64,000 bases of DNA, taken from Vicia villosa (Eukaryota > Streptophyta > Magnoliopsida > Fabales > Fabaceae). Location: positions 124,001 through 188,000 of the forward strand of contig NW_026705483.1 in the NCBI RefSeq assembly GCF_029867415.1. The letters run 5' to 3'. Under the pieces are notes generated by a model that saw only the letters and a list, made by a program, of their open reading frames with translations, did not search any database and was not told the DNA's origin. This document shows positions 1 to 64,000 of this stretch, in pieces (position 1 is the first letter of the stretch; each line of letters opens with the position of its first letter). The position numbers and the translations under genes were made by a program.

Positions 1-1361
1 AGTGAAGTGAATTTGGTTTCTTAGCCATGAAGAAATTCCAAAGAATATCCAAGTGTGATCATTACATAATCACATGTTCTTGTTTTAGGAATCTTCCTCA
101 ATTATCATGGCATGGTGAAAATGAATGCATGGCATGTTTTCAGATGTGTTATGGGTCGTGTAGCATCCATAATTGAGGTCATATGCACAAAATTGCAAAG
201 TTCCAAAATGATGCATGACCTATAATTTCACTTCATGAGGCCAACTTTGAACAAGCATAACTCCTAGCTCAAAATGAATTTGGAGAAGGTTGAACACAAT
301 TTGGAAAGCCCTAAACATCTACTTCAAATCATTAGTTTGGAGTTTCTTCAGAATCCTTTGGCAAATTTGTGAAAAATGAGGCCAAAGTTGGAAGAAAACT
401 AGGTTAAAACACTTAGAAAATTTTCTAAGTGTTTATGACCTAAAACTTCAAAATTTCCAAAACTCTTAAATGATTGATCTTTTGAAAAAAGTTCCATTGT
501 AAGATGTTGTTTTATTTTGCAAGATCTACAACTTTCATGTTGGAAGTTTTTTGAGTTGTGTAGGTGAAATTTTGAGTTCCCATAATGCCCTCAAAAACCC
601 TAATTCCCGACTTTTTGCTCCTTGAAGATTCTTCTTGAATTTCTTTGGTCAAATGACTTTAATATTCATATATTGATGATATTGATCCTTGAAAGTCATG
701 GTTTGACCAAAAATCTTAAAAGTCAAAGGTGATCCCATACAGTTGACTTTTTCCAAATAAAGTGAGATTTTGGACTTTTGTGTAGAATCAAGATCTTCTC
801 CTCAAACGAGTGATGTAAATGGGTTATATTGAGGTGGTAGAGGTTCTTGAATCATGTCTTGAGTTTTGGATCCATGTCCTGATTAAAAGTCAACTATCCT
901 GGTGAATTAGGTCAAAAACCCTAATTGTCGACCAGATGAAAATGATGACTGTAGACTTTGAATTGAGGTGTGATGTCCAGTGGATCTTGTTATATGAGCT
1001 ATTTGAAGATGATTGATGTCTTTGAATGATCCCCTGGGGCTTTTTAGGGTTTCCCAAAGGTGATCCCTGATTTTAGTCCTTGATAGGCTAAAAAACCCTA
1101 GTCTGGTGACCTGAGTAAACCTGTACTCAGATGACTGGGTGTCTAATCAATCATAGGTGAATATAAAAGTGAAGCTTTTGAGTCCTATGATTGTGTTAGA
1201 GACCAATCCTTCTATTGATTGATCCTTTGCCTGAGTTTTCTTGTCTTTGAACATCCTTGATTAAATGCCAGATGAAGAAGTGACTGCTCTGGGTACTTGC
1301 TTTGACCTGATGAAAATCCTGAAGATATGTCATCTCAGGGGGGTCAAAATTTAGGGTATGA
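1..1361 (-). repeat. Ogre-type LTR fragment (5' part of the LTR, sense minus)
   Basis: The right edge reads GGGTATGACA at 1352-1361, the same terminus that closes the LTRs at 26281 and 38607, so the sense LTR begins at 1361 and runs left out of the window. From about 330 onward it aligns with 25030-26281 (shared blocks around the phrases near 530-580 and 900-960), but it is clearly diverged and represents another subfamily. There is no polypurine tract to its right. Instead an inverted LTR piece starts at 1362, so the junction is rearranged. No gene is seen. Confidence 0.8.
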
Positions 1362-1848
1362 CACCTTCCATAAGGTCCATTGAAGCTATCCAGATCATCA
1401 AACAACATCTGGAACCTCTCTTTTGCAGAATTCAATTTCCAGTTTTGCAAGTTTCTAAGGTAAGTGCTATGAACATCAAACTCTATCATACATGCATCAT
1501 AAATGAAATATTGCTTTGCCATCATGTTTCTGCATGTGTATGGATCATTAACCCTCAATCAATTGCTATTTATCTTGCACCTACACGATTTCATGATCAA
1601 TCTCAAAATTAGGGTTCTTCACGATTTCCAGAAAATTGATGATCTTAGAGAGGAAATAAATGAATTATGAGGATACCATCATGTTCCTTGTGAAAAATCG
1701 AGTAAGATAGGCTATTCACTTGATCCAAACAATTCAGTTTTCAGAAATTTCAAAATCAAATTGGGGATGTGTTCTTGGCGCCATTTTTTGTTCATAAATT
1801 TCAAATGTTTGCTTTTTAATATATTGAATGGAACGTGTGTCACTAAAA

Positions 1849-1922
1849 AGCTGCGCGCGCAGCTCAGTTGGTTGTTGTTTTGAGTAGTGAACCTCAGGGC
1901 GCGGGTTCAAACCCTGGCAAGA
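1849..1922 (+). promoter_or_regulatory. tRNA-like segment with palindrome in Ogre LTR
   Basis: A perfect 16-bp palindrome AGCTGCGCGCGCAGCT (1849-1864) overlaps an A-box-like GCAGCTCAGTTGG (1859-1871), and a B-box-like GGTTCAAACCC follows at 1904-1914. The spacing is close to that of a tRNA gene. The cloverleaf arms do not pair well, so this is not called as a functional tRNA gene. It may be a captured tRNA or SINE piece or a Pol III-type promoter element. The two other Ogre LTRs have the same arrangement in sense orientation. Confidence 0.5.
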
Positions 1923-2392
1923 CCAAAACCCAATTTTTTTTAACACATATTTTCTTCATTTTCTTTACAACTTCACTTAATTAATTAACCAATCAAAATT
2001 AATTATTTTTACTTCATTTTTTGTACACTTCTTATTTAATATATATATATTTTATGAATATCAAAAAAAATCACAAAAAAAATGTTTATTTAATATGTTT
2101 TTTTATTAAGTTTAAAATGACATGTTTTTAAGTGTTTTTTAATATTTTAAATATTGTTTTTCATTTGATTTTCAAACTTAATCACTTGTAAATATTTTTA
2201 TGATCAAACCCTAATCACTTAGGTCTTAATTAAGCTTTTATCTTAATTAAGTTGACTTTTGTCAAAATTCAAACTGTTTTAAAACAAATGATCAAAGTTT
2301 TTCAAAACAATAAGCCATTTCTTTTTGGTTATCTTTTCAAAAAAACTCTTGATCAAATCTTTTTGGATTGATCAATTGATTTTCAAACAACA

Positions 2393-2718
2393 GGGCCTCT
2401 CGAATATTAGAGAGTATAAGTCCCATTCCTTTTTCTTTGTACAGTTTTTCTTTAAAAACTTCTTTCAAAACTTTCAAACTGTTTTCAAACGACGAAACCT
2501 CGCGTTTTAACAAAACAATCAACCATGTTTTATAAAATAAAACATGGGCCTCCACATAGGTATAAGTCCCATTCCCTTACATGAAATTAGGTATTTCATT
2601 GTACATACATACAAACTCAATGGGCCTCCACATAGGTATAAGTCCCAAGCCCTCTGTAAATACTTGTTTACATAGCTTTTGAATAAACTCAATGGGCCTC
2701 TCCCCGAGTATAAGTCCC
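2393..2718 (+). repeat. Four TATAAGTCCC hairpin units in Ogre LTR
   Basis: Units at 2393-2424, 2546-2570, 2622-2646 and 2694-2718 all start GGGCC and end TATAAGTCCC, giving an outer GGG/CCC pairing. An inner stem differs between units: CTCTC/GAGAG, CCT/AGG (twice) and CTC/GAG. The repeated TATAAG could act as TATA-like sequence, but that is inference. Confidence 0.6.
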
Positions 2719-2804
2719 GAGCCCCCGTGCATACAAACGGATCATCCTTACAGGTATATTTCCTTCATAAACTCCATTGTATACACACACCTTGTTATAT
2801 ATAA

Positions 2805-2900
2805 CTGTTCATATTTGTTCATATTTGTTCATGTACTTGTTCATATTTGTTCGTACTTGTTCATATTTGTGATCGTGTTATATATACTTGTTCAACTTAG
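2805..2900 (+). repeat. GTTCATATTT/GTTCATGTAC minisatellite
   Basis: About seven imperfect 10-12 bp copies of TTGTTCATATT or TTGTTCGTACT. The same array is found inverted in the LTRs at about 22608-22700 and 35095-35180. It is AT-rich and noncoding. Confidence 0.7.
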
Positions 2901-2917
2901 TACAACACTAGGTTCCC

Positions 2918-3190
2918 CATAGCCTCCTATTGGGCTTCGTGCAAAGAATCTCCCTAGTTTAGGTTAGGACATAGAGTATGGTTTCCCGGTGAAATCGCTC
3001 TAAGAGCTCAAACCAACCATACCATGCCTCCTCTTGGGCTTCGTACAAACGACTTGTCCCTCCCATAGCCTCCTCTTGGGCTTACAATGCAAGGACCCTC
3101 GATTGTCCCTCCCATAGCCTCCTCTTGGGCTTACAATGCAAGGACCCTCGGATAGCCTCCTCTTGGGCTTCGTACAAGGACCCACGAGCT
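2918..3190 (+). repeat. Tandem 50-bp repeat with AGCC...GGCT hairpin core
   Basis: The core AGCCTCCTCTTGGGCT recurs at about 2921 (variant), 3026, 3067, 3117 and 3154. Between cores lie copies of a segment reading TGCAAGGACCCTCG. Each core can pair AGCC with GGCT. The frame 3000-3215 on the other strand is produced by this repetition and is not a gene. Confidence 0.75.
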
Positions 3191-3316
3191 TCTTATAAGC
3201 ATCCCCAATATCCAAATCAAATACCCTAGGAGATTAGACATTTATCATCTATATGATAGGAGTATCTCTTCTATATCATCACAAACAATCAATCAATCAA
3301 TCAACTTAACTTTTTT

Positions 3317-3487
3317 GCCACAAGGCTGTCTAATCAATCAAACCTTTTTGCCACCACACTAGCTGATTAATCAAAGTTTTTGTCACAAGGCTGACTTCAT
3401 TGAAACTTTTGCCACAAGGCTGGCTGATTAATCAAAACTTTTTGTCACAAGGCTGACTTCATTGAAAGTTTTTGCCACAAGGCTGGC
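3317..3487 (+). repeat. Array of six GCCA/GTCA hairpins in Ogre LTR
   Basis: In sense orientation the units read GCCA-CAAGGC-TGGC or GTCA-CAAGGC-TGAC, at 3317, 3350, 3382, 3411, 3444 and 3474. The last four pair perfectly and alternate between the C-G and T-A versions of the second base pair. The first two are degenerate. Spacers are A/T-rich and often contain TTTGATTAATC-like sequence. Confidence 0.8.
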
Positions 3488-4163
3488 TAAAAAACATCTT
3501 TATCATTCTAAGCACCATAAGTGGCATGGCCCAGGGCTTATAATGAAAAGATTTTCAAACAAAATCAAACAGATGTATGTGATGATATAGATTAGGTACA
3601 TCGAGCATTTAGCTGACATTTGTCTCTTATCCTTTGCTTCCACTGGCATAAGTGGGAACTACGATTGCTCTGACTTTCTCAACATCCCTTTGAGAATACG
3701 TAGGCACAAGGTCGTATCCTTGGCGAGCAAAACTTCTCCCTCAAACCACTCAAACCTTAGCATCCGTAGACATCGAGCTACAGATGCTCTGATTCCCTCT
3801 AAGGGATATGTATGCAGAGGATCGCGATGATCTTTGCGAGCATAATCAAACAAACACCTTAGTCTCCCACCTATCTCACAATAGAACCTCAATAGCATAG
3901 AATGAAACAAACATAACAAAGAAGCCTATAGAGTACTATAGATACGTTGGGTGCTAATACCTTCCCTTCGTATAACCAACCCTCTTACCCGGAATCTCTC
4001 CCCCACTTTTAAGGTTATTGCAGCTTTTTTCCTTTTCCTACTTTGGAAACAATAAAAAGTTTGGTCGTGACAAAAACAAAAGAAAAATCATTTTTTGAGC
4101 ACTCGAGCCCAAAGAAGGCATCAGGTGTCTCATCCCGAAAAAGATACGATTTTTCCCGCGACA

Positions 4164-4668
4164 CAAAGTTGTTTCGTTTTGAATCATTATTTGTTCTAAT
4201 CAAGACAATTATAAGACAATAAACTAAAACTTGTTTCAATAATAAAATGATGACAAGATTGGTTGTGGTTTCACTATTCCTATCTTCTATGTGACTTTAA
4301 CAACTAATGCATAACTTCAATAGCAATGACAATGTTCTATTATCCTCTCAACAATGTTTATGTCTAAACAAGGTTGTGAAAGTTAATATATTAATCTTTA
4401 GATGATCTCTCACTCTAACTATCAATATACTAAACTTGATTGTTTGATACAAATAGAAAAGTGGCAAATAAATCTATCTCTAGCATTTATTCACTACTTG
4501 ATAAAATGTTGTAGACCAAGACATGAAATATATTTCTCAATCATAAATCAAATCTAAATATAAAGATAAAACAACAACACTCATCCATTTCAATACTAAT
4601 GAAGTTCATACAAAGTGCTAGAGAAAATACATAGTTAACAAGGATAGCTACTACCTCCAATCTTGTCA
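4164..4668. other. Unassigned AT-rich segment with 12-bp inverted repeat
   Basis: This lies between the Ogre LTR terminus and the broken left end of E1. No long frame or recognised element is visible. TGACAAGATTGG (4251-4262) and CCAATCTTGTCA (4657-4668) form a perfect 12-bp inverted repeat about 418 bp across. That could be a small MITE-like element, but no convincing target duplication flanks it. 4164-4250 is otherwise featureless. Confidence 0.4.
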
Positions 4669-5630
4669 AAGTGGGATTTATCTACTGCCAAACATATTTC
4701 TACTACTCCTGCTACAAAAATAACCACAACAATGGCTTCTCTCAAAGATGCTAAGGTTGTGATCAAAGAGGGTTGTTGCACAGTATGGGGACAACTCCTT
4801 GACGTACCTTACAAGTTCGATAAGCTAGGTCTGGGCTATGCTAATGGAACTCAGAAGAATGATCAAAGTCCTCGTTCTGGAGGATTAATGTCACATTTCA
4901 TCAGCCAAGGAGTAAATGCCATTGAAGATGACAAAGTTCCACCCGTTTCCAAGGAGGTTTGGGATACTTTGGGAGAACCAAGCGGTAAGTACGACTTTCT
5001 AGTGAAGTACACTGCTCCTCGGAGTTCTTTGATTACCATTGAAGACATTGTCCCAACTGGATGGGATGATCAGTTCAAAGATGACATAAGTCTCATAAGT
5101 TCCATTAATGAGCAATACCGAAGTCCACCTAAAGAAGTATGGGATACACTGGGAGAACCAAGTGGCAAGTATGACTTTATGGTGAAGTATTCCGCTCCCC
5201 TGAGCTCGCAAATCGCTATCGAAGACATTACCCTAACTGGATGGGATGAACATTTCGAAGAAAATATGACAATCACAAGCCCTGTCACTCCTGAAGAAGT
5301 CTAGGAAACACCAAATGGCGGGAATGATTTTCCGGTGGAATACACTGCTCCCCAGAGTGCACAAGTCTCTATCAAAGATATCATCCCAACTGGATGGGAC
5401 GATCTTATCGAATATCTCTCTCAGCCAACAGAGGTATCTCAGCCTGGGCTCTCATATCCAGCTGAGCATCTTGCTCATCCTGAAGGATCAACAGCTCATC
5501 TCGTCACCAAAGAAGTCAATGTTGTGGAATACGAAGAAGACAACTGCAACTGGAGCAACTGGATATTCCCTACTCACAACAATGGATTGAACAACTGGGA
5601 AGCTGAAGATGTTATCTCCTTTGATCAGGA
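4663..5630 (+). pseudogene. E1 post-protease linker exon (3' part of gag-pro ORF)
   Basis: The frame is open from 4663 to the TAG at 5302-5304 and resumes in the same frame to 5631. The product is an acidic, hydrophilic polypeptide of unknown role. It matches the segment between protease and the intron in Ogre B (56291-57240). Homology begins near residue 25 of the frame (SLKDAKVV), so the natural start is lost upstream and the first Met is only the first one available. A module beginning VWDTLGEPSG is present three times here and once in B. The stop at 5302 falls where the other modules have Trp, so it looks like a TGG to TAG change. It carries no catalytic motif. Confidence 0.75.
4951..5410 (+). 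repeat. Triplicated VWDTLGEPSG...TGWD protein module
   Basis: Three tandem in-frame copies start at about 4951, 5131 and 5293 (spacing 180 and 162 nt). Each reads roughly EVWDTLGEPSGKYDF, then KYTAP or EYTAP, then IEDI or IKDI, then PTGWD. Copies 1 and 2 are very similar and copy 3 is more diverged and carries the nonsense codon. Ogre B has a single copy (about 56752-56870, minus). The repeat is therefore an expansion specific to E1. Confidence 0.85.
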
Positions 5631-5900
5631 GTAAATGCAATTTCCTGTTTTCCTTGTTTATATGTTCAAAAATAAAAATGGTTCCTGTACTATCGAACCA
5701 TGAACTTAAAAGCCAGGTGCCTTGCCCGAAGCACACTGGTCCTTTTAATAAGGGTTTGTCATACCATGATCATATGTTCATTCAATAAAATCATGGGACG
5801 TTTGCATATTCAAATTTTGCGATACTTTTTGTTTCTTTCTTTACTTTATTCATTTTCAAATAGCTATGTGTTCTTACACACACCCACATAATAAATGCAG
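5631..5900 (+). other. Predicted intron of E1 (before RT)
   Basis: Donor GTAAAT is at 5631 and acceptor TGCAG ends at 5900, after a pyrimidine-rich stretch (5826-5860). Removing 270 nt joins the linker frame to the RT frame in phase 2 without a stop. Unspliced, the linker stops at once (TAA 5632). An intron at this position is known for Ogre elements, and B has an equivalent at 55942-56290 with the same phase. Confidence 0.7.
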
Positions 5901-8900
5901 ATTCACATTCACTCTCGATCCTGTTGATAACGATTCTGCCATTGCCAGTCATGACTTTGAAAATCCGATCTACCAAACTGAGGACGAAAGTGAGGAAGAT
6001 TGTGACGTACCTAGGGAACTTGCAAGGCTATTAGAGCAGGAAGACAAGACCATACAGCCACATGAAGAGCCAATTGAGGTTATCAACCTGGGCAATGACG
6101 AAGAAAAGAAAGAAGTCAAGATAGGGGCTGATTTAGAAGACAGTGTCAAGCAAAGACTGATTCAAATGTTACAAGACTATGTTGAGATATTCGCTTGGTC
6201 CTATGAAGATATGCCTGGTCTCGACACAGATATTGTGGTCCATCGCCTGCCAATCAAAGAAGGTAGCACTCCAGTTAAGCAGAAGCTGCGAAGAAGTAGG
6301 CCCGACATGTCCAAGAAGATTAAAGACGAGGTTGAGAAGCAATTCAACGCTGGTTTTCTAAAAGTTGTGAGTTATCCTCCATGGATAGCTAACATCGTGC
6401 CTGTACCTAAAAAAGACGGGAAAGTCAGAATGTGTGTAGATTACAGAGATCTAAATCGGGCAAGCCCCAAAGATGATTTCCCTTTACCTCACATCGATGT
6501 ACTGGTTGACAATACTGCACAATGCAAGGTATTTTCCTTTATGGACGGATTCTCAGGTTACAATCAGATCAAGATGGCGCCAGAAGACATGGAAAAGACA
6601 ACCTTCACAACACCCTAGGGAACCTTTTGTTACAAAGTGATGCCCTTTGGTTTAAAGAATGCAGGAGCAACGTATCAGCGTGCAATGGTAGCTCTGTTCC
6701 ATGATATGATTCATCAGGAAATAGAGATTTATGTGGATGATATGATTGTAAAGTCCAACACCGAAGAAGAACATCTGGGTCATCTGCACAAGCTATTTAA
6801 CAGACTCAAGAAATACAGATTGCGACTGAATCCGAACAAGTATACCTTTGGAGTAAGATCCGGTAAACTCTTAGGTTTCATTGTCAGTAGCAAGGGTATT
6901 GAAGTTGATCCTGCCAAGGTCAAAGCCATTCAAGAAATGCCCATACCCCGTACCGAGAAGCAAGTCAGAGGATTCTTGGGACGTCTGAACTACATCGCCA
7001 GTTTTATTGCCCATATGACTACTACTTGTGTGCCAATTTTCAAATTGTTGAAGAAAGATCAAGTAGAAAGATGGAACGACAAATGCCAATTAGCCTTTGA
7101 CAAGATCAAAGGATATCTTCAAAAACCACCAATCTTGTTACCACCAGTTGAAGGAAGACCTCTGATAATGTACCTAACAGTGTTAGAAGATTCAATGGGG
7201 TGTGTACTGGGGCAACATGACGAGTCTGGCCGAAAAGATCATGCAATCTACTATCTTAGCAAAAAGTTTACCGATTGTGAAACAAGATACTCACTGCTCG
7301 AGAAAACTTGCTGTGCCTTGGCATGGGCGGCTTGCCGACTAAGACAGTATATGCTAAACCATACCCCTTTGCTGATCTCCAAAATGGAACCTATCAAATA
7401 TGTGTTCGAAAAACTTGCTCTCTCTGGAAGAATAGCAAGATGGCAAATGATCTTAACAGAGTATGACATCCAATACACTTCGCAAAAGGCGATCAAGGGA
7501 AGTGTGGTAGCTGATCATCTGGCTCATCAAGCAGTGGATGATTATCAAGCATTGAACTTTGACTTCCCAGATGAAGACATTATGCTAGTTACTGACTACA
7601 AACAACCCGGACCGGAGGAAGGACCCGAGCCAGGGTCCCGATGGACTATGATTTTTGATGGAGCCTCTAATGCGCTTGGCAATGGCATCGGAGCTGTGAT
7701 CATTTCTCCTACAGGAGGACATACACCATTCACTGCCAGATTATGTTTCAACTACACTAACAATATAGCCGAGTATGAAGCATGTATTCTGGGTCTCAAA
7801 GCTGCAATCGATCTAAGAATCAAGTTCCTGGAGGTCTACGGAGACTCGGCCCTTGTAATTTATCAAGTTAAAGGGGAATGGGACATGAAGCACCCGAATC
7901 TAATTCCTGACAAAGAATATGTGCTGGGTTTGATTCCTTACTTTGAAGAAATCACTTTTGAACATATCCCGCGAGAAGAAAATCAACTGGCTGATGCCTT
8001 AGCTACCATGTCATCTATGTTCAGAGTCAGGTGGGATAATGAGGCGCCAATGATCATCATTTACAGACAGGATGAACCAGCCTATTGCAATGAGATTGAT
8101 ACCGAAGGAGTAGAAGAAAAACCATGGTTCCATGAAGTAAAAAGATATCTCGAAGCCCAGGAGTACCCTGAAGGGGCATCCATTAACGATAGAAAGTTTC
8201 TAAGAAGATTTGCTGCCAAATTCTTTTTAAGTAATGGAATCCTGTACAAGCGCAACCATGACTCGACTTTGCTTTGTTGTGTGAACAAGAAGGAAGCGGA
8301 ACAGATTATGGAAGATATACACGATGGTGCCTTTGGTACTCATTCAAGTGGACATACAATGGCTAAAAAAATCTTAAGAGCAGGTTATTATTGGTCTACC
8401 ATGGAGACAGACTGCCACCATCACTCCAGAACTTGCCACAAATGCCAGATATATGCCGACAAAGTACATGTACCTCCAATCCTATTAAACGTTCTGACAG
8501 CTCCTTGGCCTTTTGCAATGTGGGGTATTGATATGATTGGAGAAATCAAGCCTATTGCCTCCAACGGACATCGTTTTATCCTGGTCGCTATTGACTACTT
8601 CACAAAATGGGTAGAGGCAGCCTCGTTTGCTTCTGTCACCAAGAATGTTGTTGCCCGGTTTATCAAGCATAATCTCATTTGTCGGTATGGCATCCCTAAA
8701 AGGATCATCACAGACAATGTCACAAATTTAAATAACAGGATGGTTACCGAACTCTGCACGCAGTTCCAGATCAAACATCATAATTCATCCCCATATCGAC
8801 CAAAGATGAATGGCACCGTGGAAGCTGCCAACAAGAACATCAAGAAGATCATACAAAACATGACAGTAACCTACAAAGACTGGCATGAGATGTTACCTTT

Positions 8901-9372
8901 TGCTCTTCATGGTTATCGCACATCAGCGCGTACTTCAACAGGGGCAACTCCATTTTCCTTAGTCTATGGTATGGAGGCAGTTCTTCCAATTGAAATTCAG
9001 ATTCCTTCCCTAAGGATTATGAAAGAAGCCGATCTAGACGAAGACGATTGGATTCAGACTCGGTTGGACCAGATAAATTTGATTGATGAGAAGAGGCTTG
9101 CGGCTATTTGTCATGGCCAATTGTACCAGAAGCGTATGATCAAAGCCTTCAACAAGAAAGTCAGGAGTCAGGCATATCAAATTGGTGATTTGGTTGTAAA
9201 ACGCATCATCTTACCACAGGGTGACCCCAGGGGCAAGTGGACTCCCACTTATGAGGGACCATTTGTAATCAAGAAAGTATTCTCCGGCGGAGCCATGTTG
9301 CTTACCACTATGGATGGCGAGGATTTCCCACACCCTGTAAATGCGGACATAGTAAAAAAATACTTTGCTTAA
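5901..9372 (+). pseudogene. pol: E1 pol: reverse transcriptase, RNase H, second (archaeal-type) RNase H, integrase
   Basis: This exon copies the element RNA into DNA and inserts it. An acidic N-terminal leader is followed by RT with FSFMDGFSGYNQ (first catalytic Asp, about 6530-6570) and YVDDMI (about 6730). Next come the gypsy RNase H (YLTVLEDSMGCVLGQ, about 7170) and a second RNase H with IFDGASN (about 7653), EYEACILGL (about 7770) and GDSALVI, the dual-RNase H hallmark of the Tat lineage. The integrase has an HHCC zinc finger (about 8320-8460), MWGIDMIG (about 8520), TDN (about 8710) and the catalytic Glu in TVEAANK (about 8820). A TAG at 6616-6618 stands where B has Trp in PWGTF, so full-length translation is broken. 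The rest is open to 9372. TDN is followed by Val instead of the usual Gly next to a catalytic Asp. Confidence 0.92.
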
Positions 9373-9383
9373 AGAAAAACTCG

Positions 9384-9530
9384 CTAAGTTGAAAACCTGA
9401 AAGGGCGACTTAGGCAAAAATGAGCGTCTCGGTGGATTGAAAACCTGAAAGGGCGATCCAGGCAAAAATTAGAGACTAAAATATAATAATAATTATCTCG
9501 CTAGGCTGGAAACCTGAAAGGGCAGCCTAA
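9384..9530 (+). other. E1 trio of post-integrase hairpins (A4 bulge, GAAA cap)
   Basis: Twelve bases after the pol stop lie three 50-60 bp units. Stems are CTAAGTTG/CGACTTAG (9384-9391 with 9406-9413), TGGATTG/CGATCCA (9433-9439 with 9454-9460) and TAGGCTG/CAGCCTA (9502-9508 with 9523-9529). The 14-nt middle is AAAACCTGAAAGGG, with G for the first A in the third. It can form CCU-GAAA-GGG with the four A bulged. Each unit is followed by GGCAAAAA or GCAAAAG. Stems differ and loops are conserved, as expected of a folded RNA. Confidence 0.8.
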
Positions 9531-9540
9531 GCAAAAGTTA

Positions 9541-10860
9541 GGGAATAAAACATACGACTATGTCCCGTTTGGCTACCTACTCACCTTCAAGGTTCAACAC
9601 ATCAAAGGCACCAATCAGTCCAAACATTTTCTTCCAACAAGTGAGGGATGAGATACTCAAGGACAGATTGGCAATAGCAGAATTGAAACTTGACTGGATT
9701 GTTTTCACATAGCTATTTTCCTTTATAAGCACTTTTCAAAGTTTTATGACAAATTCCTACTACTAGGATTTTTTGTCCCCTTGTACTAATTAGCCTATTA
9801 TGGCTCTCTTTCAAAATCAATACAGTTCATGCTCAAAGTCAATGTTTTCACTTTTTCTGTTTTGAACGCGTAAACGTCCCAATGATAATTTTGAATGAAC
9901 ATATGCATTTGAATATGATTGATGTTTATAAGAAAAACAAGAATAGAATTCAGGTAATGTCCCAATCATCTGGACATCATCCCGAAACCAGCAACATGGG
10001 AATATCCCCCCACAGAGTAATCTTCAAGGAGTTATCCCCGGATAAGCAAGGCCCAATTAGTTCCCCAACAGAGATACGTTTCTCAGCAGAATCCTCAATG
10101 AGATCTTTCTCTCCAACAAAATGATTCGAGAAACCTTATTCCCCAGCAGGGCTGTTCAAGATCACTATCCCTAGAAGGTGTGATCCTCCACACCAAGGCT
10201 TGATCAAATAGTGCATCGGAGGATTACGCATCTTTGTTATTCCCAGTCACGGTGCATCAAAATCAGAACCTTCAAAGTTACCTTCATCCCCAAGCGGTAA
10301 TCAAAGACCCCTCAACAGAGCATCCTGGTCCGTAAGGAAGTTCCCCAGCTGAGTATACTCGAACAAGATAGCAAAGATCATCAACGGTCATAATGTCATC
10401 GTTTCCGAAAATAACAAGCAGGGATTTATTTTCCCAACCAGAAGTTTGATACGCTCTAAACTGCATAAGTCATGTCCATACATCATACATCATACGCATA
10501 TTCATACATAGCATATAATGTTTCATGACAAACACATACATAACATGCACGGTTCTCATTCAGGTTGAGAATCTCATCATATACATTACATACATCATGA
10601 CATTGCATGTCACTAACTTGGTTTTTCAGGTGGACGAATATCCTCAGCAAGTTATTCTCAATCACATGCAGTATTCTCCTGGGTTCTGTTCGGACGAGCA
10701 TTCCTCTCAGATATAATCAAACCAAAGATTCATTCTGAAGAGATCTCTCTTTCCAAACAACTTATCAACCCTAAACAAGCAAAGCAGATACGGTCTAATG
10801 GTGACTCATTCTGACGCTTCCAGACTATACCACAGTCGAATAAACAACTTTAAATCCTTC
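9541..10860 (+). other. E1 3' UTR, noncoding
   Basis: No credible gene is present. Four short tRNA-end-like motifs recur: TCCCCCCACAGAG (10005), TTCCCCAACAGAG (10061), TTCCCCAGCAGGG (10139) and TTCCCCAGCTGAG (10341). They resemble the complement of a Tat-type PBS. A CATA/CATAC-rich stretch lies at about 10470-10610. Confidence 0.6.
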
Positions 10861-11200
10861 AGATCTAAGTCGATACCTTGGACGGTTCCTTAATCATGTA
10901 CCTTCAGATCTAAGTCGATACGTTGGACGGTTCCTTAATGATCTACCTACAGATCTAAGTCGATACCTTGGACGGTTCCTAAATGATCTACCTCCAGATC
11001 TAAGTTGATACCTCAGACGGTTCCTTAAAGCAATCAATCTTCAAGATCTAAAAGCAGACACCTCAGACGGTTCCATAACGATCAACATTCAAAATCTAAA
11101 GCGGAAACTTTGGACAGTTCTGTAACGATCAACCTCCAAGATTTAAAACGGTAACCTCGGACGGTTCCGTAACGGTCAACACAGAGATTTAAATCCTTCA
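10861..11200 (+). repeat. E1 45-48 bp tandem repeat in 3' UTR
   Basis: Units begin at 10861, 10906, 10951, 10996, 11044, 11091, 11139 and 11185 (partial). The early units read AGATCTAAGTCGATACC then TTGGACGGTTCC; later units are more diverged. Most units can pair ACC with GGT around a six-base TTGGAC-like loop. In the 11091 unit this becomes AACT/AGTT and in the 11139 unit AACC/GGTT. Confidence 0.85.
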
Positions 11201-11436
11201 TCAAGATATAATCAATGGATTCATTCTGATGAACAAACCATCAACACATTCACTAGATGGCATCTGAAAGCCCGTCTCAGGTAATGTTTTGATCCGCTAA
11301 CGATATTTCTCAAGCCGCATTCAATGCAAATTCCAACATTACTTCCGGTGGAGGTAAGTGCAAATTTTAGGGCATCTAAATATTCAATCATCTTCTACCT
11401 TCAGATTCCAATCGGTCTCTTCAGGTTTAAGAAGAT

Positions 11437-11450
11437 TGAATAGGGGCAAC
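11437..11450 (+). other. E1 polypurine tract
   Basis: GAATAGGGGCAAC ends directly at the TGTTGTACCCC LTR start. Its upstream context, AAGAAGATTGAATAGGGGCA, is shared with A, B and C. Confidence 0.8.
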
Positions 11451-11698
11451 TGTTGTACCCCAAAATTTGCCCGCATCTTTTTTCAAAGAGAAGGTAACGG
11501 ACTTCTGTCTAAAATTTGGAGTTTCATATAATCTTGGATTTTATTTCATAAATATCCTGATTTTATGAATACTCAGTTTTTTAGAATATTCATATACGGT
11601 ATTTTGGTTTGCTGTTGAATTTATTGTTACACAAACGCCAAGTACTGTTTATCACTTCACACATGCTGTTTATTTGAGATTTATTTGCAGATAAATAG
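11451..11698 (+). repeat. E1 3' LTR, first 248 bp
   Basis: It starts TGTTGTACCCCAAAATTTG, similar to the sense start of the LTRs of C (TGTCATACCCCAAAATTTG) and A/B. It stops at 11698, where the Sirevirus LTR begins. The remainder of this LTR is not found in the window. Confidence 0.75.
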
Positions 11699-12840
11699 TG
11701 AAGGATAGAAAAACACTTAGAAAGTGGGGGTTTGAATAAGTGTAGCTTTAAAACTTGTAAGATAAAAACAATTTGCACAATGATTTTTATCCTGGTTCGT
11801 TGTTAACTAAACTACTCCAGTCCACCCCCTTGGAGTGATTTACCTCACCTGAGGATTTAATCCACTAATCACACTTGATTACAATGGTTTTCCACTTAGA
11901 CAACTGCTAAGTCTTCTAGAGTATCCTGATCACTCTAGGAACAAACTGCTTAGATAACTTCTAAGACTTGTTAGAGTATACTGATCAACAACCTGATCAC
12001 TCTAGTTCTTACAACTTAATGTAAACAAATTCTTTTAAGAGTTACAATGCTTCTTATAAAGCTATTATCACAACTGTGATTTTCTCTTAAGTTTAAGCTT
12101 AAATCTCACTAAGATATTACAACAGCAATGTAGTGAGCTTGATGATGAAGTTTGAGAGCTTTTGAATTTGACAACGTTTCTGTATAATGCGCAAGTGTTG
12201 TAATTCGTAAGTTGTGTGTGTAACCTTGCTTCTCATCAGAACTTCATATTTATAGGCACTTGAGAAGATGACCGTTGGGAGCATTTAATGCTTTGCGTAT
12301 TCCGTACAGCATTGCATTTAATGTTTCACTCTTTTGTCAACTACCTCGAGCCTTGTTTTCGCTGTGTCTACTGACGTTGCCTTTAATAGCTTCTAAAGTT
12401 CCTTTTGTCAGTCAAAGTAGCCTGCCAGTCTAGTACTTTCTTCTGATCTGATGTTTGTGTAAACAACGTTTGAATGACATCAGAGTCAAACAGCTTGGTG
12501 CAGAGCATCTTCTTGTCTTCTGACCTTGAAGTGCTTCTGAGCGTGATACCATGAGAACTTCAGTGCTTCTGCTTCTGATCTCAAGTTCTTCTGATGCTTC
12601 CATAGACCCATGTTCTGATTCTGCTTGACCATCTTCTGATGTCTTGCCAGACCATGTTCAGATGTTGCATGCTGAACCTTCTGAGTCAGTGCTTCTTGCG
12701 CTGATTTTGTGCATACTCTTTATATAATTCCTGAAATGGAAATTGCATAGTATTAGAGTACCACATTATCTCATACAAAATTCATATGCTTGTTATCATC
12801 AAAACTAAGATTATTGATCAGAACAAATCTTGTTCTAACA
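11699..12840 (-). repeat. Sirevirus 3' LTR
   Basis: In sense it starts TGTTAGAACAAG at 12840, directly after the polypurine tract, and ends CTATCCTTCA at 11699, about 1142 bp. The sense start contains a hairpin AGAACAA-GAT-TTGTTCT. The left boundary is inferred from the TG/CA rule, since no second LTR is present to compare. The right half contains repeated CTTCTGA-type motifs shared with the rest of the element. Confidence 0.7.
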
Positions 12841-13752
12841 ATCTCCCCCTTTTTGATGATGACAAAAACATACATAAATGATATGAATTTACGATCAGAA
12901 TATCAGACGGATAAAGACAATTACACAGCTATAGCATAAGCATATAAACATAGTGTGTGAACATGTCTCCCCCTGAGATAAATAATCTCCCCCTGAGATA
13001 AATAATCTCCCCCTGAAATAAATACTAGAAGAATTTTATTAATAAAAGACTTCCCTAAGTATTTCAGTTGAGACGTTCACATATGCTTAGATCTTCAGAA
13101 CATTCACAGCTTCTGATTCTTGCTTCCATAGGACAGCTTCAGAACTTGAATTTCTTCGATCTTCAGAATATTCATAGCTTCTGATTCTTGCTTCCATTGG
13201 ACAGCTTCAGAGCTTGAATTTCTTCTTGAGTCATTGCATGCTAGATTGTATCAGAACATTGTTGAATGTACCAAAGCATCATCAGAGCATCTTTACATCC
13301 TGAAATGTTACAGAACAAACTAAACGACAAAAGTCAGCATGAATGAATCAGAACATAAAATATGTATCAGAACATATAATTATGTATCAGAGCACACAAA
13401 CATAATGTTGTAGAGCATATTTTGTAACTAAAAACATGCATCAGAACATATAAGAAATAAGAATGTGTTAGAGCATATTCTATCATTTGAATATCAGAAC
13501 ATTCTTCCTTCTTGCTTCTGATCTTGAAGCTTTGTAGCATTCAGCTTGCTTCAAGTTCCATGAGCTTGTTTCTATACAGAATTGCTTTTCCCCATGTCTC
13601 TGCTTCTTATGTTGAGCTTTAAAGAGGATCTTCAATTCCTGCAAAACAACACTCAAAGACATAGAACTTTGCAAGTTCTGTTAGAAATGTGAAGCCTTTC
13701 TCCCAGCAACTGATAAAATAAATCAGATCATTTATCACATTTTTCTCCCCCT
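12841..13752 (-). other. Multiple polypurine tracts of the Sirevirus
   Basis: The motif AGGGGGAGA (sense) occurs at 12842-12850 next to the LTR, three times as a 20-bp tandem at 12966-12974, 12986-12994 and 13006-13014, and again at 13744-13752. Multiple polypurine tracts upstream of the 3' LTR are described for Sireviruses. Between them the sequence is noncoding and rich in CAGAAC/TTCTGA words. Confidence 0.75.
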
Positions 13753-13932
13753 TTTTGTCATAACATCAAAAACATAAAAGATTCAGATGAAAAAACAAGA
13801 CAAACATTAGAAGAAAAGGATAATTTCATTGATAGCACAGGAAAAAGATTGTCAGAAGTACAAGAGGGCAAGGGAAGATGCATAGAAAAACAGATGCAGC
13901 AAAACAAAAGAAAACAATCGAAGACTCAATGA

Positions 13933-16413
13933 CTAAGATGACCCTAGTTTTGACATGATCTTGGCCAGCATATCATGAATCCCATTGTTGCTCTCATTCT
14001 GCCTCTCCAAGAAAGCACGAAACTCAGTGTTGATTGATCTCTGCTCATCCTGGTTCTTCTGAATCACTTCCAGAGTCCTTGCGAGACGAGAAGGTTCATC
14101 AGAAGAAGCTTCACAACTTCTTTCCAGAGGGATGGCATTCTGATCCGTAGCTTCAATAGTCAGATCATTTGCAGGATTTTCCTCAACAGGAATGGTTTCA
14201 GCAACATGATCTTCAGCATCTGCTTCTCCCATAGAAGCATCTCCATACTCTGCAGCAGGAACCTCAGAATCTCCATTCTTAAGAGCCTGAAGAATGGCAG
14301 CCAGATTCCTAGGAGCAGAAGGACCTTCAACTTCTGGCGGGTCAACAACTTCTGGAATGACCAAGCTTGGATCTTCCTCAGAAGGATTTTCCCTCAGAAA
14401 TTCAAAGAGAGTCCTGAAGTCTCCAATCAGAACAGCATATTGAGGTCTCCAGACCACAATCTCCCTGCAAGGGTTAGCTTCCATTGCAGCAGCAATTCTT
14501 GCTTCTTCCAGCTCATCCACAAACCTCTTCTCCTCTACAGCTCTCCTGTTTCTGAGGGGATGATAGTAGATATCATTATCACCCTCCAGGAGATAACCAG
14601 CATAACCAGGGGCAGCAGCCACTAGTCTCTTCTGAACTCCCATAGCTCTTACTTGAAAATCCTGGCGAAAGCTTCTCCAGAGGTTTCTTGTAGAAACATC
14701 ATCAAGACCATTGAAGAAAGCATCCTTCAAAAAGTCCAGTCTGCTCACCACTTCATTTCTGAACAACTCCAGGTAGATATGGGGTTCAGGTTCAGGTGGG
14801 TTGAAGGTGAATTTGTAGTCAGGGTAGAGAAGGCAGTATGGGTTGGATTTTCTGGTAGTCAGGGGATGGGGTAGAGAAGGTGGAGGTGCAGTGTTTGAAG
14901 AAGATGGGATATATGTGGGGATGATTGAGGAGGAAGGAATATTTGTGATTGGAGTAGGTGAGGATGGAATAATTATGATGGGGGTTGACGAGGATGGCTT
15001 ATCAGAAGGAGTTGGGGGATGGATATTTAGTCGTGTAGGGTTTAAGACAGGAGTAGAAAGAAAAGGTGGAGGAGGATTTGGTATGGTTAAGGTGTTTTGT
15101 GGTTCAGAAGGAGGAGTAAAAACATGCCTGGAGACACTAGCAGTTCTGGAAGAACGAAAAGAACTTCTTATTTTCTGCTGCTGATATTCTGGAGTGTTCA
15201 CCTTGTCAGGATCATAGGTGACCCTCTGCTTCTTGGCTTTCTTGGCCTCATCTTCTTGAGCATTTCTTTTTAGCCTAGCTTCTTGTTTCTTCAGATCCTT
15301 CTTCTGAAGATCAGCCCGTGAAAGAAGCCCTCTACCACGAATCCACGCAGGATCAATATCAGATTGTTTCCTAACAGAATCTTCCAAGTGGTGCTTGACA
15401 GCCTTGTGAAGTTCTAAATGAAACAAAGTGGCAAAACCTTCAACAGGAACTCTCCTAGACAGAATATATGGAAAGCTTGTACCAACAAAAGATACCTTCT
15501 GGATGAGATCAAGTCTGAATAGATCAACACCGTTGAAGACAGGACCTTGAACAACTCCAAGAAATTGGGACGCTCCAATGGTCCTAATAGAATCCAGCAA
15601 GTTACTTTCAGTCAGAATATCAGAGATCATTCTGGCGAAAGGAATAGTGTTTCTTGGAATATGAGGATACTTCGCCCTTTCTTCCTCTCTAGACTCTACT
15701 ATAGAAGTCTTCAGATTCTCAAACAGAATGTGAGAGATGTTGAGTTCCATCTTTCTGCCAATGTAGAAGAGAGTATACTTGTGATCAGGACTGATGTAGG
15801 CGGAGGAGGAGAATAACTGCTTCCTGTGGTGAAGAGAACCCAGGATAATCTCAGCCAACACTTGATAAAACGGTCTTAAAGTACCAGTTTTATGAGATTC
15901 AATCCCGATAGCATGAGAGATTTGTTGTTCAACCTGAAACCAGTTAACCCTTCTAGGTTGAGGACCGGTGCAACCTTCTTCATCATCCAGGTTGTATAGC
16001 TTCCTGATTAGCTTTTCAGTGATAACAACTTCATGCCCTAGCACAAAGGAAACGATGGCAGTTGGGGTAACCGTTGCATGAACCCAGAAATCCTTCACCA
16101 GTTCAGGATAAATTGGTCCAACCAATCTATCAAGATAGTTTGACCATCCTTGGGCTAATATCCGAGCATCAAATAGGAAACCATTTGCTCTTAGATTATC
16201 GAAGTCCACAGCGGACTCACAGAGAACTTCCAGTTCGTCAGTGGGTATCATGCAAGTCTTCAGAGGGGCATACCCATACTTTCTTAGAAGAATCTGAGTA
16301 GAAGTAAGTCTTTCTGCCGGGCTTGATGAACTTGATGATGAATACATGATGATTTTGCTTGGTTTCAGATCACAAACTAGGGTTTGAAGGAACGAATGCA
16401 AAGAGAGAGACAC
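13933..16413 (-). CDS. Sirevirus env-like (ORF2) protein, 826 aa, intact
   Basis: This long open frame follows pol and precedes the 3' LTR, the position of the envelope-like ORF of SIRE1-type elements. Its function is unproven. Residues 1-270 form a globular region with motifs such as FDARILAQGW and PELVKDFWVHA, typical of plant transposon-protein domains. A basic Lys-rich stretch lies at about 360-400. A Pro/Ser/Thr-rich region with PSSPTP and IPSSS repeats spans about 420-520. An acidic C-terminal third ends in a predicted coiled coil (IQKNQDEQRSINTEFRAF). I see no clear signal peptide; the N-terminus is only weakly hydrophobic. An alternative start is Met23 before a run of Ser. It is the only uninterrupted long gene in this element. 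Whether it encodes a membrane glycoprotein cannot be judged from sequence. Confidence 0.85.
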   Translation of the reverse strand: MSLSLHSFLQTLVCDLKPSKIIMYSSSSSSSPAERLTSTQILLRKYGYAPLKTCMIPTDELEVLCESAVDFDNLRANGFLFDARILAQGWSNYLDRLVGPIYPELVKDFWVHATVTPTAIVSFVLGHEVVITEKLIRKLYNLDDEEGCTGPQPRRVNWFQVEQQISHAIGIESHKTGTLRPFYQVLAEIILGSLHHRKQLFSSSAYISPDHKYTLFYIGRKMELNISHILFENLKTSIVESREEERAKYPHIPRNTIPFARMISDILTESNLLDSIRTIGASQFLGVVQGPVFNGVDLFRLDLIQKVSFVGTSFPYILSRRVPVEGFATLFHLELHKAVKHHLEDSVRKQSDIDPAWIRGRGLLSRADLQKKDLKKQEARLKRNAQEDEAKKAKKQRVTYDPDKVNTPEYQQQKIRSSFRSSRTASVSRHVFTPPSEPQNTLTIPNPPPPFLSTPVLNPTRLNIHPPTPSDKPSSSTPIIIIPSSPTPITNIPSSSIIPTYIPSSSNTAPPPSLPHPLTTRKSNPYCLLYPDYKFTFNPPEPEPHIYLELFRNEVVSRLDFLKDAFFNGLDDVSTRNLWRSFRQDFQVRAMGVQKRLVAAAPGYAGYLLEGDNDIYYHPLRNRRAVEEKRFVDELEEARIAAAMEANPCREIVVWRPQYAVLIGDFRTLFEFLRENPSEEDPSLVIPEVVDPPEVEGPSAPRNLAAILQALKNGDSEVPAAEYGDASMGEADAEDHVAETIPVEENPANDLTIEATDQNAIPLERSCEASSDEPSRLARTLEVIQKNQDEQRSINTEFRAFLERQNESNNGIHDMLAKIMSKLGSS

Positions 16414-16844
16414 ACAAATGGAGAGAGAGAGCGAAAAAGATAAAATGAAGATGAAGCGGGTTATTTAAACGGTTTGAATAAAAGAAAATAAAAAAAAACT
16501 GTTTAAAAAAAATGATTACAAAAAAAAAATGACATCAATATGCATTTAATGAGAAATGACGTTAGGAGAGATAAAATGACAAAATGAAATGATTTGCACA
16601 GTTACCTAGGGCGGCGTCTCCTCAACTGCACGCATGCTTGTCCAAAAATAGTGAACACGTGTTCATTTTCTGGAAATACTGGTGATAGCTGTTTTACTTT
16701 AAAAGAGCTTCTGAATCAACTTAGATAATGAAACGTTAGTAATAACAAAATCAGAACTTCTAATTGATCATTATCAGAACTTCTTATAGCTGCCTAGTCC
16801 TAACACATTTCAGAAGTTATTCATACACAGATCTTCTCATCTTC
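16414..16844 (-). other. Spacer between Sirevirus pol and env-like ORF
   Basis: A noncoding AT-rich spacer of about 430 bp. It includes the GAGAGAGA/CTCTCTCT stretch at about 16405-16430, just upstream of the env-like start, and A-rich runs at 16480-16530. No other gene is seen. Confidence 0.6.
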
Positions 16845-19736
16845 TCATTCTGGGCATAAGTCCATACTGATATTCTTCAGAATGAACTTAAACCTATCTT
16901 CAGCAAGGGGTTTTGTAAAGATATCAGCCCATTGATGGTCTGTATCCACAAAGTTCAAAGAAAGAACACCCTTCTGAACATAGTCCCTACTAAAATGATG
17001 TTTAATCTCAATATGTTTAGCTTTGGAATGTGATATAGGATTCTTAGATAAACATATAGCAGAAGTATTATCACAGAAAATAGGAATGTTACTCTCATAT
17101 ATCTGATAATCTTCTAGCTGACTCTTCATCCATAGAATTTGTGTGCTACACCCAGCAGCAGCAACATATTCTGCTTCTGTTGTTGAGAGAGCTATGGTAG
17201 CTTGCTTCTTGCTGTACCAGGAAATCAGATGACTTCCAAGAAATTGACAGCTTCCTGAAGTACTCTTCCTTTCAATTCTATCTCCAGCATAGTCAGCATC
17301 ACAGAATCCTACTAAGTTGTATTCTTTAGATCTTCTGTAGACTAAACCAACGTTAGTAGTACCTTTCAGATACCTCAGAATTCTCTTAACAGCAGTTAAG
17401 TGAGATTCTCTAGGATCTGATTGGAATCTAGCACACAAACAAACACTGAATAGAATGTCAGGTCTAGAAGCAGTTAAGTATAGAAGAGATCCAATCATAC
17501 CTCTGTACAACTTCTGATCTACCTTCTTACTTACCTCATCCTTACCTAGAACACATGTTGGATGCATAGGAGTTTTGGCTTCTTTGCTTTCAGAAAGATT
17601 AAACTTCTTCAGAAGTTCTTTCACATTCTTCATTTGATGAACATAAGTTCCATCAGAAGTTTGGTTGATTTGAATCCCAAGGAAATACTTGAGTTCACCC
17701 ATCATACTCATTTCAAATTCAGCCTGCATAGACTTAGCAAACTCCTTTCCAAGTGAAGCATTTGATGTTCCAAAGATAATATCATCAACATAAATTTGAC
17801 AAATTAAAATATCCTTCTTAGATGTTTTACAGAAAAGAGTCGTGTCCACTTGTCCTCTAGTGAAACCATTGTCCAGAAGGAAAGAACTTAATCTTTCATA
17901 CCAAGCTCTGGGAGCTTGCTTCAACCCATACAATGATTTCTTAAGTTTGAAAACATGTTCTGGAGACTTAGAGTCTTCAAAATCAGGAGGTTGGTGGACA
18001 CAGACTTCCTCATCTATATAGCCATTTAAGAAGGCACTCTTAACATCCATCTGATACAGAGTGATGTTGTGTTGAGTGGCAAAAGAAATCAATAAGCCAA
18101 GAGATTCTAACCTGGCCACTGGTGCAAAGGTTTCTGTATAGTCAATCCCTTCTTGCTGACTATATCCCTGAGCCATCAGTCTGGCTTTGTTTCTTACCAC
18201 TTCTCCCTTCTCACTGAGCTTGTTTCTGAACACCCACTTTGTACCAATGATTTTGAATCCTTTTGGTCTAGGAACCAAATCCCAAACATCATTCCTTGTA
18301 AACTGATTTAGTTCTTCTTGCATGGCAATTATCCAGTCTGGATCTTCTAGAGCTTGATCAGCAGAAGTTGGCTCGATCAAAGAAACAAGACCTAATTGAC
18401 ATTCTGCATTGTTCTTAAGGAATGCTCTTGTTCTGATAAGATCATCTTTCTTTCCAAGGATCACATCTTCTGAGTGAGCAGAGGTGAGTCTAGAAGATCT
18501 TCTGACTGTTGGCTCTTCAGAAATTATGAGATTCTCTAAAGATGCAGCAACCTGATCTTCTGATTCTTTGCTTCTAAGACTTTCAGCTTTTGGAGCTTTG
18601 CTTCTTGGTTCTACAACTTCTGATATGTCAATATCTATATCTGCAAAATTCTCAAATTGCTTTGGCTTTTCAAGACCAAGCTTATCATCAAACCTGATAT
18701 TGATTGATTCTTCTACAACCAATGTTTCAGTATTGTATACTCTGTAGCCTTTAGAGCGTTCAGAATATCCAAGAAGAAAACATTTTTGTGCCTTAGAATC
18801 AAACTTACCAAGATGATCTTTAGTATTCAGAATAAAACACACACATCCAAAAGGATGAAAATATGAAATGTTGGGCTTTCTGTTCTTCCACAATTCATAA
18901 GGAGTCTTATTTAGAATAGGTCTTATAGAGATTCTATTCTAAATATAACATGCAGTATTTATTGCTTCTGCCCAGAAGTGCTTAGCCATATTTGTCTCAT
19001 TGATCATGGTTCTGGCCATTTCTTGCAGAGTCATATTCTTTCGCTCTACAAATCCATTTTGCTGTGGAGTTCTAGGGCAAGAGAAATCATGGGCAATACC
19101 ATTTTCTTTGAAGAACTCCTCAAAGAATCTGTTCTCAAATTCGCCACCATGATCACTTCTGACCTTTATGATTTTGCACTCCTTCTCAGATTGGATCTGA
19201 GTGCAGAATTCAAAGAACACTGAATGAGACTCATCCTTGTGTTTTAAGAACTTTACCCATGTCCAGCGGCTATAATCATCTACGATGACTAATCCATATT
19301 TCTTCCCTCTGACAGATGTTGTTTTGACTGGGCCAAACAGATCAATGTGCAAGAGTTCTAACGGCCTTGAGGAAGAAACAACATTCTTAGACTTGAATGC
19401 AGGTCTGGAGAACTTGCCCTTCTGACATGCTTCACAAAGAGCATCTGATTTATATTTCAGATTTGGGAGACCTCTGACCAGATTTAGTTTGTTAATCTGA
19501 GAAATCTTTCTCAAACTAGCATGTCCTAATTTTCTGTGCCAGACCCATTGCTCTTCAAAAACAGACATAAGGCAAGTCACCTTCTGCTTCTCAAGATCAG
19601 AAAGATCAATCTTATAAATGTTGTTCTTTCTCTTGCCTGTAAATAGTATTGAGCCATCCTTCTGACTTACAGCCTTGCAAGACTTTTGATTGAAGATTAT
19701 GTCATAGCCATTGTCACTTAATTGACTTATGGACAA
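16845..19736 (-). pseudogene. pol: Sirevirus pol: integrase, reverse transcriptase, RNase H
   Basis: The integrase half (19736-18939) has HRKLGH...CEACQKGK (HHCC finger), then LLHIDLFGP, VRSDHGGEF and the Glu in NGFVERKN. The frame is then stopped by a TAG at 18939-18941 in CYI*NRIS, where the family has Gln, and continues in the same frame. The copia RT core carries WVFRNKLSEKGEVVRNKARLM-type sequence, TETFAPVARL, MDVKSAFLNG and YVDDIIFG. RNase H has GFCDADYAGD and TTEAEYVAAA. The end at 16845 (SMDLCPE) is the usual copia pol C-terminus. This encodes the enzymes for reverse transcription and integration, and the nonsense codon makes it defective. Confidence 0.92.
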
Positions 19737-19798
19737 TAAGTTATGCGCTAATCCTTCTACAAGAAGTACATTAGTTATTGAAGGAGAGTTACCAATAC

Positions 19799-20342
19799 TT
19801 ATGGTTCCAGTCTTCCAGAGTCAATAATCTTGCCCTTCTGATCTCCTCCAAACTTGACTTCTCCACCAGACTTAAACACCAGGTCTTGGAACATAGACCT
19901 TCTTCCCGTCATGTGTCGCGAGCACCCAGAGTCCAGGTACCATGACATTTTGTGCTTTGCCTTCTTTGCTGCTAAGGATATCTGCAACAGAAATTATCTT
20001 CTCCTTAGGTACCCACAATTTCTTGGGTCCTTTCTTGTTAGTTTTCCTCAAGTTCTGATTGAACTTGGGTTTAGCATGATAAGTGACAGGAGGAACAGCA
20101 TGATATTCTTTGGGTTTGTCAGCATGATATCTTTTAGGTTGTGTCACATGCTTCTTGGTGTGTATTGTGTTAAAACTCTGTGCATGTGATGTGAGCTTGA
20201 TATCATGTGAGTGGCCATATTTGAACTGATCATACAATGGCTTGTATGTGATTTTCAAATCATCAACAGGTTCAAATTTATGTGAGGTATCACCCTCATA
20301 GCCAAAGCCAAACCTTTTGTTTCCAGAAACACCATATATCAT
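19799..20342 (-). pseudogene. Sirevirus gag-pol linker and aspartic protease, frameshifted
   Basis: The linker MIYGVSGNKRFGFGYEGD lies in one frame. The protease signature WYLDSGCSRHMTG (about 19910-19945), a copia-type D-S-G active site, lies in another. Frame changes occur at about 19975 and about 19815, after which the frame rejoins that of the integrase. At least two small indels therefore separate these parts. The protease would mature the Gag-Pol polyprotein; this copy cannot. Confidence 0.8.
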
Positions 20343-21268
20343 AGAAGCAAGATGACTTCTGCCAATACTTCTAGATAGGAACTTTCTGAAGCTCGAGTCA
20401 TATTCTTTCAGAATATGATTAAGACTAGGAATGGATTTTTCTGATTCAGAAGGAGATCCACTATCTTTGGATAATTTAAAAACTTTTTCCTTTAGTTCAG
20501 AATTTTAAAACGGCCAGCTTCTTAGTTTCAAATTCAAATAGCTTTTTCAGCTTTTTGTATTTGATACTAAGATGAGCCTTGAGTTCCAGAAGTTCAGTTA
20601 AACTGGAAACTAACTCTTCTCTAGATAGTTCAGAAAATAACTCTTCAGAATCTGATTCTGATGTAGATTCTGATCCATCATCCACTGTAGCCATCAGTGC
20701 AAAGTTGGCTTGCTCCCCTTCAGAGTCTGATTCTGATTCAGATTCAGAATCATCCCATGTTGCCATAAGACCTTTCTTCTTATGAAACTTCTTCTTGGGA
20801 TTCTCCTTCTAAAGTCTTGGACATTCATTCTTGAAGTGTCCAGGCTCATTGCACTCATAGCAGACGACCTTCTTCTTGTCAGATCTTCTGCCACCAGAAG
20901 ATTCTCCTCGTTCAAACTTCTTTGAACTTCTGAAGCTTTTGAACTTCCTTTGTTTGCTCTTCCAGAGTTGGTTTACCGTTCTGGAGATCATGGACAGTTC
21001 ATCTTCTTCTTCTGATTCTGATTCTTCAGAATCTACTTCTTCAGCCTGAAAAACGTTAGTGCATTTTTTAATATTAGATTTTAATGCAATAGACTTACCT
21101 TTCTTCTAAGGCTCATTTGCATCTAGCTCTATCTCATGGCTTCTCAAGGCACTGATTAGCTCTTCCAAAGAAACCTCATTCAGATTCTTTGCAATCTTGA
21201 ATGCAGTCACCATTGGACCCCATCTTCTGGGTAAGCTTCTGATGATCTTCTTTACATGATCAGCCTTG
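20343..21268 (-). pseudogene. gag: Sirevirus gag, C-terminal part, broken
   Basis: A CCHC zinc knuckle, CYECNEPGHFKNEC (about 20815-20860), marks the nucleocapsid end of Gag. Upstream is a Gag core fragment with KIIRSLPRRWGPMVTAFKIA (about 21180-21255). Downstream is a Ser/Asp/Glu-rich acidic stretch with SESESDSEGEQ (about 20700-20755). In-frame stops at 21106 and 20809 both read TAG where CAG is plausible, and a frameshift lies near 20505. The N-terminal part of Gag is cut off at 21269 by the LTR of Ogre A. Confidence 0.82.
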
Positions 21269-21991
21269 TGTCGCGGGGAAAAATCGTTTGTGGGATGAGA
21301 CACTTGATGCCTTCTTTGGGCTCGAGTGCTCAAGAAAAAGATTTTTCTTTGTTTTTGTCACGACCAAACTTTTTATTGTTTCCAAAGTAGGAAAAGGAAA
21401 AAAGCTGCAATAACCTTAAAAGAGATGCAAAGCAAATAACACAAAATTAAAAGCAATGCAAAAGTGGGGGAGAGATTCCGGGTAAGAGGGTTGGTTATAC
21501 GAAGGGAAGGTATTAGCACCCAACGTATCTATAGTATTCTATAGGTTTCTTTGTTATGTTCATTTCATTCTATGTTATGGTGGAGGTTTTCTGTTGTGAA
21601 ATAGGTGGGACCTAAGGTGTTTGTTTGATTATGCTCGCAAAGATCATCGCAATCTTCTGCATACATATCCCTTAGAGGGAATCAGAGCATCTGTAGCTCG
21701 GGGTCTACGGGTGCTAAGGTTTGAGTGGTTTGAGGGAGAAGTTTTGCTCGCCAAGAATACGACCTTGTACCTACGTATTCTCAAAGGGATGTTGAGAAAG
21801 TCAGAGCAATCGTAGTTCCCACTTATGCTAGTGGAAGCAAAGGATAAGAGACAAATGTCATCTCAATGTTCGATGTATCTAATCTATATCATCACATACA
21901 TCTGTTTGATTTTGTTTGAAATCTTTTCATTATAAGCCCTGGGCTGTGTCACTTATGGCGCTTAGAATGATAAAGATGTTTTTTTTGTTTA

Positions 21992-22192
21992 GCCATCCTG
22001 GTGGCAAAAACAAGTTTGATTAGCCAGCCTTGTGGCAAAAACTTTCAATGAAGTCAGCCTTGTGACAAAAAGTTTTGATTAATCAGCCAGCCTTGTGGCA
22101 AAAGTTTCGACGAAGCCAGCCTTGTGGCAAAAACTTTGATTAATCAGCCAGCTTGGTGGCAAAAGGTTTGATTGATTAGCCAGCCTTGTGGC
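21992..22192 (-). repeat. Array of seven GCCA/GTCA hairpins in Ogre A LTR
   Basis: Units start at 21992, 22023, 22053, 22086, 22115, 22147 and 22179. Each is a 4-bp stem with a 6-base middle, GCCTTG in most units (TCCTGG and GCTTGG in two). Six have GCCA/TGGC and the one at 22053 has GTCA/TGAC. The unit at 22115 is GCCA/TGGC where the B copy (34584) is GTCA/TGAC, a compensatory double change. Confidence 0.85.
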
Positions 22193-22315
22193 AAAAGAGA
22201 AATTTGATTGATTGATTGTGATGATATAGAAGAGATACTCCTATCATAGAGATGATAAATGTCTAATCTCCTAGGGTATTTGATTTGGATATTGGGGATG
22301 CTTATAAGAAGCCCG

Positions 22316-22575
22316 TGGGTCCTTGTACGAAGCCCAAGAGGAGGCTATCCGAGGGTCCTTGCATTGTAAGCCCAAGAGGAGGCTATGGGAGGGACAATCG
22401 AGGGTCCTTGCATTGTAAGCCCAAGAGGAGGCTATGGGAGGGACAAGTCGTTTGTATGAAGCCCAAGAGGAGGCATGGTATAGTTGGTTTGAGCTCTTAG
22501 AGCGATTTCACCGGGAAACCATACTCTATGTCCTAACCTAAACTAGGGAGATTCTTTGCACGAAGCCCAATAGGA
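22316..22575 (-). repeat. 50-bp tandem repeat in Ogre A LTR
   Basis: Cores reading AAGCCCAAGAGGAGGC occur at about 22331, 22370, 22420 and 22459, with a variant at about 22564, linked by copies of GGTCCTTGCATTG. This is the inverted counterpart of 2918-3190. Confidence 0.75.
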
Positions 22576-22603
22576 GGCTATGGGGAACCTAGTGTTGTAC
22601 TAA

Positions 22604-22700
22604 GTTGAACAAGTATATATAACATGATCACAAATATGAACAAGTACGAACAAACATGAACAAGTACATGAACAAATATGAATAAGTATGAACAGTTATA
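22604..22700 (-). repeat. GAACAAGTAC minisatellite in Ogre A LTR
   Basis: Imperfect repeats of GAACAAGTAC or GAACAAATAT, the counterpart of 2805-2900. Confidence 0.7.
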
Positions 22701-22780
22701 TATGACAAGGTGTGTGTATACAAGGGAGTTTATGAAGGAAATATACCTGTAAGGATGATCCGTTTGTATACACGGGGCTC

Positions 22781-23200
22781 GGGACTTATACTCGGGGAGA
22801 GGCCCATTGAGTTTATTCAAAAGCTATGTAAACAAGTATTTACAAGGGAGATTGGGACTTATACCTACATGGAGGCCCATGGTATTTTTGGGAAGATTTA
22901 AAGAAAACCTTCATTTTTTATTTGTTATTCGAGGTTAAAAATCAAGTTGATCGAGGTATGTACAAAAAGGTGTATGTACAATGAAATACCTAATTTCATG
23001 TAAGGGAATGGGACTTATACCTATGTGGAGGCCCATGTTTTATTTTATAAAACATGGTTGATTGTTTTATTAACAGACGCAAGGTTTCGTCGTTTGAAAA
23101 ACTGTTTGAAAGTTTTGTTTTGAAAGAAGTTTTCTGTTTAAAGAAAAACTGTACAAAGAAAAAGGAATGGGACTTATACTCTCTAATATTCGAGAGGCCC
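22781..23200 (-). repeat. Four GGGACTTATA hairpin units in Ogre A LTR
   Basis: Units lie at 22781-22805, 22854-22878, 23010-23034 and 23169-23200, all GGGACTTATA...GGCCC. The inner stems are CTC/GAG, CCT/AGG, CCT/AGG and CTCTC/GAGAG, the mirror image of 2393-2718. Confidence 0.6.
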
Positions 23201-23685
23201 AGTTGTTTTGAAAATCAATTGATCAATCCAAAAAGATTTGATCAAGAGTTTTTTTGAAAAGAAAACCAAAAAGAAATGGTTTATTGTTTTGAAAAACTTT
23301 GATCGTTTGTTTTAAAACAGTTTGAATTTTGACAAAAGTCAACTTAATTAAGATAAAAACAAATTTTATGCTTAATTAAGACCTAAGTGATTAGGGTTTG
23401 ATCACAAAATATTTACAAGTGATTAAGTTTTGAAAATCAAGTGAAAAAACTATTTTTAAAGTATTAAAAAACATTTAAAAACAAGTCACTTTAAACTTAA
23501 TAAAAACACATTAAATAAATATTTTTTTTGTGATTTTTTGGATAGTTATAAAATATATATATTAAATGAGAAGTATACAAAAAATGAAGTAAAAAAGAGT
23601 TGATTTGATTGGTTAATTAATTAAGTGAAGTTGTGTAAAAAATGAAGAAAAATAAGTGTTAAAAAAAATGGTTTTATCTTCACAA

Positions 23686-23751
23686 GGGTTTGAACCCACG
23701 CACCCACGCTTGCCAACTAAAACAATGACCAACTGAGCTGCGCGCGCAGCT
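23686..23751 (-). promoter_or_regulatory. tRNA-like segment with palindrome in Ogre A LTR
   Basis: In sense (minus) a 16-bp palindrome AGCTGCGCGCGCAGCT (23736-23751) runs into an A-box-like GCAGCTCAGTTGG. A B-box-like GGGTTCAAACCC is the complement of 23686-23697. It is an imperfect tRNA cloverleaf, so a Pol III-like or captured-tRNA element rather than a tRNA gene. Confidence 0.5.
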
Positions 23752-26281
23752 TGTAATATGCTTGCTTCCATTTAATTATATTTAAAAACGAATGTTTGAA
23801 TTTTCTGAAGAAAAATGGCGCCAAGAACACACCCTAATTTGATTTTTGAAAATCTTTGAAACTGAACCAAATTGATCAAGTAGATAGTCTATCTCACTCG
23901 GTTTTTCATAAGGAACATGATGGTGATCTTTAATTTCATTTATTTTCATTCTAAGGCCATTGATTTTCTGATGAACACGAAGAACCCTAATTCTAAGATT
24001 GATCATGAAATCGTGTATGATTGATGAATTATGAAATTGATTGAGGGTTAATGATCAGTGATAGTGCAGAAATAAGATGGCAAAGCAATATTTCATTTAT
24101 GATGCATGATTCATGGAGTTTGAAGTTCAAGAGGGCTTACCTTAAAAATGGCAAAACTGAGAATCAAATTCTGCAAATGAGATGTTCCAGATGTTGTTTC
24201 TTGATCTGGACAGCTTCAATGATGATTATGGAACATGTTTGGATGCCTGGAATGGATTGAATTCATCTGGATCACTCCATGAAACCCGATCTGCAGTAGG
24301 GCCAAGTATGAATCGAGCTTGATGATTCTGAGGTTATAGGTTGATGGTGCGTGTTTGGATAGTTCATATGTGACATATATGAGGTGTTGGAAGTGTTAGT
24401 TTGGACAAAATTGGCCTGGAATTGATTTTGGCATGATAAGGCTAGTGTTATGCATATTTGGAGGTTGAAGAGTGATTCTGAGATTTGGGGTGTTTTTGGG
24501 GTGTTTCTAGGTTCAAACAACTTCCATATGATGTTTATGAGTTGTGGGAACCATCACTTTGCTCAGAACTCCAATGGTTTAGAGGTTGGGATTTTTACCT
24601 CTTTTGAAAAATATGAAACTTGCAATTCAAGAAAGGAAGAGAAAACCTATGCTTATGAGGTTTTGGTGTGATTTGAATAGTGGAAATGACCTCTATTTAT
24701 AGGCCAAGCTTTCTGAATACAAGCCTTTGCAAGTGGATCAAAGAGTGGTGATTTGGCTTAAGAGATAAATTGGAATCTTTCACATTAAATGCATATGGTT
24801 AAAATGACTAAACCATGGTTAAAATTGGCTATGCTTCTTATCTCTTTCCCATCTATCTACAAACCAGAAATATCTCCCAATTATTGCATGTATATGTCAT
24901 TGCTTGCATCATAAGGTAAAATATTGCATAACTTTGGCAAAAATGACTTGAAATTTCAAGTGAAATGGTCACTAATGGAGAAATTCAAAGCCATAGCTAC
25001 ACTCCATATTTTTTCATGCTCTTGGAAATTTTGGAAAGCTCTTGTTATGTACTTCAAAACCCTAGTTGAAAGTTTCTTCAAGACCTTTAAGGAAATGGGT
25101 GAAAAAGATCCATGAACTTTGAAGAAAAATGAGATTTTAAGTGAAATTTTCAAAAGATGGTGACTTTGAAGCTCCATATCTCTTAAATGGTTGATCTTAT
25201 GGAAAAAAATTATATGTGACAAAGTTGTTCATTGGATCAAAATATACAACTTTCATGTTGGAAGTTTTTTTCAGTTTGTAGGTTAAATTTTGAGTTATTC
25301 CCTTCCAAAAATTTGGAAAAAACCATTGAAAAACACTTAGAAACTTTTCTAAGTATGGAAAGTCAAACTTTTGACTTTTTGATTCTTGATTGAGTTTCTT
25401 GATTTTCCTTGATCAAATGACTTCATATATCATATATTGATGATTTAAAACTTCAAAAGTCATGTTTGACCAAAATTTCCAAAAAGTCAATGGTGATCTT
25501 GTACAGTTGACTTTTTAAAACAAATCGCGTTTCTGGAGATTTCAAATGAACCAAGATATCCTCACCAAATGAATGGTATGAATGGATCACATTGAATTAT
25601 TGGAGGACCTTGAGCCATGGTTTAAGTTGTGGCACCATGTTCTGATTAAAAAGTCAGTTGTTCAGGTGAATTAGGTCAAAAACCCTAAATGTCGACCTGA
25701 TGAAATTGATGACTATGGATCTTGAATTGAGATACAATTTCCATTGGATATTTTCATAGGGATTATTTGAATATGATTGAACACTTTGATTGATGCCCTG
25801 GAGCTTTTTAGGGTTTCCCAAATGTGATCCCTGATTTTCAGTCCCTGATAGTTCAAAACCCTAGTCTGATGATTTGTTTGATCAATCTTTGTGTAGGAGA
25901 TGTCTTGAGCCAATAGATTAGGTCAAAATGATGTACTAGGGGTCTTGAGGTCATGTCCCAAGTCATTAGGTCAAATCCTGAGCAAAAGTCAGGAGTATGC
26001 TGTCTTCAGTCAAAACCTTAATCTGGTTGATTCAGAGCTTTTGAGCTTGTGGAAGTGAACCTTTGAGGATCAAATGTTGACTGTTGATGAAGATAGTTCA
26101 TTTGAGATGAAGGGAGAACAAAACCCTAATTGGTTGTTGCTTGTACTGATGAGTGATTTCTTGATTAAATCCTGCTGAGTCACAAGTAGCAAACACAAGC
26201 TATGCAATTTGTTAGAGATGCAAATGATGCATAAGTAGATGATATGAGGTGGTATCTTAGGTCAAAAATTGGGGTATGACA

Positions 26282-26310
26282 GATGCCCCTATTTAAGTTT
26301 CTTCAACCTG
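26282..26310 (-). other. Ogre A polypurine tract
   Basis: In sense, AAATAGGGGCATC abuts the LTR start at 26281, preceded by TTGAAGAAACTT. The extended form matches those of E1, B and C. Confidence 0.8.
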
Positions 26311-26444
26311 AGATATGAAGATTGAGAATCTTCGTTTTGATAGGGTGGGAGAGACTTAAATATCAGAAGACACGAATTTTGGACCTAAGATACCAAAATT
26401 GCGAATGATGCAAGGATATCTTTACCGAGGGGATATCAAGAACT

Positions 26445-26458
26445 GACTCCACTGGGGA
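26445..26458 (-). other. PBS-complementary 14-mer in Ogre A 3' UTR
   Basis: The plus strand reads GACTCCACTGGGGA, so the sense RNA carries TCCCCAGTGGAGTC. This is the exact complement of the 3' 14 nt of the Ogre PBS TGGCGACTCCACTGGGGA seen at 62951-62968. Confidence 0.75.
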
Positions 26459-26589
26459 TGAAAGATCGGGAAGGATGTCTCAATCCGTTTTAGGAAGAGA
26501 ATCCGTTTTTTTCTTTTCGGGAAAGCAAGTGTATGCTTCGCCGGGGAATGATAGCTTTGTAAGAAAAGCCTACCTATCGACATTACCGA

Positions 26590-26886
26590 CTATCAGCATA
26601 GTGATAGACTTGTTAAATAATGCGACGGTGAAGGGTGTGAAACTGCATTACCGACTATCAGCATGGTGATAGACTTGACATGGTAAAAAGAGTTTCAAAG
26701 GTTCGGTTAATATTACCGTCTATCAGCATGGTGATAGACCTGTTAAATAATATAACCAGAACAAAAGGTTACCGACTACCAGCCTCGTGATAGCGGTTTT
26801 GAAGACAAGATCAATTATCAGCCGAGTGATAAAATGATTCTGGTGACTTTGCTATGGAAATTACTGGTTATTCAGCCTTGTGAATA
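26590..26886 (-). repeat. Array of six hairpins in Ogre A 3' UTR
   Basis: In plus-strand notation: CTATCA/TGATAG at 26590, 26655 and 26720; CTACCA/TGATAG at 26776 (T-G wobble in sense RNA); TTATCA/TGATAA at 26815; TATTCA/TGAATA at 26869. The six-base loops are GCATAG, GCATGG, GCATGG, GCCTCG, GCCGAG and GCCTTG. The last loop is identical to that of the LTR hairpin array. Confidence 0.8.
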
Positions 26887-28180
26887 GTAATAAGGCCCTG
26901 ATTGTCACATGGTCTTCATGATTGATTTTCTAGAGAGGAAAAGTCTTTTGAAAGAGACATAAGCTGCTCGGATGATGAGGCTATTGCTTATTGTGTATTT
27001 TTCACGACTCTATTTGGGGAATCGGAATTTGAATATTTGGTAAAGACAGGGTCCTATCCAAAAATGAATTGGAAAGAAACGGTCAAACAAGACTTTGCAC
27101 CCAATGAGGAATGAACTCGAATGGGGATTTTCTCCTTTGTTTTGAGAGGAGAAACTAAAGTAACCTTCTTCCACGAGGAATGATCTCAGTGGGGAACTGG
27201 AGAAAGAAGATGTTCTTTCTGCTTATGGGTGACAACCTACTTGGAGAGATGACACGCCCGTACATGTTTTTTTTTCTTTTTTCTTTTTTCTTTTTTGAGG
27301 ATAGATATATCCTAAACAAGTGATTTTGAAACAATCATTGAAAAATGCAAGAATGCATAAATGATGCAAATATGTATGAATGATGAATGTTATGAATGTT
27401 GCATGCATGTTGACGATACTGACAAATAAAGAAGTATATACTGGAGATGGACCGACGTCGCAATACAACCAGATACTTGGCAAATGTTCTTCAACATGGT
27501 GCAGATAACACGGGTGATGAATGGTGCTGCATGCTTTAGACTTCTCTGGGGAAAATGAGCATCTTTTCTTACTGAGATTGAAAAACTTCTTTACTGGGGA
27601 TGAAAGAACTTCTCTACCGCGAGGGGCAATTGGTTTAGGAATTCTTTCCTGGGATAAGAATACCGTTGTCTCATCATCTCTTTTGAGGAAAAGAACAGTT
27701 CTGAAGGATGATCTTTAGTTCATCCTATGGAGATAGCTGCTGATGTTCCTTCTGTTGTTCACAACTCAAAGGAAAGTTTCGCTTTTATTTTGAAAAGAAA
27801 GGAAAAGTAAATTCATTTAAAACTTTTTTTTTCTTTTTCTTTCAAAAGTGAATAACACAATTAAAGCGTCATTTTGCAAGCTAAAAGAAATTAGAGATTG
27901 CAAACAAGTGGGCACCAGGCTAAAATTTATTTAATAGGATGGTAATCAGCTAAAGGCATGATTCCATAGAGTATTTACAAAAGTTGGAAATGGTAAATAT
28001 GCGGAAAAGGCTACGTTGAAAGCAATAACCACTATTCTCCCTAACAACTTTGAGTTCCAACTGTGCTTGTTGCTTCAGATTGGCGATGATTTGATTGAAG
28101 ATCCTTTGATGAAAAAGACTCCTTAGGTGATGAAGTACGGACTGTTGTAGTTACTTTGTCATAAATCCTTAATTTTTGCC
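26887..28180 (-). other. Ogre A 3' UTR, remaining part
   Basis: No gene is seen. There is a poly-T/CTTTT stretch at 27266-27296 and several words like CTGGGGAT or GTGGGGAA (27197, 27594) resembling partial PBS complements. The counterpart in B is 39206-40440. Confidence 0.6.
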
Positions 28181-28326
28181 TAGATTGCCCTTTCACGTTT
28201 TGAATCTACCAGGATAAATTTTTTCTATTTATTGTCTCTAATTTTTTCCTGGACCGCCCTTTCGGGTTTTCAGTCCACCGAGACGCTCATTTTTGCCTAA
28301 GTCGCCCTTTGCGAGTTTTCGACTTA
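28181..28326 (-). other. Ogre A trio of post-integrase hairpins
   Basis: Sense order from the integrase stop: TAAGTCG/CGACTTA (28298-28304 with 28320-28326), TGGACTG/CGGTCCA (28250-28256 with 28271-28277) and TAGATT/AATCTA (28181-28186 with 28203-28208). Sense middles are AAAACTCGCAAAGGG, AAAACCCGAAAGGG and AAAACGTGAAAGGG. The second gives a CCC-GAAA-GGG cap. Confidence 0.82.
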
Positions 28327-28348
28327 CCGAGCTGTTCTTTTGTCTTTT

Positions 28349-29549
28349 TTAGACAAAGTATTTCTTGACTGCATCAGCATTCACAGGATGTAGGAGTTCA
28401 TCACCATCCATGGTTGCAAGAGTCATGGCGCCGCCAGAAAATGTTCTTTTGACAACATACGGGCCTTCGTAATTAGGAGACCATTTGCCCCTAGAATCTG
28501 GTTGAAAAGACAAGATCTTCTTAAGCACGAGGTCGCCTTCTTGAAATTCACGAGGTCGAACCTTTTTGTTGAAGGCTTGTTTCATCCTTGCTTGGTATAA
28601 TTGTCCATGGCATAGAGCAGTCATACGTTTTTCTTCGATTAAGTTCAACTGATCGTATCTGCTTTGACACCATTCAGCTTCTGATAACTTAGTCTCCATG
28701 AGGACTCTCATTGATGGGACTTCAACTTCTACGGGGAGCACAGCTTCCATGCCGTATACTAGAGAGAAAGGGGTTGCCCCTGTTGAAGTACACACTGAAG
28801 TACGGTACCCATGTAAAGCAAATGGCAGCATTTCGTGCCAGTCTTTGTAACTGACGACCATTTTCTGGACGATCTTCTTAATGTTCTTGTTAGCGGCTTC
28901 CACGGCGCCGTTCATTTTTGGTCTGTAAGGAGAAGAGTTATGATGCTCAATCTTGAATTCCTCACATAATTCTTTCATCATCTTGTTGTTCAAGTTTGAA
29001 CCATTGTCAGTAATGATCTTGCTGGGAACACCATATCGGCAAATGATGTTATTCTTGATAAACCTCACAACCACTTGTCTTGTAACATTGGCATAAGATG
29101 CTGCTTCGACCCATTTGGTGAAGTAATCAATTGCCACTAAGATGAAACGATGACCGTTTGAAGCTTTTGGTTCGATCATTCCAATCATGTCGATACCCCA
29201 CATGGAGAAAGGCCATGGAGATGAGAGAACGTTGAGTAGAGTTGGTGGCACATGGATCTTATCTGCGTAGATCTGGCACTTGTGACATCTCTTCACGTGT
29301 TTATAACAGTCAGATTCCATTGTCAACCAATAGTATCCTGCTCTTAAGATCTTCTTGGACATTGCATGCCCATTTTAATGGGTTCCAAAGGACCCTTCAT
29401 GCACTTCATGCATTAACATGTCTGCCTCGTGTCTATCCACGCATCTGAGCAAAACCATGTCGAAGTTTCTTTTGTATAACACATCTCCGTTCAAGAAAAA
29501 ACTGCCAGAAAGTCTTCTTAGAGTTTTCTTATCTTTGTTTGATGCCCCA
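28349..29549 (-). pseudogene. int: Ogre A integrase, partial
   Basis: From the interrupted edge at 29549 it contains the leader NKDKKTLRRLSGSFF, then the HHCC finger region. A TAA lies at 29375-29377, where B has Ser (TCA). The main frame 29362-28349 follows with CHKCQIYADK, MWGIDMIG, TDNGSNLN and the catalytic Glu in GAVEAANK, and ends HPVNADAVKKYFV. The catalytic triad and C-terminal tail are intact, but the N-terminal half of pol is missing because of the Tekay insertion. It is close to the integrase of B and more distant from E1. Confidence 0.9.
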
Positions 29550-32500
29550 TGTAACACCCGGAAATTCGATTATTTGCTTAATCTAGACGTTCGGAGTGTT
29601 TAGTGACGTTTTCGTATTTTGAGACGATTTAGTCGGTATTAGTTCGGGATAGCGGATTGATATTTAATCAAGAGTTTTGATATTTTCAGTATTAGAAATA
29701 TTATTGGAATAATATTTGAAGTATTGGGAATTTTTTGAGTAATTAAGATTAGACCGAAAATATTCGATTTAGTCGAATTTAGATTGTCAGTGTTATTTAA
29801 GGGCACATTTGGAATTATTAAATTGAAGTCGGATAATCGGAAAAATAATATTAAGAATAATATTATTTATAAGTCGGGATTATTATATCGATGGAATATT
29901 ATTTAAAGTGTTATAAATGGTTATTTGAGTTAATAATCTTATTGGGCCTAAGTTGGTTTGTGAAGATAAATAAAGAGAAGATTTAAACACTAAGCCCAAT
30001 TGGTTTTATATTAGGGTTTTAGAGATTTAGAAAGAGGAGAGTTGTCATTTTGGGGGAAAACAAATTTGAAGAGAAAGAGGCAAGTGTTGGAGAAGAGGAA
30101 TGAGCTTGAAGATGTCCATTCATGATGCCCAATCGAAAGTGCAATCGGAGACCCAACAAATTGCTTCAAATTGAATAAGGTATGGGTGGGGTTCTCTTCC
30201 TATAATGGGGCTTATGAAATATTGTATGTGGGGATTGGATGTGTAAATTTATTGCTATTGCTTGTGTTAATGGTTGCTGGAAAATAGATAATCTACATGA
30301 ATAATATGAAGTTGAAATACTGCTTTTTAATTGTTGTTGTGGTGGTTGTTCGAGTGAAGAAAATTAAGGTATAGATTCTCGTTAATTTTTCTTCCTGTTA
30401 CTGCTGAGATGTTGTTGCTGCCGTATTGAATTTGAAAAGAGAATGAGAAGCGGCGCTGTCCCCAAGCTTACGACGGCCGACACGTCTGCGTGATGGGTGT
30501 CTCACAATGAGACGGATATCCCCATCTTTTCCAATATATCAAGTGCCCCTTTGTTTTATTCTATTTTTCTTTATGGAAAAATTGGTATTGAAAACATTCT
30601 TTTTTTTATTTTGTTGCTGACATAATATATAACCGTGAGTAAATATATATATGTATCATAGGAGAAGTTAAGGTGGACCTTCAATGACTTAGTTTTGGTT
30701 AAATTAGGTGCAAGAAAAGGCATATAATTAGTAAGAGGTGTGTAATATAGAATTAATAAAACGTAAAACAGCCCTGTTCGATCGAAATAGCTGAATTAAG
30801 CGATATAATTAGTTGTCCGGAATTTGATGGAAATTTACGTGGTAGCTTAGTTTAATTAGTACGTTAACGTGGTGATATTTTTTTTTTTGAAATTGTGATA
30901 TTAATCGGTCGATTAAATTAATGGTTGAATTAATTTCAATTAGTCTATTTAATTAGAATAAACTTGAACTTAAATTAACTATTCGGTTATCGGTAAATTA
31001 CGATATCTCGACTATTTAACCGAATGAATTGGATAATCGATAAAAAATAGAATTGTGCCCGAATTAACCGGTTTAAGTTATGTTTTATGGACTGGGTAAT
31101 ATGTATGTTACAGTTTGGTGGCACACTCTCACATATATGCTTTCATTCACATATATATACATTGCTTGGATAATAGAGAAAAGTATATATACTGTAGCGA
31201 TTTCCTTCTTTGAATATATATGTATACATTGCTATTTTGGCAGCATCAATTTACTGTATTGCTTATGTTTTGGTATGTCAATGGCTAGAATTACTGGTTT
31301 GTGAGATTTACAAGTCTGGCACTACATTTAATTAAGAATCTTATTTCAAGTTTATTAACTAATATAGAACAATTCATTTAGTATAATAATAATAATGATT
31401 TAATATTAGTATAATTGATTAGTAGTAAGAGTAGAATAAATTAGGAGTTTTCGGAAACGATTTGATGTCCGTGTTTTGTCATGTGACACGTTTAAGTTGT
31501 GATTGTAGTAACTTGGCGGTATAATTCGAGGATTTATAAAGTCACAAATATTGATGACTTAACCAAAAATTAGATAACCGGTAGCGACGTGAAATATGTT
31601 CGATTAATTGAAGTATGCTTTGTGAATAATTTTGGTTAGTTGTTAGTGGATTAGTGAATTAATTAGAAGACTAATTTATAGAGAATTATAAGGCGAATTT
31701 GACTTGGCTTAATGTGTCGATTTGTTGTGATGATTTTGTTAATATGTGAAGTTATATGATTTGCGATGATGTGTCGAAACATGACGATGTTTGTGATGAT
31801 TGATAATATGTGATGTTGTATATATTTGTGATGATAATTTTGTGACTAAGTGAAGATGAATGATTAATTGTGACGTTGAGTTACCTCTAATAATTGGTAA
31901 TTATAAGTGACGTGGGTGTATGCCTAGTGATGATGTGTGATTGTGATGAGTATGTTGTGTATGTCTTGTTTGTCGAGTCACATTTCATATGCATACTCTG
32001 TGACGGCCTGGATTGGCAAATTAGTGACGAAGGCTTATGCCTTATGCCTCAGATTCGGGCAACTGGTGACGGGGGCTGAAGCTCCGATTGGTACCACATG
32101 CATATACATGAGTCATGTCCCATGTGTCTTATGTGATTTGTAGCTTGTGATGTTTTGTGACTATATCGTGATTGTACTTCGTGACTTGTTAAATGATGGA
32201 AGTATGTGAGGATGTGAATTGATGATTTTCTGAATAGTATGATGATATCAATAATTGTGAATGCGATTAAGTGAATATGTCTGGTGTGACTTATATGTGA
32301 TGTGTTGTGACTAGATGTATGACTTATATACTGTGATGTTTTGGGGACTATAATTGTGTGACTTATATGTGATGTATCGTGAATTAGCTTGCAAAGTAAA
32401 GGAACGAGATTTATATGTAATTGATGTGAATATGATTTGTGATGACTTGTTGTGAGATGTGGAGTATGTGAGATTTGTAAATTAGTGAAAGCATGAAGTG

Positions 32501-33005
32501 TATAGCAATATTAATACTAGTGATGTGATAACTATACATATCTGAATCCTAATATACAATTTATCATACGCTCACTTATATGATTTGATATCTCACCCTT
32601 CTCTCTTGTTCGCCATTGCCTTTATATTGGTAACGTGCAGGTGTTCGAGTATGAAGATTTAGTTGCCGTTAATCGAGTCAGTTGTCGCTCTGATACGTAG
32701 CACTCGGGGGGACGATTTATGATGTTGTTGTTTATTGTTTTATTTTAGCTAAATAAGATGTTTTGATTTAAAGATTGAGAACTATGATTCCACCATGTTT
32801 TAACAAATGAAGTTAATTCGTTTTGAAAAGTATTATATGCTGAGTATTTGTTTAGTTGGTTAAATAAAGTGCTATGTATCCGCTAAATATGATGAAGTGA
32901 TTTGTTATGAAGTGAATATGTGACGTCTCATTTATTTGTTGAGAAATTTTTAAATACTCTGATATTTTCCGCATTATATTTGCCGGGTAGAAATGGGGTG
33001 TTACA
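29550..33005 (+). repeat. Tekay-like 5' LTR, 3456 bp
   Basis: It begins TGTAACACCC and ends GGGTGTTACA, perfect 10-bp inverted termini. The interior is AT-rich, with a stretch of GTGATG/TGTGAC words at about 31700-32500. No gene is apparent. Confidence 0.85.
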
Positions 33006-33009
33006 TTAG

Positions 33010-33024
33010 TGGTATCAGAGCAGG
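33010..33024 (+). other. tRNA-Met primer binding site
   Basis: TGGTATCAGAGCAGG, five bases after the LTR end, is the usual initiator-Met PBS of chromoviruses and many copia elements. Confidence 0.9.
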
Positions 33025-33910
33025 TCGGTCTTGTCCGGCTAAGTTGTCGAGTCTGTTGAGTTTGTGCGACAGTTAAATGCTGTTAGTGTTTTATCATGTA
33101 GTACGCAACATGTGTGAAAAACACTGTTGGTACTTATTTGTTTTGATTTCAGGAATTGGTTTGATGTTAAGTGGGGGAGAAGTCTTGCTTCTCGAATAGG
33201 GTTCTGTTGTAAGAGATAGTCTGGTATGCTGTCGATAAGCGACAATTCAAGTGTTGTTGGGAGTTTTGGATGTTACCCGGATCCAAAGACAACGTGAAGT
33301 TAAGAATGATTTTGGGAAGTAGAATTTAGAGAGTTGCGATGTTCAGCATGATGGATGATTGTGAAGTTGTCGGTGCGAGTAACCTTTGCGTGAGATGCCA
33401 ATGTTTGAAAAGTGATAGAGTAATGAAGTTGTAGTGGACTTTATGTTGGACACGCATAAGTGATTGTCGGATGTAGTCGATGCGTGAAGTGTTGTGAATC
33501 GCGAGTCCAAGTTAGAAACTCGAAGATGCGCGTAACTGTGAAAAGAATGGTTGTCTCGGTGATATTAAGGCTGGAACTTCGACAAAAGAATGCACCTCTC
33601 GAGTTATAAGGAGTTATGCTAGAGAATGTTTGGAACATTCTTAAGCCGAAGAAAGGTGAGTTTCGGAGTGGGATCTCCGTACGCAAGTCGCAGGAAATTT
33701 AGAATCATTGTGAAACTTTAAGAATTCGTAACTTGAGTTCCGGATATCCGATTTGAGCTCCGTTTGAAGCGTCAGAAAGATAACGAGATGAATTGTATCA
33801 TAAGAAGGATTGTAGAGAATTTTTATCACCAATTTCACGTGATGAGGACTTTGGTTTAGATGAGATGAATTATAAAGCACAAGTATAGAAGTAATTTTTT
33901 AAAATGGAAA
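33025..33910 (+). other. Tekay-like 5' leader, truncated
   Basis: A noncoding leader with no long frame. Homology to Ogre LTR starts at 33911 (GACCAAAC). Confidence 0.6.
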
Positions 33911-34491
33911 GACCAAACTTTTTATTGTTTCCAAAGTAGGAAAAGGAAAAAAGCTGCAATAACCTTAAAAGTGGGGGAGAGATCTTGGGTAAGAGGGTTG
34001 GTTATACGAAGGGAAGGTATTAGCACCCAACGTATCTATAGTACTCTATAGGCTTCTTTGTTATGTTTGTTTCATTCTATGTTATGAGAGGTTCTTGTGA
34101 GATAGGTGGGACCTAGGGTGTTTGTTTGATTATGCTCGCAAAGATCATCGCAATCTTCTGCATACATATCCCTTAGAGGGAATCAGAGCATCTGTAGCTC
34201 GGGGTCTACGGGTGCTAAGGGTTGAGTGGTTTGAGGGAGAAGTTTTGCTCGCCAAGGATACGACCTTGTGCCTACGTATTCTCAAAGGGATGTTGAGAAA
34301 GTCAGAGCAATCGTAGTTCCCACTTATGCTAGTGGAAGCAAAGGATAAGAGACAAATGTCATCTTAATGTTCGATGTATCTAATCTATATCATCACATAC
34401 ATCTGTTTGATTTTTGTTTGAAAATCTTTTCATTATAAGCCCTGGGCCATGCCACTTATGGTGCTTAGAATGATAAAGATGTTTTTTTTTA

Positions 34492-34662
34492 GCCAGCCTT
34501 GTGGCAAAAACATTCAATGAAGTCAGCCTTGTGACAAAAAGTTTTGATTAATCAGCCAGCCTTGTGGCAAAAGTTTCAACGAAGTCAGTCTTGTGACAAA
34601 AACTTTGATTAATCAGCCAGTATGGTGGCAAAAAGGTTTGATTGATTAGCCAGCCTTGTGGC
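34492..34662 (-). repeat. Array of six GCCA/GTCA hairpins in Ogre B 3' LTR
   Basis: Units start at 34492, 34522, 34555, 34584, 34616 and 34649. Stems are GCCA/TGGC, GTCA/TGAC, GCCA/TGGC, GTCA/TGAC, GCCA/TGGC and GCCA/TGGC, all perfect. Loops are GCCTTG except GTCTTG at 34588 and GTATGG at 34620. Confidence 0.85.
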
Positions 34663-36004
34663 AAAAAAGGTTAAGTTGATTGATTGATTGTTTGTGATGA
34701 TATAGAAGAGATACTCCTATCATAGAGATGATAAATGTCTAATCTCATAGGGTATTTGATTTGGATATTGGGGATGCTTCTAAGAAGCCCGTGGGTCCTT
34801 GTACGAAGCCCAAGAGGAGGCTATCCGGGGGTCCTTGCATTGTAAGCCCAAGAGGAGGCTATGGGAGGGACAATCGAGGGTCCTTGCATTGTAAGCCCAA
34901 GAGGAGGCTATGGGAGGGTCAAGTCGTTTGTACAAAGCCCAAGAGGAGGCGTGGTATAGTTGGTTTGAGCTCTTAGAGCGATTTCACCGGGAAACCATAC
35001 TCTATGTCCTAACCTAAACTAGGGAGATTCTTTGCACGAAGCCTAATAGGAGGCTATGGGGAACCTAATGTTGTACTAAGTTGAACAAGCATATATATAT
35101 AACACAATCACAAATATGAACAAGTACGAACAAATATGAACAAGTACATGAACAAATATGAACAAGTATGAACAAGCACATATATATGACAAGGTGTGTG
35201 TATACAATGGAGTTTATGAAGGAAATATACCTGTAAGCATGATCCGTTTGTAAACACGGGGGCTCGGGACTTATACTCGGGGAGAGACCCACTTGAGTTT
35301 ATTCAAAAGCTATGTAAACAAGTATTTACAAAAGGGCTCGGTACTTATACCTATATGGAGGCCCATGGTATTTTTGGGAAGATTTAAAGAAAACCTTCAT
35401 TATTTGATTTGTTGTTCGAAGTTAAAAAAACAAATTGAACGAGATATATACAAAAAGGTATGTGTACAATGAAATACCTAATTTCATGTACAGGAATGGG
35501 ACTTATACCTATGTGGAGGCCCCTTGTTTTATTTTATAAAACATGGTTGTATGATTTGTTAAAAGCGCGATGTTTATCGTTTTGAAAACAGTTTGAAAGT
35601 TTTGTTTTGAAAGACTGTGATCGTTTGTTTTAAAACGGTTTGAAATTTGAAAGAAATCAACTTAATTTAAACAAAGACAAATCTTATGTTTAACTAAGAC
35701 CTAAATGATTAGGTTTTGATCACAAAAAATATTTACAAGTGATTAAGTTTGAAAATCAAGTGAAAAAAACTATTTTTTAAAGTATTAGAAACACTTAAAA
35801 ATAAGTCATTTTAACCCTAATAAAAAAGTGTCAAATAAATATTTTTTTTGTGATTTTTTTTATATTCATAAAATATATATATTAAATGAGAAGTGTGTAA
35901 AAAATGAAGAAAAAATGAATAGATTTGATTGGTTAAATAATTGATTGAAGTTGTAAAGAAAATAGAGAAAAATAGTGATAAAAAATTAGGTTTTGTCTTC
36001 TAAA

Positions 36005-36071
36005 GGACTTGAACCCACGCCCTTGTGTTTACCATTCAAAAACATAACCAACTAGACCACGCGCGTGGTCT
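36005..36071 (-). promoter_or_regulatory. tRNA-like segment with palindrome in Ogre B LTR
   Basis: An 18-bp perfect palindrome AGACCACGCGCGTGGTCT (36054-36071) replaces the AGCTGCGCGCGCAGCT of A at the same place. In sense it is followed by CTAGTTGG (A-box-like), and a B-box-like GGGTTCAAGTCC is the complement of 36005-36016. The palindrome is maintained although its arms differ. Confidence 0.5.
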
Positions 36072-38607
36072 GTTTAAGACTTGCAACGAATTAATTATAT
36101 TTTTGAATCAATTTCTAATTTCAGTTTCAAAATCTGGCGCCAAGAACACAACTCCAATTTGAATTTGAAAATTCTGAAAACTGAATTGTTTGGATCAAGT
36201 GAATAGCCTATCTTGCTCGATTTTTCACAAGGAACATGATGGTACCATTTAATTTCATTTATTTTCACTCTAAGATCATCAATTTTCTGGAAATCGTGAA
36301 GAACCCTAATTCTATGATTCAAACTGAAATCGTGTATGTGCAAGTTATGATGCAATTGATTGAGGGTTAATGATCCATATGTATGCAGAAACATGATGGT
36401 AAACCAGTTTTTCATTTATGATGCATGAATGATGGAGTTTGATGTTCAAGAGAGCTTACCTTAAAAATGCCAAAACTGAGAATCGAAATCTGCAAATGAG
36501 AGGTTCCAGATGTTGTTTCTTGATCTGGACAGCTTCAATGGACCTTATGGAACATATTTGGATGATTGGAATGAACTGAAAACCTCTGAATCAATTGGTG
36601 ATACCCGATCTACAGTAGGGCTCAAGTGAGGATCAAGCTTGGTGATTTTGGAGTTACAGGTCAGGAATGATGATTGGGATAGTTCATATATGGTATATGG
36701 GATGTGTTTGGATGATTAACTTGGACAGAAATGAGCTAGAATGAAAATTGGCATGATAAGGCTAGTGATATGCATATTTGGGAAGTGAAGTAGTGATTCT
36801 GAGATTTAGGTGTTTTTGGGGTATGTGAGTGGATCAAACAACTTCCATATGATGTTTAGGAAGTGTTAGAAGCAACACTTTGCTCAGAAATTGCAAGAGA
36901 TGGAAATTGCAATTCTTCCTCTTTGAAACTTATGAAACTTGCAACTTAAGAAAGAAGAGAGAAAACCTATGATTATGAGGTTTTGGTGTGATTTGAAGAG
37001 TGATTTGAACCTCTATTTATAGGCCAAGAGTTCTGAACTCAGACCTTTGCAAGTTGATCAAGGAGTGATGATTTGGCTTAAGAGATAAAATGGAATCTTT
37101 TACATTTAATGCAAAATGGTTAAAGTAACTTAACCATGGTTATTCTTCCAAGCTTCCTATCCTCTTCCATTCTGATCTTCAAATCAGAAAATATCTTTCA
37201 ATTATTGCTTTGATGCATCATTGTTTGCATTATAGGTCATATAGTACATAACTTTGGCAAAAATGACTTGAAATTTCAAGTGAAATGGTCACTAATGGAG
37301 AAATTCAAAGCCATAGCTACACTCCATATTTTTTCATGCTCTTGGACATTTTGGAAAGCTCATGTTATGTACTTCAAAACCCTAGTTGAAAGTTTCTTCA
37401 AGACCTTTAAGGAAATGGGTAAAAAAGATCCATGAACTTTGAAGAAAATGAGATTTTAAGTGCATTTTTCAAAAGATACCAACTTTGAAGCTCCATATCT
37501 CTTAAATGGTTGATCTTTTGGAAAATCATTATATGTGACAAAGTTGTTCATTGGATCAAAATCTACAACTTTCATGTTGGAAGTGTTTTTTCAGTTTGTA
37601 GGTGAAATTTTGAGTTATTCCCTTCCAAAGTTTGGAAAAAACCATTGAAAAACACTTAGAAAATTTTCTAAGTATGAAAGTCAAACTTTTGACTTTTTGA
37701 TTCTTGATTGATTTTCTTGATTTTTCTTTATCAAATGATTTCATATATCATATATTGATGATTCAAAACTTCAAAAGTCATGGTTGACCAAAATTCCCCA
37801 AAAGTCAATGGTGATCTTGCATAATTGACTTTTTCAGACGAATCGCGTTTCTGGAGATTTCAAATGAACCAGGCTATCCTCACCAAATGAATGGTATGCA
37901 TGGATAATAATGAGGTATTAGAGGATATTTAATCATAGCTTGAGTTGTGGTACCATGTTCTAATTAAAAAGTCAGTGGTTCAGGTGAACTAGGTCAAAAA
38001 CCCTAATTGTCGACCTGATGAAATTGATGACTGTGGATCTTGAATTGAGATGCAATTTCCATTGGATATTGTCATAGGGATTATTTGAAGATGATTGAAA
38101 CCTTTGAGTGATTCCCTGGAGCTTTTTAGGGTTTCCCAAATGTGATCCCTGATTTTAGTCCCTGATAGCTCAAAACCCTAATCTGATGATTTGAAATTCC
38201 ACTATTGATCAACCCTTGTGTAGGAGATGTCTTGAGTCAATAGATTAGGTAAAAATGATGTACTTGGGGTCCTGAGGTCATGTCCCAAGTCATTAGGTCA
38301 AATCCTAAGCAAAAGTCAGGAGTATACTGTCTTCAGTCAAAACCCTAATCTAGTTGATTCATAGCTTTTGAGCTTGTTGAAATGAAACTTTGAGGACCAG
38401 ATGGTGACTGTTGATGAAGATAGTTCTTTTGAAATGAAGGGAGAACAAAACCCTAATTGGTTGTTACCAGTACTGATGAGTGATTTCTTGATTAAACCCT
38501 GCTGAGCACAAGTAGCAAACACAAGCTATGCAATTTGTTAGAGATGCAAATGATGCATATGCAGATGATATGAGGTGGTATCTTAGGTCAAAAATTGGGG
38601 TATGACA

Positions 38608-38640
38608 GATGCCCCTTTTTAAGTTTCTTCAACCTGAGAC
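38608..38640 (-). other. Ogre B polypurine tract
   Basis: In sense, TTAAAAAGGGGCATC abuts the LTR start at 38607, preceded by TTGAAGAAAC as in A. Confidence 0.8.
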
Positions 38641-38770
38641 ATGAAGATTGAAAATCTTCGTTTTGATAGGGTGAAAGAGACTTAAATATCAGAAGACGCG
38701 AATTTTGGACCTAAGATACCAAAATTGCGAATGATGCAAGGATATTTGTACCGAGGGGATATCAAGAACT

Positions 38771-38784
38771 GACTCCACTGGGGA
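38771..38784 (-). other. PBS-complementary 14-mer in Ogre B 3' UTR
   Basis: Plus-strand GACTCCACTGGGGA gives TCCCCAGTGGAGTC in the sense RNA. It is an exact complement of this element's own PBS (62951-62968), about 165 nt upstream of the 3' LTR. Confidence 0.8.
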
Positions 38785-38929
38785 CAAGAGATCGAGAAGG
38801 ATGTCTCAATCCGTTTTAGGAAGAGAATCCGTTTTTTTCTTTTTTGGGAAAGCAAGTGTATGCTTCACCGGGGAATGATAGCTTTGTAAGAAAAGCTTAC
38901 CTATCGACATTATCGACTATCAGCACAGG

Positions 38930-39215
38930 GATAGACTTGTTAATAATGCGAAGGTGAAAGGTATGAAATTGCATTACCGACTATCAGCATGGTGATAGAC
39001 TTGACATGGTAAAAAGAGTTTCAAAGGTTCGGTTAATATTACCGACTATCAGCATGGTGATAGACATGTTTAATAATATAACCAGAACAAAAAGGTTACC
39101 AACTACTAGCCTCGTGATAGTGGTTCTGAAGACATGATCAATTATCAGCCGAGTGATAAAATGATTCTGGAGACTTTGTTAGGGAAATTACTGGTTATTC
39201 AGCCTTGTGAACAGT
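38930..39215 (-). repeat. Hairpin array in Ogre B 3' UTR
   Basis: The counterpart of 26590-26886. Two perfect CTATCA/TGATAG units with GCATGG loops lie near 38983 and 39046. There is a mutated first unit near 38936 (apical mismatch), a degenerate CTACTA unit near 39105, TTATCA/TGATAA near 39142 and a final unit near 39195. Confidence 0.7.
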
Positions 39216-40460
39216 AATAAGGCCCTGATTGTCAAATGGTCTTCATGATTGATTTCCTTAAGAGGAAAAAGCTTTTGAAAGAGACATAAGCTGCTCGGAT
39301 AATGAGGCTATTGCTTATTGTCTGTTTTTCACGACTCTATTTGGGGAATCGGAATTTGAATCTCTAGTAAAGACAGGGTTCTATCCATGAATGAATTGGA
39401 AAGAAACAGTCAAACAAGACTTTGTACCCAATGAGGAATGAACTCAACTGGGGATTTTCTCCTTTGTTTTGAGAGGAGAAAACTAAAGCAACCTTCTTCC
39501 ACGAGGAATGATCTCAGTGGGGAACTGGAGAAACAAGATGTTCTTTCTGCTTATGGGTGACAACCTACTGGAGAGATGACACGCCCATACCTGTTTCTTT
39601 ATTTTTTTTTCTTTCTTTTTTTTTTGGGATAGATATATCCTGAACAAATGATTTCGAAGCAAACATTGAAAAATGCAAGAATGCATAAATGATGCAAATA
39701 TGTATGAATGATGAATGTCATGAATGTAGCATGCATACTGACGAAATTGACGGACAAAGAAGTGTATACTGGAGACGGACCGACGTTGCAATACAACCAG
39801 ATACTTGGCAAATGTTCTTCAACACGGTGCAGATAATACAGTTGATGAATGGTGTTGCATGCTTTAAACTTCTCTGAGGAAGATAAGCATCTTTTCTTAT
39901 TGAGATGGAAGAACTTCTTCACTGGAGATAGAAAATCTTCGTCACTGGGGATAAAAGACCTTCTTCACTGGGGATAGAAGAGCTTTTCCTATCATAATCT
40001 TTGATTCATCCTATGGAGATAGCTGTTGATGTTCCTTCGGTTGTTCACCACTCAAAGGAAAGCTTCGCTTTTATTTTGAAAAAAAAAAGTAAATTTATTT
40101 AAAACTTTTTTCTCTTTTTTTTTTCTCAAACGTGAATAACACAATTAAAGCGTCATTTTGCAAACTAGAAGAAATCAAGAATTGCAAACAAATGGGCACA
40201 AGGCTCAAATTTATTTAATAGGATGGTAATCAGCTAAAGGCGTGATTCCATGGAGTATTTACAAAAGTTGGAAATGGTAATTATGCGGAAAAGGCTACAT
40301 TGAAAGCAATAACCACTATTCACCCTAACAACTTTGAGTTCCAACTGTGCTTGTTGCTTCAGATTGGCGATGATTTGATTGTAGATCCTTTGATGAAAAA
40401 GACTCTTTAGGTGATGAAGTACGAACTGATGCAGTTACTTTGTCATGAATCCCTAATTTT
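39216..40460 (-). other. Ogre B 3' UTR, remaining part
   Basis: No gene is seen. T-rich stretches lie at about 39598-39630 and 40080-40135. CACTGGGGATA occurs twice at about 39930-39980, resembling a partial PBS complement. Confidence 0.6.
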
Positions 40461-40464
40461 TGCC

Positions 40465-40609
40465 TAGATTGCCCTTTCAGGTTTTCAATCTACCAGGATG
40501 AATTTTTCTGTTTATTGTCTCTAATTTTTGCCTGGACCGCCCTTTCAGGTTTTCAGCCCACCGAGACGCTCATTTTTGCCTAAGTCGCCCTTTGCGGGTT
40601 TTCGACTTA
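40465..40609 (-). other. Ogre B trio of post-integrase hairpins
   Basis: In sense order the stems are TAAGTCG/CGACTTA (40581-40587 with 40603-40609), TGGGCTG/CGGTCCA (40533-40539 with 40554-40560) and TAGATTG/CAATCTA (40465-40471 with 40486-40492). The middles are AAAACCCGCAAAGGG, AAAACCTGAAAGGG and AAAACCTGAAAGGG. The second stem includes two G-U pairs that are valid only on the sense strand. Confidence 0.85.
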
Positions 40610-40631
40610 CCGAGCTGTTCTTTTGTATTTT

Positions 40632-40877
40632 TTAGACAAAGTATTTCTTGACTGCATCAGCATTCACAGGATGCGGGAGTTCATCACCATCCATGGTTGC
40701 AAGAGTCATGGCGCCGCCAGAAAATGTTCTTTTGACAACATACGGGCCTTCGTAATTAGGAGACCATTTTCCCCTAGAATCTGGTTGAAAAGACAAGATC
40801 TTTTTAAGCACGAGGTCGCCTTCTTGAAATTCACGAGGTCGAACCTTTTTGTTGAAGGCTTGTTTCATCCTTGCTTG
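40632..40877 (-). pseudogene. int: Ogre B integrase C-terminus, separated by element C
   Basis: The last 81 codons of the integrase, ending HPVNADAVKKYFV as in Ogre A. It was cut from the rest of pol by insertion of C. Its reading frame is in phase with the frame that ends at 52722 on the other side once one copy of the GCTTG duplication is discounted. Confidence 0.9.
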
Positions 40878-43848
40878 TGTAGCAACCTGCCTAAAAATTA
40901 TAACTTAGAGAGTCACCACCTATTCTGAATGGCGAATAGGAAACCCTACGCAGTATAGAGATCGGGGTAAGATATTATATTCAGGTCGAGGGAAGGTGTT
41001 AGGCACCCTCGACCCTTTCCTAAAGGCTAACATTTCAAAGATAAAGGTTTATGGCAAGGTTTATAGCTAAGGAAGTGAATAGGGGAAAAATTGAGATTTT
41101 AGGGAAGGGGACTCGCCTTGTTGCCAAGTGCCTACGTATCTCCTTATGGAGAATCAGAGTCAACGTAGTTCGGGACACAGGATTGTACGCCTTAGAGTTG
41201 AATTGAATGTATTTGAATTTGTTTTGAAGTTGTTTTGAAATGCGAATGTTCGAAGGTATTTTGAGTTACCTTATCGTAGTTGTGACCATCGCAGTGTTGA
41301 AACACCGTAGTATCGTGGTTTAGTGTATTTTGAGTGTTTTAGGATTTGGGCGTACAACCCTGATTTGATTTAGCACTATTAACCGCGACGATCAATAGAT
41401 TCAATCGCCATAGTTAACAGATTTGAAGTTGTATCGTTACCAATTTTAATCAATTGATTTGATTATTACTGATAACGAATTATGGTATTTTTTAATAATT
41501 ATGAATTGATTTGCATTGTTACCCCTCGCAATCGATTGATTCGATTAAAAGAATAACGAATTTGAAGTTAGAAAAAAAGGATTAATCATCACAACTAATA
41601 AGATAGTTGCAACCATTTAATCGAATATAATTGAATTGCATTTTAATTAAATAGAATTTTAATTAAGATTATTGTTGACCATAGCGATTAATCGATTTAA
41701 TCGGCACGAACAACAAATTGACATTTTAATATAAATATCACATAATAATTTATTTATAAAAAATAATTATTATACAATTAATATATATTAAAAGGTATTT
41801 TAATTAAAACAAAATAAATAATTAAAATTATTTAAACTAATAGGAATAGGATTCAGTGTGGTTATTATCAGGGTGTATGATATGAACAATCAGATCCTGA
41901 GTGTTAGATCTAAGAGGACGAGGATCCTATGGCTAATTGCTGAGGGTATATGGTGGGCCATCTAGCTGCGCTCGTACTGAATCAAGCAATGCTTCTCAAT
42001 AATAAAAAGAAATTAACATTGGAGGAGGGACTCGAACCCACGCCCTCCCCCTCACAAGCGTATAGTCTAACCACCACACCAAACGCGTCCATTTTCTTAC
42101 TAAACGCGCGCATCACATAATATGTGAAACCTAAAAAAAGGAATGAAACAAGAGCGCCAACATTTGAATAGACCAATGACCTATCACCACGTTACATTCT
42201 TCTTCCCCAGAACCTGCAAATTTCTGAAACGATAGCTACGGTTTAGCTACGAATTCGCTACGAATTCGTTTCGTGGTCTACGCACCTGAAAAATAACGAA
42301 CATGCCCTGCATGTACATAAATGTTTCGCACCTGCACCAAACCCTTCGTTTTCACCATACCAATTCAACTATGTATTCAATTTGGCTTAATTTTAACCCT
42401 AATTAAAAACCCCAAATTGAAACCCTAAAACTCAAAACGGCCTCCAATGGTGGAACTTATTCTAAGCGCGTAAACTCCAAACAAACGACCCAGAAACAAT
42501 CACAGCATCATAACTAAGCAAAATATATCATTAAAAACATGTAAGAACGCATGAATTGCTCTAATCGATCTAAGTTTAAGAGCCACTTACTTTGACAAAT
42601 TGGAGGATATTCTGGGGTTGCTGATGCTATGCAAATATCCAATCACCTTCAGAATGCCTCAAGGAAGCTTTTGTACTCTTTAAATCTTGTTAAAACCTTC
42701 TAATTCTTACAAACCGATCTTGAGTTTTCTTGTTGAATTTTTGTTCTTATGCGTGTGCCTCTGAGCAGAAAATCCCCGACCCCTATTCCACTGGCTTGTG
42801 TTGAGTACTTATAGAAGGACATAATTAGGTTAAAAAAACAAAGCCCAAAGTCCTTGAATCCAATCTTTCCAAGTTTGTGGAAATTGATTTTTTCTTTGAA
42901 TAGAAACTTTTTATTTTTTTGCCCCATCTTATGTCAATCTTTTCCAACCATTTATGCACGAAAATTATACTATATTTTGACATCAAGGCTGATTGGATTT
43001 GATCTATATGCATCTTGTAACAAAATATTTGATTTTTTTCCTTTAATTAAATTATTTTAAATCATTTAAAAATGAAATAAAATTATATATAAATTAAATA
43101 AAAGGTAAAATTCGTGGCATATGGTTTGGATAACTTATGGGCCAAGTTCAAGTCATAAAAGTATGGGCCCATTTGCAAAGTTTCTCAATTTGAACCTTCT
43201 TTTTTCATATTTGGTCCTCCAAAATTACCCAACTTTGATCAATCATATCTCACTCAATTTTTAAGCTATGAGGGAGTTCTAAGACTTTTTGGAAACCTCA
43301 GGATGTCCTCTATAAGCCACTTTGGAACATATTTTCCATTTGGAGCTTTTATCTTGATCATATCCTCTTTGCCAAAAAACTGCTTTTGAAGGATGCTTGA
43401 AAATGACCTATAATCTTTTGCATCATACCTCTCAAATGAAGCATTTCTAGCCCTGGCTTGTGAGAGACAAAGTTGTAGGGAATCCAATTTCCTTCAAAAT
43501 AGGCTTTGAGTGGGGAATTTTTGAGGTTCCATGTGAAAGTTATGCCCAGTCAAAGTTGGGTTGACTTTTCCTAAGAAACCCTAATTTGAACCTTTTTGTA
43601 TTTGTTCATCTCTGAGTTTCTATTAATGGAATCATGATCAATCTTTTATCAAATGATGGTTATGCACCTCTGTACCTGATGTTTGACCAATGATCATAGG
43701 TTTGAATCATGCTTTGATCGTAGTTGACCTTCAGGTTTGAATCAGTTGATTGTGGATCTTGGGATTGTTTGAGCAAAGCTTTGGGATTGAGTCTTGAACT
43801 TTGAATCATTGTACATGGAATATGGAAGGCAAATTTTGGGGTATGACA
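40878..43848 (-). repeat. Element C 3' LTR, 2971 bp
   Basis: Plus-strand edges are TGTAGCAACC (40878) and GGGTATGACA (43848). In sense it starts TGTCATACCCCAAAATTTG. It is AT-rich in the middle (41700-41850). No gene is credited. Confidence 0.95.
42021..42090 (-). promoter_or_regulatory. tRNA-like segment in element C 3' LTR
   Basis: In sense, GTGGTGGTTAGAC (A-box-like) is followed by GGGTTCGAGTCCC (B-box, complement of 42027-42039). The acceptor arms do not pair, so this is not a tRNA gene. The second LTR has the same element at 50889-50958. Confidence 0.5.
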
Positions 43849-43880
43849 GCTGCCCCTGTTCAATCTTCTTGAACCTGAAG
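43849..43880 (-). other. Element C polypurine tract
   Basis: In sense, GATTGAACAGGGGCAGC abuts the LTR start at 43848, preceded by TTCAAGAA. Confidence 0.8.
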
Positions 43881-44039
43881 AGGTAGAAGATGATTGGACA
43901 CTGAAATGCCCTGAAATTTGCTTGCGTAGGGAAGGAGTTCTGTGGGAGATGGGCTTATAGATGCCATCCAGTTGTTTGACAAGATACTTGTCTAAAGCAT
44001 ATGCTTTTCAGACCTGGATCATTTGATTGTATCTGAGGA

Positions 44040-45960
44040 GAGAGAAATTAATGTCTTACATAAGACTACCTGAAGAGATTCCTGAATAGGGTATATCGAG
44101 GGTTGATGCGAAGAAGCTTAGGCTTTGAACAAAGCTTAGGGAGAATGTCTTGGAGAAGACTACTGAGGAGTTCTTTTAAAAGAACTAAGCGTGTCTTAGA
44201 AAAGAATGGATAAGCATTTAAGAAGGCTACCTAGAGAGGCATGATACGTCTTAAATAAGACTTACCTAGAAAGGTTCTTTAAAAGATATGAAACCTGGAG
44301 AGGTTTTTTTTGAAAGGATATGGAATGTCCTAAACAGGACTATCTAGACAGGTTGTGGTACGTCTTAAACAGGACTCACCTGGAAAGGCCCTTAGATAGG
44401 ATACGGGATATCTCAAACAAGACTTACCTAGAGAGGTTCCTATAAAGGGAACGATACGTTTTAAACAAAACTATCTAGAAAGATTCCTATAAAGGGAACG
44501 ATACGTTTTAAACAAAACTATCTAGAAAGATTCCTATAAAGAACATGAAACGTTTTAAACAAAACTACCTAGAAAGATTCCTATAAAGGACATAAAACGT
44601 TTTAAACAAAACTACCTAGAAAGATTCCTAAAAAGGGCATGATACGTTTTAAACAAAACTACCTCGAAAGGTTCCTATAAAGGATCGTGAGACGTTTTAG
44701 ACAAAACTACCTAGAAAGGTTCCTATAAAGGACATGAAATGTTTTAAACAAAACTACCTAGAAAGATTCCTATAAAGGACATGGAGCGTCTTAGACAAGA
44801 TTACCTAGCAAGGATAGGATACATCTTAAACAAGATTGCCTAGAAAGGTTAGGATACGTCTTAAACAAGACTGCTTGGGAAGGTTGATAATCGTTTTGGA
44901 TAAGATTACCTGGAAAGGTAAGAAATTGTTTGATCGCTTTTGGATTGCCTTTGAAGAAAGACTTGGAATGAGGTATTAGAATTGTATATGTTGAGATTTA
45001 ATCGTTGATACGATCGTATTTGCGCTGTGATTGGATGATAACATCCTTTTGATTATGAAGTGACCTGAAAAGGCAGCGTTAGTTGTATGCGATGTCGTGA
45101 TGCATGGATCATGTAATGAGATTCTCAAAATAAATGAGAATTATGCATGTATGTCGATCCCACACTGCGGGGCGTAAGTAGCACAGGCGTGGGAAGATCA
45201 ATTACGCAACAATGCTCTTTGTGTTTGAATTCTTGAAAGATATGCCCCTGGTCAATAGGATTCTTGATTGTAAGTGTTGATTTTAATGTGAAGCAGATGC
45301 TTTTCAGAATGAGTCCTGCGTTTCGGTTGCGCCCTACGGACAGTGATTTTGCTGAGCACTCAGAATGAGATGATGTCTTCTATAAGATTACCTGAAGAGG
45401 TCCTTGGAAAGAATGGGAAATTGTCTTAAACAAGACTGCGCTTTAAACAAGGCTCGAAGGGATATGTTTGTGCAGATGGTCAAAAATATTCCTAGAGAGG
45501 ATAAAGACTGTTTTAAGGAATGTGGGGCTTTAAACAAAACTTAGGAAAAGACATCTTGAAGAAGATCACCCTAGAAAGGATGGTGAACCGTCTTAGAGAA
45601 GACTCTGTACTTTAAACAAAGTTTGACAAGGTTCTTGAAAGCGTAAGAGAAGTTTGAATATGTCTTAAAAGACTAACTGAAAAAAGTTAAGAGATGTCTT
45701 ACAGAAGACTACCTAGAAACGGTTCTTGGAAGGGAATATGTCTTAGAGAAGACTGTTTGAAAGGGTTTGAAAATAGAGAGGATAAGAAAATGGGTCTTTA
45801 AAAAGACTATCTGAAACAGGCTCCTAGAAAGGGTAAAAAGTATTTGAACATGTCTTAAAGAAGACTATATGGACAGATTGAGAAATATCCTATACAGGTT
45901 CCTGGAAAGGATGTGGGAGTGGCATTGACACCATCTGCTACTGAGTGACCTTTGTAACGT
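44040..45960 (-). repeat. Element C long tandem array of hairpin triplets (47-bp unit)
   Basis: A regular 47-bp unit (for example 44481-44527 and 44528 onward) decays towards both ends and resumes at 45370-45960. Each unit holds up to three short inverted repeats: ATCT-AGAA-AGAT or ACCT-AGAA-AGGT, TCCT-ATAA-AGGA, and GTTTT-AAAC-AAAAC. Versions of the last include GTCCT/AGGAC (44327-44340) and GTCTT/AAGAC (44858-44871). About 45000-45370 is a less regular interruption. It is noncoding. Confidence 0.85.
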
Positions 45961-46700
45961 GCCCCCAGGTAATGGGCTTGCCCCATGGGCTATTCAGCGT
46001 CCTAGAGAGATTCCAATGGATCTTGATTAGATTGCCCCATGTAAATGGGATAATGACGAGTTATGCCGTGCGTACACATTAGCCATCCCAGTCATGCGTA
46101 AGGGATGTTTCTTCTTTTGACAAGTTTTTAAAGCTACTTCATCAGTCAGTAGGATTTTTTAGCCATTAGCCATGCCCCATGCAACTTCTCCCTGATGTTT
46201 AAACATTTGAATCCACATAGACAAGTGTACTTTGTAATGAAATTCATAAGATGCGAATGCATATGTCTGTCTTGAAAGTTTAAAAACATTTTTTTTGAAT
46301 AAAATAAAGTTTTTTTTTTTGTAAGAAAGTGATATCAACTCAAAAGTTATAGTAGACCTTAAGGAGTCGGGATACCTTTGGTAACGGTATGCTTTCGAAC
46401 TAACCATGCTTCAGTTAGGACTTTTAAGGGTTGTAACGTGGCCTGGTTCACGGTTTAAAGAAACAAAGGATAGAGGCTCAAAGTTTATTTGTACCCATCC
46501 CCATCTTCGTGATGTTCTCCAGTCCTATGCTCAGTTGACTATGCGTTTAGGCTCCAAAAGACTTTGGGAATTATGACATTGGCATTTATGATGGTTCAAA
46601 AACCAAAGGTTTATCTGCAAAGGTTGTCATTCTCCTTTTTTGTAATTTTTCCTTTTGTCGAAGGTACATAGTAACCTTTTTTCGACTTTGTTATCCCTAA
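45961..46700 (-). other. Element C 3' UTR, unique part
   Basis: No gene. It includes A/T homopolymers at about 46290-46322. Words such as GCCCCATG recur (45981, 46032, 46176). Confidence 0.5.
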
Positions 46701-46707
46701 CTTTTTC

Positions 46708-46785
46708 CTGAACTGTTCGTTTTAAAACTACAGTCAGCGGGATGCCCCAATTTTGCCTAAGTCTCCTTAATAAGTTTTGACTTAG
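46708..46785 (-). other. Element C post-integrase hairpins (degenerate)
   Basis: The first sense hairpin is CTAAGTC/GACTTAG (46757-46763 with 46779-46785) with a 15-nt middle starting AAAAC. The second is CTGACTG against CTGAACTG with one bulged A (46708-46715 with 46731-46737). A third is not clear. Confidence 0.65.
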
Positions 46786-46799
46786 CAGGCCCTTGCATT

Positions 46800-47335
46800 G
46801 CTTTCTTTTTCTTTGCGGACATTGACTGCCGGATTTAATGATGACGGGGAACCATCGGTGATTATGTTCAAAGGAACAACTTGGAATAATTAAGTTAACT
46901 GAGCAACTACCCTACCCCAGGTTATGTATTAAGGGTTTTATTTTATATGAAGGAAAACTCCTACTTCTTTAGGCTCAAAGGGGTTGACAAGGGATTAACA
47001 TCCTTATATCTCCGTTATTTAGGAATTGAAACAATGCCTGTACATCGTCAACACGGTCTGTTCGAAAGCGTAGTGTATGAAATTATGGTATCGTTTTCGT
47101 CATTCTCCCTCAAAAGGTGTACAGCTTTAACGAGAGTTGAATATCACAAAGAAGAAAACCAAGTAAAAACACAGTTTTAAATATAGTGATAACACTAGGA
47201 ATGAATCAAGACAAACGTAAGCAATGCATTAATGATTGTTGTAAAGTACATAGCATATGTCATAAGACTAATGTTTAAACAAACGGAAAGAAATTGCGAA
47301 TGAAAACAAAACTAATGATCTAAGAAATCCTCCTT
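46800..47335 (-). other. Element C pol deletion region
   Basis: Between the gag stop and the hairpins there are only about 540 bp. The sense frame near 46800-46870 (TDGSPSSLNPAVNVRKEK) weakly resembles the integrase tail DGDELPHPVNADAVKKY of A and B. That would make it the scar of a large pro-pol deletion; the resemblance is weak. The frame at 46947-47180 on the plus strand has no recognisable features. Confidence 0.35.
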
Positions 47336-48853
47336 CTAGCCACCTATGGCACTGGACTTGCGAGGATCTTCGAACTCAATGAGCCCTTCTTCAATCAAAT
47401 CTTGGATCTTGTGCTTCAACGGCCCACAATCCTCTGTATCATGACCAGGACTATCTGAATGATAAGCGCACCTAGCATGATGCTTGTACCCGGGAGCGGG
47501 GTTAGCTGGAGCTGAGTATGGAGGCAGCAGAGTTATCAAGTTCTGACTGAGCAGATGTTGCAGAGCTTGAGACAGCGGCATGTGCAATGGGGTAAACGAT
47601 CGCTTCGGCTTGGACCTCCAGGGGCGTTGGCCACCCTGTTGTTTTTGCTGATCCTTCTGTTGTAGTGTTGGTGTCTGATTAACCAGGATCGCTCCAACAG
47701 TGCTGGGTTCCTTTTTTCCGTCATATGACTTCTTTGTGTGATAGGAACCTGAGGGTGCCCCTTGTATCTTCCCATTCTTGATCCCATTTTCAATTCTCTC
47801 ACTAATGACTACCAAGTCCGAGAACCCTGAAGATATGCTTCCGACCATCTTGTCGTAGTATGGTCCTTGCAAAGTGCTCATAAATATGTCCACCAGTTCT
47901 TTTTCCATCAAGGGAGGTTGGACTCGAGAAGCCATTTCCCTCCACCTTTGGGCATACTCCTTGAATGATTCATCATTCTTCTGCGACATATTCTGTAATT
48001 GCATTCGATTGGGTGCCATGTCCAAGTTGTACTTGTAATGCTTTAAGAAGGTGCTAGCCAGATCATTCCAGCTTCGGACAGAGGATTTCTCTAATTGCAT
48101 GTACCAGTCAATAGACGCTCCGCTTAAGCTTTCTTGAAAGAAATGTATCATTAGCTTTTGATCGTGGGCGTAGGCAGCCATTTTTCGCACATACATGCGC
48201 AAGTGATTCCTCGGACATGTGAGTCCTTTGTATTTCTCGAAGTCGGGAATCTTGAATTTGCGAGGGATAGTCAAGTCTGAGACCAAACTCATTTCGAAGG
48301 CATCCACATCAAAGACATCGTATCCTTCTACCACTTTTAGTCTCTCCTCCAGCGCCTTGATTTGTTCACTGTCCTTGGAGTCTTCCTCAGAGTTAGGAAT
48401 AGACTGTTGTGTCTGAGGTGCTTGGTCTGTGTTGTCCACCTCTTGCACTCCGTATTGTAGCTCCAGGTAATCATCATCCTTAGGGACATTGTTAGCAGGA
48501 ATGCGAACTGTGCGGGTTGCCCCTTTGGTTTGTGGAGGAGGGAGAAATCCTTCTTGAGAGGCCTCTCCTTTTTCTTGGAATTGGATAGCTCTCCTCACAG
48601 ATCGGACTTGAGGTCTGTCCTTAGCAGGGCCAAAGCCTGGAACAAATCCTAGCAGCGGGTTTTCGTCGTTGGGGATCTCATCCTGAACCAGGATATCCCT
48701 AGACTGAACCTCTTTTGCTTTTTCTTTCTCGTCCTTGAGGGCCTTCATGAATTCTAACATCTGAGCCATACCTCCTTTAACCTCTTCCATACTAACCTTT
48801 AGTTGATCCACGTCTTCACGAAGGGCGGTTTGATTCTTTTCTAGCTGCTCCAT
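47336..48853 (-). CDS. gag: Element C Gag, 505 aa
   Basis: The capsid/nucleocapsid precursor that packages element RNA. An N-terminal coiled coil (MEQLEKNQTALREDVDQLK, residues 1-50) is followed by an acidic linker. The Tat/Ogre Gag core starts FKIPDFEKYKG (about 205) and includes HFFQESLSGASIDWY and FKEYAQRWREMA (about 300-310). The C-terminal knuckle is CAYHSDSPGHDTEDC (about 464-478), a Cys-His-His-Cys variant. It is uninterrupted, unlike the homologous gag of Ogre B, where the Trp of QRWRE is a stop. It ends GG* where Ogre gag would run on into protease. An intact Gag with no enzymes suggests selection for self-packaging or simply youth. Confidence 0.9.
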   Translation of the reverse strand: MEQLEKNQTALREDVDQLKVSMEEVKGGMAQMLEFMKALKDEKEKAKEVQSRDILVQDEIPNDENPLLGFVPGFGPAKDRPQVRSVRRAIQFQEKGEASQEGFLPPPQTKGATRTVRIPANNVPKDDDYLELQYGVQEVDNTDQAPQTQQSIPNSEEDSKDSEQIKALEERLKVVEGYDVFDVDAFEMSLVSDLTIPRKFKIPDFEKYKGLTCPRNHLRMYVRKMAAYAHDQKLMIHFFQESLSGASIDWYMQLEKSSVRSWNDLASTFLKHYKYNLDMAPNRMQLQNMSQKNDESFKEYAQRWREMASRVQPPLMEKELVDIFMSTLQGPYYDKMVGSISSGFSDLVVISERIENGIKNGKIQGAPSGSYHTKKSYDGKKEPSTVGAILVNQTPTLQQKDQQKQQGGQRPWRSKPKRSFTPLHMPLSQALQHLLSQNLITLLPPYSAPANPAPGYKHHARCAYHSDSPGHDTEDCGPLKHKIQDLIEEGLIEFEDPRKSSAIGG

Positions 48854-49725
48854 CGATTTCTTTTGCTGAAATCTGGTTTGATAAGACGGTCGGGATGTTA
48901 GGTTATCCTTCCCAATGGTTCCTTGCTCTTGAGATAGAAGAGGAATCTTCTCTTAATGCCATGAAAATGATGTGTATGCCATGCATGATATGTATGATAT
49001 CTTTTTTCTTCCTTTTTTTTTTGAATAAAATACGATGCAAGAATGCCCATGATGTATGATGAATGGAAAAAGAAATAATAAAAAAAAATAATGATCAACA
49101 CATATATATACATATATCACATAATCACATAAGTTCATAGGTTCGACGTAGCGGCTCTTGGGAGCCAACCTTTTTATAGGGGGGTTCTAGAAGGTCCCAT
49201 GGGGTCGTTCGTAGCCTCCGAGACTTTTTGTCTCTTTGGGTTTTAGAACAACTCATTTTATCCATGAGGTTCGAATTATTGGGGTAGGTTCTCGGAGAGA
49301 TCAGCCAAGTATCCAGTTCTGCCCTCAATAAAGTCAAGCCTCGTTTTGGACATTTCCGAATACTCAACCCACTCCGAGTGGAGTTATCAATGAGACTCGT
49401 AGGCGATTCATGCTCCCCTATTGATCTCAAAGTTAACTCCCACACTTAGGGTTTTAACATTACATAATATGTCAGCAGTGCATATAAAAATATGACAATT
49501 AGGCAATTAAATATAAATATATTAACATAAACAATTAAATATAAACATATTATAAACAATTAAATATTTTTAGATAAAAAACAAATAAAAATTTTTTTTT
49601 TAAAAAAAATAAAATAATTACAAACCCTAAAAAAGGCGAATTAGCCAAACCCTAAAAAGTTGTCAAACCTAAACCCTGCCAAAACCTAAAACCTATAGGA
49701 GCATAGTATTCACCATTTAAGTGTT
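48854..49725 (-). other. Element C leader between PBS and gag
   Basis: Noncoding, with A/T runs at about 49010-49090 and 49540-49620 and a CCCTAAA-like stretch (49621-49690). ORF1, present in Ogre B at this position, is absent. Confidence 0.65.
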
Positions 49726-49743
49726 TCCTCAGCAGAGTCGCCA
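49726..49743 (-). other. Element C primer binding site
   Basis: Sense TGGCGACTCTGCTGAGGA, two bases from the LTR end. It matches the Ogre B PBS except for three positions. Ogre-type PBSs are assigned to tRNA-Arg in the literature (from memory). Confidence 0.85.
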
Positions 49744-49745
49744 GC

Positions 49746-52716
49746 TGTAGCAACCTGCCTAAAAATTATAACTTAGAGAGTCGCCACCTATTCTGAAGGG
49801 CGAATAGGAAACCCTACGCAGTATAGAGATCGGGGTAAGATACTATATTCAGGTCGAGGGAAGGTGTTAGGCACCCTCGACCCTTTCCTAAAGGCTAACA
49901 TTTCAAAGATAAAGGTTTATGGCAAGGTTTATAGCTAAGGAAGTGAATAGGGGAAAAATTGAGATTTTAGGGAGGGGGACTCGCCTTGTTGCCAAGTGCC
50001 TACGTATCTCCTTATGGAGAATCAGATTCAACGTAGTTCGGGACACAGGATTGTACGCCTTAGAGTTGAATTGAATGTATTTGAATTTGTTTTGAAGTTG
50101 TTTTGAAATGCGAATGTTCGAAGGTATTTTGAGTTACCTTATCGTAGTTGTGAACATCGCAGTGTTGAAACACCGTAGTATCGTGGTTTAGTGTATTTTG
50201 AGTGTTTTAGGATTTGGGCGTACAACCCTGATTTGATTTAGCACTATTAACCGCGACGATCAATAGATTCAATCGCCATAGTTAACAGATTTGAAGTTGT
50301 ATCGTTACCAATTTTAATCAATTGATTTGATTATTACTGATAACGAATTATGGTATTTTTTAATAATTATGAATTGATTTGCATTGTTACCCCTCGCAAT
50401 CGATTGATTCGATTAAAAGAATAACGAATTTGAAGTTAGAAAAAAAGGATTAATCATCACAACTAATAAGATAGTTGCAACCATTTAATCGAATATAATT
50501 GAATTGCATTTTAATTAAATAGAATTTTAATTAAGATTATTGTTGACCATAGCGATTAATCGATTTAATCGGCACGAACAACAAATTGACATTTTAATAT
50601 AAATATCACATAATAATTTATTTATAAAAAATAATTATTATACAATTAATATATATTAAAAGGTATTTTAATTAAAACAAAATAAATAATTAAAATTATT
50701 TAAACTAATAGGAATAGGATTCAGTGTGGTTATTATCAGGGTGTATGATATGAACAATCAGATCCTGAGTGTTAGATCTAAGAGGACGAGGATCCTATGG
50801 CTAATAGCTGAGGGTATATGGTGGGCCATCTAGCTGCGCTCGTACTGAATCAAGCAATGCTTCTCAATAATAAAAAGAAATTAACGTTGGAGGAGGGACT
50901 CGAACCCACGCCCTCCCCCTCACAAGCGTATAGTCTAACCACCACACCAAACGCGTCCATTTGCTTACTAAACGCGCGCATCACATAATATGTGAAACCT
51001 AAAAAAAGGAATGAAACAAGAGCGCCAACATTTGAATATACCAATGACCTATCGCCACGTTACCTTCTTCTTCCCCAAAACCTGCAAATTTCTGAAACGA
51101 TAGCTACGGTTTAGCTACGAATTCGCTACGAATTCGTTTCGTGGTCTACGCACCTGAAAAATAACGAACACGCCCTGCATGTACATAAACGTTTCGCACC
51201 TGCACCAAACCCTTCGTTTTCACCATACCAATTCAACTATGTATTCAATTTGGCTTAATTTTAACCCTAATTAAAAACCCCAAATTGAAACCCTAAAACT
51301 CAAAACGGCCTCCAATGGTGGAACTTATTCTAAGCGCGTAAACTCCAAACAAACGACCCAGAAACAATCACAGCATCATAACTAAGCAAAATATATCATT
51401 AAAAACATGTAAGAACGAATTAATTGCTCTAATCGATCTAAGTTTAAGAGCCACTTACTTTGAAAAATTGGAGGATATTCTGGGGTTGCTGATGCTATGC
51501 AAATATCCAATCACCTTCAGAATGCCTCAAGGAAGCTTTTGTACTCTTTAAATCTTGTTAAAACCTTCTAATTCTTACAAACCGATCTTGAGTTTTCTTG
51601 TTGAATTTTTGTTCTTATGCGTGTGCCTCTGAGCAGAAAATCCCCGACCCCTATTCCACTGGCTTGTGTTGAGTACTTATAGAAGGACATAATTAGGTTA
51701 AAAAAACAAAGCCCAAAGTCCTTGAATCCAATCTTTCCAAGTTTGTGGAAATTGATTTTTTCTTTGAATAGAAACTTTTTATTTTTTTGCCCCATCTTAT
51801 GTCAATCTTTTCCAACCATTTATGCACGAAAATTATACTATATTTTGACATCAATGCTGATTGGATTTGATCTATATGCATCTTGTAACAAAATATTTGA
51901 TTTTTTTCCTTTAATTAAATTATTTTAAATCATTTAAAAATGAAATAAAATTATATATAAATTAAATAAAAGGTAAAATTCGTGGCATATGGTTTGGATA
52001 ACTTATGGGTCAAGTTCAAGTCATAAAAGTATGGGCCCATTTGCAAAGTTTCTCAATTTGAACCTTCTTTTTTCATATTTGGTCCTCCAAAATTACCCAA
52101 CTTTGATCAATCATATCTCACTCAATTTTAAAGCTATGAGGGATTTCTAAGACTTTTTGGAAACCTCAGGATGTCCTCTATAAGCCACTTTGGAACATAT
52201 TTTCCATTTGGAGCTTTTATCTTGATCATATCCTCTTTGCCAAAAAACTGCTTTTGAAGGATGCTTGAAAATGACCTATAATCTTTTGCATAATACCTCT
52301 CAAATGAAGCATTTCTAGCCCTGGCTTGTGAGAGACAAAGTTGTAAGGAATCCAATTTCCTTCAAAATAGGCTTTGAGTGGGGAATTTTTGAGGTTCCAT
52401 GTGAAAGTTATGCCCAGTCAAAGTTGGGTTGACTTTTCCTAAGAAACCCTAATTTGAACCTTTTTGTATTTGTTCATCTCTGAGTTTCTATTAATGGAAT
52501 CATGATCAATCTTTGATCAAATGATGGTTATGCGCCTCTGTACCTGATGTTTGACCAATGATCATAGGTTTGAATCATGCTTTGATCGTAGTTGACCTTC
52601 AGGTTTGAATCAATTGATTGTGGATCTTGGGATTGTTTGAGCAAAGCTTTGGGATTGAATCTTGAACTTTGAATCATTGTACATGGAATATGGAAGGCAA
52701 ATTTTGGGGTATGACA
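49746..52716 (-). repeat. Element C 5' LTR, 2971 bp
   Basis: Identical in length and boundaries to 40878-43848. About 28 substitutions were counted by eye, many of them transitions. It contains the same tRNA-like segment at 50889-50958. Confidence 0.95.
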
Positions 52717-55700
52717 GCTTGGTATAACTGTCCATGGCATAGAGCAGTCATACGTTTTTCTTCGATTAAGTTCAACTGATCGTATCTGCTTTGACACCAT
52801 TCAGCCTCTAATAACTTAGTTTCCATGAGGACTCTCATTGATGGTATTTCAACTTCTACGGGGAGCACAGCTTCCATGCCGTATACTAGAGAAAAGGGAG
52901 TTGCCCCTGTTGAAGTATGCACTGAAGTACGATACCCATGTAAAGCAAATGGCAGCATTTCGTGCCAGTCTTTGTAAGTGACGACCATTTTCTGGACGAT
53001 CTTCTTAATGTTCTTGTTGGCAGCTTCAACGGCGCCGTTCATTTTTGGTCTGTAAGGAGAAGAGTTATGATGCTCAATCTTGAATTCCTCGCATAATTCT
53101 TTCATCATTTTGTTGTTCAAGTTCGAACCATTGTCAGTAATGATCTTGATGGGAACACCATATCGGCAAATGATGTTATTCTTGATAAACCTCACAACCA
53201 CTTGTCTTGTAACGTTGGCGTAAGATGCTGCTTCGACCCATTTGGTGAAGTAATCAATTGCCACCAGGATGAAACGATGACCGTTTGAAGCCTTTGGTTC
53301 GATCATCCCAATCATGTCGATACCCCACATGGAAAAAGGCCATGGAGATGAGAGAACGTTGAGTAGAGTCGGTGGCACATGGATCTTATCTGCGTAGATT
53401 TGGCACTTGTGACATCTCTTCACGTGTTTACAACAATCAGATTCCATTGTCAACCAATAGTATCCTGCTCTTAAGATCTTTTTGGACATTGCATGCCCAT
53501 TTGAATGAGTTCCAAAGGACCCTTCATGCACTTCATGCATTAACATGTCTGCTTCATGTCTATCCACGCATCTGAGCAAAACCATGTCGAAGTTGCTTTT
53601 GTATAGCACATCTTCGTTCAGGAAGAAACTGCCAGAAAGCCTCCTTAGAGTTTTCTTATCTTTGTTTGATGCCCCTAGTGGGTACTCTTGAGTTTGAAGG
53701 AAGCGTTTGATGTCGTGAAACCACGGTTTATCATCGATGACTGCTTCGGTTGCAAACACATAGGCGGGCCTTTCAAGGCGCATAATTCTGACTTTAGGCA
53801 TATCATTCCAATGATTGACTTTGAACATGGAAGATAGAGTAGCCAAAGCGTCTGCCATTCGATTCTGATCTCAAGTTATATGATGCAATTCAACCTTGTT
53901 GAAGAAAGTCAACAGACGTCTTGCATAATCTCTGTAAGGAATCAAGCCAGGGTGGTAAGTTTCCCACTTGTCTTTGATTTGGTTGATCACGAGGGCTGAA
54001 TCTCCATATATGTCGAGGATCTTGATCCTTAAGTCAATGGCTTCTTCGAGACCCATGATACAAGCTTCATATTCTGCGATGTTGTTGGTACAATCAAATA
54101 GCAATCTGGCAGAGAACGGGATATGAGTACCCTTGGGAGTGATGATGATTGCCCCAATTCCATTGCCAAAAGCGTTTACTGCTCCATCAAAAATTAGGCC
54201 CCATCTTGATCCAGGATCAGGACCTTCTTCAGGTAACGGTTCGTCACAATCTTTCATCTTCAAGTACATGACATCTTCGTCAGGAAAGTCGAACTTGAGA
54301 GATTGATATTCATTAATTGGTTAATGCGCCAAGTGATCGGCGAGAATGCTTCCTTTGACCGCTTTTTGAGCACGGTACTCAATGTCATACTCAGATAACA
54401 ACATTTGCCATCGGGCAATCCTTCCTGTTAAGGCAGGCTTTTCAAAGACGTACTTGATCGGATCCATTTTGGAGATTAACCAAGTAGTATTGCTGATCAT
54501 GTATTGGCGGAGACGTTTTGAAGCCCAAGCCAAAGCACAACATGTATTTTCGAGCATGGAGTAACGAGACTCACAATCTGTGAATTTCTTACTCAGGTAA
54601 TAGATGGCATGCTCCTTCTTACCGGTTTCATCTTGTTGTCCAAGCACACAACCCATGGATTCTTCTAACACGGTAAGGTACATGATTAGTGGTCTTCCTT
54701 CAACTGGAGGAATCAATATTGGTGGTTCTAACAGGTATTCCTTGATACTGTCGAATGCTTTCTGGAAATCTTCAGTCCATACAACCCCTTGATCTTTGCG
54801 GAGAAGCTTGAAAATTGGCCCACAAGTAGCAGTCATTTGAGAGATAAATCTGGAGATGTAATTCAATCGTCCAAGAAATCCTCTTACTTGCTTTTCAGTT
54901 TTTGGTGCAGGCATTTCTTGAATAGCTCTGACTTTGTCGGGATCTACTTCAATACCTCTTTGGCTGACAATGAAACCCAAGAGTTTTCCAGATCTAACCC
55001 CAAAAGTACATTTGTTAGGATTCAAGCGAAGCTGATATTTCCTTAGTCGTTGAAACAACTTCAAAAGGTATTCAATATGTTCCTCTTCTGTGTTGGACTT
55101 GGCTATCATGTCGTCCACATAAACTTCAATTTCTTTATGCATCATGTCATGAAAGAGAGTAGTCATTGCCCTTTGGTAAGTTGCGCCTGCATTCTTTAAT
55201 CCAAACGGCATCACTTTGTAGCAAAAGGTACCCCATGGGGTGATGAAAGATGTCTTCTCCATGTCTTCGGGAGCCATCTTGATCTGATTATAACCGGAGA
55301 ACCCGTCCATGAAGGAAAAGACGTTGAACTTAGCGGTGTTATCAACCAGCATGTCGATATGTGGTAATGGAAAGTCATCTTTTGGACTGGCCTTGTTCAA
55401 GTCACGGTAGTCAACACACATTCTGACTTTTCCATCTTTCTTCGGAACTGGCACAATGTTGGCCAACCATTGAGGATGCTCTGAGGTGACTAGAAAACCT
55501 GCGTCGAGCTGTTTTTGAACTTCCACTTTGATCTTGTTAGCCATATCAGGGTGAGTCCTTTGCAATTTCTGCTTAACCGGCGGACATTCTGGATTCAATG
55601 GCAAGTAATGCTGAACAATATTGGTATCCAACCCAGGCATGTCTCGGTAGGACCAAGCAAATACGTCAACATATTCTTTGAGAAGATCTGTCAACTTACT

Positions 55701-55941
55701 CTTGATATCAGCATCAAGCAGCGATCCAATGGTCACTTCTTTTTTGTCTTCTTCAGAACCCAAGTTGATCTTTTCTAAAGGCTCTTTGTGAGGCAGAATG
55801 GCTCTTTCCTCGTGCTTAAGTAATCGGGAGATCTCGTCCGGGATCTCCTCTTCTTCCTCTTCTTCGGCTTCGAACACAGGAAACTCAAAGTTGTGAGAGG
55901 GCATAGGGTTATTGCATTCAATGGGTTTATCAATAGTAAAT
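52717..55941 (-). pseudogene. pol: Ogre B pol: reverse transcriptase, RNase H, second RNase H, integrase
   Basis: Exon 2 starts after the TGCAG acceptor at 55942. An acidic leader precedes RT (VFSFMDGFSGYNQ, YVDDMIAKS), RNase H (YLTVLEESMGCVLGQ), the second archaeal-type RNase H (IFDGAVNAFGN, EYEACIMGL, GDSALVI) and integrase (HHCC finger, MWGIDMIG, TDNGSNLN, GAVEAANK). A TAA at 54321 falls in AH*PIN, where E1 has Gln; a TGA at 53871 falls where E1 has Arg. Both are single C to T changes. The frame stays the same throughout, and the integrase is split by element C at 52716. The two RNase H domains place it in the Tat lineage. Confidence 0.93.
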
Positions 55942-56290
55942 CTGCACATATGATTTATATTTGTTTCAGAAAATTTATGAATGCAAGAGTGTATGCAGAT
56001 TTTTTTTGAAAAGATTTTTTTTTGGTTTTTTAGGATTACCATTTCAAGAAAAAGCAAAAAAATAAAACACATAGCGTAGGGAATTCAAAATGACACTTTA
56101 TTTATGATTCATTTTTGAAACAAAGCTCTAAACATAAACTCATTTGTCTTGGGCAGGACAAAGAGGGAAACTTTTAAAACATAGCCCTATACACAAAGTT
56201 ATTTGGGCGGAACATTTAAAAGCAAAGCCCTATAAAACATCTCTCTGCTTTGGGCCAGGCAGGAGGTCAAAATAACAGCGAGGTGATTAC
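55942..56290 (-). other. Predicted intron of Ogre B
   Basis: In sense, donor GTAATC is at 56290 and acceptor TGCAG ends at 55942 (349 nt). Removal joins the gag-pro frame to the pol frame in phase 2, as in E1. Both 5' and 3' parts are A/T-rich. A splice-dependent switch between gag-pro and pol expression is known for Ogre. Confidence 0.65.
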
Positions 56291-57261
56291 TTTGAGCGGC
56301 GAACAACATTCGGAACGTCGGCAGCTTTCTAGTAGCAACGAACTCCTCTGTGTATTATGTATTCAGGAAAATTCCCCTCAGAATTATCTTCAGTATTAAC
56401 ATTGACCGCTGGTCGAGCAGGATTTGAAGGTCCTGGTTTGTCACCCTTGTTCTTTGTAGAGTTGAAACGGTCTTCTTCTACTTCTTGAAGAGCATAAGAT
56501 GAGTCACAATCTTCAGAATTTTCAGGATGTAATTCCCAGTCTTCAGGATGAAGAGACTCATTGTCAGAGACACTTTCCGAGTCAACTGCGGGGCCATCTT
56601 CCCCTTCATCTTCAAAAATGGCATTTATGTGATAATAACCATCTTTAGGATTATAAATCTTGGTAGATGCATTGAAGCCGAAATCTTCAGTAATTTCAGG
56701 CTGCTGAGAAAATTGATAGGGCTGATAAGCCTCTTCTGGTTGACTATTATATTCAAAGGAATCTCCCCATCCAGTCGGTTGGATGTCTTCAATCGCAATC
56801 TTTGAACTTTCAGGTGCAGTGTATTTCACCATATAATCAAATTTTCCACTTGGTTGTCCCAAGGTGTCCCAAACCTCTGCAGGAATAGGCGGAATTTCTT
56901 TAGCACTTGTTTTCTCTGAAGGAGGATATGGTTCTTCCTGAGATATGTATCCCGAGTCATTGAGATAACATTTCCATTCTTCTTCAGGATCGGAGAGGCC
57001 TTCTTCGATGCATTCTTCAATAAGGACATTGACCTGTTGAGGAATTGGGTTAAGGAATCCTCCACTAATGAATGTTTCTTTGATCGGACGAAGGGTTTCA
57101 TCCTTCTTAGTGCAGTTCGAAAACATCGGTGAACATCCGAGTCATGCTCTGGTTTCATTGTTGGTAGGGATCACAACTTGCCCCCAGCCAGTGGTAGTTC
57201 CATCTTTTACTACTTTTACTGCCTCTTTGTAAGAAGAGATTGACGCTTTCTTTTTGGAAGA
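56291..57261 (-). pseudogene. Ogre B post-protease linker
   Basis: An acidic, Ser/Glu-rich polypeptide of unknown function between protease and the intron. It contains one VWDTLGQPSGKFDYMVKYTAP module ending PTGWGD (about 56752-56870), which is triplicated in E1. Stops in frame at 57262 (TAA), 57142 (TGA) and 56329 (TAG) break it, while the frame is otherwise continuous with protease. No catalytic motif is seen. Confidence 0.75.
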
Positions 57262-58251
57262 TTAGTCTTCTAAAGAGAGACCTTGGAACTGAGTTCCTTC
57301 CACATCATCAGCACCAATGAAAGAGAAATTGGATAAATGACTCACCACTAAGGCTTGTTCCCCACTTATTGTTACCAATTTTCCATTTGTTACAAATTTT
57401 AACTTTTGATGGAGCGTAGAAGTTACTGCCCCTGCTTCGTGGATCCATGGTCGTCCTAACAGACAGCTATAAGCAGCTTGAATGTCCATGACCTGGAAGG
57501 TGATTTGAAATGTATGTGGACCAATTGTCATGGGAAGGTTGACTTCTCCGATAACAGATTTTCGTGATCCATCAAATGCTTTGACTACTACACCACTGAA
57601 CTTCATAGGCATTCCTTGGTAAGATAAACGAGCAAGAGTCGTCTTTGGCATCACATTCAAGGAAGATCCGGTGTCTACCAATACATTAGATAAAGAATCT
57701 GACTGACAATTCATAGAAATGTGTAGAGCAAGGTTGTGATTTCTGCCCTCCTCGGGGAGTTCTTCATCACAGAAGCTTAAATTGTTGCAAGCTGTTATGT
57801 TAGCTATTATCCCATCAAAGTGATCAACAGTCACATCATGATCCACAAAAGCTTGATCTAATACTCTCATCAGGGCTTCCCTATGGGCTTCAGAATTTAA
57901 AAGAAATGAAAGTATTGAGATCTTTGAAGGAGTCTGCATAAGCTGATCCACAATCTTGTATTCACTTCTTTTGATAAGCTTCAAAATTTCATCAAAGTCA
58001 GGATAGACATTGGTTCCACTGGATTGGCCAACATCAGTGCTTGTATTACTGATAGGAATTTCCACAGGATTCCCCACTGGTGTATTAACAGGATTTTGCC
58101 TGGTTGCGGGAGCAATAGGCTGCTTTGGAGGTAGTGGAGTGTACACACGTCCACTTCTTGTTACTCGACTCACATCAACGATGTTCACGACAGATGAAAG
58201 AGTAGGTAAAGGAACTTCTTGTCCATCCTTTATCATTGTTGCATTGTAGTT
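57262..58251 (-). pseudogene. pro: Ogre B aspartic protease
   Basis: The retropepsin signature is VLVDTGSSLNVMP (about 57640-57680), followed by VKAFDGSRKSVIGEV and the C-terminal CLLGRPWIHEAGA (about 57430-57470). It would cleave the Gag-Pol polyprotein. It is in frame with gag upstream, from which a TAA at 58252 separates it. The N-terminal 100 residues form a Pro/Thr-rich spacer. Confidence 0.88.
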
Positions 58252-60315
58252 TTATGGAACTGCCTTGTCAGAGTCATAAGGAACAGGTCCAGGTAGACAA
58301 ATGATCAAAGGAGCAACAGGAACCCTTGGCTTGTTGTAAGTAACTTCTATGCGCTCAGGCATGTTGAAATAAGGAACGATGACGTTAACTTTAGGCATTT
58401 CCGAGTTGATATCTGAGACTAAAAGCTCCTGCGGACAACATCCTATCATGTTGACTTCATCTTCATTCCTATTTCTGTAGATCTGAATAGTACCATTATC
58501 CAACAGAACTTGGAGATCTCTTCTCACAATCGAACATCCATGAGGATCTACACAACATATGCTACAGGAACCGTAGTGATGCTGGCGAAAACTCTGCCCT
58601 TGACAGAGAGTAGCGTGCATTTGTACCATATTTGCTCTTGAGAAATTGATGTTATAGACTCGATATGGACCAGGACATCCATACACCATGTTTACAACAT
58701 GCCCTCCATGATTGGGCAGCGGATTTGCTTGCACATTAGGATTCAAATTTCTGAAAGAGAGAAGATTAGATCTAACCAACCTCTGAACTTCATATTTCAA
58801 AGCTATGCAATGCTCAAGATCATGGCCAGGTGCTCCTTGATGATAAGGGCATGAGACCTCAGCTTTGTACCACCATGGAAGTTTCTCAGGTACTGGTGGT
58901 GGTGCTTTAGTTTGAACAAGACCTCTTTCAATCAAAGCAGGGTATAATTCTGTGTAGGTCATTGGAATTGGATCAAACTGTGGAGCTCTTTGTACACGAT
59001 TCTGATTGTTGTTAAACTGTTGAGCCTGTTGTCGAGGCTGTTGTTGTTGAAACTGCGGGATAAATCCCGGATTTGGTGTTGTATTAACGGCTGGTGCGAT
59101 AGCAGCAATCTGTCGTTGACGATTGACATTTGCTCTTGGCTTTCCTTGGGATACCATGTCAACACTTTGTTCTTTCTTCTTTGGGAAACCACTTCCGAAC
59201 TTTTTGGTTCCGCTTGAAGATCCACCTTCTTTAGTTAGACGTCCGGTTCGGACTCCTTCTTCTAGACGCATCCCCATGTTTACCATTTCGATGAAATCAC
59301 TTGGAGCACTAACAATCATGCGTTCATAGTAAATTGGGCCAAGAGTATTCAAGAAGATCTTTGTCATCTCTTTCTCTTTTAACGGCGGATTAATCTGAGC
59401 AGCAGTTTCTCTCTATCGTTGGGCATATTCTTTGAAAGCTTCATGGTCTTTCTGAGCCATGGATCGAAGCTGATCTCTGTCTGGAGCCATATCCGAGTTG
59501 TATTTGTATTGTCGGACAAAGGCCTCGCCTAGGTCGTTGAAAGTTCGAATGTTAGTGCTATCCAAACCTGTGTACCACTTCAGTGCGGCACCAGTTAAAC
59601 TGTCTTGAAAGTAATGGATAAGCAACTGATGATTATCTACATAAGTAGACATCTTCCTAGCATACATCACAAGATGGCTTTGTGGAAAAGAACTACCTTT
59701 GTACTTCTCAAAGTCAGGGACCTTGAATTTAGCAGGTATTTGTACACTGGGAACTAAACATAGCTCCTGGGCATTCTTTCCAAACAAATCTTTCCCACGA
59801 ATAGCTTTAACTTCTAGTTGTATCTTGTTGAATTGTTTTTGGAGATCTTCCACAAGGTTTCGCTGATTTGTGCTATCACCTTGATCATGATAAATCTCAT
59901 TGCCATCATAAGGAACAGTGTGAACCGTAGGGGTCGGAACTGTCATAGTGGGTTGAGAGAGTGCCATAGTGATTTGGGAAAAAGTTACCCCTGAATGTGG
60001 AATAAACGCCGAACCTTGCGTTGCAGGCGCTTCAGTTGTGGTTGTTTGAACCCCAGAGAAATTATGGCGGAAACCTGCACCAAAGCTGAAAGGCGTGCCC
60101 CAACCTTCTGGCATAGAGAAAGATGGAATGCTGAATGCAACTGTAGAAACTGGAGTAGTGACTTCAGATGTTACCGTTGCTTGACTGTTGGGTGGCGGCT
60201 GCTGATTCTGTGCGGCCATTAGGGAGTCAACCAGAGTAGTGAGACTTTCCAATTTTTCCTGAAGGGTGGTCACTATACCACGGAGCTCAATATTCTCTTG
60301 TTCAGAGTGTTCCAT
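58252..60315 (-). pseudogene. gag: Ogre B Gag
   Basis: The structural capsid protein. The start chosen is MEHSEQENIELRGIV (60315), opening a coiled coil. A Pro/Thr/Gln-rich segment precedes the Gag core FKVPDFEKYKG...HYFQDSLTGAALKWY. A TAG at 59413 replaces the Trp of QRWRE, which is intact in element C. The core resumes with MTKIFLNTLGPIYYERM, then a Gln/Asn-rich stretch and a CPYHQGAPGHDLEHC knuckle (about 58800-58845). It ends at a TAA (58252), after which the same frame continues into protease. Confidence 0.88.
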
Positions 60316-60623
60316 TACTCTTCTTCTGCTTGAACGAGTATTGTATCTGTGATCTGATTGCGAGCGTGGTCGAGAAACTTTGAGACGCGACAGCTTGACG
60401 ATCTATTGGAGAAAGATCCAAAAGATGAGACTCTATACAACAGACTCGATATGCAGAATGATGTATGCAAAAAAGAAATTTATGATTTTTCCAAACATTT
60501 TAAAGATTATTTTCTTGCAAACATTTGAACACAAACTATTCTTTTATTGAAATAATGGGAAATGTTACAACATTGGAGCATAGCTCCTTACAGAAGCAAA
60601 TGATAAATAAAAGCTAAATAATC
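60316..60623 (-). other. Ogre B spacer between ORF1 and gag
   Basis: About 308 bp of noncoding AT-rich sequence. Nothing further is seen. Confidence 0.6.
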
Positions 60624-62153
60624 CTAAGCATCTTCATCAGACGAAGAACCAAATGCGTTGTGCAGCTTGAGCTTCAGGATTTCTTTCCCATAGTGAGCTT
60701 TCAATTCGGCCTTTTCGGTCTTCAGCTTGTCAACAACATTCTTCCAGTCGTCAGGAGTTGGAGCGTTGCTCGTTGAGCCTTCAAACTTTTTCTTGCTTTC
60801 TTTGATGTACCTCTTGATTGCAGCGTCTTTCTGACGGATCTTCTCATCTTTACTCATGAGTCATCCATCTTGATAATAGAGAGTTTCTTCGTGATCTTTC
60901 ACTCTTTTCTTCAACTTTCTATTTTCCACATCAGTTTTACGAAACTTTTCTTCCCAAGCATCTTTTTCTAACCTCATCTTGGCTAAAGTGTCTTGGTATT
61001 CCTCCATAGTGGGAATGTTGGGCCGTTGAGATACCACTGGGAACATGGGTTTTTCATAAGCATAAGGCATTTGAAACTCCTTTGCTCTTTTCTTTACCCA
61101 GCAGGTGTAGGCGTCCATGGTAATGCAATTTCTTGCCTCACCTTTTTATTTCCATCGGACGTCGTAGCAAGCTCTCACCATTCTTGTTTTCAACCTTTGA
61201 GGATTATCCCCTTCTCGGTAGAAGTAGCCTTCCACTGTGGGACCAATGGGTTTAGTTGAATTTGCATACCCGAGTTGTCGTCGGGCTAAGACCGGATTGT
61301 AGTTAATTCCCCCTTGTGTACCAATGAGGGGTACGTTGGCGAACTCTCCACAACTATCAATGGTTTCTGTACCACAGCGAGCCAAGGTATACCAATGAAT
61401 ATCATTATTAGTAAGAGACATAAGTCTTCGAGGCCAACGCGAACTTTCTCGGTTTTCCGTGAAAATAGGAGACTCAGGTAAGTGTGAAACAATCCATTTG
61501 AACAACAAAGGTGCACAACATACAATGATTCCACCGCCTTGGCGATTCCTATGATGGACAGAGAAATACATGTCACCAAGCAATGTCGGAACAGGATTTC
61601 CATTCAAAAAGATTTTTATGGCGTTGATATCAACAAAGTCGTTGACGTTAGGAAACAGAACCAACCCATAGATGAGCAAGGCTAGTATAGCTTCAAAAGC
61701 TATCATGCTACCAGTTTCGATGAAATCAAAGGCTTTCTTTATTAGGAAGTGTGAAGTTAAACCCGGGAGGTTTCCTTTGGTAGTCCAATTACTCTCTACT
61801 TCAGATTTCTTCAAGTGGATACTTGCTGCAATGACGTGTGACTTAGGAATGGCTTCCAAACCATTGAAGGGTATTTTGTCATACACAGGAATACCCAAAA
61901 AATTGGCATATTCTTCCAAGGTCGGTACCAACTGGTAGTCTGGAAAGGTAAAACACCGGTAGACGGGATCATAAAACTGAACCAGAGTTTTGAGAAGTCC
62001 TTCATCAACATGAGTGTTCAGGATAGGCAAAAGCTTTCCATAACTTTTCCTAAAATCGGAAGGATCTTGTACAGAAGATGCTAACTCTCTTAGTTTTTCC
62101 ACATCAGGCGCCTTGAAACCGTACTTTTTGGTATGCCTTTTTACCCCTTCCAT
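60624..62153 (-). pseudogene. Ogre B ORF1 (extra ORF before gag)
   Basis: Ogre elements carry an ORF of unknown function between the leader and gag, and this matches in position and size (about 509 codons). The N-terminal 335 residues look globular, with FYDPVYRCFTFPDYQLVPTLEEY and GNPVPTLLGDMYFSVH, and resemble plant mobile-domain-type sequences. The C-terminal 170 residues are charged coiled coil (KMRLEKDAWEEKFRKTD, then KTEKAELKAHYGKEILKLK) ending in an acidic SSSDEDA tail. Stops at 61146 (TAA) and 60861 (TGA) interrupt it without a frame change. The start ATG at 62153 is the first in frame. A structural or RNA-binding role is possible but unknown. Confidence 0.8.
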
Positions 62154-62282
62154 AACTAAATCCTATAATGTTTGCAAAGAAAATTCTCTAAATTTTTTTG
62201 GAAAAATCATGTTTTTATGGAAAAAGATGGGTTTTTTAATGAATGTATGAATGCATGGATGCATGAATGCCACATATTCAAA

Positions 62283-62373
62283 CATGGTAAAGCAAACATG
62301 GTAATGCAAACATGGTAACGCAAACATGGTATTGCAAATATGGTATTGCAAACATGGTAATACAAACATGGTA
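62283..62373 (-). repeat. 15-16 bp CAAACATGGTA tandem repeat in Ogre B leader
   Basis: Six to seven imperfect copies of CAAACATGGTAATG or CAAATATGGTATTG lie about 130 nt upstream of the ORF1 ATG. In sense they read TACCATGTTTG, so each copy contributes an upstream ATG. Confidence 0.75.
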
Positions 62374-62950
62374 CACATAGGTTCAAAGTTCCAGCGTCAC
62401 GAGCATGAGGTCAGAGAACCAAACATGGGATAGTACTAGGGGTTAATCACCTGCACAACATGTTCTACTGATACGTCAGAGTCTACATTTTTCTTTCGGA
62501 TATTACCGGCTTGCACGACTGAACTTGTGAGCCAGCAATATTCTCAAGAAAAACTCGTCTGAGTGTGGCTCTCCGCATGACAACTAATCCAAGTCTACAC
62601 CTGAATAGTTTCTGCGCCACAACCTAATAAGGCCAGGATGGGTTGGGGTTCTACGGCCAACTTAGCTTCTATAGTTCAATGAAAGCAATAATGTCTTTGC
62701 TACGAAACATGCTAAACATATATTACGAACAAGGAACCTCCACTGAGCGGAAGGATTCTCACGTACGCCTGTACATGACTATACCCTCCACCTAATTCTT
62801 ATGTGTACTTAATCCAGGTTAGGATTTGTCCATAATGTATCACTTGTAACAGAACCACACATGTAACAGAACCAGAACCACACATGTAACACAAATAAAA
62901 ACATAACAATTAGAATTAACCCTTCCTTTGGAAACAATAAAAAGATGGTT
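62374..62950 (-). other. Ogre B leader
   Basis: A noncoding leader between PBS and ORF1. ACATGTAACAGAACC-like words repeat at about 62845-62890. No gene is seen. Confidence 0.6.
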
Positions 62951-62968
62951 CCCCAGTGGAGTCGCCAT
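62951..62968 (-). other. Ogre B primer binding site
   Basis: Sense TGGCGACTCCACTGGGGA, six bases from the LTR end at 62975. This is the Ogre-type PBS, which I recall being assigned to tRNA-Arg. Its 3' 14 nt have an exact complement in the 3' UTR at 38771-38784. Confidence 0.9.
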
Positions 62969-62974
62969 TTTTCT

Positions 62975-64000
62975 GTCGCGGGGAAAAATCGTATCTTTTT
63001 TCGGGATGAGATACCTGATGCCTTCTTTGGGCTCGAGTGCTCAAAAAAATGATTTTTCTTTTGTTTCGACCAAACTTTTTATTGTTTCCAAAGTAGGAAA
63101 AGGAAAAAAGCTGCAATAACCTTAAAAGTGGGGGAGAGATCTTGGGTAAGAGGGTTGGTTATACGAAGGGAAGGTATTAGCACCTAACGTATCTATAGTA
63201 CTCTATAGGCTTCTTTGTTATGTTTGTTTCATTCTATGTTATGGAGAGGTTCTTCTGAGATAGGTGGGACCTAGGGTGTTTGTTTGATTATGCTCGCAAA
63301 GATCATCGCAATCTTCTGCATACATATCCCTTAGAGGGAATCAGAGCATCTGTAGCTCGGGGTCTACGGGTGCTAAGGTTTGAGTGGTTTGAGGGAGAAG
63401 TTTTGCTCGCCAAGGATACGACCTTGTGCCTACGTATTCTCAAAGGGATGTTGAGAAAGTCAGAGCAATCGTAGTTCCCACTTATGCTAGTGGAAGCAAA
63501 GGATAAGAGACAAATGTCATCTTAATGTTCGATGTATCTAATCTATATCATCACATACATCTGTTTGATTTTTGTTTCAAAATCTTTTCATTATAAGCCC
63601 TGGGCCATGCCACTTATGGTGCTTAGAATGATAAAGATGTTTTTTTTTAGCCAGCCTTGTGGCAAAAACTTTCAATGAAGTCAGCCTTGTGACAAAAAGT
63701 TTTGATTAATCAGCCAGCCTTGTGGCAAAAGTTTCAACGAAGTCAGCCTTGTGACAAAAACTTTGATTAATCAGCCAGTATGGTGGCAAAAAGGTTTGAT
63801 TGATTAGCCAGCCTTGTGGCAAAAAAGGTTAAGTTGATTGATTGATTGTTTGTGATGATATAGAAGAGATACTCCTATCATAGAGATGATAAATGTCTAA
63901 TCTCATAGGGTATTTGATTTGGATATTGGGGATGCTTATAAGAAGCCCGTGGGTCCTTGTACGAAGCCCAAGAGGAGGCTATCCGGGGGTCCTTGCATTG
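62975..64000 (-). repeat. Ogre B 5' LTR, first 1026 bp on the plus strand
   Basis: It starts TGTCGCGGGG and runs off the window. It includes the GCCA/GTCA hairpin array (about 63649-63820) and the first 50-bp repeat unit (63960-64000). It is about 99% identical to 33911-34930. Confidence 0.92.

Follow-up and report, generated by a model that had tools for sequence, protein, structure and literature searches.

A tandem array of structured hairpins behind pol in Ogre-type retrotransposons of Vicia villosa, a probable RNA control signal

Retroelements of the window

The window analysed here is a 64,000-nt stretch of Vicia villosa DNA (assembly GCF_029867415.1, contig NW_026705483.1, positions 124,001 to 188,000, forward strand). 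It carries three Ogre-type LTR retrotransposons, E1, Ogre A and Ogre B, and a young gag-only LTR element nested inside Ogre B. A first-pass annotation, made from the letters alone, had reported three hairpins directly behind the pol stop codon in each of E1, Ogre A and Ogre B, and all nine were found at the positions given there. Each hairpin is extended by an outer stem that was absent from that first reading (e.g. GTCTC/GAGAC or ATCCT/GGGAT); with the outer stems, the corrected arrays span 9378-9545 in E1, 28165-28333 in Ogre A and 40449-40616 in Ogre B. The features are as follows, with "model" denoting a covariance model trained on 21 common units.

6619..9372, plus strand: 3' part of E1 pol, with RT (part), RNase H, second RNase H and integrase (Pfam)
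9370-9372, plus strand: E1 pol stop codon, TAA
9378..9426, plus strand: E1 unit 1, short-linker type, 3-bp outer stem CTC/GAG; model E 1.7e-10 for 9382-9424, not a training sequence
9426..9476, plus strand: E1 unit 2, outer stem GTCTC/GAGAC, adjoining unit 1; model E 7e-19, training sequence
9495..9545, plus strand: E1 unit 3, outer stem TCTC/GGGA; model E 6.7e-16, training sequence
11420..11471, plus strand: E1 polypurine tract (PPT) and 3' LTR tip, alike in Ogre A, Ogre B and the gag-only element
28165..28215, minus strand: Ogre A unit 3, damaged tip; found by the model, training sequence
28234..28284, minus strand: Ogre A unit 2; found by the model, training sequence
28284..28333, minus strand: Ogre A unit 1; model E 6.5e-8 for 28286-28329
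40449..40499, minus strand: Ogre B unit 3; found by the model, training sequence
40517..40567, minus strand: Ogre B unit 2; found by the model, training sequence
40567..40616, minus strand: Ogre B unit 1; model E 1.3e-9 for 40569-40612
40878..52719, minus strand: young gag-only LTR element nested in Ogre B; LTRs 40878-43851 and 49746-52719, 99.06% identical
43830..43878, minus strand: PPT and LTR tip of the gag-only element (element positions 8842-8890)
46693..46743, minus strand: gag-only unit b, different tip, outer stem ATCCC/GGGAT, adjoining unit a; model E 5.9e-6, not in the training set
46744..46791, minus strand: gag-only unit a, different tip; model E 0.029, not in the training set
47336..48952, minus strand: gag ORF of the gag-only element (Retrotrans_gag), with the zinc-knuckle-like motif CAYHSDSPGHDTEDC

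In the E1 protein, Pfam places RT_RNaseH at 180-282, RVT_3 at 355-464 and rve at 631-728, so that the second RNase H (aRH) sits between the RNase H and the integrase, as in the Ogre lineage (Ty3/gypsy, Tat). The order RT, RNase H, second RNase H, integrase is described for both Ogre and Retand (PMC6317226) and therefore cannot separate the two. Retand LTRs are given as 315-1,194 bp (PMC11963269), a range exceeded by Ogre A, with LTR sequence from a tip near 26290 down to 21266, and by Ogre B, with LTR sequence from near 38615 down to 33911, ~5 kb in both. As to the two-ORF organisation (gag-pro and pol) with an intron, E1 and Ogre B are decayed copies with multiple ORFs. E1 and Ogre A are alike in DNA from pol to the third hairpin, up to 9544, and the likeness of E1 to Ogre B ends at that point too. 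The 3' UTR of E1 ahead of the LTR is ~2 kb long (stop at 9372, PPT and LTR tip near 11450), and the array, with units to 9545, lies between the last ORF and the 3' LTR.

Three further observations concern the elements themselves. The 3' region of E1 contains 45-50-nt tandem repeats (10856-11191, plus strand) like those described for Ogre 3' regions. Upstream of E1, an LTR-like stretch (1366-4167, plus strand) is up to 95% identical to the Ogre B LTR; because E1 pol is only ~70% identical to that of Ogre A and B, and no primer-binding site (PBS) is visible behind the stretch, the left end of E1 looks recombinant or nested. Ogre-like plant polyprotein pieces (proteins P0042 and P0044) were labelled Salmonella enterica in one protein source, which is probably due to plant contamination of assemblies.

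Architecture of the hairpin unit

The genome searched was the 2.03-Gb assembly containing the window. A one-hairpin pattern (GAAAACCNGAAAGGGCGNNYNAGGCAAAAA, at most three mismatches) gave 28,699 matches (14,256 + 14,443), and the reversed control gave none. Units were parsed in 57 distinct loci (L001-L050 and L082-L090, minus L014 and L016, which duplicate the elements of L013 and L015) and in E1, Ogre A and Ogre B. L001-L030 were the first matches on one contig, L031-L050 were chosen for less common stems, and L081-L090 for a changed inner pair 1.

Read from the 5' end, a unit consists of an outer stem, G[G/C], a 7-bp stem, A4, a 3-bp stem, GAAA, the closing strands, GGCAAAA(R)TTA or a shorter linker, and the closing strand of the outer stem. 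In the commonest form, an outer stem of 3-5 bp and the 7-bp inner stem thus enclose an asymmetric internal loop, with G[G/C] on its 5' side and GGCAAAA plus (R)UUA or a shorter tail on its 3' side, while an A4 bulge, the 3-bp stem and the GAAA cap sit on top. Almost no variation is seen in A4, GGCAAAA, the GAAA loop and the first G on the 5' side (75 rows, one of them a false parse). The stems themselves vary. The outer stem of unit 1 is GCTC/GAGC, CCC/GGG or, in the L083 family, ACCC/GGGT; that of unit 2 is GTCTC/GAGAC in many lineages, ATCCC/GGGAT in the L031 family and GTCCT/GGGAC in L013; and that of unit 3 is ATCCT/AGGAT, ATCCT/GGGAT or ATCCC/GGGAT. In the L007 family the apical stem, too, changes in step, from CCC/GGG to CTC/GAG. 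Units 1 and 2 of an array adjoin, as do the last two in four-unit arrays.

Pairing is well kept throughout. Among 152 parsed units, all seven inner pairs are present in 136, six in 15 and five in one; contiguous outer pairs, counted from the inside, number five in 71 units, four in 52, three in 22 and fewer in seven. At least four outer pairs form in 83 of the 90 units with the long TTA linker (0.92), compared with 0.66 when the 3' strands are shuffled.

In the window, the first-pass annotation had given all nine hairpins a common middle, AAAACCTGAAAGGGCGA. Eight are matched at up to three mismatches (0.30 expected), whereas the ninth, hairpin 1 of Ogre A (AAAACTCGCAAAGGG), needs more. The GAAA cap is present in seven of the nine; in Ogre A and Ogre B, hairpin 1 has GCAAA instead. 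Hairpin 3 of Ogre A is damaged, with AAAACGTGAAAGGG and a C-C in the inner stem.

Covariation, strand bias and folding

The paired changes that had first suggested an RNA structure were read correctly: hairpin 2 is TGGATTG/CGATCCA in E1 and TGGACTG/CGGTCCA in Ogre A, and hairpin 3 is TAGGCTG/CAGCCTA in E1 and TAGATTG/CAATCTA in Ogre B. Among 32 chosen units, 98.1% of 320 cells are paired, as against 88.9% after shuffling, with 49 double-change cells (17.6 in shuffles) spread over seven of ten pairs. For 21 long-linker units with the outer stem, the corresponding values are 95.6% against 87.9% and 40 against 14.3, with double changes in eight of 15 pairs, and an unguided RNAalifold run on these 21 returns the identical 15 pairs.

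Covariation was then judged against a tree-based null that is R-scape-like but is not R-scape: parsimony substitutions were re-dealt along a FastTree tree of the units in 400 simulations, and the APC-corrected G was scored for 1,275 column pairs, with 15 proposed pairs tested. In the cleaned set of 74 distinct units, from which L081 (a duplicate of L022) and a falsely parsed unit in L076 had been dropped, the top six of the 1,275 column pairs are all proposed pairs (outer2, inner2, inner3, inner4, outer4 and inner1). Four of the 15 tests reach E<0.05, namely outer2 (8.8e-5), inner2 (2.6e-4), inner3 (0.0013) and inner4 (0.016), while outer4 (0.075) and inner1 (0.087) miss it in this set. Across all 1,275 pairs, only outer2 (0.0075) and inner2 (0.022) do so. 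A run with one doubtful row extra gave the same top six, with outer4 at E 0.017, and in the first run, on 57 rows, inner5 took the place of inner1. The data come from one genome, the units of one array are paralogues whose differences supply part of the signal, and units with other tips (U1, U2, A-rich and gag-only) lie outside these tests.

Prospective searches gave a mixed outcome. Asking for an inner pair 1 whose 3' letter is not A yielded 259 genome matches and none in the reversed control; among the first 100 listed, 54 had C-G, 22 a T-G wobble and 24 no pair at that position, and 52 of the 54 C-G matches carry CAAG-type stems of one family, the other two belonging to other unit types. 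For inner pair 3 with a 3' purine there were 28 matches, none of which was paired at that position.

It had also been claimed that G-U pairs occur only in the sense orientation. The bias is strong but not absolute: among 1,110 cells of the 74 distinct units, 106 are GT/TG and 17 AC/CA, an excess that points to the sense RNA. Single-sequence stability is modest, with z -2.65 for the E1 region and z -2.53 to +0.63 for the nine hairpins alone; hairpin 3 of Ogre A folds no better than shuffles (z +0.63), and the lowest-energy fold computed for one copy with four units mispairs one of them. The case for structure is built on covariation and conservation and not on folding energy.

Lineages and position behind pol

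Arrays of one to four units were found in eight pol lineages, at 68-80% nucleotide identity, and in one further family, the four-unit L083 family, which is added on its hairpins. Within the E1 group there are sub-branches at 90-94% identity; WB and L003, which have interrupted upstream sequence and identities of 41-60%, do not enter into the 68-80% range. The array lies at most 160 nt behind the pol C-terminus in 51 of 51 elements (L001-L050 minus duplicates, plus the three of the window), these loci having been collected by their hairpins and not by pol. In ten representatives of the eight lineages, the first GGCAAA/GGAAAA linker is 25-53 nt behind the pol stop, and the first stem must therefore begin within ~20 nt of it. 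Stop-codon read-through was excluded, as further stops follow in all three frames in all ten representatives.

In the eight pairs of representatives in which pol and hairpins aligned separately and the collinear hairpin block was at least 100 nt long, this block is 82.7-88.2% identical and pol 69.0-74.3%, a comparison in which BLAST blocks favour conserved parts. One further alignment of 106 nt, between different units, has 73.6% identity. Taken with the covariation above the tree null and the sense wobble bias, the greater likeness of the hairpin blocks than of the adjoining pol gives good support to the conserved RNA structure that the first-pass annotation proposed. Outside this genome, viral contigs yielded no relatives by two unit patterns, the E1 integrase or a 16-row unit alignment, and prokaryotic genome contigs yielded none by the 16-row alignment.

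Units with other tips

The A4/GAAA middle, first taken to be fixed, is common and not general, since other families and the gag-only element bear other tips. The arrays of the L031 and L083 families have four units, of which units 1 and 2 lack the A4/GAAA tip but retain an outer stem and a GGCAAAA-type linker. The first of these reads CCC GC TAGGT-CGACGT-ACCTA GGCAAAAATAA GGG and the second ATCCC GG CAAACC-AAAAG-GGTTTG GGCAAAAATTA GGGAT, with CGAACC/GGTTCG in the second unit of several L083-family copies. When 17 of the 90 loci were submitted to a search with the covariance model, both other-tip units were recovered in all eight four-unit loci submitted (E 5.5e-9 to 0.014). In L013 and the L004 family, the array opens, just behind the stop, with CCTGATC/GATCAGG or CCTGAT/ATCAGG around an A-rich loop. 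The model found this stem in none of five loci (L004, L010, L013, L045 and L046), for which reason it stands as a by-eye assignment.

A gag-only element with the same units

The nested gag-only element has no pol ORF of at least 200 aa, and its Gag is 29-34% identical to that of Ogre B. The model has 11 matches below E 0.1 in the window, nine of them 3' of pol and two 3' of this gag, and the next best has E 1.3. The two gag-only units begin ~540 nt behind the gag stop. In 27 of 30 gag-only copies, the window's own being an exception, the tip of unit a is AAAA-CCT-ATTA-AGG, which keeps the A4 and the 3-bp apical stem with a different loop. A first look at the genome gave 1,873 candidates for the gag-only hairpin region, and the 40 that were scored, the window's own included, are 95-100% identical. 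The region folds no better than shuffles (z -0.53).

When the gag-only element was compared by blastn with 50 loci and the remainder of the window, it aligned in three places only: in the hairpins, at 72-75% identity to L047 and L031; in the PPT with the LTR tip, at 74% to E1 and 84% to both Ogre A and Ogre B; and in a block of 95 nt, at 75-77% to L034 and E1. A PBS of one type (TGGCGACTC...) was seen by eye in the gag-only element and in Ogre B. The ~95-nt block (10538-10631, plus strand; 45063-45154, minus strand) is common to E1, several related loci, two L083-family loci and the gag-only element. It ends in a branch-point-like CTAAC and the 3' splice-site-like TTTTCAGGT, and so hints at an unrecognised intron in the 3' UTR.

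Could the hairpins be without RNA function, as a short inverted repeat that was duplicated and spread by element copying, or as a DNA cruciform? The units are indeed related tandem repeats, and their individual folds are mostly only modestly stable. This explanation is nevertheless very improbable given the covariation above the tree null, the wobble bias towards the sense strand, hairpin blocks more alike than pol, and the retention of units by a gag-only element whose DNA otherwise shows little similarity.

A broader proposal, which we hold to be nearly as probable as its opposite, is that the arrays represent a new modular family of retroelement RNAs. Its core would be the G[G/C] / GGCAAAA(R)UUA loop between covarying stems, the tip and the copy number (1-4) being free to vary, and the gag-only element would be a parasite that keeps this core together with the sites for RT and integrase and uses the Ogre machinery in trans.

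Possible functions of the array

The element's RNA probably carries the hairpin array as a control signal. That this signal acts in cis on the genomic RNA is suggested by the gag-only element, whose DNA aligns with that of Ogre elements nowhere but in the hairpins, the PPT and LTR tip, and the 95-nt block. As to what such a signal in the full-length Ogre transcript would do, our first choice, made tentatively and somewhat short of probable, is Gag-mediated packaging. The near-invariant loops would serve as protein-binding sites, several units would allow multivalent binding, the binding protein would be Gag through its nucleocapsid zinc knuckle, and the array would thereby mark genomic RNA for loading into virus-like particles. 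Packaging is favoured because the gag-only element, without a pol ORF, still needs its RNA packaged, and its Gag has a zinc-knuckle-like motif. What counts against it is that the packaging and dimerisation sequences of Ty1, Ty3 and HIV-1 are placed at the structured 5' end (PMC11381356), whereas all units of the window are 3' of pol or gag and none is in a 5' leader. Moreover, the array alone could not single out unspliced genomes, since spliced Ogre mRNA would carry it too.

Two other readings rank just below packaging and are nearly as good. The position of the first stem, within ~20 nt of the pol stop in the ten representatives, and the ~2-kb 3' UTR of E1 would suit an element that shields a transcript with a long 3' UTR from nonsense-mediated decay (NMD) or deadenylation, in the manner of the Rous sarcoma virus (RSV) RNA stability element (RSE). 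By this analogy an insulator or stability element is conceivable but, on balance, unlikely, as the gag-only units stand ~540 nt from the gag stop. The minimal RSE, of 155 nt, directly follows a stop codon and precedes a long 3' region (PMC2925335); it sits behind gag, whereas the Ogre array sits behind pol and is made of tandem modular units.

The place of the array between the last ORF and the 3' LTR invites a comparison with nuclear export elements. Mason-Pfizer monkey virus has its constitutive transport element (CTE) in this very place, and the RNA transport elements of rodent IAP and MusD are likewise cis elements between the last ORF and the 3' LTR. Like the array, these elements have internal loops between stems, but they are not known to resemble it in sequence. 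By analogy, the array may let intron-containing Ogre RNA leave the nucleus unspliced, which we regard as about equally unlikely as the insulator. The Ogre array consists of one to four separate hairpins, and the export route in plants is said to be TREX and not TAP/NXF1 (PMC12786077), so that the CTE mechanism could not transfer unchanged; according to the same 2025 review, RNA export of plant LTR retrotransposons has not been studied directly. In addition, the gag-only element keeps its units despite having no pol ORF, and thus no need to export an RNA with a pol intron.

The spacer between ORF and 3' LTR is also where the ENE of Arabidopsis Evade, a plant LTR retrotransposon, is located (PMC12501189), and there the poly(A) tail is captured in a stabilising triple helix. 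An ENE needs U-rich internal loops (PMC12501189), whereas the loops of the common Ogre unit are rich in A and G on the sense strand and never have more than two U in a row. The standard form of an ENE fails already on this count, and stabilisation of this kind is the least probable of all the explanations considered.

Returning to packaging, there is a likeness in shape to gammaretroviruses, whose double-hairpin packaging signal consists of tandem hairpins with GNRA-type caps and exposed guanosines in the 5' leader. The Ogre array also has tandem hairpins with GNRA-type caps and exposed guanosines, but in the 3' UTR.

A separate observation concerns the LTRs. A tandem repeat containing TTTTTGYCACAAGGCTG, which is complementary to the hairpin segment GGCAAAAA, occurs at 3313-3511 (plus strand) and in the LTRs of Ogre A and B. 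The motif TTTTTGYC is present in 4-5 copies in each of the four Ogre-type LTR stretches tested (0.06-0.48 expected), and neither LTR of the gag-only element has any. Long-range pairing of GGCAAAAA with these repeats may be considered as a lead only, the copies all being within one tandem repeat.

Place among described elements

Three regions (E1 9301-9700, the gag-only region and the L031 array) were scanned against the 4,227 families of Rfam 15 without a match. The E1 region gave only MIR398 on the opposite strand, whose 14.7 bits (E 1.5) fall short of the cut-off of 55, and for the other two no model reached E<=1. Tandem repeats and antisense ORFs have been described between pol and the 3' LTR of Ogre and Retand elements, the same region as that of the array (PMC3305785, PMC11963269). 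The features reported there are minisatellites or antisense ORFs, and the word "hairpin" is absent from the main texts of these two papers. The array was not found described in the literature searched, which did not extend to supplements and subscription papers. By kind it belongs with the cis-acting structured RNA elements of LTR retroelements, as one for which we found neither an Rfam match nor a published description.

Implications

Ogre elements make up a large share of many legume genomes, and the export, protection and packaging of plant LTR-retrotransposon RNA are poorly known. With its compact size, defined secondary structure, naturally occurring compensatory mutants and a tip-swap variant found in nature, the array provides a ready experimental handle on these steps. 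The array also offers a possible explanation for how non-autonomous elements are mobilised.
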